NCBI GenBank assembly: GCA_035772405.1
Contig: JAYKKM010000439.1
Span: 4,781,001-4,845,000 of the forward strand
DNA from: Chrysogorgia sp. JL179-B06
Taxonomy: Eukaryota; Cnidaria; Anthozoa; Scleralcyonacea; Chrysogorgiidae
Length of the DNA stretch: 64,000 nucleotides
Direction of reading: 5' to 3'
Shown here: positions 1 to 64,000 of the stretch, piece after piece
How the letters are laid out: each line of letters starts with the position of its first letter
How positions within the stretch are numbered: the stretch's first letter is position 1
Program-made: the position numbers and the translations under genes
The notes under the pieces: generated by a model
What the model was told of the DNA's origin: nothing
Databases searched by the model: none
What the model saw: the letters and a program-made list of their open reading frames with translations, nothing else

Positions 1-925
1 CACCAAGTGTGGAGTACACAAAGGCTTCTATGCTTTGATTTAGATATTGCAGCCCAATGTTGGTAAAGCCGTCTGACAATCGCGCGACGTATCGTCTGTA
101 ATCGTTCTGAACGTCGTTGAGTGTGTACACTCTGGACTCGCCTAAAGTGCCATCGCTCAGGACTTTATTCTGGTAGTAATGTTTTCTAGGAATCTTGGAA
201 ATCTTACCATACAATTCGGAAGCGTTAAATTCTCTACTTATCGATTTCATGGTCTCACCACCTTCCATTCTTCTGAGAAGTCTCCTAATAGTGAAGTACA
301 CATGAAATCTCATCACACTTGTGACCACAGGGTGAACTTCTTGTGACACTGATAAATGTTGCAACGACACTCCACAGCAGAAACTTGCACAATACGTCGC
401 AAACACAACACGATAGTAAGATTCGCTGTCGTCCCACTTCGACACGGTCTTTGACGTGGTGATTTGTAAGGTTGGTAGCTTTGACATGAAGTAACTGTTT
501 TGGTTAACAAAAACTTTAAAGTTATTCACTGGATAATTTAACACGTTTTCTGTTGGGTAGCCGTCCCAAAGCCCCCAGTGGTTCTTATGACCTTTTGGTA
601 GTGGTTGGATAGTTCCACCACTTTGCCATATTATTGGGAACTTACTATTGTGTAGCCACTTCCACATGTTTTTATCATTTTTGAAAGTTGCGCTGGTTAT
701 GTCTGTGCTGAGGATATCATTGTTTCTGAAATATATGTCGACACTCATGATTTTACCATCTTGCGAGATATTTGGATAGAACTCGAATTTGCTTAAAGTG
801 GCGTGGGGGTACTTTTTGATGAGGTCTGCCTTTGCATCGTGTGTAGCCTTTGATGTGTTAGCCATCGCACGTTTGTAGTACTTCCCATAGTAGTCATGAA
901 GGGCTTTCTGCATATAATATACCAT
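1..925 (-). CDS. Divergent Polinton-element protein, unknown function (3' part cut by window edge)
   Basis: An open frame runs without a stop from ATG at 925 leftward to base 1, about 308 codons. An in-frame stop at 929-931 fixes the upstream limit; a second ATG at 913 is possible. Visible stretches include HDYYGKYYKRAMAN near the start, SVDIYFRNND, and an Arg-rich FHVYFTIRRLLRRM around two thirds along. I see no signal peptide, no clear membrane span and no motif I can name. It is transcribed away from the capsid/integrase operon, and its start lies only 12 bp from the start of the + strand gene, so the two share a promoter. Codon use and intronless state match the other genes of the element, so I infer it is a structural or accessory Polinton protein. 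The reading frame is seen; the role is not known. Confidence 0.75.
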   Translation of the reverse strand, partial: MVYYMQKALHDYYGKYYKRAMANTSKATHDAKADLIKKYPHATLSKFEFYPNISQDGKIMSVDIYFRNNDILSTDITSATFKNDKNMWKWLHNSKFPIIWQSGGTIQPLPKGHKNHWGLWDGYPTENVLNYPVNNFKVFVNQNSYFMSKLPTLQITTSKTVSKWDDSESYYRVVFATYCASFCCGVSLQHLSVSQEVHPVVTSVMRFHVYFTIRRLLRRMEGGETMKSISREFNASELYGKISKIPRKHYYQNKVLSDGTLGESRVYTLNDVQNDYRRYVARLSDGFTNIGLQYLNQSIEAFVYSTLG

Positions 926-940
926 ATGTTATACATAATG
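911..940. promoter_or_regulatory. Compact divergent promoter of the Polinton-like element
   Basis: The 12 bp between the two divergent ATGs (925 on -, 938 on +) and their immediate surroundings are almost pure A/T with TATAATATA- and TTATACATA-like strings. Similar A/T strings sit directly before other starts in the cassette (for example at 2727-2736 and 6053-6060). The sequence is seen; promoter activity is inferred. Confidence 0.4.
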
Positions 941-1621
941 CGAAAGTTGACGGTACTCATTGAAGGTGCGGAAAAAGTTGTGTCCTTTGACAACGCAATA
1001 ACGATCATGAGTGACAACCCATACATTATGGTCAAGACAGCTACCGTGTTTTGGGACTACGACAACGTACTGGCGAACACAATCGACTTTTCCTTCAGTG
1101 GCTCTAGTGGTCTCATACAACACTCACTACCTCAAGGACACTATAACTTCAACGCGTTGGTTGAGTACATAAGGCTCCAGATCCCCAACATGGGGTCAAC
1201 TCTTGAAGTAGAGAAAACCCCACCTGGTGGGTGTAGAGTAAAGACTGCGATCCCGTTTAGATTGCTGAGGGTTGGACCTCTTCTTGGCTTTGCGGAAAAC
1301 ACATTAATCCTAAGTGGGAAGAGGTGGCACGTCAGCCCAAACAAGGTTGATATGTACAGAGGTCTGAAGTACATAGAGATCTCATGTGACATTGTTAACC
1401 CTGAGAGCAATGTGGGTATTGATGGAAAGCGTAGCAATGTGATCGCAACGTTGCCAATACCCACCGAACAGTCATTGAAGGGGTCAGTGCAACGCCATGT
1501 AGACATCGAATCCAAGGTGGGTGTTAAAAAAGGTGTTTACTCAAGTGTGACGTTTCGCGTCAAACCAAATAACGACGATCTCAAAATTGGCGCGGTGTTA
1601 TTGGAACTGTATATTGTGTGA
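938..1621 (+). CDS. Penton-like minor capsid protein candidate of Polinton-like element
   Basis: The open frame extends up to an ATG at 896, but ATG 938 (MRKLTVLIEG, 227 residues) is the better start: it sits in the A/T promoter and leaves the divergent gene its own start. The protein is rich in alternating hydrophobic/polar stretches typical of beta-sandwich folds and carries a conserved-looking core GKRSNVIATLPI near residue 165 and a hydrophobic C-terminus ending VLLELYIV. I recall similar proteins beside capsid-like genes in cnidarian Polinton elements, where the minor capsid is a single jelly-roll of this size. The stop lies 5 bp before the integrase ATG. The assignment rests on length, context and recollection, not on a computed fold. 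Confidence 0.55.
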   Translation: MRKLTVLIEGAEKVVSFDNAITIMSDNPYIMVKTATVFWDYDNVLANTIDFSFSGSSGLIQHSLPQGHYNFNALVEYIRLQIPNMGSTLEVEKTPPGGCRVKTAIPFRLLRVGPLLGFAENTLILSGKRWHVSPNKVDMYRGLKYIEISCDIVNPESNVGIDGKRSNVIATLPIPTEQSLKGSVQRHVDIESKVGVKKGVYSSVTFRVKPNNDDLKIGAVLLELYIV

Positions 1622-1626
1622 ATTAT

Positions 1627-2730
1627 ATGGAACTTGGTGTGGAGACAGAACAAGGGTTGCGAGACATCTATTATAATCCTAAGACAGGGTACAGTGGCGC
1701 AGAGAGGTTGTATCAAAGTGCATTGGGAGACGGATTGAAAGTAACTAGAAAAACAGTGAAAGAATGGTTGACAGCGCAGGACACTTACACTAGGTACAAA
1801 CCCATCGTGAGAAGACATAAATTCCGCGCGACTTTTGTTGGGTTTCTTGGTGAAGAGCTCCAAATGGACTTAGTGGACATGAGTAAGTACTCAAAACAGA
1901 ATGGAGGTTATTATTGGATATTGACAGGCATTGAAATATTGAGTAGATACGCTTTTGGCATTGCAGTTTATAGAAAAGACACTAAGAACATGACTAAGGC
2001 TGTTGGAAAATTGTTGGTTGACTTTAAAGATCGGTTTGGGGTCACACCTAAGTTAGCGCAATTTGACGATGGACTTGAGTTCTACAACGTTGGTGTGAAA
2101 AGTTTACTGAAAGAACATGGTGTTGAATATTTCAGCACTAAGAGCGATAAAAAGGCCGCTGTTGTTGAGCGTTTTAATAGAAGTCTGAAGAGCATTATGT
2201 GGAAGTACTTCTACGCCCATGGAACGTACAAATGGATTGACGTTCTTGACCAGTTTGTGAGCAATTATAATAGCAATGTGAATCGAAGCATTATGATGAA
2301 GCCGAAGGATGTCAATAAGTCAAATGAGGGTGAAGTTTGGACCACTTTATTTGGTCATCAATTTGCAGACAACCCATTGCCAAAGTTTAGAGTTGGCGAG
2401 TCAGTGAGAATTAGTAAATACAAGAGTGTGTTCACAAAGGGCTATGAAGCCAACTTCACTGAAGAGCTGTTTAAAGTGGTAAAGGTTATTCGTGGTGATC
2501 CGAATGTGTACGAAATTGAGGATCACACCGGTGAACAGATTATTGGTAAGTTTTACGAACAGGAATTATCGCTGGTCAATAGGAAACATGGTGGTGATGT
2601 GTACAGAGTTGAAAAGGTGTTGAAAAGAAAGAAAGTCAGAGGGAAGAAGATGGCGCTGGTCAAATGGTTGGGTTATGAGAGCAAACATAATTCGTGGGTA
2701 CCAGAAAGCGACATTCAAAATGTGAGCTAA
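1627..2730 (+). CDS. Chromodomain retroviral-type integrase of Polinton-like element
   Basis: Catalyses insertion of the element's linear DNA ends. The start is ATG 1627; an in-frame GTG at 1618 overlaps the previous stop and is unlikely. The DDE core is visible: Asp81 in QMDLVDM, Asp148 in FDDGLEFYN and Glu181 in VVERFNRSLK, with about 32 residues between the last two. A C-terminal chromodomain covers roughly residues 319-364, with YRVEKVL, VKWLGY and NSWVPESDI giving the aromatic cage pattern. No N-terminal HHCC zinc motif is seen, only a short helical region. Integrase plus chromodomain beside capsid and packaging ATPase genes is the hallmark of Polintons rather than of LTR elements. The frame is intact over 367 residues, so the copy may be recent or active. 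Confidence 0.93.
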   Translation: MELGVETEQGLRDIYYNPKTGYSGAERLYQSALGDGLKVTRKTVKEWLTAQDTYTRYKPIVRRHKFRATFVGFLGEELQMDLVDMSKYSKQNGGYYWILTGIEILSRYAFGIAVYRKDTKNMTKAVGKLLVDFKDRFGVTPKLAQFDDGLEFYNVGVKSLLKEHGVEYFSTKSDKKAAVVERFNRSLKSIMWKYFYAHGTYKWIDVLDQFVSNYNSNVNRSIMMKPKDVNKSNEGEVWTTLFGHQFADNPLPKFRVGESVRISKYKSVFTKGYEANFTEELFKVVKVIRGDPNVYEIEDHTGEQIIGKFYEQELSLVNRKHGGDVYRVEKVLKRKKVRGKKMALVKWLGYESKHNSWVPESDIQNVS

Positions 2731-2736
2731 TATAAT

Positions 2737-4173
2737 ATGGCTGAGGGTGGGGAAGGTTTTGACGAGGTCGAGATGGAAATCCTCGGTGAGTACGAAGACA
2801 TGAGTGGTGAGCGACTAGAAAAGAGGCTCATCTATCTCGAAGAGTCAATCGAAGACATAGACGATGAGCACACTGAAGACGATATGCCGGAAGACGTTCG
2901 TGTTAATTACAACGACTATCAAGACCAAGCGAAAAAGATAAGGAGTGAGCTAGACGCGAGACGAGATTGGCAAAAAGAGACGTCATTTATTGACACTGAC
3001 GATGGTAAGACGGTGACAATAAGGGGAACTAACACAGAAGTCCCCGCGGTGGAGTTTGTTGAACAGGAGTCATATGGTGACGTCGATGACACAAGCTTCA
3101 ATCTAGCTCTTGAAGTAAGGTCGGACGATCTTTATAAAAGATTGGATGAGCTAAATGTGTTCAACAAAGAGGTAGTAAAAAATCAAGTAAAAAGAGTCAC
3201 GGCGATAGGTAAGAAAATACGTAAGTTGTATAAAAAAAAACTCGGTCTCGACGACACGTCAAGGGAAATAGTCAACAGGTCGCAGGTCATGGACTCAGGG
3301 GCTATTCTTTTCAAACCGATAAACAAAGATGGTAAATATGGAAAACCTAAACGAATTCTAATACCTGGGAAAAAAGGTTTGATCTTTAGTAAAGACGTGA
3401 GTAGTAAAAATGCGATTGAGCAGTTCAAAAAGTTAGTTAGTCAAATCCCTGAGAATGTAGAAACAACAGTTGTCACAACAGAAGTGGCCCCAGACGACTT
3501 CCCAGTAATTGAGACAAGAGTGGGCCACGACGACATACCTGGGCTAACACCAAACGAGAACCGTGAGCTGAGTGGTGTGCTTAATCCAAGTGAGAGTGCG
3601 TTGCGTGAGTCAAGAATAGGCGACACTGGTGCGTTGCAAGCGCAGGCAGACCACTTTCAAGAAGTGATAGGTGAAACGAGTGGGAGATTGGCAGAGCTTA
3701 ATAGAAAAGCTGACCAAATTGGTCTCACGCCTGACGAAGAGCGAGAGTACGCTAGCTTGTTTGAAAGAGAGTCAGGACTTGAGCAAGCCAGAGATAGAAC
3801 CCTAGAACAGCGCAAGCTTGAGGAAGTTAGAGAGCAACAAGAAGTCGACATTGACAGATTTCAGAGATTCAAGGAATGGGCTAAAGAAAACACGGTCGGG
3901 TTGAGCGCTGTGGCAATTTCAGTGGCTGGAATTATAACAACAATTATTATCGCTGGTAGATCCGCTGTTATGAGAGGCGCTGTGGCCACGAGGTCATTCG
4001 CACAGGCTGTTAAGAACGCGATAACGAAGATGGGTCCATGGGCTGTTGGGTTGGCTAATTTAGTTTACAACGCGTTGACGTTGGGTGCGAAGGGTCTCGC
4101 ATGGCTGGCTCAGAATCTGTGGGTACTTGCGGTGGTACTTATGCGTGGTTTGTGTATGATTATTACAAGCTAA
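2737..4173 (+). CDS. Coiled-coil protein with C-terminal membrane segments (Polinton-like element)
   Basis: 478 residues starting 6 bp after the integrase stop. The first 60 residues are strongly acidic. A central part (about 300-385) is rich in Glu, Gln, Arg and Leu and looks like a coiled coil. It is followed by a hydrophobic span at about 388-408 (VGLSAVAISVAGIITTIII) and a second, longer hydrophobic region at about 430-475. A basic middle section includes KRILIPGKKGLIF. There is no enzymatic motif. The architecture suggests a virion membrane or scaffold/minor structural protein anchored by its C-terminus; I recall similar proteins next to the capsid gene in other cnidarian elements of this kind. 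The topology is visible; the function is inferred. Confidence 0.75.
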   Translation: MAEGGEGFDEVEMEILGEYEDMSGERLEKRLIYLEESIEDIDDEHTEDDMPEDVRVNYNDYQDQAKKIRSELDARRDWQKETSFIDTDDGKTVTIRGTNTEVPAVEFVEQESYGDVDDTSFNLALEVRSDDLYKRLDELNVFNKEVVKNQVKRVTAIGKKIRKLYKKKLGLDDTSREIVNRSQVMDSGAILFKPINKDGKYGKPKRILIPGKKGLIFSKDVSSKNAIEQFKKLVSQIPENVETTVVTTEVAPDDFPVIETRVGHDDIPGLTPNENRELSGVLNPSESALRESRIGDTGALQAQADHFQEVIGETSGRLAELNRKADQIGLTPDEEREYASLFERESGLEQARDRTLEQRKLEEVREQQEVDIDRFQRFKEWAKENTVGLSAVAISVAGIITTIIIAGRSAVMRGAVATRSFAQAVKNAITKMGPWAVGLANLVYNALTLGAKGLAWLAQNLWVLAVVLMRGLCMIITS

Positions 4174-4203
4174 AACGGTAGTGATAAAACATATGTAAAG
4201 TAT

Positions 4204-5442
4204 ATGAACGTCACGTCAGCAGAGTTGAGTCCTGGTTTTAGACGAGCGACTATGGGTGTCATAAAAGGGGCGAGAACGCAACACGTAATCACGTTGAACC
4301 CTAATAAGGCCAGTCCTGGCGAGGAACTCTACATTGACATACCGAAGCTCAAGGTTAGTAGCTGTTTGGTGCCTGGATCGTTGGGTCTAGTGTTCGACTT
4401 TAAGAATGCGAACGCCAAAAGCTGGTTCTTGAATAATGTTAGCAAGTTGTTGGTTGAGAAACTTGTTGTGAGACTAGCTGGGGAAACTGTGTATGACAAC
4501 AATGGGGAAAATTACATTGGTGTCTATCGCGACCTTTGGGAAAGTGTTACTGCGCGAGACCGAATGATTGACTATGGTATTGGTGGTGAGAACTTGAGAA
4601 AGCTAATTTCTAAGGATGACAGTGGTGCGACGAGTGGGAACGTCGCTAAAGTTAGTGACGCGTTGATGTTTGGTGTGATTGGGACGAAGCAGCGGATTAA
4701 GCTCGGTAAGATCATGAACGACCATGGGTTGTACGCTCCTTTTAGCATGAACAACAACTTGCAGTATGTGATCACACTTCCGAAGGCCACAGACATCATG
4801 GTGGCGCAATCCGGTAGCGCTGTGGGCGGATACACTCTGGAGAACCTCGAGCTTGAGTATGAGACGATTGATAACCAGGAGCTCGCTGACGAAATAGCGT
4901 CAGGCTATGCAAGTGGTCGTAGTTTGTCATATGAGCACATCACGTTGATGAAAACCACCGAATGGGACAAAGGCACGACCATTGTGAACGAGAATGTTAA
5001 TCTTCCAAGAAAAAGCATGAAGGCAATTGTGTTGCTATTCACGAATAAGGTGCGAACAGACAGTGAGGAGTTTCTTTACCCAAATATCGAGAGTGTTAGA
5101 GTCACAATCGAAGGCGTGCCAAATAGCGTGTACTCACAGGGTATTCCAAAGTCGAAGTTCTACGCAGAAGCGAAGCGACTGTTTGGGTTGGGTGAAGAAC
5201 ACGCTCAGTTCATAACCATACAGAAGTTCTATAAAGATGGCTTTGCGTTAGTCATCGACTTGAGGAGTGTTCAAGATAATCGCAATATCGCCACTGGCAA
5301 GAACATTGTAAACACACAATCCGGCGTGCTTCTTGAAATCACTAAGAAAGCGACGACTGCAAATGTTATGTGCAGGTTGTTTGTGATGAGTGATGGGTTG
5401 GTCAACTTTGTGAACAATGGGTTGCATTCAATCTGGAATTAA
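4204..5442 (+). CDS. Major capsid protein candidate of Polinton-like element
   Basis: 412 residues, ATG in an A/T-rich leader 30 bp after the previous stop. The sequence has ELYIDIPKLKVSSCLVPGS near residue 40, VEKLVVRLAGETVYDNN near 85, and repeated beta-rich blocks through to a C-terminus ending GLHSIWN; there are no transmembrane segments or catalytic motifs. It lies between a structural membrane protein and the packaging ATPase, where double jelly-roll major capsid genes sit in Polinton/adintovirus-type elements. It is shorter than the roughly 600-residue capsids of many Polintons, which suggests a distinct lineage. I recall related cnidarian proteins; the double jelly-roll fold itself has not been computed and is an inference. 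Confidence 0.65.
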   Translation: MNVTSAELSPGFRRATMGVIKGARTQHVITLNPNKASPGEELYIDIPKLKVSSCLVPGSLGLVFDFKNANAKSWFLNNVSKLLVEKLVVRLAGETVYDNNGENYIGVYRDLWESVTARDRMIDYGIGGENLRKLISKDDSGATSGNVAKVSDALMFGVIGTKQRIKLGKIMNDHGLYAPFSMNNNLQYVITLPKATDIMVAQSGSAVGGYTLENLELEYETIDNQELADEIASGYASGRSLSYEHITLMKTTEWDKGTTIVNENVNLPRKSMKAIVLLFTNKVRTDSEEFLYPNIESVRVTIEGVPNSVYSQGIPKSKFYAEAKRLFGLGEEHAQFITIQKFYKDGFALVIDLRSVQDNRNIATGKNIVNTQSGVLLEITKKATTANVMCRLFVMSDGLVNFVNNGLHSIWN

Positions 5443-5457
5443 ATCAAACACAATTTA

Positions 5458-6057
5458 ATGGAAACTCCGTTTAATATGTTAATCGTTGGTATGACAGCTT
5501 GTGGTAAGACGCATTATTTACTCAACACACTGGAATCTGAGTATCGCGGCAAATTTGACTACATTGTGTTGATTTGTCCTACTTTTGAGTGGAACAAAGC
5601 GTATCAAGATTGGAAATATGTGCGCGACCCTGACGTGTTAGCGATAGACTGTGCGCAGGATAGTGTTGACGCTGTTCTCAAGTGTGTAACAAATGTTTTT
5701 AAAGGCACTAACACTCTGATTGTGTTGGACGACTGCGCAAGTGGGCAGGACGTCAAGAATAGGACTAGTCAATTAGTCAACTTGGCTTTTAGTGCGCGAC
5801 ATTTTATGTTGAGCGTTATTGTCATCACACAACAACTGACGTCGATCGCAAAACCGTATAGAGAAAACATTAGTGAGCTCGTTTGCTTTTACTGTCCGAG
5901 CAGAAGTGATATGAAGGTTGTTATTGACGATTACCTTGGGCACATTAGCAAAGAAGAAGTGTCGGCGATTGTGACCGCATTAAAAAATAATAAATACGCT
6001 AGACTTGAAATCTCACTGCGCTATCCATACAGTCACGAAGTTGTTATTCCGCAATAA
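5458..6057 (+). CDS. FtsK/HerA-type DNA packaging ATPase of Polinton-like element
   Basis: 199 residues that would power loading of the element's DNA into a capsid. Walker A is GMTACGKT at residues 11-18, Walker B is TLIVLDD at 86-92, and a polar ITQQ (123-126) follows at the end of the next strand, the order seen in A32-like packaging ATPases of Polintons and nucleocytoplasmic viruses. The length is normal for Polinton ATPases. The gene begins 15 bp after the capsid candidate and ends 3 bp before the next gene. All catalytic residues are present, so the copy appears functional. Confidence 0.9.
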   Translation: METPFNMLIVGMTACGKTHYLLNTLESEYRGKFDYIVLICPTFEWNKAYQDWKYVRDPDVLAIDCAQDSVDAVLKCVTNVFKGTNTLIVLDDCASGQDVKNRTSQLVNLAFSARHFMLSVIVITQQLTSIAKPYRENISELVCFYCPSRSDMKVVIDDYLGHISKEEVSAIVTALKNNKYARLEISLRYPYSHEVVIPQ

Positions 6058-6060
6058 AAT

Positions 6061-6570
6061 ATGGGTATAAGTAATAGCGTGATGGTAAAACGCAAAAGTG
6101 AAGAAAATCCTACGATTGAGGAATTAGTTGAGGACACTGATGGTACTTCGACTGTGGAAGACAACACTGACGTTAGGAGAGCTGAACTTATTAGACTGTC
6201 TGGTGACGGTGTGGTAAGCCAATCTGAAGCGTACATTAAAAAAGCGTCCGCAAAGGTTATCGATAAGATATGGCGCCAATACGAGTTGAAGAGAATGGAA
6301 ATTGCAAACGCTTTTCTCACCGACTTGCTAATCAGCAAATTCGCTAGCTTACTAGATGGGTTGAACGCTATTGAAAACCCTGACGAACTAAACGACGAGT
6401 TGCAAAAAGACTCGCTACTAAAGAAAGACGTTGAGAGCATTGTCGCGGTTGTGACACCGTACGTGCCTTTCTTAGGCTTGTTGTCGGGAGGAATCACAAC
6501 GTCGAAATATGTATACGATCACCATTTTAGAAGTGCGACAAACACTGAAAATAGTGAACAAACGGACTAA
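6061..6570 (+). CDS. Small acidic Polinton-element protein with N-myristoylation-like start
   Basis: 169 residues, last gene of the cassette. The N-terminus MGISNS fits the MG-x3-S pattern recognised by N-myristoyltransferase. An acidic stretch (about residues 14-35) is followed by an amphipathic helical middle rich in Ala, Lys, Leu and Glu and a hydrophobic patch YVPFLGLLSGGI near residue 138. I do not recognise a family. A capsid-associated or membrane-contacting role would fit the lipid signal, but this is speculation. The frame is intact and codon use matches its neighbours. Confidence 0.7.
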   Translation: MGISNSVMVKRKSEENPTIEELVEDTDGTSTVEDNTDVRRAELIRLSGDGVVSQSEAYIKKASAKVIDKIWRQYELKRMEIANAFLTDLLISKFASLLDGLNAIENPDELNDELQKDSLLKKDVESIVAVVTPYVPFLGLLSGGITTSKYVYDHHFRSATNTENSEQTD

Positions 6571-7105
6571 TCTATTATTAACAGGTGGCAATAATCTAAT
6601 TTGCATAACAGGTGGCAATTTTATCACGCGTGAGACACTTTTACGATACATAAATTCGTAAAAATGTTTAAACGACTATTTTTTAAATGTGATTTGACAA
6701 ATTTGTGAAAATGTTGAAACGACACTTTCTATTTTTTAAATGTGATTTGACAAATTTGTGAAAATGTTGAAACGATTATTTTTTAAATGTGATTTGACAA
6801 ATTTGTGAAAATGTTGAAACGACACTTTCTATTTTTTTAAATGTGATTTGACAAATTTGTGAAAATGTTGAAACGGCACTTTCTATTTTTTAAATGTGAT
6901 TCGACAAATTTGTGAAAATGTTGAAATGACACTTTGTCACTTTCTATTTTTTAATATGTGAGAGTGGGCTCGTACCACATTTTATTTTTTTTAACACGCG
7001 AAAATGTTGAAATGACACTTTCTATTTTTTCCTAAATGTAATTTGACATAAATTTGTGAGAATTTTGAAACGACACTCTCTATTTTTTAAATGTGGCTGA
7101 AATGG
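6571..7105 (+). repeat. Subterminal tandem repeats, 53-bp unit
   Basis: After two copies of a short AACAGGTGGCAAT motif (6580-6618), about seven imperfect copies of a 53-bp unit follow from about 6655. Each holds AAAATGTTGAAACG, ACTTTCTATTTTTT and TTTGACAAATTTGTG. Copies become more divergent and suffer small indels to the right. Polinton ends often carry subterminal tandem repeats, so I read this as part of the element's right flank. Confidence 0.8.
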
Positions 7106-7230
7106 TGTCAAATTTAGCGAGAGTCGCGATTTAGTATAAATTTGGTATTGTTTCGCTAGTCTCGCGTGTGTTTGACATCAATTTAGTAGAAAACGTGTGA
7201 GGGGTGTCTAGATTGACTAACGATCGCTGT

Positions 7231-7399
7231 AGTAGTATAGAAGGTAGGGCTGCGAGCTTATTCGATGTTAATCGTAAATATAAATACCAAAACATCGCCA
7301 AATTTGTCGAGTCGCGACTTGGCCAAATTTGGTGATGTTTTGGTGTTTATATTCACAGTTGAGGTCGATTGAGCTCGCAGCCCTACCTTCTATACTACT
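7231..7399. repeat. 169-bp palindrome, probable terminus of the Polinton-like element
   Basis: The arms AGTAGTATAGAAGGTAGGG (7231) and its complement (ending 7399) match over 28 bp. After a diverged stretch they match again in an inner pair (ACCAAAACATC) around the centre GTCGCGAC at 7311-7318. No direct repeat flanks the palindrome (CGCTGT on the left, AACCTC on the right), so it is not a simple inserted MITE. The outer end reads AG inward, which fits Polinton termini. I infer that the element ends at 7399; the other end lies outside the window. Confidence 0.55.
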
Positions 7400-7400
7400 A

Positions 7401-7460
7401 ACCTCCCGAGGGACTTTCACAAACCTCCCGAGGGACTTTCACAAACCTCCCGAGGCTTAC
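7401..7460 (+). repeat. Tandem 22-bp repeat next to the element end
   Basis: Nearly three copies of ACCTCCCGAGGGACTTTCACAA stand directly outside the palindrome. The same words occur inside the foldback at 15.2 kb, so this is a repeat-family fragment. Confidence 0.7.
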
Positions 7461-7505
7461 GGGGCATTTAATCACTAAATTCCCTCATGTCATGGTATTA
7501 GTTTG

Positions 7506-7960
7506 TAATACCATGATCGCCGAGGTATAATTGATCTTGTATTGTTTGAAATGCTTTTGGATATGAAAACATTGTGAATGCATGGCTATAAGTGGGTATA
7601 AATATGAGGTAGATGGTTTAATTGAAGCCTTCTTGTTCGACGCTCACTGACGAAGGCATGGCGGAAAAGCGTTTCGCGTTTGTTACGGAAGTCGATGTTC
7701 GGAAAGCTAGAGAGAACAGAACCCCCGCCAATACTACGAAGCACACTTCGTGGAGCAGCAGTGCTTATAGGCAACGGAGTGTATAAAACCGAATATTAAT
7801 GATTCATTGTTGTGTGATTCTTTGTTGTGTAAAAGATACTGTTTGGATATGGGCTCATGTATTTTAATGAGGGCAAAATTATAAATTTACCCGGCACTAG
7901 CGGGAAATTAGTGAATCACCCGGTGAGAACAAAAGAAACCGAGTCAATCATGGTATTATA
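7506..7960. mobile_element. Foldback/MITE, TAATACCATGAT family, copy 1
   Basis: The ends are TAATACCATGATCGCCGAG and its near complement CGAGTCAATCATGGTATTA. The right part (CCCGGCACTAGCGGG, GGTGAGAACAAAAGAAACCGAG) matches the copy at 15.3-15.7 kb. It has no coding capacity; a short unrelated open frame near 7.6-7.8 kb is a shadow. Confidence 0.65.
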
Positions 7961-9030
7961 ATATTTAAACACCGTTGAACGATTGAACCCAGACGTTGCT
8001 ATTGGACGATTGCTTCATTATATCAAAAATACAATGTGTTCACTAACCGTCACCATGCACACATTTGTATAAAAGAGAACAAAAAGAACAAAGACTTTCG
8101 TTGAGTTTCCAGACCATATACCTCCATAATCTCCCTTGACTATGGCATGATCCGTGAACTCTATTTTCGGAATATAGATGAATATAAGATGGATAATATT
8201 ATATTATAAAATAACATCATGTACACAACAAGCGCTCTGATGGGTCAATATCCGTGTTTGGATCAAAGTTTGGATCAGAGTATCCAAACACGGGAATTTG
8301 AGGTCTTGTACACACAAAAACTAAATCATGCCAGCCCATCATCGTTTTTAAACATTTATTAACACTATATACATATGCACAATAACTATAAATATAATAT
8401 AGCAATCTTCCTTGTTAATTTTCACGAGATTTTGCAAAAATAGGCCGAAAATATATAGGAAATTATAAGTATTTAAAGTTGACAAAGGAACGCTAAAGCG
8501 AACGAGATTTTCCGTATAATTTGTGAGGGGCGAAGTTTACCTTATTGAAAGTTTTAATAAAACCCAAAAAGAAACACTTTTATAGATATAGTACACCAAG
8601 GTGTAAAATGTTTATTTTACCCCTCGTCGAGCAGGATATTCACGAAGAAACCATTCATTTTGTTCTTGTAGTGTGAGAGAAAACCACAAAAAAGATTCTG
8701 TGTTGTAGAATATGAAGGAAAGGCAAATTCACAAAATCACAATCATAATTCATAAAGTTAATCGTCATATTTTCGGGATTAAGTCCATCCGGAAATATCT
8801 TTCTCAGCATGTTTTCCTGATGTTTTTACCTCGAGCTACAGGTAGCTTATTTTCGACTGTTTGCTGTCGTCAGCGTCATAATAGAAAACCATCCATGATT
8901 GGTCGATTAGTTTAGAAGAACATGAAAGACCTCCCCTGATTAGTAGTTGATGGTTTTGGGGAGAATTGCAATGTTGATCTAATGATATTGATAACTTTTT
9001 GTGATATTTCTCTGGTTATTTTATAAAATA

Positions 9031-9210
9031 AATACCTAATGGTTTTCTGTGTTTGGATACTCTGATCCAAACACTTGGGATGTCGCTCGACTTTCGAAAA
9101 GCTAAAAACACTCGCCTAGCGACTCGTGCATGATTTTTAGGCTTTTCTCAAGTCTCACAACATCCCGCGTGTTTGGATCAGAGTATCCAAACACGGGAAA
9201 CCATTAGGTA
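9031..9210. repeat. ACCTAATGG foldback, copy 1
   Basis: An inverted repeat with ends ACCTAATGG / CCATTAGGT and inner arms GTGTTTGGATACTCTGATCC / GGATCAGAGTATCCAAACAC. Non-coding. Confidence 0.75.
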
Positions 9211-9679
9211 TATACCGCGTGTTTCGTATTACATCTCAAACAAATCAGTATTTTGAGAGAAAATCGAGGTGAAAGTTGGCTTAATTTATGCAATTTCTTC
9301 CTGCCTTGTACAAATTATCTTTGTATTCACGTAATATATCTCAAACTAATTAATAATTCATGAGCCGAAAACAAAGGAAATCAGCACCGAGACGGAGGTC
9401 TGGATATCGTAAGTGCAAAAGTTTAAGATTATAAATAAATGAAAAGGCCAAGCAGAGATAGGCACTTTGATGCTTTTGGATTTATATTAATGCCTCCACT
9501 GAAATAAACTTTTTTCCACTGAAATAAACTTTTTAATATTAAATATATTTCTAAAACTGTTTCGTCTAAACATCACTGTTCCATTTATTACAGCAACTGT
9601 TTTTATAATTTAACTGAAGATTATTTATATTATGACATCCAATTATCGAAAAAGAGGCTGTGACTGGTAAATTTAAGAA

Positions 9680-9805
9680 ATACCTAATGGTTTCCGTGTT
9701 TGCATGGATAACATAATCCAAACTTTTTTAGCTTTTCGAAAGTCGAGCATGCAACATCCCGCGTGCTTGGATCACGTTATCCAAACACGGACACCCATTA
9801 GGTAT
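9680..9805. repeat. ACCTAATGG foldback, copy 2 (shortened)
   Basis: Same ends and GTGTTTG/CAAACACGG arms as copy 1, with part of the centre missing. Confidence 0.7.
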
Positions 9806-10749
9806 TTCTTTTATAAAATAACCACAGAGAAATATCACTAAAAGTTATTAATATAATTAGATCCACCTTGCAATTTTCCCAAAAACCGTCAACTACTAAT
9901 CAGGGGAGATCATGGATGGTTTTCTATTATGACGCTGACGATAGAAACAGCCGAAAAATAAGCTTGAGTTAAAAACATCAGAAAAACATGCTTCGAAAGA
10001 TGAAAAAGTTATTTTCAGATGGATTTAATCACGAAAATATACCGTTTAACTTTATGTTGGATTGCTGCAGATGTAAAGTGATGTTGTGAGTTTGCCTTGC
10101 CTTCATATTCCACAGAATCTTTTTTGTGGTTTTCTCTCAATATCAAAGTGTTGTTCGGTGATTTTTTGTTGGCTACAAGAACAAAATGAATGGTTTCTTC
10201 GCGAATATCCTGCCCGACGAGAGGTAAAATAAACATTTTAAACCTTTTCCATGTTCTCTTGGTGTACTATATCTATAAAAGTGTTGTCTTTTTGGGTTTT
10301 ATTGAAACTTTCAATAAGGTAAACGTCGCCCTCACAAATTATACGGGAATTCTTGAAAATTAATAGGGAAGATTTTATTTATAGTAATTGTGCATATGTA
10401 TAGAATGTTAATAAATGTTTAAAAACGACGATGACGGGCCGGCATGCATGATTTGCTTTTTGAATGTGTACAAGACCTCAAAATTCCCGTGTATGTCTTA
10501 TACAAACACGGGTATTGACCAATCAGAGCGTTTGTTGTGTACATGTTATTTTATAAACATGTTTTCCTGATGTTTTTTACACTCAAGGTTATTTTCGGCT
10601 GTATGCTGTCGTCAGCGTCATAAATATAATAGAAAACCATCCAACCTCCTGTGATTGGAAGTTGACGGTTTTTGGGAGAATTGCAATATGTTGATCTAAT
10701 TATATTAATAACTTTTAGTGATATTTCTCTGTGGTTATTTTATAAAAGA

Positions 10750-10920
10750 AATACCTAATGGTTTTCCGTGTTTGGATAACGTGATGCAAACACTTGGGAT
10801 GTTGCTCGACTCGAAAATCTAAAAAACACTTGCCTATCGGCTCGTGTTTCTTTACGCTATTCTTAAGTCTCGCAACATCCTGTTTGGATCACGTTATGGA
10901 AACACGGAAAACCATTAGGT
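10750..10920. repeat. ACCTAATGG foldback, copy 3
   Basis: ATACCTAATGGTTTTCCGTG at the left is answered by CACGGAAAACCATTAGGTAT at the right. The central arms contain GGATAACGTGATGC and GGATCACGTTATGG. Confidence 0.75.
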
Positions 10921-10967
10921 ATTTCTTAAATCCAAACTTCGCCTCAGTTTTCAACTACAAACTTCTT

Positions 10968-11195
10968 GGTGTTTGGATATCCTGATGAAACACTCTTCCT
11001 TGTGTTTGATATATTACATGAAACACGAGGAAGAGTGCTTCATCATGAGGATATCCAAACACCGAGACGTATTGAAAACCGAGGTTTTTTAACACACTTC
11101 GAGGTGTTTGGATATCCTGATGAAACACTGAGTGTTTCATCTCTTTCCTATTACATCTCAAACAAATTTTAAGAGAGATATCCAAACCTTCGTCT
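10968..11195. repeat. Nested GTGTTTGGATATCC foldback
   Basis: GGTGTTTGGATATCCTGATG and its complement CATCATGAGGATATCCAAAC (11040-11060) form a hairpin. A further half copy follows at 11100-11190. Open frames on both strands here are products of the repeat. Confidence 0.65.
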
Positions 11196-11204
11196 GATTT
11201 GTTT

Positions 11205-11849
11205 TCGACTCATGAATTATTTTTAATGAATAAGATAATATTAATTAATTTCTATCAGAAAAAGTCAACGATTATAAATATGTAAAACATGGGATAGCTG
11301 CACTTTAATTACAAAACACAACTCTGTTACTCTTGCTGAAATGAACCGAAAAATAAATAACTTAGTTACGTCTTGTTTGTGTTTTTGTTTGAAATCTGTT
11401 GTTTAAATGCTCAAATGTCATGTGCAGAAAAAATGTCAGCTGCAGATAAATGTTGCAGAATGTGATCATTTCTTTGTCGAATTACCTCTTTTTTCATAAA
11501 TTTGTGTATTTCTTGTATTCTGTGTTTCTATACAACATGTCATAAGTCAAACGTACAATTACTTTAAATTTAAATTTTATACTATTACGATGTTATAAAC
11601 CTTTAGTATAAATACACAGGTAATTAAGAAAATCGTACACGCTGATTGGTCTAGCAAATGGCTGCCAACTGATTTATCAGTGTGACAGATAAGGAAATAA
11701 CCAATTTTAAAGAAAATGCTATTCCAAAAAGATCACCTGTCTATTTATGCTAAAACAATTATTCAGCTCAGTGTAGGTAAATAGTGTGGATTTACCTTGC
11801 AGCTCGGTAAATATTCACCACTATTCACCTCCACTTTTGTTAATAATTG
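11205..11849. other. No recognisable feature
   Basis: AT-rich sequence without a supportable gene, exon or repeat structure. Confidence 0.5.
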
Positions 11850-11853
11850 TTAA

Positions 11854-12360
11854 AGTGCCTATGTAATTAAAAATTCAGTTGTAAAATAACTATTTTGTTT
11901 GAAAGAACACATCTAGAAACTATAAAGACTAACCATTTACAACGTTTTCATATCTCACTTCACTCTTGAGATATTAAGATTTGTTTAATATGTAAATTAT
12001 CATACTTATGACATCACAATGCATAATGACGTATTGAAAAATTCTGCATATCTTTACCATTATCACATGCATGGTATCGTTTGATGATTTGCATATTTGA
12101 TGTCATTGCATACATCCACGCACATACACCTGTATTTCAAGTGATTTCATTACATAATCTCCGGGATATATAAGCGTTTTCAATAAGTTATTATGCATTG
12201 TGATGTTACAAGTATGATCATTTACATATTAAACAAATCTCAATATCTCAAGAGTGAAGTGAGATATGGAAAAGTTGTAAATAGTTAGTCTTTATAGTTT
12301 CAAGAGTTCTTTCAAACAAAAGAGTTATTTCACAACTGGATTTTCCATTGCATAAGCACT
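11854..12360. mobile_element. TTAA-MITE (AGTGCC family), complete copy
   Basis: The ends AGTGCCTATG and CATAAGCACT are flanked on both sides by TTAA (11850-11853, 12361-12364). The inner arms contain GAGATATTAAGATTTGTTTAATATG and its complement, around a CACAATGCATAATGAC motif. Target TTAA is typical of piggyBac/Kolobok-type transposases, so this is a non-autonomous relative. Further copies lie at 18.5, 30.4-33.2, 38.1, 51.7 and 62.5 kb. Confidence 0.85.
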
Positions 12361-12364
12361 TTAA

Positions 12365-12690
12365 ATAAAAGTATTATTCGCAACATATAGACTAGATTTC
12401 AAGCTACACCTTTGACGATCAGCCATCCAATTAAATATTTTGACAATTGACGGTTAAATCTAAAATTCAATGTAATAATTTGAGAACGTCTATCCTCGAC
12501 ATAACGTGAGTGGACTTAACTACCTAATATAATAACAGAATGTTTAAAAAGACTTTAGACAGAAAAAATAAAACTTAATCAATATGATCAAGAAATGTAT
12601 ATCTGATAAATGTGCTAAGTAATAGTCTCACCTTTAAACACAGACTAGATATATATAAACTCCGGGGTAATTGTCATAAACTATACGGTA
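12365..12690. other. No recognisable feature
   Basis: AT-rich sequence between two MITEs; nothing supportable. Confidence 0.5.
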
Positions 12691-12695
12691 TGATA

Positions 12696-13265
12696 CAGTC
12701 GAACCCCTATTAAGCGGCCACCTCCTATTAAGAGATCAGGTATCAAAGTCCTGAAACTATTGTCAGTATAATACTGTAAATGTAACCCCTATTAAGCGAC
12801 CAGGCCACCTTTTGGCCGTCCCGATGAGAGTTCTACTATTGTTTTTACCCCTATTTAGCGGTCACCAAAAATGTAATACACAATTTTAACACAAAACAAA
12901 GGTCTTGAAAAAATGATGACAGATAGGACTCATTGTTGCGTCAAATCCTTCTTTTTTAAGCTTCGATGCTTACCCTTTTAGATTTTACCTTTTAGATGTT
13001 AGTGTAGTCTTCTTAATAACTATTTTAGCTAGGTAGAGGACCCTAATAATAGCAGCATTTTTGTTGTAATAATAAACTCTGAATATATATTGTGTATTTG
13101 TGTGTAACAGTTGTCACAATCCTTCAAACGTGTTCGTATTCAAATAAAGTGACGTTTCCACAACGCTTTATGCTAATTTTGACAAATACCTATTAAGCGG
13201 CCAACCCCTATTGAGCGTCCACTTGCCAGTTCCCCGAGGGTGGCCTCTTAATAAGGGTTCGACTG
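12696..13265. mobile_element. Tc1/mariner-like MITE (pogo/Tigger type)
   Basis: The terminal inverted repeats begin CAGTCGAACCCCTATTAAG and end CTTAATAAGGGTTCGACTG, flanked by TA on both sides. TA target plus CAGT ends fits pogo/Tigger-type elements. It is 570 bp with no transposase frame. The phrase CCCCTATTAAGCGGCCA recurs internally. Confidence 0.8.
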
Positions 13266-13395
13266 TACTTGTAATTAAAAAAATGAAGTAATCTATACTG
13301 TCGTTGTTCTGTTAATTCATGATCTCAGAAAACAAAGCTGCAATGATCAACGATATTATTAGTCCCTGTATAAAGTACCAAGTAATATTTAAACT

Positions 13396-13869
13396 TTATT
13401 TGTTGCCATTTTTCTTAATACCATTGCTGGAAGTGCTGTTACAATGATCTGCCGTATTAGACTGTTTCTTCTTATTCAGGGTTTTCATGTATTCGCGTCG
13501 TGGTGCTTTTTGTTTCGAATGATCAGTTCTGGTCCATCGTTCATAACGAGCAACTACTGTTGTGTTGTTTGTTAGTTTATGACTTGATACTCCAGTGGTG
13601 ATCAGTTTATTCCAAGGACTGTAGAAAAACCAATAGATCCCGTTAATAGGATCTTCATCAATATCATCAACGGTGCTAACTTCAGCACCAATATCAGGGA
13701 ACGTTCGATACTTGAACGAGTGTTTTGCACTGTCTTCTTGAGCAATTTGGAGCAAGTTAAACACAGTGGATCCTTCAGGTATACTCAAAGTGATGCTATT
13801 TGGAGGAGTTCGCTCTGGGCCGAGGTCTACTCCGTATTGAATTCGAAATGTAACAGTGATGTTTGCCAT
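13396..13869 (-). CDS. DUF4430 / transcobalamin-like C-terminal domain protein
   Basis: 157 residues in a single open frame. An in-frame TGA lies 6 bp before the ATG with no AG acceptor between, so the ORF starts here. Residues about 25-110 fit the DUF4430 domain found at the C-terminus of transcobalamin and intrinsic factor: GSTVFNLLQIA, then DINGIYWFFYSPWN-like spacing (seen as NGIYWFFYSPWN), then GVSSHKL and VVARYERW. In vitamin B12 carriers this domain closes over cobalamin. Here the large alpha-barrel domain and a signal peptide are absent and the tail is basic (NKKKQ, IKKNGNK). It may be a stand-alone domain gene, an exon of a longer gene or a retrocopy. An AATAAA overlaps the stop codon. 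Confidence 0.65.
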   Translation of the reverse strand: MANITVTFRIQYGVDLGPERTPPNSITLSIPEGSTVFNLLQIAQEDSAKHSFKYRTFPDIGAEVSTVDDIDEDPINGIYWFFYSPWNKLITTGVSSHKLTNNTTVVARYERWTRTDHSKQKAPRREYMKTLNKKKQSNTADHCNSTSSNGIKKNGNK

Positions 13870-14199
13870 CCAAATTCAGCAATATATACGTTTGGAAACG
13901 AACTGCTAATCAGTGTAGTGGGCAGTGGTGTGACGAAGAAAATCTAAATAAAACATTAAAATGAAGATAAAAAGAACTAACAATAATCCCCACGGGATTG
14001 AAATTTTTGCAGTTTGATCCTTCAAAAATTTTCCGCAATTATCCCACAGAGGAGAGCAGTAGTCGAAATAATGTTGCACTAAGGCTTTATCAAAAATAAC
14101 TTGCAGTGTATCACCTGGTACAAAAGGGTTAACGCGTCTAAGAACTCCAATGGCAAATGCCCTTCTTACAAATTGTTTCTATATGTTTTCCCCAACTAA

Positions 14200-14600
14200 G
14201 ATTCTCATCTATCTCAACTCCCAAGCATTTGTTTATGTCTTCCATCATTCTCTTCCGAATTACCTTAACAATGATCTGGAACGAGTGCAAAAGCGTGCTC
14301 TCAGTATCATCTCACTGGCAGTGCCTTACCAGAGCAATCTTGACAAGTTTAACATATGTAATTTGTATAGAGGACGCGAATATCTGTGTGATAAACTATT
14401 CAACTCTATAACAAATACAGCGACTCACAGGTTAAATTAAAACCTCTTACCAGCAAAGCACGCACCCAATACAATCTCAGACGTAACAGGAAGTTCAGCT
14501 CGCCAACAGTCAAAACAAATCGTTTTAAACAAACTTGTATTCCTACTATATGTACAGCCTTTGAACTTTTACCATCTGTGTTCTTTTTACCATCTTGATT
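14200..14600 (+). pseudogene. LINE 3' end fragment (reverse-transcriptase ORF C-terminus)
   Basis: The translation shows SLPNYLNNDLERVQKRALSI followed by RREYLCDKLF-like text (seen as YRGREYLCDKLFNSI). After a frameshift near 14435 comes RTQYNLRRNRKFSSPTVKTN, then a stop. This is the standard C-terminus of CR1/Jockey-type LINE polyproteins. Only the last part remains, as in 5'-truncated insertions; it is non-functional. Confidence 0.8.
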
Positions 14601-14710
14601 CTTGTACATAGTTATACTATTAATATTGTTTGTTATACATTTATTTATATGTTAGATTCTTGTATTCTTAATTCCTATTATATTAATATATTGACATTGT
14701 AAATTATACG

Positions 14711-14998
14711 TAATACCATGATTTACTCGGTTTCTTTTGTTCTCGCAGGGAAATTTAATCGCTAAATTCCCCACGTTTATTTGTTTGAAAACTACTCATG
14801 CATACAAATTAGGGAAAATTTCTAATTTTTCCTCATTCCTATGATATGCATGAGGGAAATTTAGTAGAACACAAAGGATTTCTTTGTCTTCTAATTTTCC
14901 CTCATTCAAATGCACGGGAAATTTAGTAGACAAAAACTCTGTATCCAACCACGGGCTGGATAAGGTTCTCAAAGTTATCCTCGGCGATCATAATATTA
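14711..14998. repeat. TAATACCATGAT-family foldback, diverged copy
   Basis: TAATACCATGATTTACTCGG at the left and CTCGGCGATCATAATATTA at the right. The centre repeats GGGAAATTTAGTAGA twice in the same orientation and once inverted. Confidence 0.5.
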
Positions 14999-15007
14999 CA
15001 AACTAAT

Positions 15008-15127
15008 AACATGACTTGTCGGGAAATTAGCGATTAAATTGCCCTTCGCCTCGGGAAGATTTGTAAAAAATTCACAAATCTTCCCTCGGCGGCGGGCAAT
15101 TTAATCGCTAATTGCCCTCAAGTCATG
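15008..15127. repeat. Foldback (palindrome)
   Basis: CATGACTTGTCGGGAAATTA and GCTAATTGCCCTCAAGTCATG are inverted around the centre near 15068, with TTAATCGCTAATT and AATTAGCGATTAA in the arms. Non-coding. Confidence 0.7.
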
Positions 15128-15140
15128 GTATTATTATAAG

Positions 15141-15316
15141 TAATACAATGGTTTTTAAGAATATAGTGATTAAATCTCCCGCAAACCGAGGAATGTTTGT
15201 GAAAGTCCCGAGGGAAAGCATGAGGGCGAAGCCCGAAGGCGTCCCGAGGGACTTTCACAAACATTCCGCGGTTTGCGGGAGATTTGATCACTATATTCTT
15301 AAAAACCATTGTATTA
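15141..15316. repeat. 176-bp near-perfect palindrome
   Basis: TAATACAATGGTTTTTAAGA is answered by TCTTAAAAACCATTGTATTA, with long arms containing CTCCCGCAAACCG and GTGAAAGTCCCGAGGGA. The centre is near 15228. Open frames on both strands here are palindrome artefacts. Confidence 0.85.
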
Positions 15317-15321
15317 GTTTG

Positions 15322-15737
15322 TAATACCATGATGACCGAGGTGAAACTAGTGTTTTCATTGTACAAAACTAATTGATAGTAGGAGTATTGTGTAATACAA
15401 TGCATGATCAGTGATGTATTCAACAATTTTCCATTGTAGGAAATTAATATAATTGTGTGAAATGTTTAGTGAAAAGTGAATATTAATAAGTCGAGTAATT
15501 AACACTTTATCTTACTGTCATTAACATTGTAGTGTAATTATTTTGTTTGTTGTGTAAAACGTATTAACAAAACTCTTTGTCGTGTCTTTGAATTTTGGCT
15601 CATGAATTTTAATCAGGGAGAAATTAGAAATCTGCCCGGCTTTGCCGGGAGATTTAGAGATCTCCCCGCTAAAGCCGGGAATATCGTGATTAAACCACCC
15701 GGCGAGAACAAAAGAACCCGAGGTCATCATGGTATTA
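15322..15737. mobile_element. Foldback/MITE, TAATACCATGAT family, copy 2
   Basis: The ends TAATACCATGATGACCGAGG and CCGAGGTCATCATGGTATTA are inverted. The right side shares CCCGGCGAGAACAAAAGAA with copy 1 at 7.5-7.96 kb. Confidence 0.7.
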
Positions 15738-15949
15738 CTTATAATAATTCAACCTCTGCGGCTGCGAGGTAATTTTTCTTATTAAAAGCTATATATCATG
15801 TGTCTCAGTTCTCGGAACCGGAACCTCCCTGAGGGGAGGCAGCAAAAAACTAAATTTTCGATCACTAACTGATCTTCATCAGAAATAAAAAGTATAAAAA
15901 ATATATACAGAACGCCTGCGGCAGCTGTGTGGTTACTTGGATTCAGGTC

Positions 15950-16260
15950 TAAGGCGATGTGATGATTCCCAACATTGACCTGTCCACCACCGTGTGCACC
16001 TATCACACCGACTATTTCGGTGGAAAAACTACTTCTCTCTATACAAGTACTTTGCCATGCACTCTGCCAAGATACTCTGCTTTCCAGCTGTCTCACAACG
16101 TAATGATCGAGTATTGGCGCTTGAGACCTGTTGATACGATGGCAGCAGCTTTTTATGGTTTACCTAAGATACATAAATTGGATCTTTGTAATAAAGAAGA
16201 CCATATTGCTCTATTCGAAGATGCTCCAGTGGATATACCGTCATGACCTATCAAAGTTGT
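15950..16260 (+). pseudogene. Penelope-like element fragment (FYGLPKIHK motif)
   Basis: At 16151-16180 the frame gives FYGLPKIHKL, a conserved signature of Penelope reverse transcriptases. The upstream sequence is riddled with stops. The rest of the RT is absent, so this is a relic. Confidence 0.6.
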
Positions 16261-16544
16261 AATGAAACACCGACGTATCAAGTATCTAGATATTTGACCA
16301 ACTCGTATTAAACATTTAACATACGATAGCGATTATGCCAACGAACGAAAAGTTAAACGAAGACGAACAGAGTGAATTTTCATATAAATTTCGAAATAAC
16401 GTCATATATTATCGGTAGTAAAATTCAAAATTAAAATCAGCTGTTATTTCTAAAACTAGAAATACGTATCCGCAATAACCCCTCGCTCGCCTGTACCTCG
16501 CCCCAGACCTCGCACGCCGTGTATTTGTAGATCACAAATTGCTA

Positions 16545-17095
16545 GCAATTGCAAAAGGCCGTTTCGTCGTAGATTTTAAACGTTATCTCGGCCAACATTT
16601 AATCGATTTCAACTCTAAAAACCGCTATCTAATTACCGAGTCTAAATATATAGCATACGTGTCTATTATATTATAAGAACGTACATAATTACCCTTCGTA
16701 AAAACCTGTTTATGTACTTAGAAATTATCAGCAATCACGACGGCCACTTCGTCGTATATTATTTTGAAAGTTATCTCGGTCAATATGTAACCGTTTTCAA
16801 TTCTGAAAACAGATTTGAAATTACCTCGTTCCCAGGGCCTTTTCCTTTTTTGAAATTGGAAAGGTCCTGGGAACGAGGTTGCATACGTGTCTAATATATT
16901 ATGAGAAGGTATATACCCTTCGTAAAAACCTGTTTATGTACTTATTATCGGTAATCAGGCGACCGCTTCGTCGTATATTATTTTGAATATTTTCAATTCT
17001 GAAAACACATTTGAAATTACCGAGTCTAAATACATAACATACGTGTCTAATATATTATCAGAACGTGCTACTCTTCGTAAAAACCAAATATTGTC
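16545..17095 (+). repeat. Unidentified coding-like repeat, about 175-bp unit, three copies
   Basis: Three successive units each translate to variants of YLGQ-x5-FNSENRFEITESKY followed by a motif ending TLRKN. Anchors are at about 16569, 16750 and 16970. The second unit is split by a 55-bp hairpin (16824-16878). Two more units lie at 47.2-47.54 kb. No family is recognised; stops and frame changes between units show that it is not one intact gene. Confidence 0.6.
16824..16878. repeat. 55-bp foldback, CCTCGTTCCCAGGG family
   Basis: CCTCGTTCCCAGG and CCTGGGAACGAGG are inverted, inserted within a coding-like repeat unit. Related arms occur near 34.63 and 34.93-35.01 kb. Confidence 0.75.
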
Positions 17096-17198
17096 TGATT
17101 CAAACAAATCACCCAAAACGACTTTTTACTTCCTTATCAGGGTTGACCTACCATTTTACATGTACATATACATATACATATACATTGACAGAAACAAA

Positions 17199-17200
<2 letters not shown>

Positions 17201-17256
<56 letters not shown>
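17201..17256. repeat. (TA)n microsatellite
   Basis: Uninterrupted TA repeat preceded by a short ACATAT tract. The Tyr/Ile-rich open frames over it are artefacts. Confidence 0.95.
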
Positions 17257-17257
<1 letters not shown>

Positions 17258-17267
17258 CAAATACTTT

Positions 17268-17715
17268 TTGCCGTTGTCTGTTCAGTTCTAGATGCACAGA
17301 TGACGTCAGAACATGGTAAGAACAGAAAAGTGGTCGAGTGGGTCACTGATGTTCTTACCACATTCTGACGTCCTCTCAGCTGTGCATCTATAACTGAACA
17401 GACAACAAAAAATGGAATCTATTTGTTTTATACAATCAAAAACAACCGCAAAGGTTTATCAAAGCTGTTGGGGTATGAAAAAAGAAAAACACAGCTGTTG
17501 ACGTGATTTGACGCCATCCATGTATCTGTCCTTTAATAGATCATGGGCAAGAACCAATGCAAATGCGTATATAAGTCACGTGATCGTGTATATATATATT
17601 TAACAATTAGACAACGAGCCCACGTTTTCTATGAGCAGATAGTCAACGAGGCGGATCCGAGTTGACTATCGCTCATAGAAAACAAAGGCGAGTTTCTAAC
17701 CCAAGAAATAACTTT
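17268..17715. mobile_element. Foldback family (TGCCGTTGTCTGTTC), copy 1
   Basis: TTGCCGTTGTCTGTTCAG, GATGCACAGATGACGTCAGA and their complements form a hairpin at 17268-17408. It is followed by the same downstream block as in copy 2 (58.0-58.6 kb), including an inner palindrome GTTTTCTATGAGC / GCTCATAGAAAAC at 17619-17695. Confidence 0.75.
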
Positions 17716-18049
17716 TATTTCAAATTGATCATGAAAAAAAGGAAATATTCTTTTGAAATCACGCGACTTTTACCGCAGAGGTTTATATCAGCGGATATAA
17801 ACTCCTCCAACAGCCAATGAAAATTGAGGATTTGTGATATAAACTTGTCAATTTATACTAAATATATATATAAACTTTCGATGAGAAATGGACCCTGCCG
17901 CGGCGAGATTATCACCCAAATAAAGAGTTAGAGTTAGTAATATTAGGTTTAGGGTTGAGGTTAGGATTATGGTAAGATTTGAGGTTAGGACTATATTTTG
18001 AATTCGGGATACTTATATGAAACGTCAGCTTATGGCGGATCGTAAAAAG

Positions 18050-18190
18050 AAAACTTGCTGAAGCAGATGTTTGGAGAGCGGTTACAAATTACTTAACTGA
18101 AATCCAAATCCTTGATTTTACTTTCGAGGGACAATTTTATCAACAAATATTTGGATGTGCCATGGGATCACCCATCAGTGAGGGTCGTAC
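18050..18190 (+). pseudogene. Penelope-like element fragment (RT core)
   Basis: The frame at 18119-18180 gives FEGQFYQQIFGCAMGSPIS, the RT motif around CAMGSP that is diagnostic for Penelope-like elements. It lacks the neighbouring YADD-type motif, so it is a relic. Confidence 0.75.
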
Positions 18191-18490
18191 AGGGGTATTT
18201 TCGTGATGCATGATTAACTGATTAATATTCTCCGAGAAACGTGAATTTAAAAGGTTGTTCTTCGTGACCTGACCCAAGGATTTCCGGTGTGAAAAAGCTT
18301 AATTAATAACCGATATTCGTGATTTTACGACTTATTTCGCGTGATTTTGAGAAATTGTGAAGGTGTATCAATAATAAAAACATCGATGGTCATTGATGGC
18401 ATCAATGATCACCATGCATCAATGTCATCAATGCAAGCCAGGTCGCGCAGTTCTCGTAACGCTCGTGAAGCGTCGGTAACTATTACTTAA

Positions 18491-18955
18491 AGTGTATATG
18501 AAATGAAAATTAAGTTTGTCTTATTTGAAAGAACTCTTGAAATGATAAAGGAACTCCATCTATAGTTTTTTCATATCGCTCTTCGTTCTTGCGATATTGC
18601 GATTTGTTTGATATGTAAATAACACACTGATACGTCACATTAAATGAGTTGTTGTAAAAGTAGAAATATCGCTGAAGTTATCAAACAAAGTCACGCTAAA
18701 CTGCGCATGAAAGGGGTATTTGTCTTATGACACCTAATAATGAAAGTTTTGATTGATTTAACATAATAATTTCAATAATATACATGGTTTCTCAACAACT
18801 CATTATACAATGTGACGTATGCAGTGTGTTATTTACATATCAAACAAATCGCAATATCTCAAGAACGAAGAGCGTTATGAAAAACTATAGATGGAGTTCC
18901 TTTATCATTTCAAGAGTTCTTTCAAATATAAAGACAAACTTAATTTTCATTTCAT
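18491..18955. mobile_element. TTAA-MITE family, copy with decayed right end
   Basis: TTAA-AGTGTATATG at the left. The inner arms GCGATTTGTTTGATATGTAAA and complement, and TTGAAAGAACTCTTGAAATG and complement, match the family. The right terminal AGTGCC end is not recognisable. Confidence 0.75.
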
Positions 18956-19129
18956 TATTTAGTGATTCGAGAAAATGAAATTTTGGTATCCGTGACTCGT
19001 TATTTTCTCCGCCCGTGAACCGTGCCAGGGACCCATCGCATTGAAAACTTCACCTGCAACCTCGATGGACCGATGGTACGTAGATTATTCCAATGCATGC
19101 CTCATAAGCAAAGATATCCAAACCTTTCT

Positions 19130-19400
19130 ACGCCATTTGGATTCCATCAATGCTAGTGCAGTGCTCTGACCACTGAGCTACGGAGGCTGTTGCCGAGAGC
19201 CTAGTCACGAGTTCTGTACATATAGACAGTGGTGGTAATGCCGGGATAAGATTTTGGGTATATTTCAATTCCAGCCGGAAGGCCTTGAAGTTGCATTTTT
19301 CGCAACTGGTTCCAGTTTGGTCTTAAAATGTATATATTCCAACACTCGAAATTTTCCTTCACCATAAATCCTTAGAATATTCAATTTACAGTCGAGTTCC
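19130..19400. mobile_element. tRNA-derived SINE, two halves head to head
   Basis: On the minus strand, 19187 back to about 19145 reads GCCTCCGTAGCTCAGTGGTC, a tRNA-Ala-like head with an A box. It breaks off before the B box. From 19265 the + strand carries the SINE body (CCGGAAGGCCTTGAAGTTGC, TTTTTCGCAACTGG). In the intact-looking copy at 49.06-49.33 kb both parts share one orientation, so an inversion or second insertion joined these halves. Confidence 0.6.
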
Positions 19401-19757
19401 CAGACGGCAATGAAACCCACCTTCTCCCACCACAATCCAACACACCAACCTCGCCCTGGCGCTTGTTTTGCTTTGTGCAAACCGGGGGGTTACAATGTTA
19501 CATCAACGCTCGGGCTGTAGGTGTGAGGCTGCCAACACACTAAACCGTCACACTATAAAGTAGACTTGCCACAACTCGACCACTCTTGTCTTCTCCTATT
19601 TAGTTCCTTTCTTATAATCTTGTCTTGTGTCGCCACATGCAACGAGCGACAAAGTCTAGATGCCGAGAAACTGTCAGCGGAATGATTTGTGGGCTCATAA
19701 TCCACACTCTTCTATATTTCCCTTACTTATACCATGCATCTAACCATGATCTAACTC

Positions 19758-19937
19758 TAGCCTCCTCCGCAGGCAACTCTGTGGCTTCTTTTTCCCGAGT
19801 CAAATAGCTTCCAACGCTGTTTTGGCCATTATACTTCCCTGCAATCCCAACGAAAACATTGCTCGTACAGCCTTATAGCTCGATATTCGATAAGACTCGG
19901 ATAAAAGAAGCCATAGAGTTGCCTGCGGAGGAGGCTA
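19758..19937. mobile_element. TAGCCT palindromic MITE (MULE-like target size)
   Basis: TAGCCTCCTCCGCAGGCAAC and its complement form the ends. The flanking 9-mers ATCTAACTC and ATCTAAACC are near-identical, consistent with a 9-bp target duplication as in Mutator-like elements. Confidence 0.65.
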
Positions 19938-20499
19938 ATCTAAACCATTAATCGGCCTCATTAATCGCAGTATGTAATCGTACCTTAAAACGAACTCCGA
20001 TAAAAGGCTGATAAACCCAAACCAAAAATTGTACTTATTCTTACTCGGTTTCATTCTTCCTCGGCGGCGAGAATGTCTGCACGCAGAAAATTTTTTACCT
20101 TAGTCGAAAAAATATTTCCACCAAAATTCCTCCCCAAGCATAGACCCTAGGGACCAAGCGAAGCCAGACATGTAGTCTACTAGCCCGGAAGGTAACTACT
20201 GTGACGACAATATTATTAGATACCCACAAGTTCGTAAGACATTTCAATTTAACCTTACTGAGTAAGAAACTAATGAAAATATTGACATGTCGACGTACAC
20301 GGTACACTAAATCCGCCCATGGAGATTTAGCCTGCGTGCAGACGCAGTTTCCTAAACAGACGATCAGTATCAATAACTATATTGTCATTTTTGACATAAG
20401 ACTCCTGTGCAGTCATGGAGAGGAGGCAATATTGAGGCCGCTAATGTTCTGTCAGCGTTACAAAGCGCAAGTCATATCAAATTGCATATACTAATATGT

Positions 20500-22370
20500 T
20501 TGCATATGCTTTGTGGGATTGGATGGAAGTGTTGACGCAAAACTCAGCCATTGCGCGCATAAACACGCAGTTCAAGGGAAACATTTTGACAATTAGCAGT
20601 TTATTAATGATGCAGGGTTCCTGCCTAAACAAATGAATACTTTCTACTGCTGAGAGGTCAATTGTATGACACAGTTATTATTTTAGCTGATTAAGTTTTG
20701 CTCTGGCCCACGGATTGACTTAATAAAGAAAAAACTAGAATAACCACAACACATGACACAAGCAGGTAAGTTGGTAGAAATAATTACACCTGCCGTTCCG
20801 CTGCCAAATTTCTCTTAATTTTGTGTGAACTCAAAAAATAAACAAAATGCCTTACGTCGATAACTTAGTAAGCAGTTGTAATAAACAGGTAAAACCCAAC
20901 GGGTTATGGAGTATTTAAAAATATTTATCATTCCGTAAATTCAGGTTTATGTTGAAGTATGTTCAACTATACTGCAGACAAGCTGGTGTAATACTGTTGA
21001 ATTAGTATTGGCGCCGGAAACGAAATATTATCTTACTTTAATGCTATCGCCGTTTCTTGTTATGAAATGTAATCATGTTGAAAGAGTAGAATCGTCAAGA
21101 GCAACCCGATTAAACTGCCTCTTCAGTTTGTGTAGGTGTTCCTGATTGATTAACATTCACAATGCAGCCATAATTCATAAACACAACAAATGTTTTAACT
21201 TTTGCATTCTTGGTGGTATGCAGACTCAGACCGCGAACATTAGAGATAATTTCTCGATACAAAATAAAACCTAATGCTTTTAATTATCCTTTCTCTGGTA
21301 TTTTGCTCTCAATGTCTTAATTGATTGGCAAGGGAAGAGAAAAAAGACGTCTGACCAAACTAAACTATTTACAGATTTGCTGCGAACTTTAATGTTATAA
21401 AATGTATGCGTTGATATATAAACAAAACTTACACAGCCGCTTGTAAATTTTTACTGCAACTGTAGTATAAAATTATCCAAGTTAGCCATTAAATAGTCGT
21501 CAGTCCCAAACCAAGCAAACCATGCTTAATCAATAGGATAATTCCTAACATTTTTTAACATAAAACTTTACGTATATTCTTCAATATGGCCTAAGTGACT
21601 CCCACTGAATCATTTTGCTTTAAAACAAATAGACATAAACGTTAAGAAAGTGAATCACGCGTATGACTAACCTTTGGTGTATTGTAATTTAGTAATTTGA
21701 AACACAAATTTTACCAGATGAATAAAACGAGCTTATAGTATTTCTCTTACCTTTGTGAGCTTCCTCGAATAGGTAATATTTAATATTTACCACAAAAGCT
21801 TTGAGACGCTATGCTGTTACTACGAACTGGTCGCCGATAAAGAGCTTAGAACTGCAAGTCTGCAAATCCAAATGTACGGTCTTTTGTTATACACACTGCT
21901 TCTCTACTTGACAATCTTTCAGAAGCTTTAGATTGATGACAGGTAATCGGAATTCCAGCCCTTCAAAAATACACAGTCATTCACTAAATGCTATTATATC
22001 CAGTTAAGTTATTTGCATATGATGTCCACCTGCTGAGTGCAAGGCTTGCGTGCACGAATGTAATTATGGGCCATAAAACGACCAGCAAATAAATGTCTAT
22101 CTGCCCAAAACAAGAAATAAAATTGATTTAAATTTGTCCATTAGATTGGAATGCCAACTCCTGAAATACTCGTTGTCATTTAATAACCATATGTTAGTCA
22201 GCTCCATGGCTATCAAGAGCATCTCGTTTTTTTAGCAAAATAAAAGTTAAAATCCGATAATAATACTCTGATCCGAATTCCAATCCCTAGAATATACATA
22301 ACTATCTGCACGCGAGGCGTTTGTAACTGTGATTAAGAAATATATGAGTTCTGGGTTGAGAATTAATTAA
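20500..22370. other. No recognisable feature (1.9 kb)
   Basis: AT-rich, low in obvious repeats, and without a frame or splice pattern I can support on either strand. It may be unique intergenic sequence. Confidence 0.5.
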
Positions 22371-22638
22371 TAAAATGTTGTCGAAAATATCAGATGACAA
22401 CTTTACTCACGGGCAGACTATATGCCGCCGAGGCTCAGGGTTCGGATCTATGCCGCCTGTGGCGGGTGATGTGTGTCAAAATTGAATGACGGAAAATTTG
22501 ACCAAAATTGAACATTTGGATATCGTTACAAAACATTCAGTGACAAAGAACATCGTTCGACAACGCTCATTTTATTCGGCAACGCTCATTTCATTCGGCA
22601 GCAATCCCATGATACAAATCGATGATCAACTGGTGTCC

Positions 22639-22714
22639 TAGCCTGCGTGCAGACTCCACCTGATAATGAAATTTAATTAAATTTCATTATCAGGTGGAGT
22701 CTGCACGCAGGCTA
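22639..22714. mobile_element. 76-bp perfect palindrome with 9-bp target duplication
   Basis: TAGCCTGCGTGCAGACTCCA to its exact complement, centre at TTAATTAA. It is flanked by identical CTGGTGTCC at 22630-22638 and 22715-22723. Ends and duplication length group it with 19758-19937 and 25708-25890. Confidence 0.85.
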
Positions 22715-22780
22715 CTGGTGTCCATGCACGTGCTTGTCCCAGAGTTCGCGCGTTGATTTCGGAATTTGGGTATACGTAAT

Positions 22781-23060
22781 CTTTGCCATTTGAGCTACAA
22801 CGTTGGAAAATGGCTAAAAGGGATGATTCAAAGAGACCTTTCTGTTTTTGTGTGGTCTTTGTGCTTGTCCCACGTTAACATGCTCTCCGCGGTCCTGGCT
22901 AATTACTCCATCCGGACAAACCTTACATTGTCTATACATTGTCCTTTGTCTTTAAAGTGGAATAATTTTCTATTGTTTAGGATCTAAGTATAGGTTAGGA
23001 TTAGGCTACTTCTTGAAAATGGGAAGGTCCTTTTGCCAGTCATCCCTTTTAGCCTTGTCC
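22781..23060. repeat. Imperfect inverted repeat
   Basis: GGCTAAAAGGGATGA with a following GACCTTTC is mirrored by GAAGGTCC and TCATCCCTTTTAGCC. The intervening open frame is not conserved-looking. Confidence 0.5.
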
Positions 23061-23434
23061 GTATTAATGCAGCAATTCACTGTAATCTGGATTTCCTCAT
23101 TTCTCACGGATAGGCAGGACCGCCGAGAGCCAAGATAGGCCCCTTATTTGGCGCGGGCCCTGAGGCAGTTGCGCCTGCTACCACCCTCTCGGCAGGACTG
23201 CGGATAGGTAATTCACTAGCTAAAGGTCTTCAGAACACTCGAGAATATGATCAACAACATTCACGTCTGAGCCCATTAAAATGCTTTCCGTTATAACTTC
23301 AGCCAACAGTAATATATTTAGTGTACACAAGTGACAAGTTTACAGTCGTAACTACAGTATAAGAGCTGTTCGTACCGCTATCTTGTGTCACGAGTTACAT
23401 TGTATATTTGTATATATATAAACAACTGTGTAAT

Positions 23435-24770
23435 ATAAATGGCTTATATCACCATTGGTTCAGTTTCCTTTGTTCTCTATAGTGGCCATTATCTCAGTAA
23501 ATACGTACCTAAAATGAACAGGTTTTGCGATTGGCTATATGGAACAAAAGTGGTTAGGTTAGGACATTGGTTTCTTTGTGGTTTCTTTGTGGTTGATTCT
23601 ATTGTTTTATTGTTTTAATCAACCAATCACAAAACTTGATAGTATAGGTAGGTGATGACCCCATTATCTCTGATATCAACCTCAAAGTTATTCATGAGGT
23701 TGATAAGTAGTTATATCAACCTCATAAATACTAAACTTCACCAATGGTGATGTTATATACCTTAGACCTCGGTGTTTAAGCGATATATATTTAATAATTA
23801 TACCATGAGCTCGAGTTGTATATGAGCTCATAGCCAACGAGGCGCGAAGCGCCAAGTTGGCTATTATTTCATATGCGGCGAGAGCGAATGGTATAATTGT
23901 TTTATAATATAGCAAAACATTTTAAGATAATAATGCAAAATTGTTGATATGTTGTGGTAATAAATTATAATGTAATTGAAAGCAACGAACAACATATACT
24001 TCCGTCATGCGTATAATGTTGTCACGTAAGAAAGGTTTCTCGCTGAATTGAAAACAGCTTCAGAATTTTCTCTGAGAGCCAAAAATTCGTTGAGATGGTT
24101 GAACAAAGGAAAAAAGTTTCTTTGAAAAGCCAAAAGGTGGGTCAGTTTTTAATTGTATCACGGTTGTGAATATTTGGGCTTTTAAGAGAAAAAACAGCGA
24201 AAAAAAATCTCGCTTTGTTGTTTTTCGATGTTTGTCACCTAAACATAACTAAGTTTTCATTCATAATGCTTTATTACTTTAAAAATTATCTTTACTAATA
24301 GTAATCATAATAATTGTAATAAATATGTGTTGCTGGCTAACTTGTATCGTATTTATTTTGTCTGACAAAACGTTATTATCAACTGTTGACAATTCAGTCG
24401 GGTTTTTCAAAGCCTTAAGACGATTTTTAAAGTGGATTTTGCATCATAACTTAGTAAATTTTGCATTTGGTTAATGTATTTTCCGTTGAATATTAGCCTT
24501 ATTCCTCTCAGTTCAGATTTTTCGCTACTGTGCGTTAAAGAAACAGTCGGTGTCATCTGCAGCAGGTTAAGAAAATCACGCCGCCATTTTGTATTTTATC
24601 ACTACTAGTTGTATATGAGCTGATAGCTTGCTAGTATAAGAACCAATCAGATTGCAGAATAGCTCATCACGGTGGATGGCTATATTATAAACTATGGATA
24701 TATCAAACCTCGGGCTTGGCCCTCGGGTTGATATATCGCTTAAACACCTCGGTCAGGGGAGGCCAACAGT
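23435..24770. repeat. Composite DNA-transposon remnants
   Basis: GATATATCGCTTAAACACCTC near 24755 is the complement of CGGTGTTTAAGCGATATATA near 23775. A hairpin GTTGTATATGAGCTCATAGC follows at 23814-23880. No coding frame. Confidence 0.5.
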
Positions 24771-24837
24771 AAATTTGGCGCTCCATCGTCAGTGGCGCTA
24801 GGATTTGGTTTGCAGTGACGTACCAGGTTTGTGTCAT

Positions 24838-24865
24838 GGGGGGGGGGGGGGGGGGGGGGGGGGGG
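24838..24865 (+). repeat. Homopolymer of 28 G
   Basis: An uninterrupted G tract followed by AGGGGAGGGG, at the edge of a CCCCCGGAAAATTT-type repeat. Its length is prone to sequencing error. Confidence 0.9.
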
Positions 24866-24889
24866 AGGGGAGGGGAAGAAAAAATGTAA

Positions 24890-25400
24890 CATGATTAGAT
24901 CGAAGCGGCACAAGTATTGTAGGGGGGTTCGGGGGGAATGCTCCCCGGCAAATTTTGGATTCCTAGGGTCTCTGAAACACTATTTTAGTACATTCTGAGG
25001 CGAGTTTTCAGATAATTAAAAGTGTCATGTCGATATTAAAATGACCGTGAAAAGGTGGTAAGTGAGGACGTTCTTTCAAACGGAAGTGCAATGGCGACAT
25101 GAAAAAAGTGAAGAAAATTGCACATCTTTCTGCGATTAATTTGTTAATCACATTACATGTCAACTCACGTGATCATGAAACAAACATCCCCCCACAAGTT
25201 TCTCAACGGATTTCAACTTTTCACGAGAACGGTATTGTGGACCATTGGCTACGCGTCGCCACTGTTTGTTTGGACGGGAGGGGGGGAATAGGTTAGTGAC
25301 AACACATTTTTAGGTGGGTCCGGGGTATGCCTCCCCGGAAAATTTTTGAATTTTGGGTTTCTGAAACGGTATTTCCTGCATTTGAGGCCACGAGGCGTTT
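24890..25400 (+). repeat. Two copies of a dispersed GGGG-GCTCCCCGG-AATTTT repeat
   Basis: GGGGGGAATGCTCCCCGG (24930) and GGTATGCCTCCCCGGAAAAT (25323) are each followed by a TTTCTGAAAC-type block. Relatives occur at 28.4-28.95, 35.05-35.15, 43.6-43.75, 57.84-57.88 and 61.33-61.39 kb. The 28.4-kb copy is a hAT-type MITE, so these are probably fragments of that family. Confidence 0.6.
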
Positions 25401-25707
25401 TATTGTCGCGGCCATCGATATAGCAATGGGGGCATCGATATGGCAAGTGCGACCCGCCGACTGAAGAGAGAGTTCATTGTCTCCGAGACTCTTTTATACA
25501 ATCCAAAAACCTTGTTTTAACTAGTATTGTTTCTCTCTTCAACTCTTCAAATTCTGATAAACGTTTTTGCGTAATTACGTGCAGTTTTTGGCGCCCTCTT
25601 CAAGTTTTTGGCGCCCTCTAAAAATCTTCACAGGGGGGGTATATAACCTTACCTTGACCCTAATTACCTTAAATCTAACCCTATTTAAATGATCGTTGCC
25701 GAATTAA

Positions 25708-25890
25708 TAGCCTGCGGCGTCGCATCCGGCCTTTTGATACAGAGCAAGGTTTATCCGGATAGAGTAATTGGCCTGCGGGGCGTAGAGAGTGTGTATGTTG
25801 CGCCGAGTGTAAAACTTAAGGTCGTAAGGTTCAGTTCGTTATAAAAGTGTACTTTATCGGGTTTCAAAAGGCCGGATGCGACGCAGTCTA
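25708..25890. mobile_element. TAGCCT palindromic MITE with 9-bp flanking repeat
   Basis: Arms TAGCCTGCGGCGTCGCATCC / GGATGCGACGCAGTCTA. The flanks CCGAATTAA and CCGAATTCA differ by one base. Non-coding. Confidence 0.75.
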
Positions 25891-25965
25891 CCGAATTCAA
25901 TAAATGATCGTTGCCGAAATGAATTAATATTTATTTTTGCCGAACGATGTTCTTTGTCACTATGT

Positions 25966-26030
25966 TATTATTTTCTGACGTTTCGGCTTCCTGTACGGAA
26001 GCCATCTTCAGAGACGTGAAAATGGTGACG
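25966..26030 (-). ncRNA. Hammerhead-ribozyme-like motif at Penelope element end
   Basis: The minus strand reads CTGAAGA, then a perfect stem (GGCTTCC / GGAAGCC) closed by GTACA, then GAAAC directly followed by GTC. These are the conserved core elements of hammerheads (CUGANGA, stem II, GAAA, GUC). Penelope-like elements are known to carry minimal hammerheads in their terminal repeats, often acting as dimers because stem III is tiny. Position beside a GIY-YIG fragment supports this. Confidence 0.65.
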
Positions 26031-26059
26031 GTTATTAAAAATTAACTTATGTTGCGTCA

Positions 26060-26395
26060 GCTGCATGATGACGTGCCTGTCCTCGCGTGTTCTCGTGATG
26101 CGCGCGCTTCTGATTCTTCAGAATTCTCGAATACGTTTTCGGAAACTCGCGACAAACGTTAATGGTGTTAGTGTTAAGATTAGTGTATCAGCTTTCAAGA
26201 AAAGATCTGTTAAAATAATTAGTTTCGAAATCCAAACACTTTGCATTTTCCCAATCCACATTGTGCTTGGTTTCCTTGTGCTGCTGCACTTATTCGCTGC
26301 TGTGCTTGTACGTAATTTGTGTTCTTTAATTCGAGTCGATAGATTACGTCCAGTTTCTCCAATGTAGGTGGCTGGATAGTCAGCGCATTTCATTG

Positions 26396-26483
<88 letters not shown>

Positions 26484-27060
26484 CGTATTAGGAGCATTAT
26501 ACAATAGTCAATGCTCTTACAACAATATATATATTCTTAAAGTTTCTTTTAAAACTAATTACAGTTTCATTATAAGTTAAAGCGGAAGCCTACTACATAT
26601 ATTAAACACTATGAACAATAACTATTAATTTTAAAAAAGAAAAGTCTTAACTGCAGACTTAAAACTACTTGACATTTCAAAGCTTCTAATTTCCTGTGGT
26701 AATGAATTCCACAGTTTTGGTGCTGCAACAGAGAATGCTCTGTCTCCATGAGTCACCGTTTTAGACAGCTCGTGATAGACAGCTCCTTTCCTGCATTCCG
26801 GTGGTGTTAGATCTTTCACTTTCGTTAAGATATAGTTCGTAAGGTGTTGGTTGGTTTCAAGGTTTGTGTGCAACGTGGATGTTGGAGGGTTCTCGTAAGT
26901 GTTTCAGATGTTTCTTTGATAGTAAATTATTATATGGTCGAGCTCGTTTTCTATAAGGTATGGTTGCGATGGTTGGTTGGTTGTCCTCTTCTGCACCAGG
27001 TGGCGTAGCTACTTTAACTGGTCGGTCAAGCAAACGACCAGCGACCACTGTATTCAAAAC
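26060..27060 (-). pseudogene. Penelope-like element, RT C-terminus and GIY-YIG endonuclease, split by a LINE
   Basis: Reading the minus strand: DRPVKVATPPG and a KHLKHL-type region (about 27020-26880), then ILTKVKDLTPPECRKGAVYH, the linker typical of Penelope proteins, then an interruption. It resumes at about 26390 with MKCADYPATYIGETGR, the start of the GIY-YIG nuclease. The interruption is the LINE 3' end listed separately. Frameshifts and stops make it inactive. The + strand open frame at 26.07-26.37 kb is a shadow. Confidence 0.85.
26395..26765 (-). mobile_element. 5'-truncated LINE 3' end with (ATT)n tail, inserted in Penelope element
   Basis: The minus strand shows THGDRAFSVAAPKLWNSLPQ and SFKSAVKTFLF then stop, a 3' UTR, and a pure AAT/ATT microsatellite (26395-26481) as tail. 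The same C-terminus and tail occur at 52303-52865. Insertion separates two parts of the Penelope frame. No clear target duplication is seen. Confidence 0.85.
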
Positions 27061-27092
27061 TTCGCTCTACCAAAAATCCACAAGTACCATAT

Positions 27093-28325
27093 TCCAATAA
27101 TAATAACAATAACACTTTATTTAAACAGGGTAACTAGAGTTACATAAGTAATTTTCATCTATGCCCTAAAACAGTGGTATATAATATAAGAAAAATAAAT
27201 AAATAAAAATTAACTATATACTACTTAATAGGATACTAATATTATTATAAGTTATTTATAATTTTAAAATAAATTTATATCTTATCTAAAGTTTGTTCTT
27301 ATGATAGTTTTTCTTTCAAATTTGAAAAAGCCATCTTTAAATAATTGTTTCGGAATTATGACAGAGAAGAGGCATTTCTAATCTCGATGTTGAGAGCGTT
27401 CCATTCTGAAGATGCTAAAAAGGCAAACGTGCGCTTCAGATTATTATTAGCAGAGCCCCTCGTATTTACACTATATGAATAAAGTTAAAAGGTCTAATTA
27501 AGTTGGTGATATAAGAGGGAGCTATATTATCAAAAGCTTTATAAATAGTAACTGCACGAAAATATTTAATTCTATCATAAATTGGGAGCCAGCCCAGTTG
27601 TAAAAATAATGATGGGGTGCTTTGCTATCAGTTTCAAGTATTAATCTTGATTCTTGCAGCTCTTTTTTGGAGACGATGACGGCGATGTATCCTATCCAGA
27701 TTTTGTTGGAATGTGTTACCCCAAACCACACAGCAGTAGTCCATTAATGAAAGCAGAATCAAACAGTTACAAAAAGCAATACGGGCTTGTCTAATGCGTC
27801 TGAGAATGCCAAGTCTCTGAGAAATCTTTCTATACATAGAGAATCTACATGTATAGTCCAGCTTAGGTTTTGATCAATATCACCAAGCAATTTCTCAGTT
27901 GTGACAGCACCTATACGAGATCCATTTACAGTGACACCAATGTCTGCTTCCAGTGTGGAAATGTTCCTTGAGGATGCTATGACCATCGCCTTTGTCTTTT
28001 TTTCGTTTAAAACCATTTTGTTCATCTCACCCCATTGGATAATTGGCTGAGTTTAATTTCAACACTCTGTAAAGGATCTATCAGAAACATATTGGGTGGC
28101 ATCATCCGCATAAAGATCGATTTGTGTTTCAGAGAGATGTAAGAGGAAGATCATTCATATGTAAAATGAAGAATAAGGGGCCAAAAAGATCATTCATATG
28201 TAAAATGAAGAATAAGGGGTGTTTAACAAATGCAGTATCCCGAGGGCACTTGGCTTTAATAAATTCTTTCAGCTTTTTAAAATCGGGGTTGATTGGAGGT
28301 AATTTCAATTTCACTCTTTTTGCTC
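27093..28325 (-). pseudogene. LINE reverse-transcriptase fragment, decayed
   Basis: On the minus strand: FFILHMNDLPL (a degraded YINDLP motif), NKMVLNEKKTKAMVIASSR, a GDIDQNLSWTIHVDSL block and PLMDYCCVVWGNTF-type text, across several frames. A 36-bp segment around TCATTCATATGTAAAATGAA is tandemly duplicated (28150-28215). An AAT-rich tail stands at 27093-27105. Clearly inactive. Confidence 0.8.
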
Positions 28326-28400
28326 TTCACCTATCTATAATGAACTCTCCAAATACCTTGCAAACATCCTCAAACCCTAACTTGACCGTGTAATCAACAC

Positions 28401-28945
28401 CAGTGGCGTAACTACTATGGGTTCGGACCGGGCGGACCCGGGGGCCCCCAACCCCAATGGCCCAAATGGGGGCCCCCAGCTCTCAGGCTGTAGAGAAAAA
28501 ACAAATTGCTAGGGGGCCTCTGAGAAACGAAAACTGAACGCATGCACGCAACAACAAAATATCCATTTGATGGTGTGATATGCTTCTTCTTCTCCTTCAC
28601 GTGCCACGTGGGGACGTGTACGACATTTGGCGTTTTAAACCGTAAGAAAATCGAACATTTTACGTAAACATAAACTCCACGATTCATCTATAAATGTAAA
28701 TTAAATATTTATAGTAAAACCGTACTAATTTCTAAACAAATTGTAAATTTTGATGTTATAATGTCGTTTTCTGACCATCAGAACTCTGTAAAATCTTCCC
28801 CCAAAGTCCAGGAAATGGCATTTCAGAGACTCTATAGATTTAAAAATTTTGGACCCACCTAGAAAGCTCACGCCTACAGCGCTCGAAGTTTGGGGGCCTT
28901 CACAAATTTTGAACCGGGGGCCCCTGATATAACGTTACGCCACTG
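28401..28945. mobile_element. hAT-type MITE with 8-bp target duplication
   Basis: The ends CAGTGGCGTAACTA and TAACGTTACGCCACTG are flanked by identical ATCAACAC (28393-28400 and 28946-28953). 8-bp duplications with CAG...CTG ends fit the hAT superfamily. It is 545 bp. The interior contains the CCCCCGG/AAATTTT blocks scattered through the window. Confidence 0.88.
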
Positions 28946-30382
28946 ATCAACACTGAAGAATTTGTTAATCAGGATCAAACGTGAAACTATGGAAGAAATT
29001 AACCAAGAACTAGTATCTTTCGACGTAAAGTCATTTTTTACAAGCATCCCTCTTCAACTAGCGATAGAATACACCAACGAAGCATTTAGCCACCTACGAC
29101 GGACTTCCAATCCCTAGAGAAGAAATTAGTATCGATGTCTAAAGTCGACATATTTCCAATATAATGCAGCATTTTTCCAACAACGTCACGACTGTAATGG
29201 CTTCTCCGGTATCAGTAGTCGTTTCAGAGATTGTCATGTAACGCATCGACGAGCGAGCGATGTCAACCCACCTAAATCTATACCACCATTTGGTTCCGCT
29301 ACGTTGATGACCTGACAAGTGTGGATTGAAACACCAAAAGAATGATTTCCTTGATCATCTACTAACAAGCAGAATTCCCATATCTAATTCACGATAGAAG
29401 CTGAGAAAGACGGAAAGCTTTCCTTTCTTGATTGCGTGGTTGTAAGAAACGGCAATAAAATCGGCACAGATGTATACAGAAAACCAACTAACACAGACCG
29501 CCTTCTAGATGATTCATCCTACCATCCATCTTCTCATAAGTCTACTACTGTAACTATTTTGGTGAAAAGAGCCCGTGTGCAGTTCGGCAGAAGCTTGCCA
29601 TCAAGAGCCAGCCTCAACATCTAAAACAAGTTTTTAAGAAAAATAACTACAAGGATGCATTTGTTCAACGTTTGCTTGACCGACCAGTTAAAGTAGCTAC
29701 ACCACCTGGTGCGGAAGAGGACAACCAATCAACCATTACCTTATATCAAAGGCAGGGATTATTTTAAGGAATTTTTATCACTGCACAAAGAGCTGAAAAA
29801 GGCATAAAATCTAACTTCAGTAGCACGTTAAGCAGCGATGGAGTACTGAGTAGCTCGGTAGCTCGTCAGTAATCAACTAGTCATACTGTCATAGTATACA
29901 TAAGCGGCCCTTCTGTTCCCAATTTTTAATGAGTTAATCCCTTTCGCACAGCATACATTCGCGTTTTCAAAATAACAATGGTCAAACAGTAGCACAGGGG
30001 CTCAGAGCCACAGACGCATCGACCTGAGAGAAGCCTCAAGAATGTTATGTGGTGTTGGCTGGCTAGAACACTAGCGTTTTGTTTATTAGGGCGGTAGGGC
30101 CTGCTATAGTAGCTATTGTATCTTGAAAGTTGAAATGCCAGATATGGTAGAAACTTATAGTTTTAGTTAGCTTCTAGTCTGCAAGGGCATAAGGCTGTTA
30201 GTTTACGGTACGCTTAACGTTATGAGAAGATAGTGGACCAGAGTCCTTTAACTTATCGTCTTATTTGTGTATTTGCTAATTTAAATTTTGATATTAAATA
30301 GTATATGTTGGAATGTAGTATGTACTGTGCCTTTGAACATAATTTCTGATGTAATCCTTTCACGAATAACACCCATTCTTAA

Positions 30383-33183
30383 AGTGCCTATGCAGCCCTT
30401 TCGTTTTTTAGTTATGTGTATAGAGGATCAAAAAATAGCTGATAAATTATTTTACAGTTTTTTATTTGGAATTTTCGTTTAGAAGATATTTTGCATCCAA
30501 ATTAAGAAATGTAAGCAAATTCCGATTAAAAACCAAAAACGTATTTCTGCCAATTCTGGAGTCTGGAAACTAGGTTGTGACGTCATTTAAGAGATGAGTC
30601 CTGAGGATCTTCCCAGCGTCGTAATCAAACGAGCTCGATTCCCAGATTATACTATAAAATTTAACGATGCTTATAAAAGGTGTAGAAATGACCTTAACAA
30701 ACTAATTCACTCTACTAAAGAGCAATATTTTAAAACAAAATTAAGCAAAGCTAAAAATAGCAAAGAAAGCTGGCAAGCTATTAATGAATTGTTAAATAAG
30801 AAATCCAAGACCACGCAAGTCAAACAATTGAACGCTAATGATCAAATTTTAACTGGAGATAAAGATATTGCTAATGGATTTAATAAATATTTTTCAACAA
30901 TTGGCTCTAAATTAGCTGATAATATTAAAGACAGTGATATTGATCCATTGAGCTTTGTGACTCCTGTTGAAAACTCGTTCTATTTCAGAAATGTGACCAG
31001 TCTGGAATTAATGAACACTTTAAGCCAGTTAAAAACTAAAAAATCATCAGGTATTGATGGTATCAGTGTGAAGCTATTAAAAGACGCTGGTGAAACTATT
31101 ACTGAGTCGCTATTGCGCATTTATAATCTGTCACTTCAGACAGCAATCTTCCCTGAGGACTGGAAATTAGCTAAAGTTTCGCCAATCTTCAAGGAAGGAG
31201 ATAAAACTGATTGTGGTAACTATCGACCAATTTCGGTAATCTCTGTTGTCGCTAAACTTTTTGAGAAATTGGTATGCAAACAGCTAAGATTATTTATGAC
31301 TGAAAATAATATCCTCGTTGAACAGCAGTCTGGTTTCCGGTTACAACATTCTACCGAAACTACGTTGCTTAGTTCTACGAATGAATGGCTATACAACATG
31401 GATAAAGGTATGATTAGCGGTGTCCTGTTTTTAGATCTCAAAAAAGCATTCGATACTGTTAATCATGAGATCCTTATCTCAAAACTTGAATTTTATGGTA
31501 TAAGAGGGAACACTCTCGAATGGTTTAAGTCCTATATCGGGAACAGAAAACAAATTTGTGTAATAAACGGCAGATCATCCGATACAGGGGAAATTGGTTG
31601 TGGAGTACCACAAGGATCTAACCTTGGTCCCATCCTTTTTTCTCCTGTATATAAATGATTTACCGAATTGTTTGGAAAAAACTGAGGCGACTTTATTCGC
31701 AGATGATACGAATCTCACTTGTAAAGGTAATAATTCCTATGAGATACAAAATAAACTTAATAATGATCTCGATAATGTTCACCAGTGGCTTATGGCAAAT
31801 AAACTCACACTCAATAAAACTAAAACCGAATTTATGATTATTGGCTCCAAATATCATCTGGCCTCAATTAACGAAAGCCCTGAAATAAGCATAGGGGGTG
31901 ATAAAATCAAACAAGTCCCCCATAAGAAATCACTTGGTGTAACTCTTGATGAACAGCTGAAGTGGGGAAAACACAATGAAGTACAATGTAAGAAAATTTC
32001 GAAAAACATTGCTTTACTTCGAAGGGCAAAATCTTTTGTTCCCCAAAAAATTCTAATAAATATGTATAATGCTTTAGTGTTGCCTCACTTCACATATTGC
32101 TCAACTGTCTGGAACGATGGTTGTATTACTCATATTAATAAACTTTCAAAACTACAAAGGAGAGCGGCGCGTGTTATAACTGGTGATACTTACAATGTTC
32201 GTTCCACTGAAATTTTAGAAAAACTTGGTTGGATGTCAATTCACGAGATTCTAGGAAATCGTCAAACTTTGATGACATTTAGAGCATTGACATCGAAATT
32301 ACCAAATTATCTTGTTGACTTATTTAATACTTGTGATAATGAAAATTACAATTTACGAAGTAATGGCACTAAACTTACTTTGGCAAAACCAAATACTAAT
32401 TACCTTAAAAGAAGTTACTCATATAGGGCTGCAATTTCGTGGAACGAACTGTCCAATGAAGTAACTGACAATTATCAAAGTCTATCTATCTCGTCATTCA
32501 AACGACGACTTAAGAATCTTTCATAATTGAATAGCTGACGACTTGTAATATAATTGTGTATATTGACTTACATTTGTATTTTTATTTTAGTATTGTTTAT
32601 TGATATATTTGTATAGTTAGGTTTATGATGTATTTATTTTTAACTATAATAGCACGGCCCTTTGAAAAACAGTTTTACTGAATAGGCTACCGTGTATAAA
32701 GAAATTTAATTAAAGATTAAAGATTAATTAAAGATTAAAGTTTATATTGAACTATTCAATAATGTCAGACAGATACGCAGTGTATGGATGTTCTAATGAA
32801 GCGAATTTGAAAGAAAAATATCTGTCCATCGTATCCTTACTTAAACGATACCTTACTTGAACGATACCTTACTTGAACGATACCTTACTTAAACGATACG
32901 CGGACAGTAAAGATGATCGAATATCGCATAGAGAACTTGCAGTGTGTTTAATACAGTGTTTACAAGTTCCCCAAGGCAAAACACAACATTCGTCTCTTAA
33001 ATGACGTCACAATGTGGCTCGTTCCAGGCCTTTCTAATTTGCGGCTTTTGATATAAATAGCAATGTTTAAATAGTGATATCTTCTAAACGAAAAGTCCAA
33101 ATAAAAAACGATAAATTAACTTATCAGCTATTTTTTCATCCTCTATACAGATAACTAAAAAACGAAAGGGCTGCATAGGCACT
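30383..33183. mobile_element. TTAA-MITE variant split by a LINE
   Basis: AGTGCCTATGCAGCCCTTTC at the left and GAAAGGGCTGCATAGGCACT at the right, both next to TTAA (30379-30382, 33184-33187). The arms continue with TCGTTTAGAAGATAT and complement, and GTGACGTCATTTAAGAGA and complement, before the LINE. The right interior contains a 16-bp tandem repeat (CCTTACTTGAACGATA, about four copies, 32835-32900). Confidence 0.85.
30594..32745 (+). pseudogene. CR1/Jockey-type LINE, 5'-truncated, one frameshift in RT
   Basis: A long frame (30594-31658) covers the pre-RT region and RT fingers/palm: KKSSGIDGISVKLLKD, DWKLAKVSPIFKEGDK, NYRPISVIS, FLDLKKAFDTVNH and GVPQGSNLGPILF. A single indel in a T-rich tract near 31640 shifts the frame. 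RT continues to 32526 with YINDLP, the catalytic LFADDTNL, the C-terminal LPHFTYCSTVWND and WNELSNEV, then stop. The endonuclease domain is absent. The 3' end carries ATTAAAG repeats (32700-32745). It is the best preserved LINE in the window, but this copy is dead. Confidence 0.9.
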
Positions 33184-33567
33184 TTAAATATTAAAGAAAA
33201 ATTTATCACTGCACAAAATTGCGTTTATCACTGCACAAATCTCATTTATCAATGCACAAATTGGTTATCACTGCACGTTAAAATAATCCCTGATCAAAGG
33301 AACATCTGAAACACTTGCGAACCAATGCCATACAACATCCACGTTGCACACAAACCAACCACTACACCTTACGAACTATGTTAAACGGGAACTATAGTCA
33401 AAAAACAAATTACTAGTCTTAAATAAAAGGCCTTTTAGTATTATGTTTAGAAATGTTAATAGTTTTACAGTATCTGCTCTTGTACTCAAGAAATAACGTT
33501 TTCATTCTCGTATTTTATGCGTTTGCTCGACGGCTCAAGCTCGATGTACAGCGGTGGTTTTCTTTTT

Positions 33568-33625
33568 AATTGACGTCATTGAGTGCTTGTCTTTTGTTCC
33601 TTGCACTCAATGACGTCAACATTGA
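33568..33625. repeat. Hairpin GACGTCATTGAGTGC
   Basis: TTGACGTCATTGAGTGC and GCACTCAATGACGTCAA face each other across a short loop. Confidence 0.7.
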
Positions 33626-33689
33626 AAATAACTTACCGAAAAACAAACAAACAAACATACTGACATAGACATTACCGCTTCGCTATTCC

Positions 33690-33890
33690 AACCGAAAGGG
33701 CTCGATGTTGCATTCAGTTTCACAACTGGTCCCGGTTTGGTCTTAAAAATGTATACATTTCAATACTCGAAATTTTACTTCACCATAAATCCTTAGAACA
33801 TGTATATAGGTAGTTTAATCGAATGAAATACCAAATATTACTTGTAATATACGCAAGATATAGAACTCGTGACTAGACTCTCGGCAATGG
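33690..33890 (+). mobile_element. SINE body fragment
   Basis: CACAACTGGTCCCGGTTTGG, then TTCACCATAAATCCTTAGAA, then AATCGAATGAAATACCAAAT and CTCGTGACTAGACTCTCGG match the SINE at 19.1-19.4 and 49.06-49.33 kb. The tRNA-like box region is missing. Confidence 0.65.
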
Positions 33891-34026
33891 CACTCTCCTC
33901 CGCATTGGCTTCTTGCGCTTTTAAGGTGGGCTATTCGCTTGTATTAGGCTCACAGGGTGTTTTGGGGACGCGTGGAGAGAATGGAGAACTCTAAAAAAAG
34001 CGCAAGAAGCCTCTGCGGAGGAGAGT
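33890..34026. repeat. Foldback CTCCTCCGC / GCGGAGGAG
   Basis: ACTCTCCTCCGCATTGGCTT and AAGCCTCTGCGGAGGAGAGT pair over about 30 bp with few mismatches. Confidence 0.7.
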
Positions 34027-34619
34027 GCGCGTGGCAACGGGGTCGCCCGTCGGCCGTCAGAGATATCGCTTGTTGCTCACGTGTGGCAAGGCAACATTTT
34101 TCTGCCGAGTGGGTCGGAAAAGCCGAAACATTAGGCTTGGTATCCTTGGGGCTAGGGTTACGTGCGCCAAAAGGGGCTGAAACTGCTCTCTATTGTTGGA
34201 GCCAAAATAGCTCCGCTCTGCAAGCTGAATCGACACTTTTTTGGAGCCATAATGCCTCCGAATAGGAGCCAAATGGACCCGTTGATTTTCCAAAATGGCC
34301 CCACGATTTTCTGAAATGGTTGGTCAAAAGTTGAAACAGCCCCTGCTTCTTCCAGAACGGCCCTTCATTGGGGAAAATTTTGAAAAGTACTTCAAAAGTG
34401 GTTCGGTGTTTGCGCCATTTATCACACAAACTGCGGAAATTATGGAAATAGAAGCATTGTGTAATGCGGTCGTGGGTTACTGCTGTGTTTGTAACCAAAT
34501 TCTTCATCTAATTATACCAAATGATTTCGACTTTCGAAGTTAAATGGAAAATCTGACTGTTTCTGAAAATCTACCGACTGTGACTGAAAATCTGCCGACT
34601 GGTTTCGATATTCTCTAGA

Positions 34620-35200
34620 GAAATATACCCTCCCCCCAACCTCGGCGAAAATGGCCCTGGGATCGGCTGGTCCATTCTATAATGCGATTGGCTTGAAATG
34701 AACAACTCTGAAGAGCATTGAATATTTATCAACAATTATTCAGGTCAACAAAGTAGACAAAGGCAATGGAACAATGACCACAAAAATTATCATATCCAAA
34801 CACCAAGAAATTCTGGGTCCCAGGGCATATGTGGCGGCACAGGTAACGAAAATTTTACTCGAAAAAAATACACGAATTTTAAAATTGCCTAAAGTTTTTA
34901 AAAATGCCATAAAATTGTTGGGGCAGGGCAACCTCGTTCCCAGGGCATTTTTCCTCCACGGTGGAAGGTCGGCGAAAATGGCCCTGGGATCGGCTGGTCA
35001 TATGACAACGAGGTTTAATGGGGTAAAACCGCTGCTTGATTGCGGTTTCGATATGGGACTGGATTGCTGGGGGTCCTGGGGCATGCCCCCACGGAAACGT
35101 TTTGAAATTAGGATCTCTGAAATAGGATTTCCTGACTTCTGAGAGTAATTTCCAGAAAGTTTTAACGGATCTAAACTGGCAAGAAATCGCCAGAGCAAAT
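34620..35200. repeat. Degenerate foldback and dispersed-repeat fragments
   Basis: CCTCGTTCCCAGGGCATTT with GGCCCTGGGATCGGCTGG (34931-35000), repeated in part at 34645-34675, and a GGCATGCCCCCACGG / TTTTGAAATT fragment at 35083-35110. No coding frame. Confidence 0.55.
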
Positions 35201-35217
35201 TATTGGCCTCACCCCCT

Positions 35218-35400
35218 AATTCCAGCCGGAAGGCCTTGGAAAATCCACGTGACTAGAACAAGCTTTTGTCCTCCGATGCGCATACGTTTATACAGAATGG
35301 GAAGTGCACAGGAAACTGGAAACATCTACACGCAGGCTAGCCTTGATGTTGCATTTTTTCAAATTGCAACTGCTCCCGGTTTGGTGAGCAGTCATATTTA
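35218..35400 (+). mobile_element. SINE fragment interrupted by about 90 bp
   Basis: ATTCCAGCCGGAAGGCCTTG, a break, then CTTGATGTTGCATTTTTTC and CAACTGCTCCCGGTTTGG. The same order occurs in the SINE body at 19.27 kb. Confidence 0.5.
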
Positions 35401-35663
35401 CATGGATAACATCAAGGGAATCGAGGTATATAATTCTCAAAATGTCCGCTAACCCCAAAACAACTTAGTTCCTAACCCTAACCCCCCGCCTTAAGTGTTT
35501 TCGAACGATTATATTTATATACCTCGATTCACCTCGCGATTCGATCACCCAGTCCTTAATGTTGACTGCTGACCAACAAGATTTCATGCTCATCGCCAAA
35601 CGTATGGCATAAATATTTTGAATCTGTCTATTAAATAATAATTCAGCAGTTGGGAGTAAAAGC

Positions 35664-35693
35664 ATGGCTGAGGGTCCTAATAAAATATTAAAG
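35664..35693 (+). CDS. OVCA2: OVCA2 exon 1 (coding part)
   Basis: Encodes MAEGPNKILK; donor GTACAT. ATG in AGCATGGC context. Any 5' UTR exon boundary is unknown. Confidence 0.8.
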
Positions 35694-38600
35694 GTACATA
35701 TTATACAAGTTTCTTTATTCCCAGAAGAGCATAAAAGGTATTCTGGAATTTTATATTTTAATTTTACTCAAAAAATTGTATTCATAGAACTAGTGAACTA
35801 CTAACAAATACATATATAATTATTTATTATAGATCCTTTGTATACATGGATACAGGTACTTTAATAGTGATGAAACACACAAATAGTGTTTACATAGCCG
35901 CAAACGTGAGATGTCGAGAGAGTACTTTCAAATTCTCCCATTTAATAAGTGTTTGCATCAGGTTATTATAGTAAGGACAAAATGTCCATTTGCTATATTT
36001 TTTTATAAGATAAGACTAAGAAATGCCCTGTAACATATTAACTGTGTTTGCATAATAATATATACATAAACATGTTATCTGACCAATTGATCACAGCTGT
36101 GTGTGTAAGATTATCAATAGTATGCTGTGAAAAACATTGAAATGGTATATTGTGTTGGTCAGCAGTCACATTGATCAACTGGATAACAAACATCAAGGGA
36201 ATTGACATATACAGTATAATCATCTTAAGACAGGGGTTAGGGTTAGAAAACTCATTAGGGTGGGGGGTTAGGATCTAAGTTGTTTTGGTGTTAGCAGTTA
36301 TTTGCATGAATAAGTGAGAAAATTCTGACGATTATATACATCGATTCCCTTGATGTTATAGCAAACCCCAAACAAATATTGTCTGTTTATCTTAGCAGGA
36401 AGCAGTTTGTTTGTTGCGTGTCATGTGACCATATATCAATTATCAATCAAAATATGCTAAACGTATGTGAAAAATAGAACTACCTGTATATACAGGTTTT
36501 GTCTATCTAACAATATCTTTCATTTCCAGACAGAGTGGTAAAATTTTTAGAGAAAAAACTGGATCATTTAGGAAAGCTTTGAAAAAGCTAACACTTGAAT
36601 TTGGTAAGCTTTGTCTTGACTTGGGGAGGCCAATGTTGATAGTAGAAATATTGTAAGGGTTCTTAACCTGTAACAAACCAACTTTTTATGCAGCTCCTTC
36701 AAGTGGAACCCTTACGAAAAAATAGGAATTCCTATAGGAAAATTACATTTCCTATAGGAATTGGGCCATAATCTATACAAATTCCTATAGGATTTGGGCC
36801 AAAATCTAGGCCGCGGAACCGGGGGGGCACTGGGGGCAGATGCCCCCCACTTTTTAAAAAATTGATGAATGTGCCCTTTTTCTGAAAGAAATTTTTTTGT
36901 AAAGGAAAATAATACCTCCAGCTGTTATTTCATAATCAGATTTCAACATTCAATTGTATGCAGGTGACAAAATAAATTTTTAAACAACTATCACTTTTGA
37001 CTTTATATTGTACAAGTAATATGGATATAAGTGTAAGGATAAGTATATCAGAACACTAAAAAATGGTAGAAAGGTTTGCTCATGGTAACCATGCAAAGCA
37101 ACCTTGTACCTACAGCTTATTAATTACCCATCAATTGCCAGACATTGGGTAATGATGATGTAAGATGTGACATAGCTAACTTACACTATATATGTTAGTA
37201 AGACGTTAACTTATAAATGTTATATATAAGACGTTACACTGTGTATTATGTTGTAAGACGTTACACTATATATGTTGTAAGACGACACTATACTGCAAGG
37301 GCCGCGGAACCGGGGGGGCACTGGGGGCAGATGCCCCCCCACTTTTTAAAAAATTGATGAATGTGCCCTTTTTCTGAAAGAAAAATGCCCTTCCGGATGT
37401 AATTTTATAAATGTGCCGGTTAAAGTTTACATACTGGGAAGAATTAATGTGCCCTTTTCGCAGAAGCATGAGTATGACATTGCTATTTGCTGCCTTGGGC
37501 AACGGCAGTCACTCTTTTCTACCCAAGGGGTGACGTAAAAGAATTATTAATGAAATATATATGATATAATGTAATTTTCCAGAACATTTGCGCTACTGTA
37601 TACTGTTTTAAAGTTCAACTGTTTCTAATTTATAAACAAAATAAAGCAAATGGAAGGTACATTTTAAATTATACAAATATTTTTAAAATAACCAAGGTGC
37701 CCCCTGCTGGTCCGAGTATGCTCTTGTTTAGTAAAATAACCTGGCACAAGCCAGCTAAAAGGTACACGGCTGTCTAACAGGAATGGGTAACTTTGGTCAG
37801 TCTGGAGAAAACTGATATTTGAGATTTTATTTTGATAATATTTCGAGATTGTACAAACCTGCTGTCAGAACAATAATTACAAGAAGAAATTGTCTTTTTT
37901 AAAATATTCAAGTCAATAATTTGACAGCCAACTGTCTTTTTCTTGTTTCTGTAAAAATAAACAAAATTATATGTATTATTAATACTAGTATTGCAATTAT
38001 ACCAATTTGTAGATTTACATAAGCTAGCAAGATGAATTAAATCGTTATTTTAATTATAACTCACCTCCATATTCTGTCATAATCTTTTTTGTAGCTGGTG
38101 CTGAGTTGCTCTCGTCAAATTCTAGCTTTCGTTTAAAGTGCCCCTAACCTCAAATTTTTGTATTGTCTTATTTGGAATAACTTTTAAAATGATAAAGTAA
38201 CTTCTTTTGAAGATTTTCGTTTCTTCGCTTTCTTTTTATTTGGAGATATATCAGTTTGTTTGATATGCAAATGTCCGGAATTTACGTCACACATGCATAA
38301 TGACTTATTGGAGAAATGTGTATATCTCTTCATTCTCGAACGAAATCCTTTAAAATCGAGAGGTTTGGTATTGTGGGAGAAACGTACACACGTGTTATTC
38401 ACACTTTAGTGTTTTTATTTGATGAACGCAAATATATATAACATTCTCTGATAACTCATTATGCATGCATGTGACGTAAATTCCGGACATTTGCATATCA
38501 AACAAACTGATATATCTCAAAAAGAAAGCGAAGAAACGAGAATCTTCAAAAGAAGTTACTTTATCATCTTAAAAGTTCTTCCAAATAAGACAATAAAAAA

Positions 38601-41600
38601 AGTTGAGGTTAGGGGCACTTTAACTTTTCGTGCCAGACCAATGTTCATTTGTCTAAATTTCTCGGTTTGTTTTCTTATATTTAACAAATAATTTCTTTCT
38701 TATATTTGTTTTATTTGCAAATTTTCCGTTGCTCCTGACTTCTTTCCTTATGTGTTCACTTTCTTCATTGTTCTTAACTGCTTTAAGAGTTTCTATTGGC
38801 AGGAGTGTTGCTCCACCAGCCAAAAATCCGAGTAGCACAAAGAGCAACGGCGTTTTTTATAGCGATCTTTTTCGTCACTAACGAACGTTATGCACGGAAT
38901 ATACCACTCCGCGTTTTTCGAATGCCTGTTAGTCATGAATGCATTATTTGGAAAACCAAAATTCCTTTTTGAATAAGTTTTATAATTGAAAATAGTGTGA
39001 AGACTCGGGAAAAAACATCGAAAAAACCACAGCCATTAATCAGTGTTCACAGTAACACACTCACAAGAAGTTTAAACTGCGTAGAATTACGCTTCCGAAA
39101 GTCTTCGGTCCTTATGCCTGTCAAAACTACCAAAGGCTCTGCTGCATTGAATGCAAATATTGTGATCCATGGTTATTTATCTTGTTGTCAGACTTTAACA
39201 GGTTGGTCCAGGACTCCAGGTGTATACAAATTAGTCTTGTTATCAATTTTATTTAAAAAAAATTTCAACCGACAGTGCAGGTAAATTTTTTCGGGAAAAT
39301 TTGTCTCGGAAATCACGGGAAATGCCCTCATAGGGCTTTGAAAATTCAAAATTGTAGAGTCCTGAGTACGAGTCGTGACGTCAGATCACGCGAGTTCGCT
39401 GATCTTTGTTTTTGTCGATATCTTTGTGTTGTGAACCGTTCACTGTGATAAATAAAACGTTTAAAACACTACATTGGCGACGAGGTAAACTGATCAACGT
39501 TGGCAAAGGGATAGCGACATCTCGTGCGACTACGAAGCGAGCTGATTTAAACCGAAAACAGTTATGCCGACGTTTGGAAAAGTCGACGAATATAATGAAA
39601 CCGAGGAATGGCGTCATTACGTAGAACGTGTAAACCACTTATTCGAAGCCAACGAAATCACGGATGGAGACAAAAAGCGATCTATTTTCTTGGTTAGCGT
39701 TGGAGCAAAAACATACAAGCTCATCAGAAGCCTAGTTTCGCCTGCAGATCCGAAGGAAAAGAGCTATGAAGACCTGGCAAAGCTAGTACAAGAACACTAC
39801 AAGCCGAAGCCTTCCGTGATAGTTGAACGTTTTCGCTTCAATACCCGCAGCCAGCAACAAGATGAGACCATTCCAGTGTTTTTAGCTGAGTTACGACACC
39901 TCTCTGAAAATTGTGAATTCGGAGCATCTTTAGAAGAAATGTTGCGCGACCGTTTAGTTTGTGGGTCGAGTAACGACAAGATTCAACGTCGCCTGTTGGC
40001 TGAGCCAAAATTGACTTTAAAGAGAGCAATTGACTTGGCAACAGCCTTCGAAACATCCGAGAAAGATGCTATGGATTTGCATAAAAATAATTCCTAAGGA
40101 AATTCGGTGAACCAGTTAGGAGGTTCAAGGGACCTTCCCAAGGAGCACGAAAAAGACAACCCAGTCAAGTGTAGTCGATGTGATGGGAACCACAACCCCA
40201 GAGAATGCCGCTTTAAAGAAGCTAAGTGCCATGCATGTGGGAAAATTGGTCATATCTCCAGGGCCTGTCGCAGTAAAGAACAGGGGAAGAAAACACCGGG
40301 TGAACAACAGTGGAGACGTAGGCCATACAAGCCTCAAGCAAACCACCATCTCGAAGGTGAAGAAAAGGAAATGGGAGGAAGGGAAAGCGAAGATTTATAT
40401 GAACTGTTTACATTTGATAACAGACACCCATCACCATACAAAGTGAACATGGACATCAATGGGACACCCCTAGATATGGAAGTCGACACAGGAGCATCCC
40501 TGTCAGTGATGAGTGAGGAAGCATACAGGAATTACCTATGCATGGCTCAGGTCTAATTCTGTGAAGGTTTGACCACCAGCAAGCTTTGTGTAGAGATCAT
40601 CCAACTTGGGAATGGGGTATGCATCAAGCTTGGACACTTTGTTGACTGTGAGTTTATAATCACCACATACTCTCACAGTTCCATCTGATTTGACTACTGG
40701 CACGATGGGAGTGGCCCACTCCGAATATTGGACCGGTTGGATTGTCCCAGCTTTCTCTAGCCTGTCTAGATCCTGTTCGATCTTCTCTCTGAGGGCATAT
40801 GGCACTGGTCTAGCTTTGTGGAATATCGGCGTGGCAGTCTGGTCAACATGGATCTTTGCTGTAGTCCCTTTCAGAGTGCCAAGGCTTTCTTCAAATAGCT
40901 GGGGATATTTTCTTATCACCCCATCCAGCTGCTGACTCCTGGGGTTAGTTGTTTGATCATATGCCACTTCAATTTAATCTTCTCCAACCAATTTCTTCCA
41001 AGGAGAGCTGGGCCTTTCCCTTCCACCACCAGCATGGGCAATTTGTATTCCCTGCCGTCATAGGATACCATGACATCTACAGACCCTTTGGGTTTCACCT
41101 TTTCCCCAGTATATGTGTGTAGCACCACCTCGGTTTTTGCTAGTGGGGGTTGTCCCCTCTTGTTGCCCAGAGCTCAAGGAAATTCTTAACGATTAACACA
41201 CACAAGGGCCTTTACAGTTACCATCGTCTCCCATACGGCGTTGCATCAGCACCAGGGATTTTCCAGAGGACGATGGAGGGTTTGTTGCAAGGAGTTCCTT
41301 GTGTTGGAGTCCTACTAGACAATATTCTCATCACTGGAGCAACAGACGAAGAGCATCTACGTAACCTCGAGAAAGTCTTGAAATGCCTGTCTGATGCGGG
41401 TTTGCGACTTAAAGTCGGGAAGTGCCAATTTATGAAGTCGTCACTTGAATGTCTGGAACACCGAGTGGATAAAGAAGGTTTCCACCCAGTTGAAGCCAAG
41501 GTCAGAGCCATCAAATAAGCTCCAGCTCCAACAAACACAACCGAGTTGAAATCCTTTCTAGGAATTATTAACTTTTATGGAAAGTTTCTCCCAAACCTAT

Positions 41601-44600
41601 CATCTACCCTGGAACCTCTCCACGAGCTCCTCCGTAAGGAAACGCGATGGACATGGAGCAGCCGTCAGCAAAAGGCGTACCAGACAGCCAAAGATCTACT
41701 GCAGTCGTTATGGGTGTTGGTGCACTACGACCCAGCGAAGAAATTAGTGGTGTCTTGTGACGCATCCCCGTATGGTGTCGGAGCAGTGCTGGCACGTGAT
41801 GAATGATGGTTCAGAGAAACCAATTGCATACGCATCACAGACACTCCAAGGCAGAGAGAAATTATTCGCAGCTAGAAGTTCCACCAATTCCTGTACGGTC
41901 GACACTTCACTATTTTCACCGACCACAAACCACTACTGGGACTACTAAGCCCTGAAAAAGCTACACCGCTTATGGCATCGAGTAGGATGCAAAGATGGTC
42001 ATTGACGCTCTTAGCTTATGAGTACGAGTTAGTCTACCGACCTGGTATCGAGAACGGTAACGCAGATACCTTGAGCCGTTTGCCTCTCCCAGAGGCACCA
42101 CAGTCGACACCAGTGCCTGGTGGCATCATACACTTAATGGAGAACCTGAATGCTAGCCCTGTAGATGCAGCCAAAGTGAAGCAGTGGACAGCTCGCGATC
42201 CGGTGCTTTCTCAAGTAATGCATTTTGTTCTCCAGGGATGGCCTTCAACAGTGGAGGATACCAAGCTACAGCCCTATTTCACACGAAAGAATGAACTGAG
42301 CGTCGATGCCGGATGTCTACTAGTTCTCGGGTACTCATACCAAACCAAGGAAGAGAAGAAGTAATGAACATTATACATGATAGTCATCCGGGCATTGTAA
42401 GAATGAAGAGCATAGCACGAAATCACGTCTGGTGGCCGAAAATGGATTCAGCACTCGAGGAAAGAGTAAAAAGCTGCCAAGTTTGCCAAGCACACAGGAA
42501 AACACCGGCACCGGCACCGCTACATCCCCGGGAATGGCCCAGTCGCCCATGGGCCCGAGTCCACATCGATTATGCTGGCCCTTTTATGGGGGAAATGTTT
42601 CTCCTTGTCATAGATGCTCATTCCAAGTGGCTAGACATCCATTGTGTCAATTCTGCAACGACGGAAGCAACCATCGAGAAGCTCAGAGCTACTTTCGCGA
42701 CTCATGGTCTGCCAGAAATGCTAGTGTCGGACAATGGTTCTGTCTTCACTAGTGATGATTTCAAGATTTTCATACAGAGAAATGGTTTGCGACATGTAAC
42801 CTCCCTCTTCAAATGGTTTGGTGGAAAGGGCTGTGCAGACTTTTAAACAAGGAATGAAGAAACAAGGGAGAGGGAGTATCGAGACAAAACTCTCTCGGTT
42901 CCTGTTGAGTTATCGTGTAACTCCGCAGGCAACTACAGGCGAATCTCCCACACAGCTGCGATGGGTCCGCACCCTGAGAACACATCTTGACCTTTTAAGG
43001 CCAAACGTTGCGATGAAAGTCAACATGGCACAGTCAAGACAGAAAGTTCAACACGATCAGCACAGTCGATCACGACCATTATCTGTTGGTGACGATGTTC
43101 AAGCACGGAACTATTCTGGTAATCGGAAATGGCTTCCGGGAACCATTGTTGAAGAAACTGGCCCAGTATCCACCAGAATTGCCTTGGAAAACGGCACCAT
43201 CGTGCGGAGACACCACGATCAGCTTATAGCCCGTGCAACGCAACCCACAGTACCGGTAATACCACCACCTATACAACCGGAGTCACAAAGCGAGAATACC
43301 ACCCAGATTAATGGAACAGTACCCTTATTCCCAGAAGACTCCGCACCCACAAGACGTTATCCAGCAAGAGAGCATAAAGCCCCAGAACGCTACGAATAAT
43401 GACATTGTCAGTGATAGACCTTGTTTAACTCGGACTGAGAACGTTTGAATTTATATTACCATAAATATGTTTAAAACTAGGAGGGAGGAATGTAGAGTCC
43501 TGAGTACGAGTCGTGACGTCAGATCACGCGAGTTCGCTGTTCTTTGTTTTTGTCGATATCTTTGTGTTGTGAACCGTTCACTGTGATAAATAAAACGTTT
43601 AAAACACTAGAAACATTTTCTGGGGGGTGCCCCCATACCCACCTACATTGGTCGCGGCTAAAGTCACGACTCTACACCATATAATGCTTGATAATTCTAA
43701 TCTAACTGCACCCCCAAAATCTCCATTGCTCCCCCCAAAATTTTGATCCTAGCTACACCACTGGTAGACAGTGTAGACACTAATATACCTTAGCAACAGT
43801 AAATGCTAAATATTACTATCCAGTGCAAAATCCTTTCTTTTCTTGATTGTTTATTTTCTGCTATTTAGCACTAATGAATTAGAACTGTTTAATACATGTA
43901 GGTATAATAACTGCACTCTACCATACAGCAAAATAATATTAAAGTTTATGATTGACATTGTTCAATAAAACATGTTCCTGTATTTCTTACCCAAAATGCA
44001 AGTAGTCTAATAACCCAAGACCAAGTGCTAAAAAACTACAATGCCCATCGGTAGTGTAGCACCGTGCCCATGTATGCACTCAATGCATCAGATAAACAAT
44101 GAACTATACCAGTACTGTGTGTATAGTTTCACCACAAGAAATATGTTTGTTCAGTTTTTAATGGTTAATATATCTGCACCAGTCCACCAAGTCATGTGTA
44201 AAGTAATGATTTTCTTTCTTCTGAAATCATTATAGCAATCACTTCCAACTAATGTAAATACCAATATTAATTGCTTTACTATTGTATATCTGTGCCACGA
44301 TGGACATTACGCCCATCCCAAACGTATGACGCATGTACGCATCGCGTACCTATTTTTGTTTATAATCCCAAGTGGGGATTTTTCCAATGATTTTCGCGGG
44401 TTTGTTCCCAGTCCCTTTATCTCAGAAGGGGTGGAGTGTCCCTTTAAGTTTGAATATTTTAAAGTAAATAAGTATAATCAGTTGTTTTTAGTTTATATAA
44501 TATACTGTATGTACAGTATTTATTTCAATATTTTTTGCGTCCTTCAAGATAAAACAATGTTTAATATGAATTATTGAAAAACTCTGAATAAGTTTATAAA

Positions 44601-47600
44601 TTACACTTTATAAATTCTAAAATTACACAATTTTGTCTTTTGTAGTGTACATTACTGCTCCTAATAAAATCCCTAATACAGAAGAGGAAGGTAAGATTAG
44701 ATTTTGAACAATAACGTTTTTTGGTGACTGACGTTTCGACGGCTTCAGAAGATGACCAACTCTGAAGATTGACTGTGAAGATGACCGCCGCTGAGGCCGT
44801 CGAAACGTCAGTCACCAACAACCTGACTACACAAAGAAAACTACAACCTGGACTACACAAAGAAAACCTTCACAATAGCATGACAATAACATGGTCTTAG
44901 TCTATTGTGCAGGATTTATATTCACGCTATTAATAAAAATCTGGTGTGAAGGCACCGTACGGCCACCTCACGAGCCGGCAAAGCACACTACAAATTTGGA
45001 GGGCCGCAGTCCCCAGGGAATCTCTTGAGCCGTGAATACCTTACACCATTCCTCTAATGAGCTGCCATGGGCCTGGCAGTTCTGCGAGACGCCAAGGCCT
45101 GGCCCTCCTGTAGTTCGCCAAGGCCTGGCCTTTCCATGTGGCCCGCGCCAATAATCGGTACTGCCAGGTTAGGTCTTTTGTGGTGTTTCTTGCGCGGCCG
45201 AGAAAACCCTCAGCCCCCGGGGGACTACAAGTCACACTACCGAAGTAGTGGAGGATGATCTAACGAGACCGGAATAACGAATTCACTTACCGCCTAGTCT
45301 CCCAGACAAACTTGGAAACCGCGACCAAAAGCCGACGACAGGACCGTAACGTCACGAAAAGCTTAAGATAAAGAGAACAAACAAAACAAACCAAACACAC
45401 ACAATGCACACAACGGACACGAAACGTACATAAAGGACACGCACGACGGAAGCCATAAGGCAAGTATGCAGTACAAGGACAATTAAGTGACAACATATAC
45501 ATGCACTAGTTATAAAACAAGTATCACCCGGCAAGGCTGGCAAGCCATGGAAAGATGCTAGCCAAGACACGTATCGTCTGTGCTTGTAGCTCTTCGGTAG
45601 CGCTGCTGAAGGGTCCATCCGCGGTATATAAACCGCGAGCGGTTTCCCAGTCGCCACTCACTGTTAAACAAGTGCCGGGGGGGACCGCATCCCCGACTGT
45701 GGCCAACCCTGCGCGTACCCCACCAGGGAACCTCCGTTCCTGGCAGAGTTCCGAGCCCTGCTATCAACTGCGATAGGGAACCTCTTCCCAAGCAGATGCA
45801 TCAATCTGCCACCAGTGTACCACCATGCGAGGGGCCATAGCTACCTAGCAGCTCCATATGGCCATTGACTGCCCAGCGAAACTCATCCCATGCACTCATG
45901 CAGACGCAACAGACTGCTATCCAGCGCCAGGGAACCACGTCCCTCGCTGATGCGATAGCCAGCATTCAATCTACCGAGGGAAATCCCGTGTCCCCCAGCA
46001 GATGCAACAACTAGCCAGCCGCGTGCGAGGGGAACCTTGTCGCCCTGCAGCTGTATCCCGCTATTGGCTGCCCAAGGAAAGTCATCCCAGGGAACCGCAT
46101 CCAAGGGAAATCCCCTGTTCCCCAGCAGATGAAATAACCTGCCAGTAGCGTGCGAGGGGAACCTTGTCGCCGTGCAGCTCCATCCGGCTATTGGCTGCCC
46201 ATGGAAACTCATCCCATGCAGACGTAATAGCCTAATATCTGACGATGGAACCGCGTCCCTCGCCGAAGCAATAGCCACCAAACAATCTACCGAGGGAGTG
46301 CCCCTCCATCGGTAAATTCAATAACGTGCAACCAGGTTACAGCTAGTCTAAAAGCTGGACTCAACCTACCGAGGGAACCTCGTCCCGGAAAGCATAAAAA
46401 CTGGTAACAGGATACACACAATAACAAGGAGTCACCCTGCGATAATCTTCCATCACGTAAATAAGTGAATGGCAGAAGGAACTGTAACAACTCGCCGAGG
46501 TTACCTAGACCCCCAACAGACGTCCAACAGTAGCCCGACGGCTGTGACCCAGTAACCCCAAAAGTAACCTGGGCGGGGGAGGGAGAACTTGAGTCGACGA
46601 GGCGATGAGTTACACTGGGCCAAAACCCTCGAGGTTAGCTAGCTAGGAGCGGCACCCTATTGCGTCATACAGGTAAGCTGACTAATGATTGGCTGTTGAG
46701 AAACCAACCCCTGAGGCCCAGACTCCAAACGCGCTACACCATCTGTTTTAATATTATTTATTTCATAAATCAAATTGTGAAGGATTTCTTTTCAAAGTGT
46801 TTCTATCACTCAATGACGTCAAAAATTAATGTGAGCAACCGCATTCGCCCGCAATCAGAACAAAAATGGCGACTTTCAATTTACAAAAATACGATAAACC
46901 AAGCCAAATTTCTCTAAAACTAAAAAGATAAGGCGACAAAGAACTTTCATTTAAAGTGCCTATGCAACGAAATTTCCAATTTGGAAATAATAAGTTTTAG
47001 TACGAACAATTAAATGGAAGTATGTTTATTTAGCGTTTGAAGACTGCTTTTCCCTCTAAAAATTGAGACATCATTAAAATAGTTGACATACTTGCACAAC
47101 TAATGACATCACTCGACCCAGACTCCAAATTGTGATTGCTTTCTAAGCTCTTACCGCAATGGCGTGTATATTTGAATGAGAACAAAGGGATTTTAAAAAT
47201 GTATTTAAAGTCGTTCGCTGATTTTGAACGTTATCTCGGCCAATATTTATTCGATTTCAATCCTGAAATCAGATTTGGAATTATCGAGTCTAAATACATA
47301 ACATACGTGTCTTTATATTACGAGAACGTGCATACCCTTCGTAAAAACGGTTTATGTACTTATATTATTTTTGTATATTATTGTCGTATATTATTTTGAA
47401 CGTTATCTCTATGAATATTTAACCGTTTTCAATTCTGAAAACCGATTTGGAATTAGCGAATCTAAATACATATATGTTACGCAAACGTGTATACCCTTCG
47501 TAAAAACCTCTTTATGTGTTCGTCAGATCACAAATCGCCAATGGCGGATATTGCGTTCTAACCCTAACCAAACCCTAACCCTAACCGTTAAAAATCAAGA

Positions 47601-50600
47601 CAAAAAATGAAAGAATAAAAAATTAAAAGAAAACTCACAAGAAGGATGTCTGTTGTGGGATTTGAACTCGCCATATTCGGCATCGCAAATCTGGTACAAT
47701 ACTCCTCTCTATATGTGTGATACAATATCCTGGTACAATACTCCTCTCTGTATAATATGTGTGATACAATATCTTGGTACAATACTCCTCTCTGTATAAT
47801 ATGCGTGATACAATATCCTGATACAATACTCCTCTATATTAAAAATACATATAAATACAAACTGCATACACTGAATTCCATTTGATCTACAACCATACTG
47901 ATTATTACCCTAACAAATTATATTATTTTTCATATAATATATTTCCTTGCAGATCAGTATGGTTGGTGGTTTTCCACTGAAGAGAACACGTATGATGCAT
48001 TAACTAAATCCCATTTTTGTAAAGGATACGAGGCGACTATAAACTACATACAGGATGTCTTTCGAGATCAGGTGACTACATTTGGATTACAATTAATTAA
48101 TTGATAAAAGAGCAGAACGTTTAGAGAAGCAAAGTGCAACAAATTATTAATGCAATAATTCATAAAGGCAAGTCATGACCGTATCGTGTTTAAGATCTAC
48201 GACGGCAACCTAGGACGGCAACCTACAACGGCAACCTACGACGGCAACCTACGACGGCAACCTACGACGGCGACACAGTCTTCCCTTTCATAAACGGTCT
48301 TTGCCATCCCGAACGGTCTTTGCCATCCTAAACAATGATGCCAACCCCCCTGAATCCTAACCTCCCTGAATTTTTTACTAATAACTGTTTTAAGCTGCGG
48401 CAGTGTAGCGAAAAATTCCAGGGGTTAGGATTCAGGGGGGTTGGGGATGGCAAATACCGTTTACGAAAGGGAAAACTGCGATGGCGACGGCAGTGAAAGC
48501 AATATAAATTTTAGTATTTGAATGAAACCACGGTCGATTGACTAGCGTATTTGACACTCAAAGCTTGTTTTATGATCTCCAAAACGCTTCAATATTTCTA
48601 AAACGATTGTAGTGTCTGTGTTTAAGTCAGTCTTAAGAAACAGCTCTCATCTCTCCACGAGTTACCGTCGTCCCAAAGAGAACGAGGACAGCGTTGAGAT
48701 TACTCTTGGGAATAAAAATTATTCATTCTTTTTGTTTCGCATTTTGATTCTTTTTTGAACGACGTTGCCGTCCTAGGTGTTGCTGTTGTAGATCTTAAGG
48801 TCCCTATTATGTGATAAAGACGCTCTTGCTGTTTGCCATAAATTTCTCTCTGGTTTTTACGGCTTATACAATGTTGATTTTCAAAATTATTACGCCAATG
48901 AACGTATAAAATGGGTCGTCTTTTACGTAGTTTAATAAACTCGCAGCACGTGTTTTGTCGTATCTAAAATTCGGCTATCGCAAATCTAATAAACCACTGC
49001 TGCTCATTTATTAAATTGTACACCAGTACATATGCATATAAAAAGAAATAAATCCTTTCAACATGTAGTTTAATCGAGTGAAATGCCAAATATTACTTGT
49101 AATATACCCAGAATCTTATCCCGGTATTACCACCACTATATATACAGAACTCGTGACTAGGCTCTCGGCAACGGCCTCCGCGTAGCTCAGTGGTCAGAGC
49201 ACACTGCACTAGCATCGCAGGGTCGAGGGTTCAATTCCAACCAGAAGGCTTGAAGTTGCATTTTTCGCAACTGGTTCCGGTTTGATCTTACAATGTATAT
49301 ATTCCAACACTCGAAACATGTGTATATAAATGCAGGATAGTCATGTAATGTTGATACTCGTTTATTGACTATAATACATCCATTCGCTAATATAACCCAT
49401 TCTATTAATTTTACATGCACACAATTACCGTGAATACTACAGACATGATGGAACGACGTCATGTACCTGTGATGTTGAGAGTGGACAGGCGGGACATAAA
49501 TAATCTGGCAAAGTAATTGCTCTGAATCACCATGATCAGTATTATGCGTATAAAACAAAAGTTAATTACTTTATAAATTAGAATTTTAATTAATTTTTTT
49601 AATACAATTATTTTAATTAGAATTTAAATTTAAATTTAAATTTAAATTTTAATTAGAATTTTAATTAGAATTTCAAAAAATTTTGAAATTAAAAAAAATT
49701 TATTTGCATATTATGTTTATTGCATATAATGTTGTAAAACAAAATTCTTGTTTTCCATAATATTTACATACCAATGTTGAGCAAAATATTTATGCAATGG
49801 TGAGGAAAATTCCTTCTCTTACCCTCTAAAAGAAACCATATATGTTAAAAGGAAATGTGTTGAAATTTAGGCTAAACGATAAAGTTTAAATCAACATTCT
49901 AATGGCAAATTAAGTGAGCAAGAAAAAGTGCCACAAAGTCAATTGCCAATAGTCAAAAGACTTACACTAAAGAATCTCCTCTGAAAATTTTAATAGTTTT
50001 ACTTTATTAAAAGTTTACCTTTTTTCCATTTTAAGGGTCCATTTGATGGTGAGTGTCCCCGTGCTCCCTGTTGGAAATATGAAGTATACATATATATTTC
50101 GATGTTAGTCGTGACGTTGTATTACGTTTCTACGGTGGCTCAAGATTTATTTGTTTTCGCGACTTTTTATTTTTTCGCCACTTTTTTGCGACTTTTCAGA
50201 TTCACGAGAAGGAACATAGCCCTTTATAGGTGTTTTCGAAAGGAATATAACCATGCTTCTATTATTTTGTATTTGTATATTACAAATAGTCACTGTTAAG
50301 GCTATTTTACCACAATATTCTCCTGTGAATCAAGCGATAGGACGCAATGAAGCAACCGTGAACTACTTTAGGCTTGGTTTTACTGCAGCAGAAAGTTTAG
50401 GTTTTCTCGTCAGTATTCACGGAGTTCGACGTAGTCTACGGCAGCTAAGAAGAATACTACAAAGCCATGGTTGTAGAAGAAGGGTGAACCCCACCAATAT
50501 GAATGTTGTTGTTCAGGCTGTGGAACAAGAATTGAGAGATGTATCAGAGATTAATTAAAGCTTATCATTTTGTTGTTGCGAGAGACGTCGTACGCCGAGT

Positions 50601-53600
50601 GCTAAATACACTCGACCCAGAAGGAGTAGAGGGAAAGGTCTGACGCCATGTTGGTTGTTGTTGAACCTTGATCCACTGTTCCTGACGTGAGAGTAGCTAA
50701 AAAAGTCCCGAAAAAATAAAAAGTAGCGAAAAAAGTCGCGGAAATAAAAAAAGATGTTTATATCATTTCTGAGCCACCGTACGTTTCTATTTATAGTGCA
50801 CAACATTTTCTACAACTTGTAGCATGGTTGTTCAGCCATAGTTTTTCTCATATTTTTGAAAAGTAGTTTGAAAATCAAGGTTATGTAAATATAAAATAAA
50901 CGTTTTCGATCAACTCTATTCATCAGGTATCAATTTACATCCAGTCACAGAGAATGTTTAAATTCCACGCGTTTTGTTGACGTGTTTTTTGAAAATACGC
51001 CCGCTCAATTTAAGCCCTTATCAATAACACTTGTGACATACATACGAGCTGCGTTCATTATTTATGGCTGGGGTTGGTACCGAAGATAAATGGGTTGGGT
51101 AAGTCAAATCTTTGGTGGTAAAAGGTTGGGTAAAATTTTTTTGTTGCATTATAAATATCGGGTAACAAATTTTAAAACAAAAGAAATAAAATAATATAAA
51201 TCAGTGTTTAATTTGTATGGTTACATTAATAATAGTGATACAATATAAAACATAGAGATTGCTTGTTCAAAGACATTGTTAGGTTTGACCTCTTGTTAAA
51301 TAATATTTTAGATAGACATATTTTCATGTTTATATACAGTAACACAAACTTGAATTTCTTTAGAATATTGTAATGATCTCATACTATATGAACCAATATT
51401 TAACACTATAGATATCAGATAAATATCTAAAGCTTATGTTTGGGTAGAAGAAAATTCAGTGTTTGAACAATAAATAATGAACGCTCCCTAATCTACCTAA
51501 TTAATAGTTTGATATATTTTCCCCGTTTTTGCTTTGTTTAAGAAGAACAATTATATTGTAGAGACATTGTCAATGGCGTCCCGTTGTGTTTGCTAAAACT
51601 CTCCGTCGGTCCACACGGATACGTAATTATTTGAAAACGAAACATCCGTATTGACGGTGCAGGACATTGGCAACAAAAATTAAGTTTGTCTAATACGAAA
51701 GAACTCGTAAAATTATAGAGTAACACCTTTTATAACTTTTCCGTATTTTACTTCGTTTTTGAAATATTTCAGTTTGTTTGATATGTAAATGAGATGGTTT
51801 CTGACGTCAGGTGCAGGGGAACGAATTTTCACTCATTAAAAAAGTCTTATATCTCAGTGATTGCTAAGTTTACAACGTTCATTATCACGAGGAGTTATTA
51901 TAAGCACATTTTCAAGTAAATTTGTGGAACAAACTTGAAAATGTAACTAATATTTTAATGAGCGAAAATTATCTACCCTCTCATTTACATATCAAACAAA
52001 CTGAAATATTCAAAAACGAAGTAAAATACGGGAAAGTTGTAAAGATGTCCTTTAATTGTAAAACAAATGACGAAAATGATAGAGTAACATTTGCTGTTTC
52101 ATATATAGGTCTTTCAGCCACGTAATTTTATTCTCAATATTTATTTCTAGGTATATTTTCTTTTAGTCAAGGAGCCTCCTTTACCTCGCTTTTGTGCGCT
52201 ATGAACGGTCAAGAAGGTATTTCGTTTGCCGACTGAATATACACGAAGTAATAGTGTCGACTGCGCATAAATATGACACGTGCTGAGTCGGACCTAAAAC
52301 GTATTTAATAATAATAATAATAATAATAATGACGTATTAGGAGCATTATACAATAGTCTCAATGCTCTTACAACAATATATATATTCTTAAAGTTACTTT
52401 TAAAATTAATTACAGTTTCATTATAAGATATAGCCTACTACATGCATATATTAACACTATGAACAATAACTATTAATTTTAAAAAAGAAAAGTCTTAACT
52501 GCAGACTTAAAACTACTTAACATTTCAAAGCTTCTAATTTCCTGTGGTAATGAATTCCACAGTTTTGGTGCTGCAACCGAGAATGCTCTGTCTCCATGAG
52601 TCACCGTTTTGGATTTTGGCTCGAGTAGCAGATTTCGGTCAGATGATCTCAAAGTACGAGTAGGTTTATATTTAGTTAGCAAATCAGTAATATAAACAGG
52701 CGCCTGGCCATGCAAAGCCTTGAAAGTAATTATTAGTATCTTAAAAACAATCCTTGATTTCACCGGCAACCAGTGAAAATTACGAAGCACAGGGGAGATA
52801 TGCTCCGATTTTTTAACCCCTTCAACAAGTCTAGCAGCTATATATTTCATACATAACATAGCTTATTGTACAAAATATAGCTTATTTACATAATTTACAT
52901 AGTTTACTATGGGTGATTAAGCCTTATGTTATGTATGAAATAAGTTTAGGCACGACGCTGAACGTGTCATATTTATGCGCAGTCGAAACTACAATTTTGT
53001 GTATACCTGTCGCGTCAGCAATTATAGTGGTAAACAAAACAGTTCATCGTGCAGGTTAATCAAGACTAAATTTAAAATAAATACTTGTCCTGTGCAGTTA
53101 TGGTTGAAGTATTTATTTTGAAACTCACTGCACAGGTCAAGTATTTATTTTGAAACTCACTGCACAGGTCAAGTATTTATTTTCAAATTAGTTCTGATTA
53201 CCCATGTGCACTGTGTTCTATCGAAAAAGTTTATATGTTCCTAAGTTAAAGGGACACTTCACCCCAAAACCAGTGTTGCTTAAATGAAAGTTCTTTGTCG
53301 CCTTACACGAGAATGATTATTAGTTTTCTTCTAATAGTTTTAAAATGATTACAAGAAAACTAATTCCCATTCTCATGTAAGGCTACAAAGAACTTTCATT
53401 TAAGAAACAATTTAGAAAATGAAGATGAAAATGTTGAAAATAGGTTAAGAAAACTCAATTTACAATAATAAAAGCGTTGTTTATTTTTGTAAAACATGTT
53501 CTGGTTGAGCCTGTAGCAAACAATTTAAATGAAAAAACAACAAAAAAGTAGCAAAAATTAAGAGAGAGAGCTCTGTTTTCACCATAGTTCATCTTAATAA

Positions 53601-56600
53601 TGTACCTGTTTTTGTTGTCCTTTAGGTTCCGTAATTAACTTCAAATTTGCAATAATGGTTGCTGGATTCAGGTCGCGATCTTCACAACATGATGTATTTT
53701 ATGAAAATCTCATTCAATGTCCATCTCTTCATGTTTTTGGCGAAACTGATCAAGTTATCCCGAAAGGTACGTTTTTTATTATTTTTTCATTCCTTTCATT
53801 CAAATAAAAGACTTAAAGGTTAGGACACATGAGGCGACAAATCGCGGGGGGACATGTTGCGGGGACATTTCCCCTGTTCAGGACACACGAGGGGACATGT
53901 CAGAGAAGGAAAATAAAAATAAAATAACGTTCTTTGATTGGTTTATTTTAATTTTGTCGCAGGGACTAGTTGCTGTTTACACGATGGGAGATGTTGCGAG
54001 CACAAAATTTCGCGACAATATTGCGCATGGTGTATACGACGCGATTTGTTCCTGCAATATACATGTATGCCCGCGACAAGTGCCCGCGATTTGTTCCTGC
54101 AATATACATGTATGCCCGCGACAAGTGCCCGCGATTTGTCGCCTCGTGTGTCCGAACCACTTAGTGTCGACATGTCATAATTATTAAATCACTCACTAAT
54201 CAGTAATTTCGTAACTTTCTTTAAACTAGAAAACAGTGTTAAATTATTGCAATATTTTGACGATCCAGTCGAGCTGTGTCATGCTGGAGGTAGGTAACAA
54301 TTAATTATTTTATGTTAACTTTCTTTCAACTTAATTTAACTTAGCATTCACGAGTGTAGTGGGACGATGGTAATTTAAATTTACAAATCATTACATACAT
54401 TTTTGTAGTGATTGAAATTACAACCTTGTTTACCTAAATCGGACTTGGAAATCCAGTTTAGTTTTCGACTTGCCTGTAACTTTCTTCACCAGCCCCAGGG
54501 GTGATCAGCACTGAACTTCTTCTAATAATTGCGTTCGACGAAGGAGAACGCATTGTAATCTTGCATGTTATGGGTTACCCTGTGCTTTACAGCTAAAATA
54601 AATCAAGACAACAATTTTACCCTTTTTGAATAAATTACCGTTTTAGAAATTGGAATAAATTATGGCATCAGTACTGGGACTGACACAGGAGCAGTGGATA
54701 CGATGTTGCCTGTAGAAGTGTTCAGGATTAGGCATGCCAGCAGAATGATGCTAGAAATTTCTATAGCATGGAGGATCAAATAAATAGAATGTAGAATATA
54801 AACCACGTATAAAGGCGATCATATAGCCTTGTAATATTACTAAATATAACATACGGAAATCATATGGCGCGTTTATAATGTCAAAATTAAATATGACCAT
54901 TTGAAAACAATACATCTAATTCGAACAACATTTACTCGAAACGAGCAAGCCTCGCGAAGTTATAAATTTTCATTCAAGCGACACTTTTGCAAAATCGAAC
55001 TTCACGTTTGTAATAATTCTGAATTGAACGATTTACAGGTATCTGGCGGTCAAATTTCAAATCGAACAAACGACCTTCTAATATTAAAATAACATACGGA
55101 AATCATGCAGGATGTCACCGTTGTCAAAAACATTGAGGTTATAGTGTCTCCTTGAATTAAGACGCTGTAATATATTTATTAGCTTCTTTTATTTTCATAA
55201 TTCGTTACAGCATAATTTTATGTTTATAAACCAATCTTCATTCACCATTTGCTGGTTCACATGCGTCGTCACCATTTGCTGGTCCACATGCGTCGAACGC
55301 ACTTACATAATCTTTGATTACTCCTAGTAATAATAATGGTTAACCAAGCGATCATTTCCTTTATTCTCCTTACCTCTATACGCCAAAGATAAACTGACAT
55401 GTTTTTAAAACAACGTCTCCCAACTACAGTATAGTACTATACAAATGTTTAGTTTAGTTTAGGCTAGAAGCCCAATTGATAGTCTTTTGCTACCATACAT
55501 TTGTTACCACGTACCGAAAGTGTTACCATTTGTTGGTATTATTGTAAAGGCAGCACTTTCTCCTCAATTCTTTTTAAGACCCTGAGTGGTGGTCCAACTC
55601 ATAGACATGTGTGGTAACTGCACTAGACCACAACAGCTGGTTAGCAAGTGCGGTAATAATGCAAGTTACTAATGTTTGGAGATCAATAAGGATCGGATTT
55701 GTATGCTTTGTATGCTGATATAACTGGGGCTTAAAGTCGTCGTTACAGTATACGGAGTGAACTATTATTAGTAAGCTTACAATCTATTCCTAGATAATAA
55801 TAATTTCTGAGAATAGTAAAGGCATTTCAATTTTACTTGATCAAATTATCAAACATTGTTGGACAACATTTATCCAACTTTGTTGGACCGTTTCTCACTC
55901 CATTTTTTTGGAATGGAGTTTGTTTTCGATCAAATATTTTGCGAACATTATTGGGTGGTGTCTTGGCCTGGGAGCAACCTTAAATATTGATCGTTTTCAG
56001 TACTCAATCATCAAAGATACGAATGATTAAGGGCATGGCGGCCATATTCTTATACCTGAAGGCTGGTTCAGTTGGCAATAAAAAATAAGTATCTTTTCGA
56101 TCAAAGTATGTAACTTAAACAGCCTGAATATAGTAGTTTGAGGTTGTAAAAATGCTCGTAAAGCGTATTAATTACACTGTCAAAGTTGCTAACCTGAATC
56201 ATTGTCCGCCATCTTGGATGTTTTTCGATATGCGTGTGACGTCACAATCAGGGTAAAGGGAAATTTTTATCTAGGCATCCTCGTTTGAAACTCGTTTTTT
56301 GTGAATGTCTTCCTTTTTCAATTCAACCACACCATTTTAAAAAGCATTCTTCGAAAACTCGGCCACACACAGAGTAATTTCATCAGGTTTTTTTTAAAGA
56401 TGGGGTGGGATATACCACACTGCTCTATATGACATAATAAAACGTGTTGTGCTGCGTAGGCAATGTAGAAATACAAATCAAATATCTAAAAAGGTTGGTG
56501 TACTGCCGTAGTAGTCTAAGTACTTACACGCTATTTCGCCAGTACACCAAACTTTTTAGATATTTGATCTATATGACATATATTATCATCAAGAAGTCTT

Positions 56601-57645
56601 ACGTTATAATCCACCCAGTACAGTATAAAACAGTTTTAACTGAAGTTGGGAGACACAGGTTCTTATCCTGGTCGTACCACCACTCAGGGTTTTAAAATAA
56701 TTGAGGGGTAAGTACAGTACTGCCTTTGCAATAATAGGACGCTAGCATCCGATGGCTGTATATCGCATACATCCCGACGTTCGAGGGATTTATCTGACTT
56801 ATTTCACGATCCAACAAAGTTTTGTCTATTTTTCTGGCCTTGGACAAAGATTTTCCTAGTTTTTTCTTCATTTCTTATCTAATTAGTATTCATAGGGCTT
56901 TATGCTATATAACTCTTACGAAAATTTCATATGTATTTGGAATTTCATATGTTAAATGACCGATATTTCACATATGAAATAAAAAATTTCGTATGTGAAA
57001 TACAGATTTTATATATTAAATTTCCACATATGAAACGTGTTTCATATATGAAATGAAAAATTCCATATGTGAAAATATATTTCACATATGGAATAAAAAA
57101 TTTCATATGTGAAATGACCTATTTTACATATGAAATAAAAAATTTCATATGTGAAAATGTATTTCACATATGAAATAAAAATTTCATATGTGAAATACAG
57201 ATTTCATATATTGAATTTTCACATATGAAACATGTTTCATATGTGAATTGTAAAATTCCATATGTGAAAATATATTTCACATATGGAATGAAAAATTTCA
57301 TGTGTAAAGCAGAATTCATATATTGAAATTTCACATATGAATTATTTCATATGTGAAATATAAGATTTCAGATGTGAAGAGATTATTCACATATGAATTA
57401 TTTTTCACACATATATAATCCCAGATATCACACAACGTAATCACAACGTTGGTTAAAGCCCGCGGTACATCAAAGAAAACCGACTCAATCATGAAATAAA
57501 TATAAATATACAAACTTTTCGTGAGAAATGTTCGCGTAAACAGCGTCTAAGAGGTAATTTTCATTCTTTCTTCGCAGGTCATTTTGTTCCAGCTGCAGCA
57601 CAATATCGACAAATCTATATCGACTTTGTCCAACGATTTCTGTGA
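35664..57645 (+). CDS. OVCA2: OVCA2/FSH1-family serine hydrolase, ten spliced exons, complete
   Basis: Joined exons 35664-35693, 35833-35855, 36530-36603, 44646-44690, 47953-48071, 50036-50048, 52151-52216, 53626-53766, 54230-54289 and 57578-57645 give 639 nt, 212 residues plus TGA, every junction in phase with AG acceptor and GT donor. Motifs in order: ILCIHGYRQ, FREKTGSFRKAL, YITAP, YGWWFS, GPFDG, the nucleophile elbow FSQGAS (Ser), MVAGFRS, HVFGETDQVIP (Asp) and HAGGHFVP (His). This is the alpha/beta-hydrolase layout of human OVCA2 (227 residues), whose known activity is hydrolysis of long-chain alkyl esters. The elbow is F-S-Q-G rather than preceded by GF (IFSFSQGAS), a mild deviation. 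There is no signal peptide; the protein is probably cytosolic. Introns of 139 bp to 8 kb are full of transposons. Assembled by eye without transcripts, but the phase agreement and complete triad make it firm. Confidence 0.92.
35833..35855 (+). CDS. OVCA2: OVCA2 exon 2, 23-nt microexon
   Basis: Acceptor TTATTATAG, donor GTACTT. Encodes ILCIHGY and the first two bases of Arg, the family's conserved strand beta-1 with its HGYRQ motif. Confidence 0.88.
36530..36603 (+). CDS. OVCA2: OVCA2 exon 3
   Basis: Acceptor TTTCATTTCCAG, donor GTAAGC. Encodes RQSGKIFREKTGSFRKALKK and a short tail; ends in phase 1. Confidence 0.92.
36810..37392 (+). repeat. Direct repeat pair GCCGCGGAACCGGGGGGGCA with tandem TTACACTATATATGTT array
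   Basis: A roughly 95-bp G-rich block starting GGCCGCGGAACCGGGG occurs at 36810 and again at 37299. Between them, 37180-37285 holds imperfect copies of TAAGACGTTACACTATATAT. It lies in OVCA2 intron 3. Confidence 0.75.
38137..38619. mobile_element. TTAA-MITE, complete copy in OVCA2 intron 3
   Basis: AGTGCCCCTAACCTC and GAGGTTAGGGGCACT are flanked by TTAA (38133-38136, 38620-38623). The inner arms AGTTTGTTTGATATGCAAATG and complement are the family's hallmark. Confidence 0.88.
39353..39471 (+). repeat. 5' LTR of the Gypsy element
   Basis: Begins TGTAGAGTCCTGAG and contains AATAAAACG as a polyadenylation signal. It matches the 3' LTR over about 119 bp with one difference (A for T near 39402). 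The sequence then runs into TTGGCGACGAGG, the likely primer-binding region. Confidence 0.85.
39564..40097 (+). CDS. Gag-like protein of the Gypsy element
   Basis: 177 residues starting MPTFGKVDEYNETEEW. Contains the helical capsid-type region of Ty3/Gypsy Gag (YEDLAKLVQEHYKPKPS, RFRFNTRSQQ, LRHLSENCEFG, MLRDRLVCG). It ends at a stop just before the zinc-knuckle frame. The frame is intact over this part. Confidence 0.85.
   Translation: MPTFGKVDEYNETEEWRHYVERVNHLFEANEITDGDKKRSIFLVSVGAKTYKLIRSLVSPADPKEKSYEDLAKLVQEHYKPKPSVIVERFRFNTRSQQQDETIPVFLAELRHLSENCEFGASLEEMLRDRLVCGSSNDKIQRRLLAEPKLTLKRAIDLATAFETSEKDAMDLHKNNS
40107..40556 (+). pseudogene. Zinc knuckle and N-terminal half of aspartic protease
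   Basis: A CHACGKIGHISRAC knuckle (CX2CX4HX4C) preceded by a second CSRCDGNHNPRECRF half-knuckle. Then MEVDTGASLSVMS, the protease active site with DTG. The frame runs into the inversion near 40537 and stops. Confidence 0.88.
40537..41165 (-). pseudogene. Inverted segment: protease C-terminus and RT fingers on the opposite strand
   Basis: The minus strand reads VVLHTYTGEKVKPKG, LLGRNWLEKIKLKW (protease C-terminal half), a frameshift near 40930, then YPQLFEESLGTLKG, FHKARPVPYALREKIE, EWATPIVPVVKSDGTVR and FTELDLSHA, which carries the first RT catalytic Asp. These are exactly the parts missing from the + strand frames on either side. Confidence 0.92.
41165..41518 (+). pseudogene. RT palm/thumb part of the Gypsy element
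   Basis: Resumes with SSRKFLTINTHKGLY, LPYGVASAPGIFQRTM, then GVLLDNILITG where YLDDIL is normal: the second catalytic Asp is Asn. It stops at 41518 before the connection domain. Confidence 0.88.
41546..42364 (+). pseudogene. RNase H and linker region of the Gypsy element
   Basis: FLGIINFYGKFLPN, then CDASPYGVGAVLA with the RNase H Asp, a frameshift near 41800, KPIAYASQTL, a small deletion and frame change near 41875, then TDHKPLLGLL in another frame, and YEYELVYRPGIENGNADTLS. Order is normal; reading frame is broken at least twice. Confidence 0.88.
42313..43399 (+). pseudogene. Integrase of the Gypsy element, frame broken before the catalytic Glu
   Basis: The zinc-binding part (HPGIVRMKSIARNHVWWPKM, CQVCQ) is followed by HIDYAGPF and VSDNGSVFTS with the first two catalytic Asp. 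The frame breaks near 42820; the next frame starts with VERAVQTFK, holding the Glu, and continues through a GPY/F-type tail (PGTIVEETGPVS) to the stop at 43399. Confidence 0.9.
43479..43490 (+). other. Polypurine tract
   Basis: AGGAGGGAGGAA directly before the 3' LTR, the plus-strand primer site of LTR elements. Confidence 0.85.
43491..43609 (+). repeat. 3' LTR of the Gypsy element
   Basis: TGTAGAGTCCTGAG to AAAACACTA. The next bases differ from those after the 5' LTR; the words CTACATTGG and GACTCTACA follow 35-65 bp later, so the true LTR end may be displaced by a small insertion. Confidence 0.8.
43690..44585. other. OVCA2 intron 3, no recognisable feature
   Basis: AT-rich intron sequence after a short CCCCCCAAAATTTTGATCC repeat fragment. 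Nothing supportable. Confidence 0.5.
44646..44690 (+). CDS. OVCA2: OVCA2 exon 4
   Basis: Acceptor TGTCTTTTGTAG, donor GTAAGA. Completes Val and encodes YITAPNKIPNTEEE; ends in phase 1, matching exon 5. Confidence 0.9.
44730..44818. repeat. Inverted GGTGACTGACGTTTCGACGG pair, Penelope-end-like
   Basis: GGTGACTGACGTTTCGACGG and its complement CCGTCGAAACGTCAGTCACC flank copies of GAAGATGACC. The words TGAAGATG and GAAACGTC resemble decayed hammerhead ends of Penelope elements. It lies 40 bp after OVCA2 exon 4. Confidence 0.5.
44935..46640. repeat. GC-rich block with internal repeats (OVCA2 intron 4)
   Basis: Strikingly GC-rich against its surroundings. A unit with GCGAGGGGAACCTTGTCGCC, GCAGCTCCATCCGGCTATTG and CATGGAAACTCATCCCATGC recurs at about 45.83-45.9, 46.03-46.1 and 46.15-46.22 kb. 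Phrases CAGCAGATG, CCAGGGAACC and CTACCGAGGGAA recur throughout. Open frames on the minus strand follow the repeats and are not convincing genes. Identity unknown. Confidence 0.6.
47190..47540 (+). repeat. Unidentified coding-like repeat, two more units
   Basis: Two units translating to FERYLGQYLFDFNPEIRFG / IESKYITYVS and FERYLYEYLTVFNSENRFG, homologous to the array at 16.5-17.1 kb. Both end near CCCTTCGTAAAAAC. Frames are broken. Confidence 0.6.
47558..47586 (+). repeat. Interstitial telomere-type repeat
   Basis: CTAACCCTAACC repeated with one AAACCC irregularity, the metazoan TTAGGG motif on the other strand. Confidence 0.8.
47690..47840 (+). repeat. Minisatellite, unit about 45 bp
   Basis: Four imperfect copies of GATACAATATCCTGGTACAA plus ATACTCCTCTCTGTATAATA. 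Confidence 0.85.
47953..48071 (+). CDS. OVCA2: OVCA2 exon 5
   Basis: Acceptor ATTTCCTTGCAG, donor GTGACT. Encodes QYGWWFSTEENTYDA and KSHFCKGYEATINYIQDV, the family's WWFS and helix region; ends in phase 0. Confidence 0.93.
48198..48272 (+). repeat. 13-bp tandem repeat
   Basis: GACGGCAACCTAC repeated five to six times with few changes. Confidence 0.85.
48340..48446. repeat. Foldback CCAACCCCCCTGAATCCTAA
   Basis: GCCAACCCCCCTGAATCCTAA is mirrored by TTAGGATTCAGGGGGGTTGG. Flanking words AACGGTCTTTGCCAT and GGCAAATACCGTTT extend the symmetry. Confidence 0.75.
48450..49055. other. OVCA2 intron 5, no recognisable feature
   Basis: Nothing supportable beyond short AT-rich tracts. Confidence 0.45.
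49062..49330 (+). mobile_element. tRNA-Ala-derived SINE
   Basis: The tRNA-like part starts GCCTCCGCGTAGCTCAGTGG (49173). It has an anticodon-type loop CTAGCAT (AGC) on a stem with one mismatch, and a B box GGGTTCAATTCC at 49228-49239. The 3' side does not pair back to GCCTCCG, so it is not a working tRNA. It is followed by the family body GAAGTTGCATTTTTCGCAAC. The upstream leader (GAGTGAAATGCCAAATATTA) is shared with the 33.8-kb copy. Confidence 0.75.
49575..49705. repeat. AT-rich simple repeat
   Basis: TTTAAA / TTAATTAGAATT words repeated, partly palindromic. Confidence 0.8.
50036..50048 (+). CDS. OVCA2: OVCA2 exon 6, 13-nt microexon
   Basis: Acceptor TTCCATTTTAAG, donor GTGAGT. GGTCCATTTGATG encodes GPFD plus the first base of Gly. 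GPFDG is the conserved strand just before the nucleophile elbow, so the exon is required; phase agrees on both sides. Confidence 0.88.
50132..50780. mobile_element. 649-bp element with 8-bp duplication carrying a transposase fragment
   Basis: The ends ACGGTGGCTCA / TGAGCCACCGT are flanked by identical ACGTTTCT at 50124-50131 and 50781-50788. The subterminal parts (CGACTTTTTATTTTTTCG and complement) are inverted over about 90 bp. It encloses the partial transposase frame listed next. 8-bp duplication suggests a hAT-like mechanism, but the ends are not the classic hAT type. Confidence 0.85.
50253..50558 (+). pseudogene. N-terminal fragment of an integrase-core-type transposase
   Basis: 101 codons with a hydrophobic start (MLLLFCICILQIVTV) that is probably not original. 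Then AIGRNEATVNYFRLGFTAAE, LGFLVSIHGVRRSLRQLRRI, GCRRR and VVVQAVEQELR, then a stop. I recall this helix-turn-helix-like N-terminus from cnidarian proteins that continue into an rve integrase core. The catalytic domain is missing here. Confidence 0.55.
50790..51660. other. OVCA2 intron 6, no recognisable feature
   Basis: AT-rich intron sequence; nothing supportable. Confidence 0.5.
51671..52085. mobile_element. TTAA-MITE family, diverged copy in OVCA2 intron 6
   Basis: AGTTTGTTTGATATGTAAATG (51771) and its complement (51983), plus CGTATTTTACTTCGTTTTTG arms, match the family. Terminal AGTGCC is lost. Confidence 0.7.
52151..52216 (+). CDS. OVCA2: OVCA2 exon 7 with catalytic serine
   Basis: Acceptor TATTTCTAG, donor GTATTT. 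Encodes IFSFSQGASFTSLLCAMNG; the Ser of FSQGA is the nucleophile. A second AG at 52165-52166 inside TTTTAGTC is not the acceptor, as using it would break the frame. Confidence 0.9.
52225..53020. mobile_element. MITE split by a LINE 3' end
   Basis: GACTGCGCATAAATATGACACG (52250) and its complement CGTGTCATATTTATGCGCAG (52963) are inverted arms. The LINE fragment sits between them. Confidence 0.65.
52303..52865 (-). mobile_element. LINE 3' end with (ATT)n tail
   Basis: The minus strand reads SPVLRNFHWLPVKSRIVFKI, FKALHGQAPVYITDL, GDRAFSVAAPKLWNSLPQEI and SAVKTFLF then stop, the C-terminal end of a CR1-like polyprotein. The 3' UTR ends in AAT repeats at 52303-52331. Same family as 26395-26765 but longer. 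Confidence 0.88.
53108..53178 (+). repeat. 32-bp tandem repeat
   Basis: AAGTATTTATTTTGAAACTC with ACTGCACAGGTC, two full copies and a part. Confidence 0.85.
53279..53404. repeat. Hairpin TTAAATGAAAGTTCTTTG
   Basis: TTAAATGAAAGTTCTTTGTCG and CTACAAAGAACTTTCATTTAA pair through most of the interval. The arm also occurs alone near 46.94 kb. Confidence 0.8.
53626..53766 (+). CDS. OVCA2: OVCA2 exon 8 with catalytic aspartate
   Basis: Acceptor TTGTCCTTTAG, donor GTACGT. Encodes VINFKFAIMVAGFRSRSSQ and SLHVFGETDQVIPK; the Asp of GETD is the triad acid. Confidence 0.95.
53811..54165. mobile_element. MITE with expanded inner repeat (OVCA2 intron 8)
   Basis: GGACACATGAGGCGACAAATCG at the left and CGATTTGTCGCCTCGTGTGTCC at the right. 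A 45-bp unit (GCGATTTGTTCCTGCAATAT...) is repeated twice plus a part at 54042-54140, and generates open frames on both strands. Confidence 0.8.
54230..54289 (+). CDS. OVCA2: OVCA2 exon 9
   Basis: Acceptor CTTTAAACTAG, donor GTAGGT. Encodes NSVKLLQYFDDPVELCHAG, leading to the catalytic His loop. Confidence 0.93.
54295..55400. other. OVCA2 intron 9, no recognisable feature
   Basis: AT-rich, no repeat structure or exon that I can support. Confidence 0.5.
55405..56745. repeat. Long foldback (OVCA2 intron 9)
   Basis: GCAGCACTTTCTCCTCAATT ... CCCTGAGTGGTGGTCC (55550-55605) is mirrored by GGTCGTACCACCACTCAGGG ... GGCAGTACTG-type sequence at 56672-56740. TCTCCCAACT near 55415 is mirrored by AGTTGGGAGA near 56645. 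A smaller hairpin TAGATATTTGATCTATATG / CAAATATCTAAAAAG occurs at 56475-56575. Confidence 0.6.
56920..57420. repeat. Array of palindromic TTTCATATGTGAAAT words
   Basis: About 500 bp made of TTTCATATG / CATATGAAA words in alternating orientation, with linkers such as AAAAATTTC and TACAGATTTC. It lies between OVCA2 exons 9 and 10. Confidence 0.9.
57578..57645 (+). CDS. OVCA2: OVCA2 exon 10 (terminal) with catalytic histidine
   Basis: Acceptor TTCTTTCTTCGCAG. Encodes HFVPAAAQYRQIYIDFVQ and the last RFL, then TGA. The His follows the GG completed at the junction. The 3' UTR end is not determined. Confidence 0.94.
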
Positions 57646-57984
57646 ATTTATAAGCACTTTTTATAGTATTTCGTGAACATTTTAAAGTATTTTGTGACAT
57701 TATACATAATTATTGCTTTCCCCTTGACAAAAGGTCGCATAATATATCGGATTTATTGTCAGACCTGTTTCAAAAGTAGAACTTTTCATGTGTCAAATCT
57801 AATGTGTTTTTCTCCCAGGCTTCTTTCTCCCAGGCTTTCTTTTCGGCATACCATTACCCTCCGGAAAATTTTGAAATGGCATTTCCAGCATTTTGAGAAA
57901 GCAGAATATTTGATTTCGCAGTTCACAAAAAACGATGACATGGTAAAAAATGTTCGGTTGGAGGGGAATATGGCAGTCAGAGTT

Positions 57985-58625
57985 ATATATTTGACAAATA
58001 GATTCCATTTTGCCGTTGTCTGTTCCGTTATAGATGCACAGATGACGTCAGAACGTGAGTTGACTGATGTTCTTAGGTTCTGACGTCATCTGTGCATCTA
58101 TAACTGAACAAACAACGGCAAAATGGAATCTATTTGTTTTATACAATAAAAATTGAAAACAAACCATTCAAAAGTCTTATTGAAGCTCTTTGGCGATTCT
58201 GGGGCATAGAAAAGGATAAAAGCAGTCATCTGACGTGATCTGGCGTGAGCTGACGTGACCGGTGCATCTGTCCTCTATTAGTAGAAACTGACCATGGTCT
58301 ATTACAAATGCTTCATTCTGATTGGCTACTCAACCGTTGTCTATTCGTGATAGACAACGTTTGGGAAACGCGCTCAAAACAATGGCAGAAAACTCTCGTT
58401 TTGGGGAGGTTTCACATGAGTTTTTAGATAATTTTTTTGAGAATGCATGATTTGTAATAGTCCACTAATTTGTTTCTACTAAAACAATTAGACAACTCGT
58501 CCTCGTTGTCTATGAGCGAATAGTCAACTCAGGCTTCGCCTTCGTTGACTATTCGCTCATAGACAACTCGGACTCGTTGTCTAATTGTTAAATAGATCAT
58601 GGCCAACAACCAATGAGAATGCGCG
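57985..58625. mobile_element. Foldback family (TGCCGTTGTCTGTTC), copy 2, with insertion
   Basis: TTCCATTTTGCCGTTGTCTG and its complement CAGACAACGG-type arm (58110-58130) enclose GATGCACAGATGACGTCAGA and complement. The downstream block matches copy 1 (17.3-17.7 kb), but here it is interrupted by the smaller foldback listed next. Confidence 0.75.
58279..58490. mobile_element. Short foldback with a 22-codon Crypton-like start
   Basis: TAGTAGAAAC ... CTATTACAAAT is mirrored by ATTTGTAATAG ... GTTTCTACTA. Inside, ATG 58382 opens MAENSRFGEVSHEFLDNFF then two more codons and a stop. This resembles the N-terminus of cnidarian Crypton/KIAA1958-type proteins as I recall them. Very short, so tentative. 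Confidence 0.35.
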
Positions 58626-58779
58626 TAGTAAACAAGTTATTGTATAAAGAACAATAGACAAAGAATACTAGATAGTTATTGTTTAATATATAAATAATGA
58701 TAGTTTTAGTCAGTAAGGATGGTTCCATTGGTCCAACGTCGATGATGTCATGACCGCGGTATCCAAGAATAAAGTGAAA

Positions 58780-59220
58780 ATTCTTTTTAACCCCTTGAAT
58801 TCAATAGAGCCTTCAATTCACAGTATAACGTGAAAAGAATGAAAATTTACCATTCAGTCGTCAAACGAAGAGACCATGGGAAATTATATATATACCGAAA
58901 ACCAACACACACCGGCAAATATCTTCCATTTGATTAATTTCACCACCCCATATGCCATAAGACGTCCGTTCCTAGAACTTTGGTTTTGAGAGCTCGAGGC
59001 ATTCCATCTATATATAGTTCCGATTCAAGGGAAAGCATATATTCGACGCATTAAAGGCGAATAACTATCATAATGATTTTCTAAAAACTGTTTAAAACGT
59101 ACAAACTCTGAGAACAATAGTTCGGTGATGGGAACAGAGGAAAGACGATATTTATTGCATTCTGTGCAATGACTGTGATCAAGAGTGCTTCGGTCAGACT
59201 AAACATCAGTTTCGTATAAA
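58780..59220 (+). pseudogene. Penelope-like element fragment
   Basis: VKRRDHGKLYIYRKPTHTGK near 58860-58920, then CHKTSVPRTLVLRARGIPS, is the RT C-terminal region of a Penelope lineage different from that at 29 kb. Stops are frequent. Confidence 0.75.
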
Positions 59221-59374
59221 TAAAGTTGTTATTATTATTATTTAAAAGAACACCAAAAGGCTGTTATCCTTTTCAAAAAAGGAGAATTCTGCTTTGTCGG
59301 AGAGCGTGTGCGTAAGCAACCATGAGATTGCGTGGGAAAATTGCAAAATTTTTGTATCACCACTAATCCGCGAT

Positions 59375-59440
59375 ACCATCAGAGACTTGAAGAAGCACAC
59401 CATCTGACCTGAAGGACACATCGTTCGAAACGTCAGCCAT
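59375..59440 (+). ncRNA. Degraded hammerhead-like Penelope end
   Basis: CTGAAGGACACATCGTTC then GAAACGTC keeps CTGAAG and GAAAC-GTC, but stem II pairs poorly. It lies just after the Penelope fragment, as expected. Confidence 0.4.
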
Positions 59441-59514
59441 TAATATACGTAAGTACTCTTACTTAAGTATTTTTCGACACATTGAAGTTCTCTTATTTCT
59501 CTTTTTCATATTAT

Positions 59515-60400
59515 AATAATAATAATAATAAAAGGTTTATTTCAAAAGTACAATCGCACTGAAAAGTGAATTACAGTATTTTAACAAGTATATTATAGGC
59601 AGCTAAGTATAAGATAGTATTATTTACAATCATTATTATACACTTTAGAGTGGAAAGGGAACAAACTCTTCCTAAACCTGTCGGTTCTGCACTTAAATAA
59701 TGAAAGGTCGTTAGAATTGCGCAAAACATGGCCATGACAGTTCGCTCTGGTAGGTGGAAGAACGTGGAAGAGGCGTGAGGTTGGTTCAATAATTAAACGT
59801 CTAACAGCATAAAATATGGCGTCTATCTGCCAGGGTGGGAGAGCAGATCTTTTTAGGACTTCAGAATAAGATAGATATGGGAAAAGAATCCTGAGTGCAC
59901 GACGCTGAATTTTTTCAAGTTTATCAGAGAGATAAATAAGGATATTTGTGCTCCAGACCGGGCAACAATATTCTAAGATGGTTCTTATTATAGATATATA
60001 GATAATGATTAGGTCACAAAGCAGCACACCTGAGGTACGTAAAGGGCGTAAGATATATAATCTTTTCGACGCTTTTGCGGTAACAGCCTGAATATGGTAA
60101 TTACATTTTAAGTCATCCTGTATAATTACACCTATTTTAAGTCATCCTGTATAATTACATCCTGTATATTTTTTATAGTGGTCGATATTCTCAAGAGGTT
60201 GCGTATTAACATACAAAGGGGAAACCAGCCCTCCAGGGGTGTTGCGTAGAAAAGAGATAGACATCTCTTTACACTTCTTAGGATTAAGCTTCATATTATT
60301 AGAGGCGGCCCAGCTGGAGATAATGTTAAGGTCATCCTGGATTGATGGGGGACAATTACGCTGGATGGATTGAGAGATGGTTAGGTCATCTACGTACATC
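59515..60400 (-). pseudogene. LINE RT fragment with (ATT)n tail
   Basis: The minus strand: YVDDLTISQS (RT active site), NNMKLNPKKCKEM, a break of frame near 60150, then LEYCCPVWSTN, LEKIQRRALRILFP and SLFPFHSKVYN. It ends in AAT repeats at 59515-59530. A different LINE family from that at 30.6 kb. Confidence 0.87.
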
Positions 60401-60409
60401 CAGTTGCTT

Positions 60410-61005
60410 GCTCACAACACAATACCTGCCGTGTTTATAACTTACGTTCAACTGACAACTCTTCTGTTACCAGTACATTTAATCAGTATATTTTGACACA
60501 CTTGATCTCTTAAAGAAAACAGGTCCCAATTTTCCGAATAGACCTGTGAATTTTCCGAATATTGCAATTTTGTAAGTTGAAGGTACCACGTAATACACTG
60601 TAAGTTAAGACACTGTAAGTTAATCAATCAATCAAAAGTCTTTAATATTCTTAAGGATAAAAAGTACATATCCCGAAGACACTGTAAGCTAACAGTGCAG
60701 TAACCATCGTGATGTTTTAGGTAAAACATCGCAACTATCGTGATAGTTTAGGTAAGCAACGAGAACATGAGGGAGTGGCTGAAATGTTTTCTCTGTTATG
60801 CTATTTCTGCGCAAATTTCAGCAGGGCATGTCCCCCTGCCCCACCTCAAATACGGGCCTAACCCTTTGGTATATTTTCGTCGTAATAAAACATTCGTGAT
60901 TCCTTAGTATACAGTGCCCTTAAACAAAATACCTCGGCACCAGCCGGAACATTTTCTTGCGGCCGTTCAACACATGCCCTTTTCTTAATCGCACTGCCCC
61001 CAAAT
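60410..61005. other. No recognisable feature
   Basis: Short internal repeats of GACACTGTAAG-type words (60600-60690) only. Confidence 0.45.
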
Positions 61006-61009
61006 TCGA

Positions 61010-61290
61010 CGTCCACCAACATCATTTATTGCATTTCTTGCGATAAATTCTACATCTGTGAAACTTGGCGACGCCTTAATTTCAGACAGGTTTGCTGAAC
61101 ATCTTCGTTCCGTGAGAAACAATGTTGACAAACCTGTAGCCCAGACATGAAAGTCTGCCATCCTTCATATCAGGTGGTAACGATAACCGCAAACGGCAAG
61201 AGAAGCGTCTCGTTTGTAAACTTGGCACCACACATCCTCTTGGTCTTAACGAACGTTTTTCTTTTAATTTCCTACAAGTTTTTTGTTATT
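61010..61290 (+). pseudogene. Penelope-like GIY-YIG endonuclease fragment
   Basis: CISCDKFYICETWRRL, a degraded GIY-YIG start (normally YIGETGRRL), followed in a second frame by AEHLRSVRNNVDKPVA and in a third by RLVCKLGTTHPLGLNERF. Frame changes show decay. Confidence 0.75.
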
Positions 61291-61807
61291 TTAGTTAAGT
61301 CGACAAGCAGGTGATCAGTGACCGCATTTTTATGGTGCGGGGGTCCTCCCCCGGAAAATTTTGAAATCTAGAAGCTCGGAAAGACTAATTCTGCAGCGAT
61401 CATAGTTCAAATGAATCCAAGAGTTGCCTGCTGCCTCTTACGAATTTGTCTTTGCGCATGCGTGAAATAACTACATGTAACTGATGTCTAAAATCGCGAA
61501 ACTCATGATTCTTGCCTGAGCCCACAATGTGTGTAAGAACTCTATCTGTGACTTTATTGTCCCTTGTTCACAAATACAAAACTCAAAAAGTAACGTGTAT
61601 GTCCAAACCAAGTACTATTTACAACATGCATGAGCGGAGGTGTTGTATCAAACATACAAGCTCCAGCCAAAGGTGAGAGATTGTATATCTCATACAACAC
61701 GGCGCGAATGTTATAAATAGCATTGATACGAATACATGTAGACATTCATATTCATCGAAAATCCTAAAGATATTAAATGAAACGAAAAGTTTATGCAAAT
61801 TGATTGA

Positions 61808-62318
61808 TACCGTATGACGTCACATAGACAAAATAAAATTCACAAATTGAGGAATATCTCTGGAAATAACAAGCGGAATGTTTTGAAACTTTTGCACATG
61901 TATGCCAAGGCAATAATGAAGTGCACACCACCGTGCATTGTATGTTGTTGCCATGGAGATCGTTTGGTGTCAGATCTCTTCATTTGTAAAACAAAAATTG
62001 TTTATTTCTCCCCTATCAAACAACGCTTACTGCAGTGCATAGATTCAAAGATTCCTACACACGTAGTTATTGTATTCCAGAGGTCTAAATCATCTTATTC
62101 TTTAAGAAAGAGACAGAAGTAACATTTTAGTTTTTTTAGTTGGAAGATTCCTGCTTCCTAGTGGTCTCCTTGGCAGCACCATACTTCACACAATGGTATG
62201 CACTATAATCATTGGCATACATGCGCAAAGTTCAAAACATTCCACTTGTTATTTGCAGAGATGTTCTTCATTTTGTGAATTTTATTTAGTCTATGTGAGA
62301 ACATGTCGTCATATGGCA
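61808..62318. repeat. Foldback about 0.5 kb
   Basis: GACGTCACATAGACAAAATA is mirrored by a diverged TTAGTCTATGTGAGAACATG and GTGAATTTTATTT. An inner pair lies around CACACCACCGTGCATTG and complement. The open frame at 61.8-62.1 kb overlaps an arm and is not trusted. Confidence 0.6.
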
Positions 62319-62471
62319 TCTATGTTTCAAAAATGTTTCAAAAACCCGAATATCTCTGGAACGAGATGAGGTATTGAGAAACCGTGAAACCCATTCTGTT
62401 TCATTTTCAAAATATTTTTAGATAAAATCAAAATTGGAATAGATGAATTTTTCATCTCAGTAGCACGTTAA

Positions 62472-62915
62472 AGTGCCTTTGACACGAAAATTAAGTTTGC
62501 CTTATTTGAAAGAACACTTGAAATAACAGAAGGACATCTTTTGAGGTTTTTCGTTTCCTTTCTTCGTTCTTGAGATATTTTAGTTTGTATAATATGCAAA
62601 TGACCATGGTGTGACGTACACGTGCATAATGACTTATCGGAGAAGGTTATTTATCTTCGCTAATATAAAACCAAATTTGAATGAAGCATGTGCGTGAGTA
62701 TTTCCAAAAACATGGAACTTGTAGAATTTCAAGTGATTTTGTGTGATAATAACAAAGGATAATAACAAAGATATATAACCTTCTCCGATAAGTCATTATG
62801 CATGTGTCTCAAGAACGAAGCAAGGAAACAAAAAACTACAAAAGATGTTACTCTGTCATTTTAAGTGTTTTTTTTTCTTTCAAATAAAGCAAACTTAATT
62901 TTTGTGTCATTATCA
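62472..62915. mobile_element. TTAA-MITE family copy
   Basis: TTAA-AGTGCCTTTGACACG at the left (62468). Arms TTGAAAGAACACTTG, CTTGAGATATTTTAG and CATAATGACTTATCGGAGAA and complement. The right end is decayed. Confidence 0.78.
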
Positions 62916-62963
62916 CTCTGTTTCCATCCATTAGTGAGGGTAGATGTGATTACAGGAGCGATT

Positions 62964-63640
62964 TAATAATAATAATAATAATAACAATAATAATAATAAT
63001 AATAATGGTTTTATTGAAGCATATCTACAAAGTAGATCTACATCTTCAATACTATAGTATTAAAATTATTTTTAACAATAAATAAAAACTTTGTGTATAG
63101 AAAGCAAGAGGGATGTTTAAAATTTAAATTTAAAATATATGCAGGGTGTTTAAAATTATATTATATTTACAATCTGATCATGCGTAAATGCATAAGCGTT
63201 CTCTGGCATTATTGAATGTTTTAACTTGTCTTGTAAAAGATATAAAATCTTTGTCGTCTCTAATTATTACTGGTAACTGATTAAATAATTTCGAAGAGCA
63301 GTCTTGAAAGGTTCCAGTTTCCAATGGGATAACTAAATTGGTGCTTTGGCTCGATCGTAATTGGCGGTTAACTATACGCCTTTCGAGCGTTAGGTAGTCA
63401 GGGAACGATGGGTCCCACAGTGATTTATGTACCAGACAAAGAAGATGGTGTTCAGTTCTTTCCTTAATAGGAAGCCACTTGAGTTGATGTAACATGTCAC
63501 TTTCGTTGGTATATTTGTTGAGGACGAAGCTTGCTGCTGCGTTTTGAATCCGCTGCAGTTTTCTTTGTAAATACTGTGGAAGTGGATAACACACTACATC
63601 GTTGTAATCAAGTTTGGACAGAACTAAATATTCCACAAGG
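62964..63640 (-). pseudogene. LINE RT C-terminus with (ATT)n tail
   Basis: The minus strand gives LSKLDYNDVVCYPLP, LQRIQNAAASFVLNKY, MLHQLKWLPIKERTEHHLL and LFNQLPVIIR, the typical end of a CR1/Rex-type polyprotein, in one frame of 152 codons. It ends in AAT repeats at 62964-63005. Confidence 0.88.
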
Positions 63641-63739
63641 GATTTGTTTGCAATGGCGTACAGTATGTGTTATCCTCCATTTCGACTACTTGACTCCCGT
63701 CGGATGTTGCTGTTATCATGTTATGTTAGTAAAATAATA

Positions 63740-64000
63740 CGAAAGACTGGATGACTATAGCTAGTTGCCAAAACGGCAAAGCTATATCTATATCACCTAT
63801 TTATTTATTTTGTTAAACAGTCTATATTTGTTGTAAATAAAATCTCAGGGTGCCCACCTGGTGCACGGGCAATTGGTCAACCCTGCATGCTACGCCACTG
63901 GCTATTACATACACATTTTGATCTTTTCGGCATTTCAATCCAGATTCCCCACTGGCACTGACTATATCAGTATATTGGACCAAACTCTAATACCAGTTAA
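63740..64000. other. Repeat fragment at right edge
   Basis: A TGCTACGCCACTGG word near 63890 matches the terminus of the hAT-type MITE at 28.4 kb; the rest is unassigned. Confidence 0.4.

What the first reader, a model, noticed from the sequence alone, without database searches (positions are those of the whole stretch)
1..7399. Intact Polinton-like capsid/packaging cassette with unusually tight gene packing
Six + strand frames are uninterrupted and separated by 5, 6, 30, 15 and 3 bp, with A/T-only leaders instead of Kozak-type starts, in a genome where every other transposon here is broken. Integrase, ATPase and capsid-type genes together mean the element could encode virions. The 412-residue capsid candidate is short for Polintons and may mark a distinct lineage.
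Basis: partly seen in the sequence, partly recalled or inferred. Interest (0 to 1): 0.75.

Follow-up and report, generated by a model that had tools for sequence, protein, structure and literature searches.

The report
Capsid end of a Polinton element
An animal genome appears to carry one intact end of a virus-like mobile element, with genes that look able to build and fill a virus shell; it belongs to an already populated group, so it is a useful new example rather than a new kind of thing.

Summary
Six intact + strand frames lie at 938-6570, separated by 5, 6, 30, 15 and 3 bp. [quoted passage not shown] the 227-aa product, with moderate confidence, as a single jelly-roll penton. A chromodomain integrase and an A32-type packaging ATPase are present. 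The element seems to end at 7399 in ACTACT, the commonest right-end motif of vertebrate Mavericks. This is best read as the capsid, packaging and integration end of a Polinton/Maverick-type endogenous virus. The short capsid protein is not a new lineage: 471 database proteins match it, and 84 of the 120 listed have 405-417 residues; PBCV-1-like capsids were already reported for a Hydra Polinton. Polymerase, protease, left repeat and target duplication lie outside the window, and the genome search did not complete. Two features stand out: gene order differs from vertebrate Mavericks, and the right end is a 169-bp palindrome (z -16.6). The divergent gene at 2-925 is not a recognisable polymerase; it belongs to a conserved family without a Pfam match.

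The parts
2..925 (-). g0: 5' part (308 aa) of a divergently read gene cut by the window edge; the six longest relatives found are 457-529 aa, four of them with a C-terminal hydrophobic segment; function unknown, perhaps a membrane-anchored virion or assembly protein
   Evidence: frame; 17 homologues, 20-56% identity; C-terminal 19-mers with Kyte-Doolittle 1.83-2.38 in P0137, P0139, P0149, P0150; P0151 and P0152 reach only 1.27; alignment; the six longest relatives run 142-180 residues past the window edge; no Pfam family above its curated cut-off for g0; none at E 1 for the 9 homologues scanned
938..1621 (+). g1: penton (minor capsid protein) candidate, 227 aa, predicted single jelly-roll
   Evidence: model pLDDT 66.5, pTM 0.46; Foldseek ranks 1-6 all mavirus penton, best E 2.6e-6; ranks 7-9 adenovirus chains, E 2.1e-3 to 4.4e-3; VIA: PBCV-1 capsid chain 8.4, EhV 8.2, mavirus penton 7.8, tied with unrelated beta proteins; 15 homologues
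1627..2730 (+). g2: retrovirus-type (DDE) integrase with C-terminal chromodomain, 367 aa
   Evidence: chromo 3.6e-11, above cut-off; rve 1.7e-6, 28.6 bits, below the 32.6-bit cut-off; PHROG transposase 3.2e-11; IS481 2.2e-10, below cut-off; 45 distinct PDB sequences matched, all at the chromodomain; candidate catalytic D81, D147, E181, picked by eye
2737..4173 (+). g3: 478 aa, charged N-terminal part, two C-terminal hydrophobic segments; by position a candidate PW-type minor virion protein
   Evidence: 19-mers at residues 387 and 460 with Kyte-Doolittle 2.37 and 1.79; no family of note; PW by position only, compared
4204..5442 (+). g4: major capsid protein, 412 aa, predicted double jelly-roll of the PBCV-1/iridovirus size class
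5458..6057 (+). g5: A32/FtsK-type genome-packaging ATPase, 199 aa, Walker A GMTACGKT and Walker B LIVLDD intact
   Evidence: Pox_A32 8.9e-17, above cut-off; terminase large subunit family 1.2e-8
6061..6570 (+). g6: 169 aa, one hydrophobic segment, function unknown
   Evidence: 19-mer at residue 127, Kyte-Doolittle 1.82; only a PHROG of unknown function at E 0.005, nothing
6652..6935 (.). subterminal tandem repeat, 53-bp unit, about 5 copies
7231..7399 (.). right terminus: 169-bp imperfect palindrome running from AGTAGT to ACTACT; 77-nt arms, 66 of 77 identical, the 28 outermost bases exact
   Evidence: (181-nt stretch 7225-7405 folded as DNA: z -16.6, 0 of 200 shuffles as good); end motif compared
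7400..7455 (.). flanking, presumably host sequence: 22-bp tandem repeat starting at the first base after the terminus; a right-hand 6-bp target duplication would be AACCTC

Best explanation
This is the right-hand end, with capsid, packaging and integration genes, of an endogenous Polinton/Maverick-type virus in an animal, probably cnidarian, genome. Proposed cycle: a protein-primed polymerase, expected to the left, copies linear DNA from the trinucleotide-repeat ends (inferred). g4 trimers form the facets and g1 pentamers the vertices of an icosahedral shell (inferred from predicted folds). g5 pumps the DNA in (inferred from family). g3, g0 and g6 are accessory, membrane-active or cement proteins (a guess from hydrophobic segments, which for g0 are seen only in relatives). 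g2 inserts the linear DNA into chromatin, its chromodomain aiding target choice (inferred from domains), leaving a 6-bp duplication (expected, not seen). Shown here: frames, domains, predicted folds, end motif. Not shown: particle formation, replication, integration.
Against: No polymerase, protease, left terminal repeat or target duplication was seen. The rve match is below its Pfam cut-off (28.6 against 32.6 bits). The penton match does not stand out in the second aligner: PBCV-1 8.4, EhV 8.2, mavirus 7.8 (rmsd 10.1), but also seipin 7.5 and PNGase F 7.2. Searches of PDB sequences found no credible relative for g1 or g4. Gene order differs from the vertebrate Maverick plan. No relatives were found in five scans of viral contigs nor in one of prokaryote genomes.
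Confidence: 0.86

Rival explanations
1. A non-autonomous or internally deleted Polinton derivative: the capsid half is intact but polymerase and protease are lost or broken, so it moves or packages only with a helper copy.
For: No protease match among the six complete frames, whereas the capsid module of vertebrate Mavericks includes one; most vertebrate copies are degraded; the left side is unseen.
Against: All six closed frames are intact, and g0 is open as far as it is visible.
Confidence: 0.25
2. A piece of an endogenous giant virus (NCLDV) rather than a Polinton: the capsid fold is nearest to PBCV-1, Faustovirus and iridovirus capsids, and the ATPase hits the poxvirus A32 family.
For: VIA ranks PBCV-1, Faustovirus, iridovirus and ASFV above mavirus and adenovirus; BFVD top rows include several giant-virus capsids; Pox_A32.
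Against: Chromodomain integrase, penton-like gene, the whole cassette within 6.6 kb and a Maverick end motif at 7399; Krupovic et al. report Vp54-type hits for Polinton PY itself.
Confidence: 0.05
3. Host-domesticated capsid cassette kept by selection for a host use such as antiviral defence.
For: Six intact frames in a window where the two other coding elements examined are broken.
Against: Integrase, ATPase and element terminus are kept alongside; a young insertion explains intactness without host use.
Confidence: 0.04
4. For the right end only: the 169-bp palindrome is a separate miniature element (AGTAGT to ACTACT) inserted beside or into the cassette, not the terminal repeat itself.
For: It carries both end motifs and is flanked by TA on both sides when read as 167 bp; palindromic miniature elements are common (general knowledge).
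Against: The 6-bp flanks differ, CGCTGT and AACCTC, so no 6-bp duplication; a 20-base piece of the arm, with 3 mismatches allowed, occurs in the window only in the two arms.
Confidence: 0.25

Closest known systems
Polinton/Maverick of Hydra (PY capsid protein; Krupovic, Bamford and Koonin 2014, PMC4028283; outline and first of four parts seen)
   Same: Integrating element with penton and double jelly-roll capsid genes; Hydra PY is reported to retrieve PBCV-1 Vp54 as its only significant hit, as the fold ranking here favours PBCV-1-type capsids.
   Different: No direct sequence comparison was made here. [quoted passage not shown] here two genes lie between.
Vertebrate Mavericks (PMC8097293, passages and section 7 seen)
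   Same: Integrase, minor capsid protein, an unassigned gene at the PW place, major capsid protein, packaging ATPase; (ACT)2 right end.
   Different: Order here is penton, integrase, g3, capsid, ATPase, g6, end. There the ATPase sits in the polymerase module, and integrase, minor capsid, PW, major capsid and protease form the other. No protease is recognised in the frames here.
Adintoviruses and other meldviruses (PMC11071296, section 16 and passages seen)
   Same: Chromodomain integrase; meldviruses with PolB and integrase plus capsid proteins resembling larger DNA viruses are described; a 420-aa 'MELD virus sp.' protein matches the capsid model in BFVD (rank 34, E 7.6e-12, 12% identity).
   Different: The adintovirus protein matched in BFVD (rank 7, labelled 'Penton capsid protein') is 663 aa and 9% identical; PolB and OTU domain unseen here.
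Polinton/adintovirus of the stony coral Stylophora pistillata (StCAV; PMC11071308, passages seen)
   Same: Shows that Polintons are already reported from a coral.
   Different: The passages concern its terminal protein and PolB domains, which lie outside this window; its capsid protein was not compared.
Mavirus virophage

Membership tests
Polinton/Maverick | RVE-type integrase | tested here: met
   rve 1.7e-6 (below cut-off) plus chromo 3.6e-11 (above cut-off); transposase 3.2e-11; IS481 2.2e-10 (below cut-off); candidate DDE residues by eye
Polinton/Maverick | FtsK/A32 packaging ATPase | tested here: met
   Pox_A32 8.9e-17, above cut-off; Walker A and B
[quoted passage not shown]
   predicted model only:
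Polinton/Maverick | single jelly-roll penton | tested here: met
Polinton/Maverick | protein-primed DNA polymerase B | not testable with these tools
   would lie outside the window; the genome search unreachable; none of the seven products matches one
Polinton/Maverick | Ulp1/adenain-type cysteine protease | not testable with these tools
   no match in the six complete frames; the rest of the element is outside the window
Polinton/Maverick | terminal inverted repeats with a recognised end motif | tested here: inconclusive
   right end carries (ACT)2 as; left end outside the window
Polinton/Maverick | 6-bp target site duplication | not testable with these tools
   right candidate AACCTC; left side outside the window
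Adintovirus | integrase with C-terminal chromodomain | tested here: met
Adintovirus | hexon recognisable by BLASTp against adintovirus hexons | not tested
   no reference hexon was in hand for BLASTp; a BFVD structural match to a 663-aa adintovirus protein is 9% identical
Adintovirus | PolB with N-terminal OTU-like domain | not testable with these tools
   outside the window
NCLDV (endogenous giant virus) | PBCV-1-type double jelly-roll capsid protein in a large multigene genome | tested here: inconclusive
   capsid fold close; a 6.6-kb cassette ending at a Maverick motif speaks against

The most novel reading that the evidence does not exclude
The element ends in a long palindrome that is part of its terminal repeat, so its linear DNA could fold back at each end, as in hairpin-ended or self-priming genomes, while also carrying the (AGT)2/(ACT)2 ends expected of protein priming. 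That would make it a Polinton lineage with a mixed end-replication mode, with a regrouped gene order in which the ATPase joined the capsid module.
Probability: 0.12. Interest if true: 0.55.

Novelty: new member of a known kind. Interest (0 to 1): 0.32.

Why it matters
Intact capsid cassettes are among the main evidence that Polintons may make particles in animals. This one adds a well-preserved example with a short, PBCV-1-sized capsid protein and a packed, virus-like gene layout. If the palindromic end proves to be part of the terminal repeat, it gives a concrete handle on how Polinton ends are copied.

Tried and rejected
g0 (2-925, minus) as the start of polymerase B: rejected as unsupported. 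Its 17 homologues found are 180-529 aa (candidates were limited to 0.55-1.75 times the query length, so a longer fusion would have been missed). The nine scanned have no Pfam match at E 1, and four of the six longest end in a hydrophobic segment.

Distinct-lineage claim from the 412-aa length: rejected; 84 of the 120 listed relatives have 405-417 residues, the listed range is 315-443, and 351 further relatives were not listed.

Sequence-only link to known capsids: no credible match; single-sequence searches gave none, profile searches only unrelated proteins at E 0.5 or worse. PHROGs and NCBIfam gave only weak matches, of unknown function or chance-like, for g0, g1, g3, g4 and g6 (best PHROG 0.0035 for g4 and 0.005 for g6). 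Rfam (gathering threshold) and tRNA scans of the window were empty.

Relatives with flanking DNA: five scans of viral contigs and one of prokaryote genomes gave none. No other cassette copy in the window by tblastn of the seven products (best non-self E 0.51).

Literature: nine searches. The two with palindrome or hairpin among the terms (15 of 137 papers listed; 7 of 7) showed nothing on palindromic Polinton ends by title or abstract start; I did not read those papers for it, so this is no proof of absence. Papers seen: PMC4028283 (outline, first of four parts), PMC8097293 (passages, section 7), PMC11071296 (section 16, passages), and passages of PMC11071308, PMC4642659 and PMC2836005. PMC8502044 was not held.

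Host identity: probably cnidarian, from 35 of 120 listed capsid relatives named as Paramuricea clavata and a recalled resemblance of a repeat-encoded peptide near 35 kb to ones in coral genomes; neither is proof. That Paramuricea is an octocoral is recalled.
Full report
Observation. The window opens with a minus-strand frame cut by its edge (2-925), followed by six closed + strand frames at 938-1621, 1627-2730, 2737-4173, 4204-5442, 5458-6057 and 6061-6570, with gaps of 5, 6, 30, 15 and 3 bp. In 500 random sequences with the base-to-base transitions of the same 7.4 kb, closed ATG frames of at least 165 aa averaged 0.05, with none over 302 aa; the real stretch has six, up to 478 aa. The start of the first + gene at 938 rather than 896 is supported by 13 of 15 homologues. 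A/T runs before the starts exceed those before internal ATGs (4 of 6 against 2 of 35 with runs of 4 or more, p = 0.002). Half the starts nevertheless have A at -3 and four of six have G at +4, so they are not clearly non-Kozak.

Other genes. The 367-aa product is a DDE-type integrase with a C-terminal chromodomain: chromo 3.6e-11; rve 1.7e-6, under its curated cut-off; PHROG transposase 3.2e-11; IS481 2.2e-10, under cut-off. The 45 PDB sequences matched are all matched in the chromodomain. The 199-aa product is an A32-type packaging ATPase with intact Walker motifs. The 478-aa and 169-aa products have no clear family and carry hydrophobic segments. The minus-strand 308 aa matches a conserved family; the six longest of 17 relatives found are 457-529 aa, and four of these end in a hydrophobic segment. 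It is not a recognisable polymerase. Those six run 142-180 residues past the point where the window cuts the gene.

The right end. The cassette is followed by A/T-rich sequence with a 53-bp tandem repeat and then a 169-bp imperfect palindrome, 7231-7399. The 181 nt around it fold 16.6 standard deviations below shuffles. It starts AGTAGT and ends ACTACT; the outer 28 bases of the two arms agree exactly, 66 of 77 in all. Vertebrate Mavericks most often start in (AGT)2 and end in (ACT)2 (PMC8097293, passages and section 7). Tandem 22-bp repeats begin at the next base, 7400. The two 6-bp flanks of the palindrome differ (CGCTGT, AACCTC), which argues against a separate miniature element, though it can also be read as 167 bp flanked by TA. 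Only the left end of the element can settle this.

What it is. Integrase, packaging ATPase, major capsid and penton candidates and a Maverick end motif together indicate the capsid end of a Polinton/Maverick-type endogenous virus. Protein-primed replication, particle formation and integration are inferred from families and predicted folds; none is shown. Frames this intact suggest a young or selected copy: neutral chance of no stop is 0.16 at 1% and 0.026 at 2% divergence, and lower if frameshifts are counted at an assumed rate.

Comparison. The capsid protein has 471 database relatives; 84 of the 120 listed have 405-417 residues and 35 of 120 are named as Paramuricea clavata. Krupovic et al. 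2014 (PMC4028283, outline and first of four parts) reported Vp54 as the only significant hit for the Hydra Polinton capsid. A 2024 survey (PMC11071296, section 16 and passages) describes PolB and integrase elements with capsid proteins like those of larger DNA viruses. A Polinton of the coral Stylophora is mentioned in PMC11071308 (passages). The short, PBCV-1-like capsid is therefore known in kind. The gene order (penton, integrase, g3, capsid, ATPase, g6, end) differs from vertebrate Mavericks, where the ATPase lies with the polymerase and a protease belongs to the capsid module.

Limits. Scans of viral contigs and prokaryote genomes gave no relatives. The host was not identified. Structures are predictions.

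Verdict. A sound observation with a largely correct interpretation, of a known kind. Interest is modest; the palindromic end and the regrouped gene order are the parts worth following.

Noticed in passing
6652-6935: Subterminal 53-bp tandem repeat, about five copies, between the last gene and the palindromic end.
   Followed up: partly
7400-7455: Perfect 22-bp tandem repeat (2.5 copies) beginning at the first base after the element's end.
   Followed up: partly
8200-11130: Dense nest of inverted and direct repeats (longest arms 116 nt, 94% complementary), perhaps a foldback or nested palindromic element.
   Followed up: no
13399-13875 (-): 159-aa open stretch with a DUF4430 match (4.7e-5, just above cut-off), possibly a host exon.
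   Followed up: no
30591-32523 (+): Reverse transcriptase (RVT_1) split over two overlapping frames, a broken retroelement.
   Followed up: partly
39546-43396 (+): Gypsy-like element in several frames: a weak PNMA-like match, zinc knuckle, weak aspartyl protease, H2C2 and rve integrase domains; looks broken (three of its frames scanned).
   Followed up: partly
45977-46216: 127-bp tandem repeat, 1.9 copies, in a locally C-rich, higher-GC stretch.
   Followed up: no
913-938: The divergent gene g0 and the penton gene start only 12 bp apart (925 and 938) across an A/T-rich spacer, suggesting a shared two-way promoter.
   Followed up: partly
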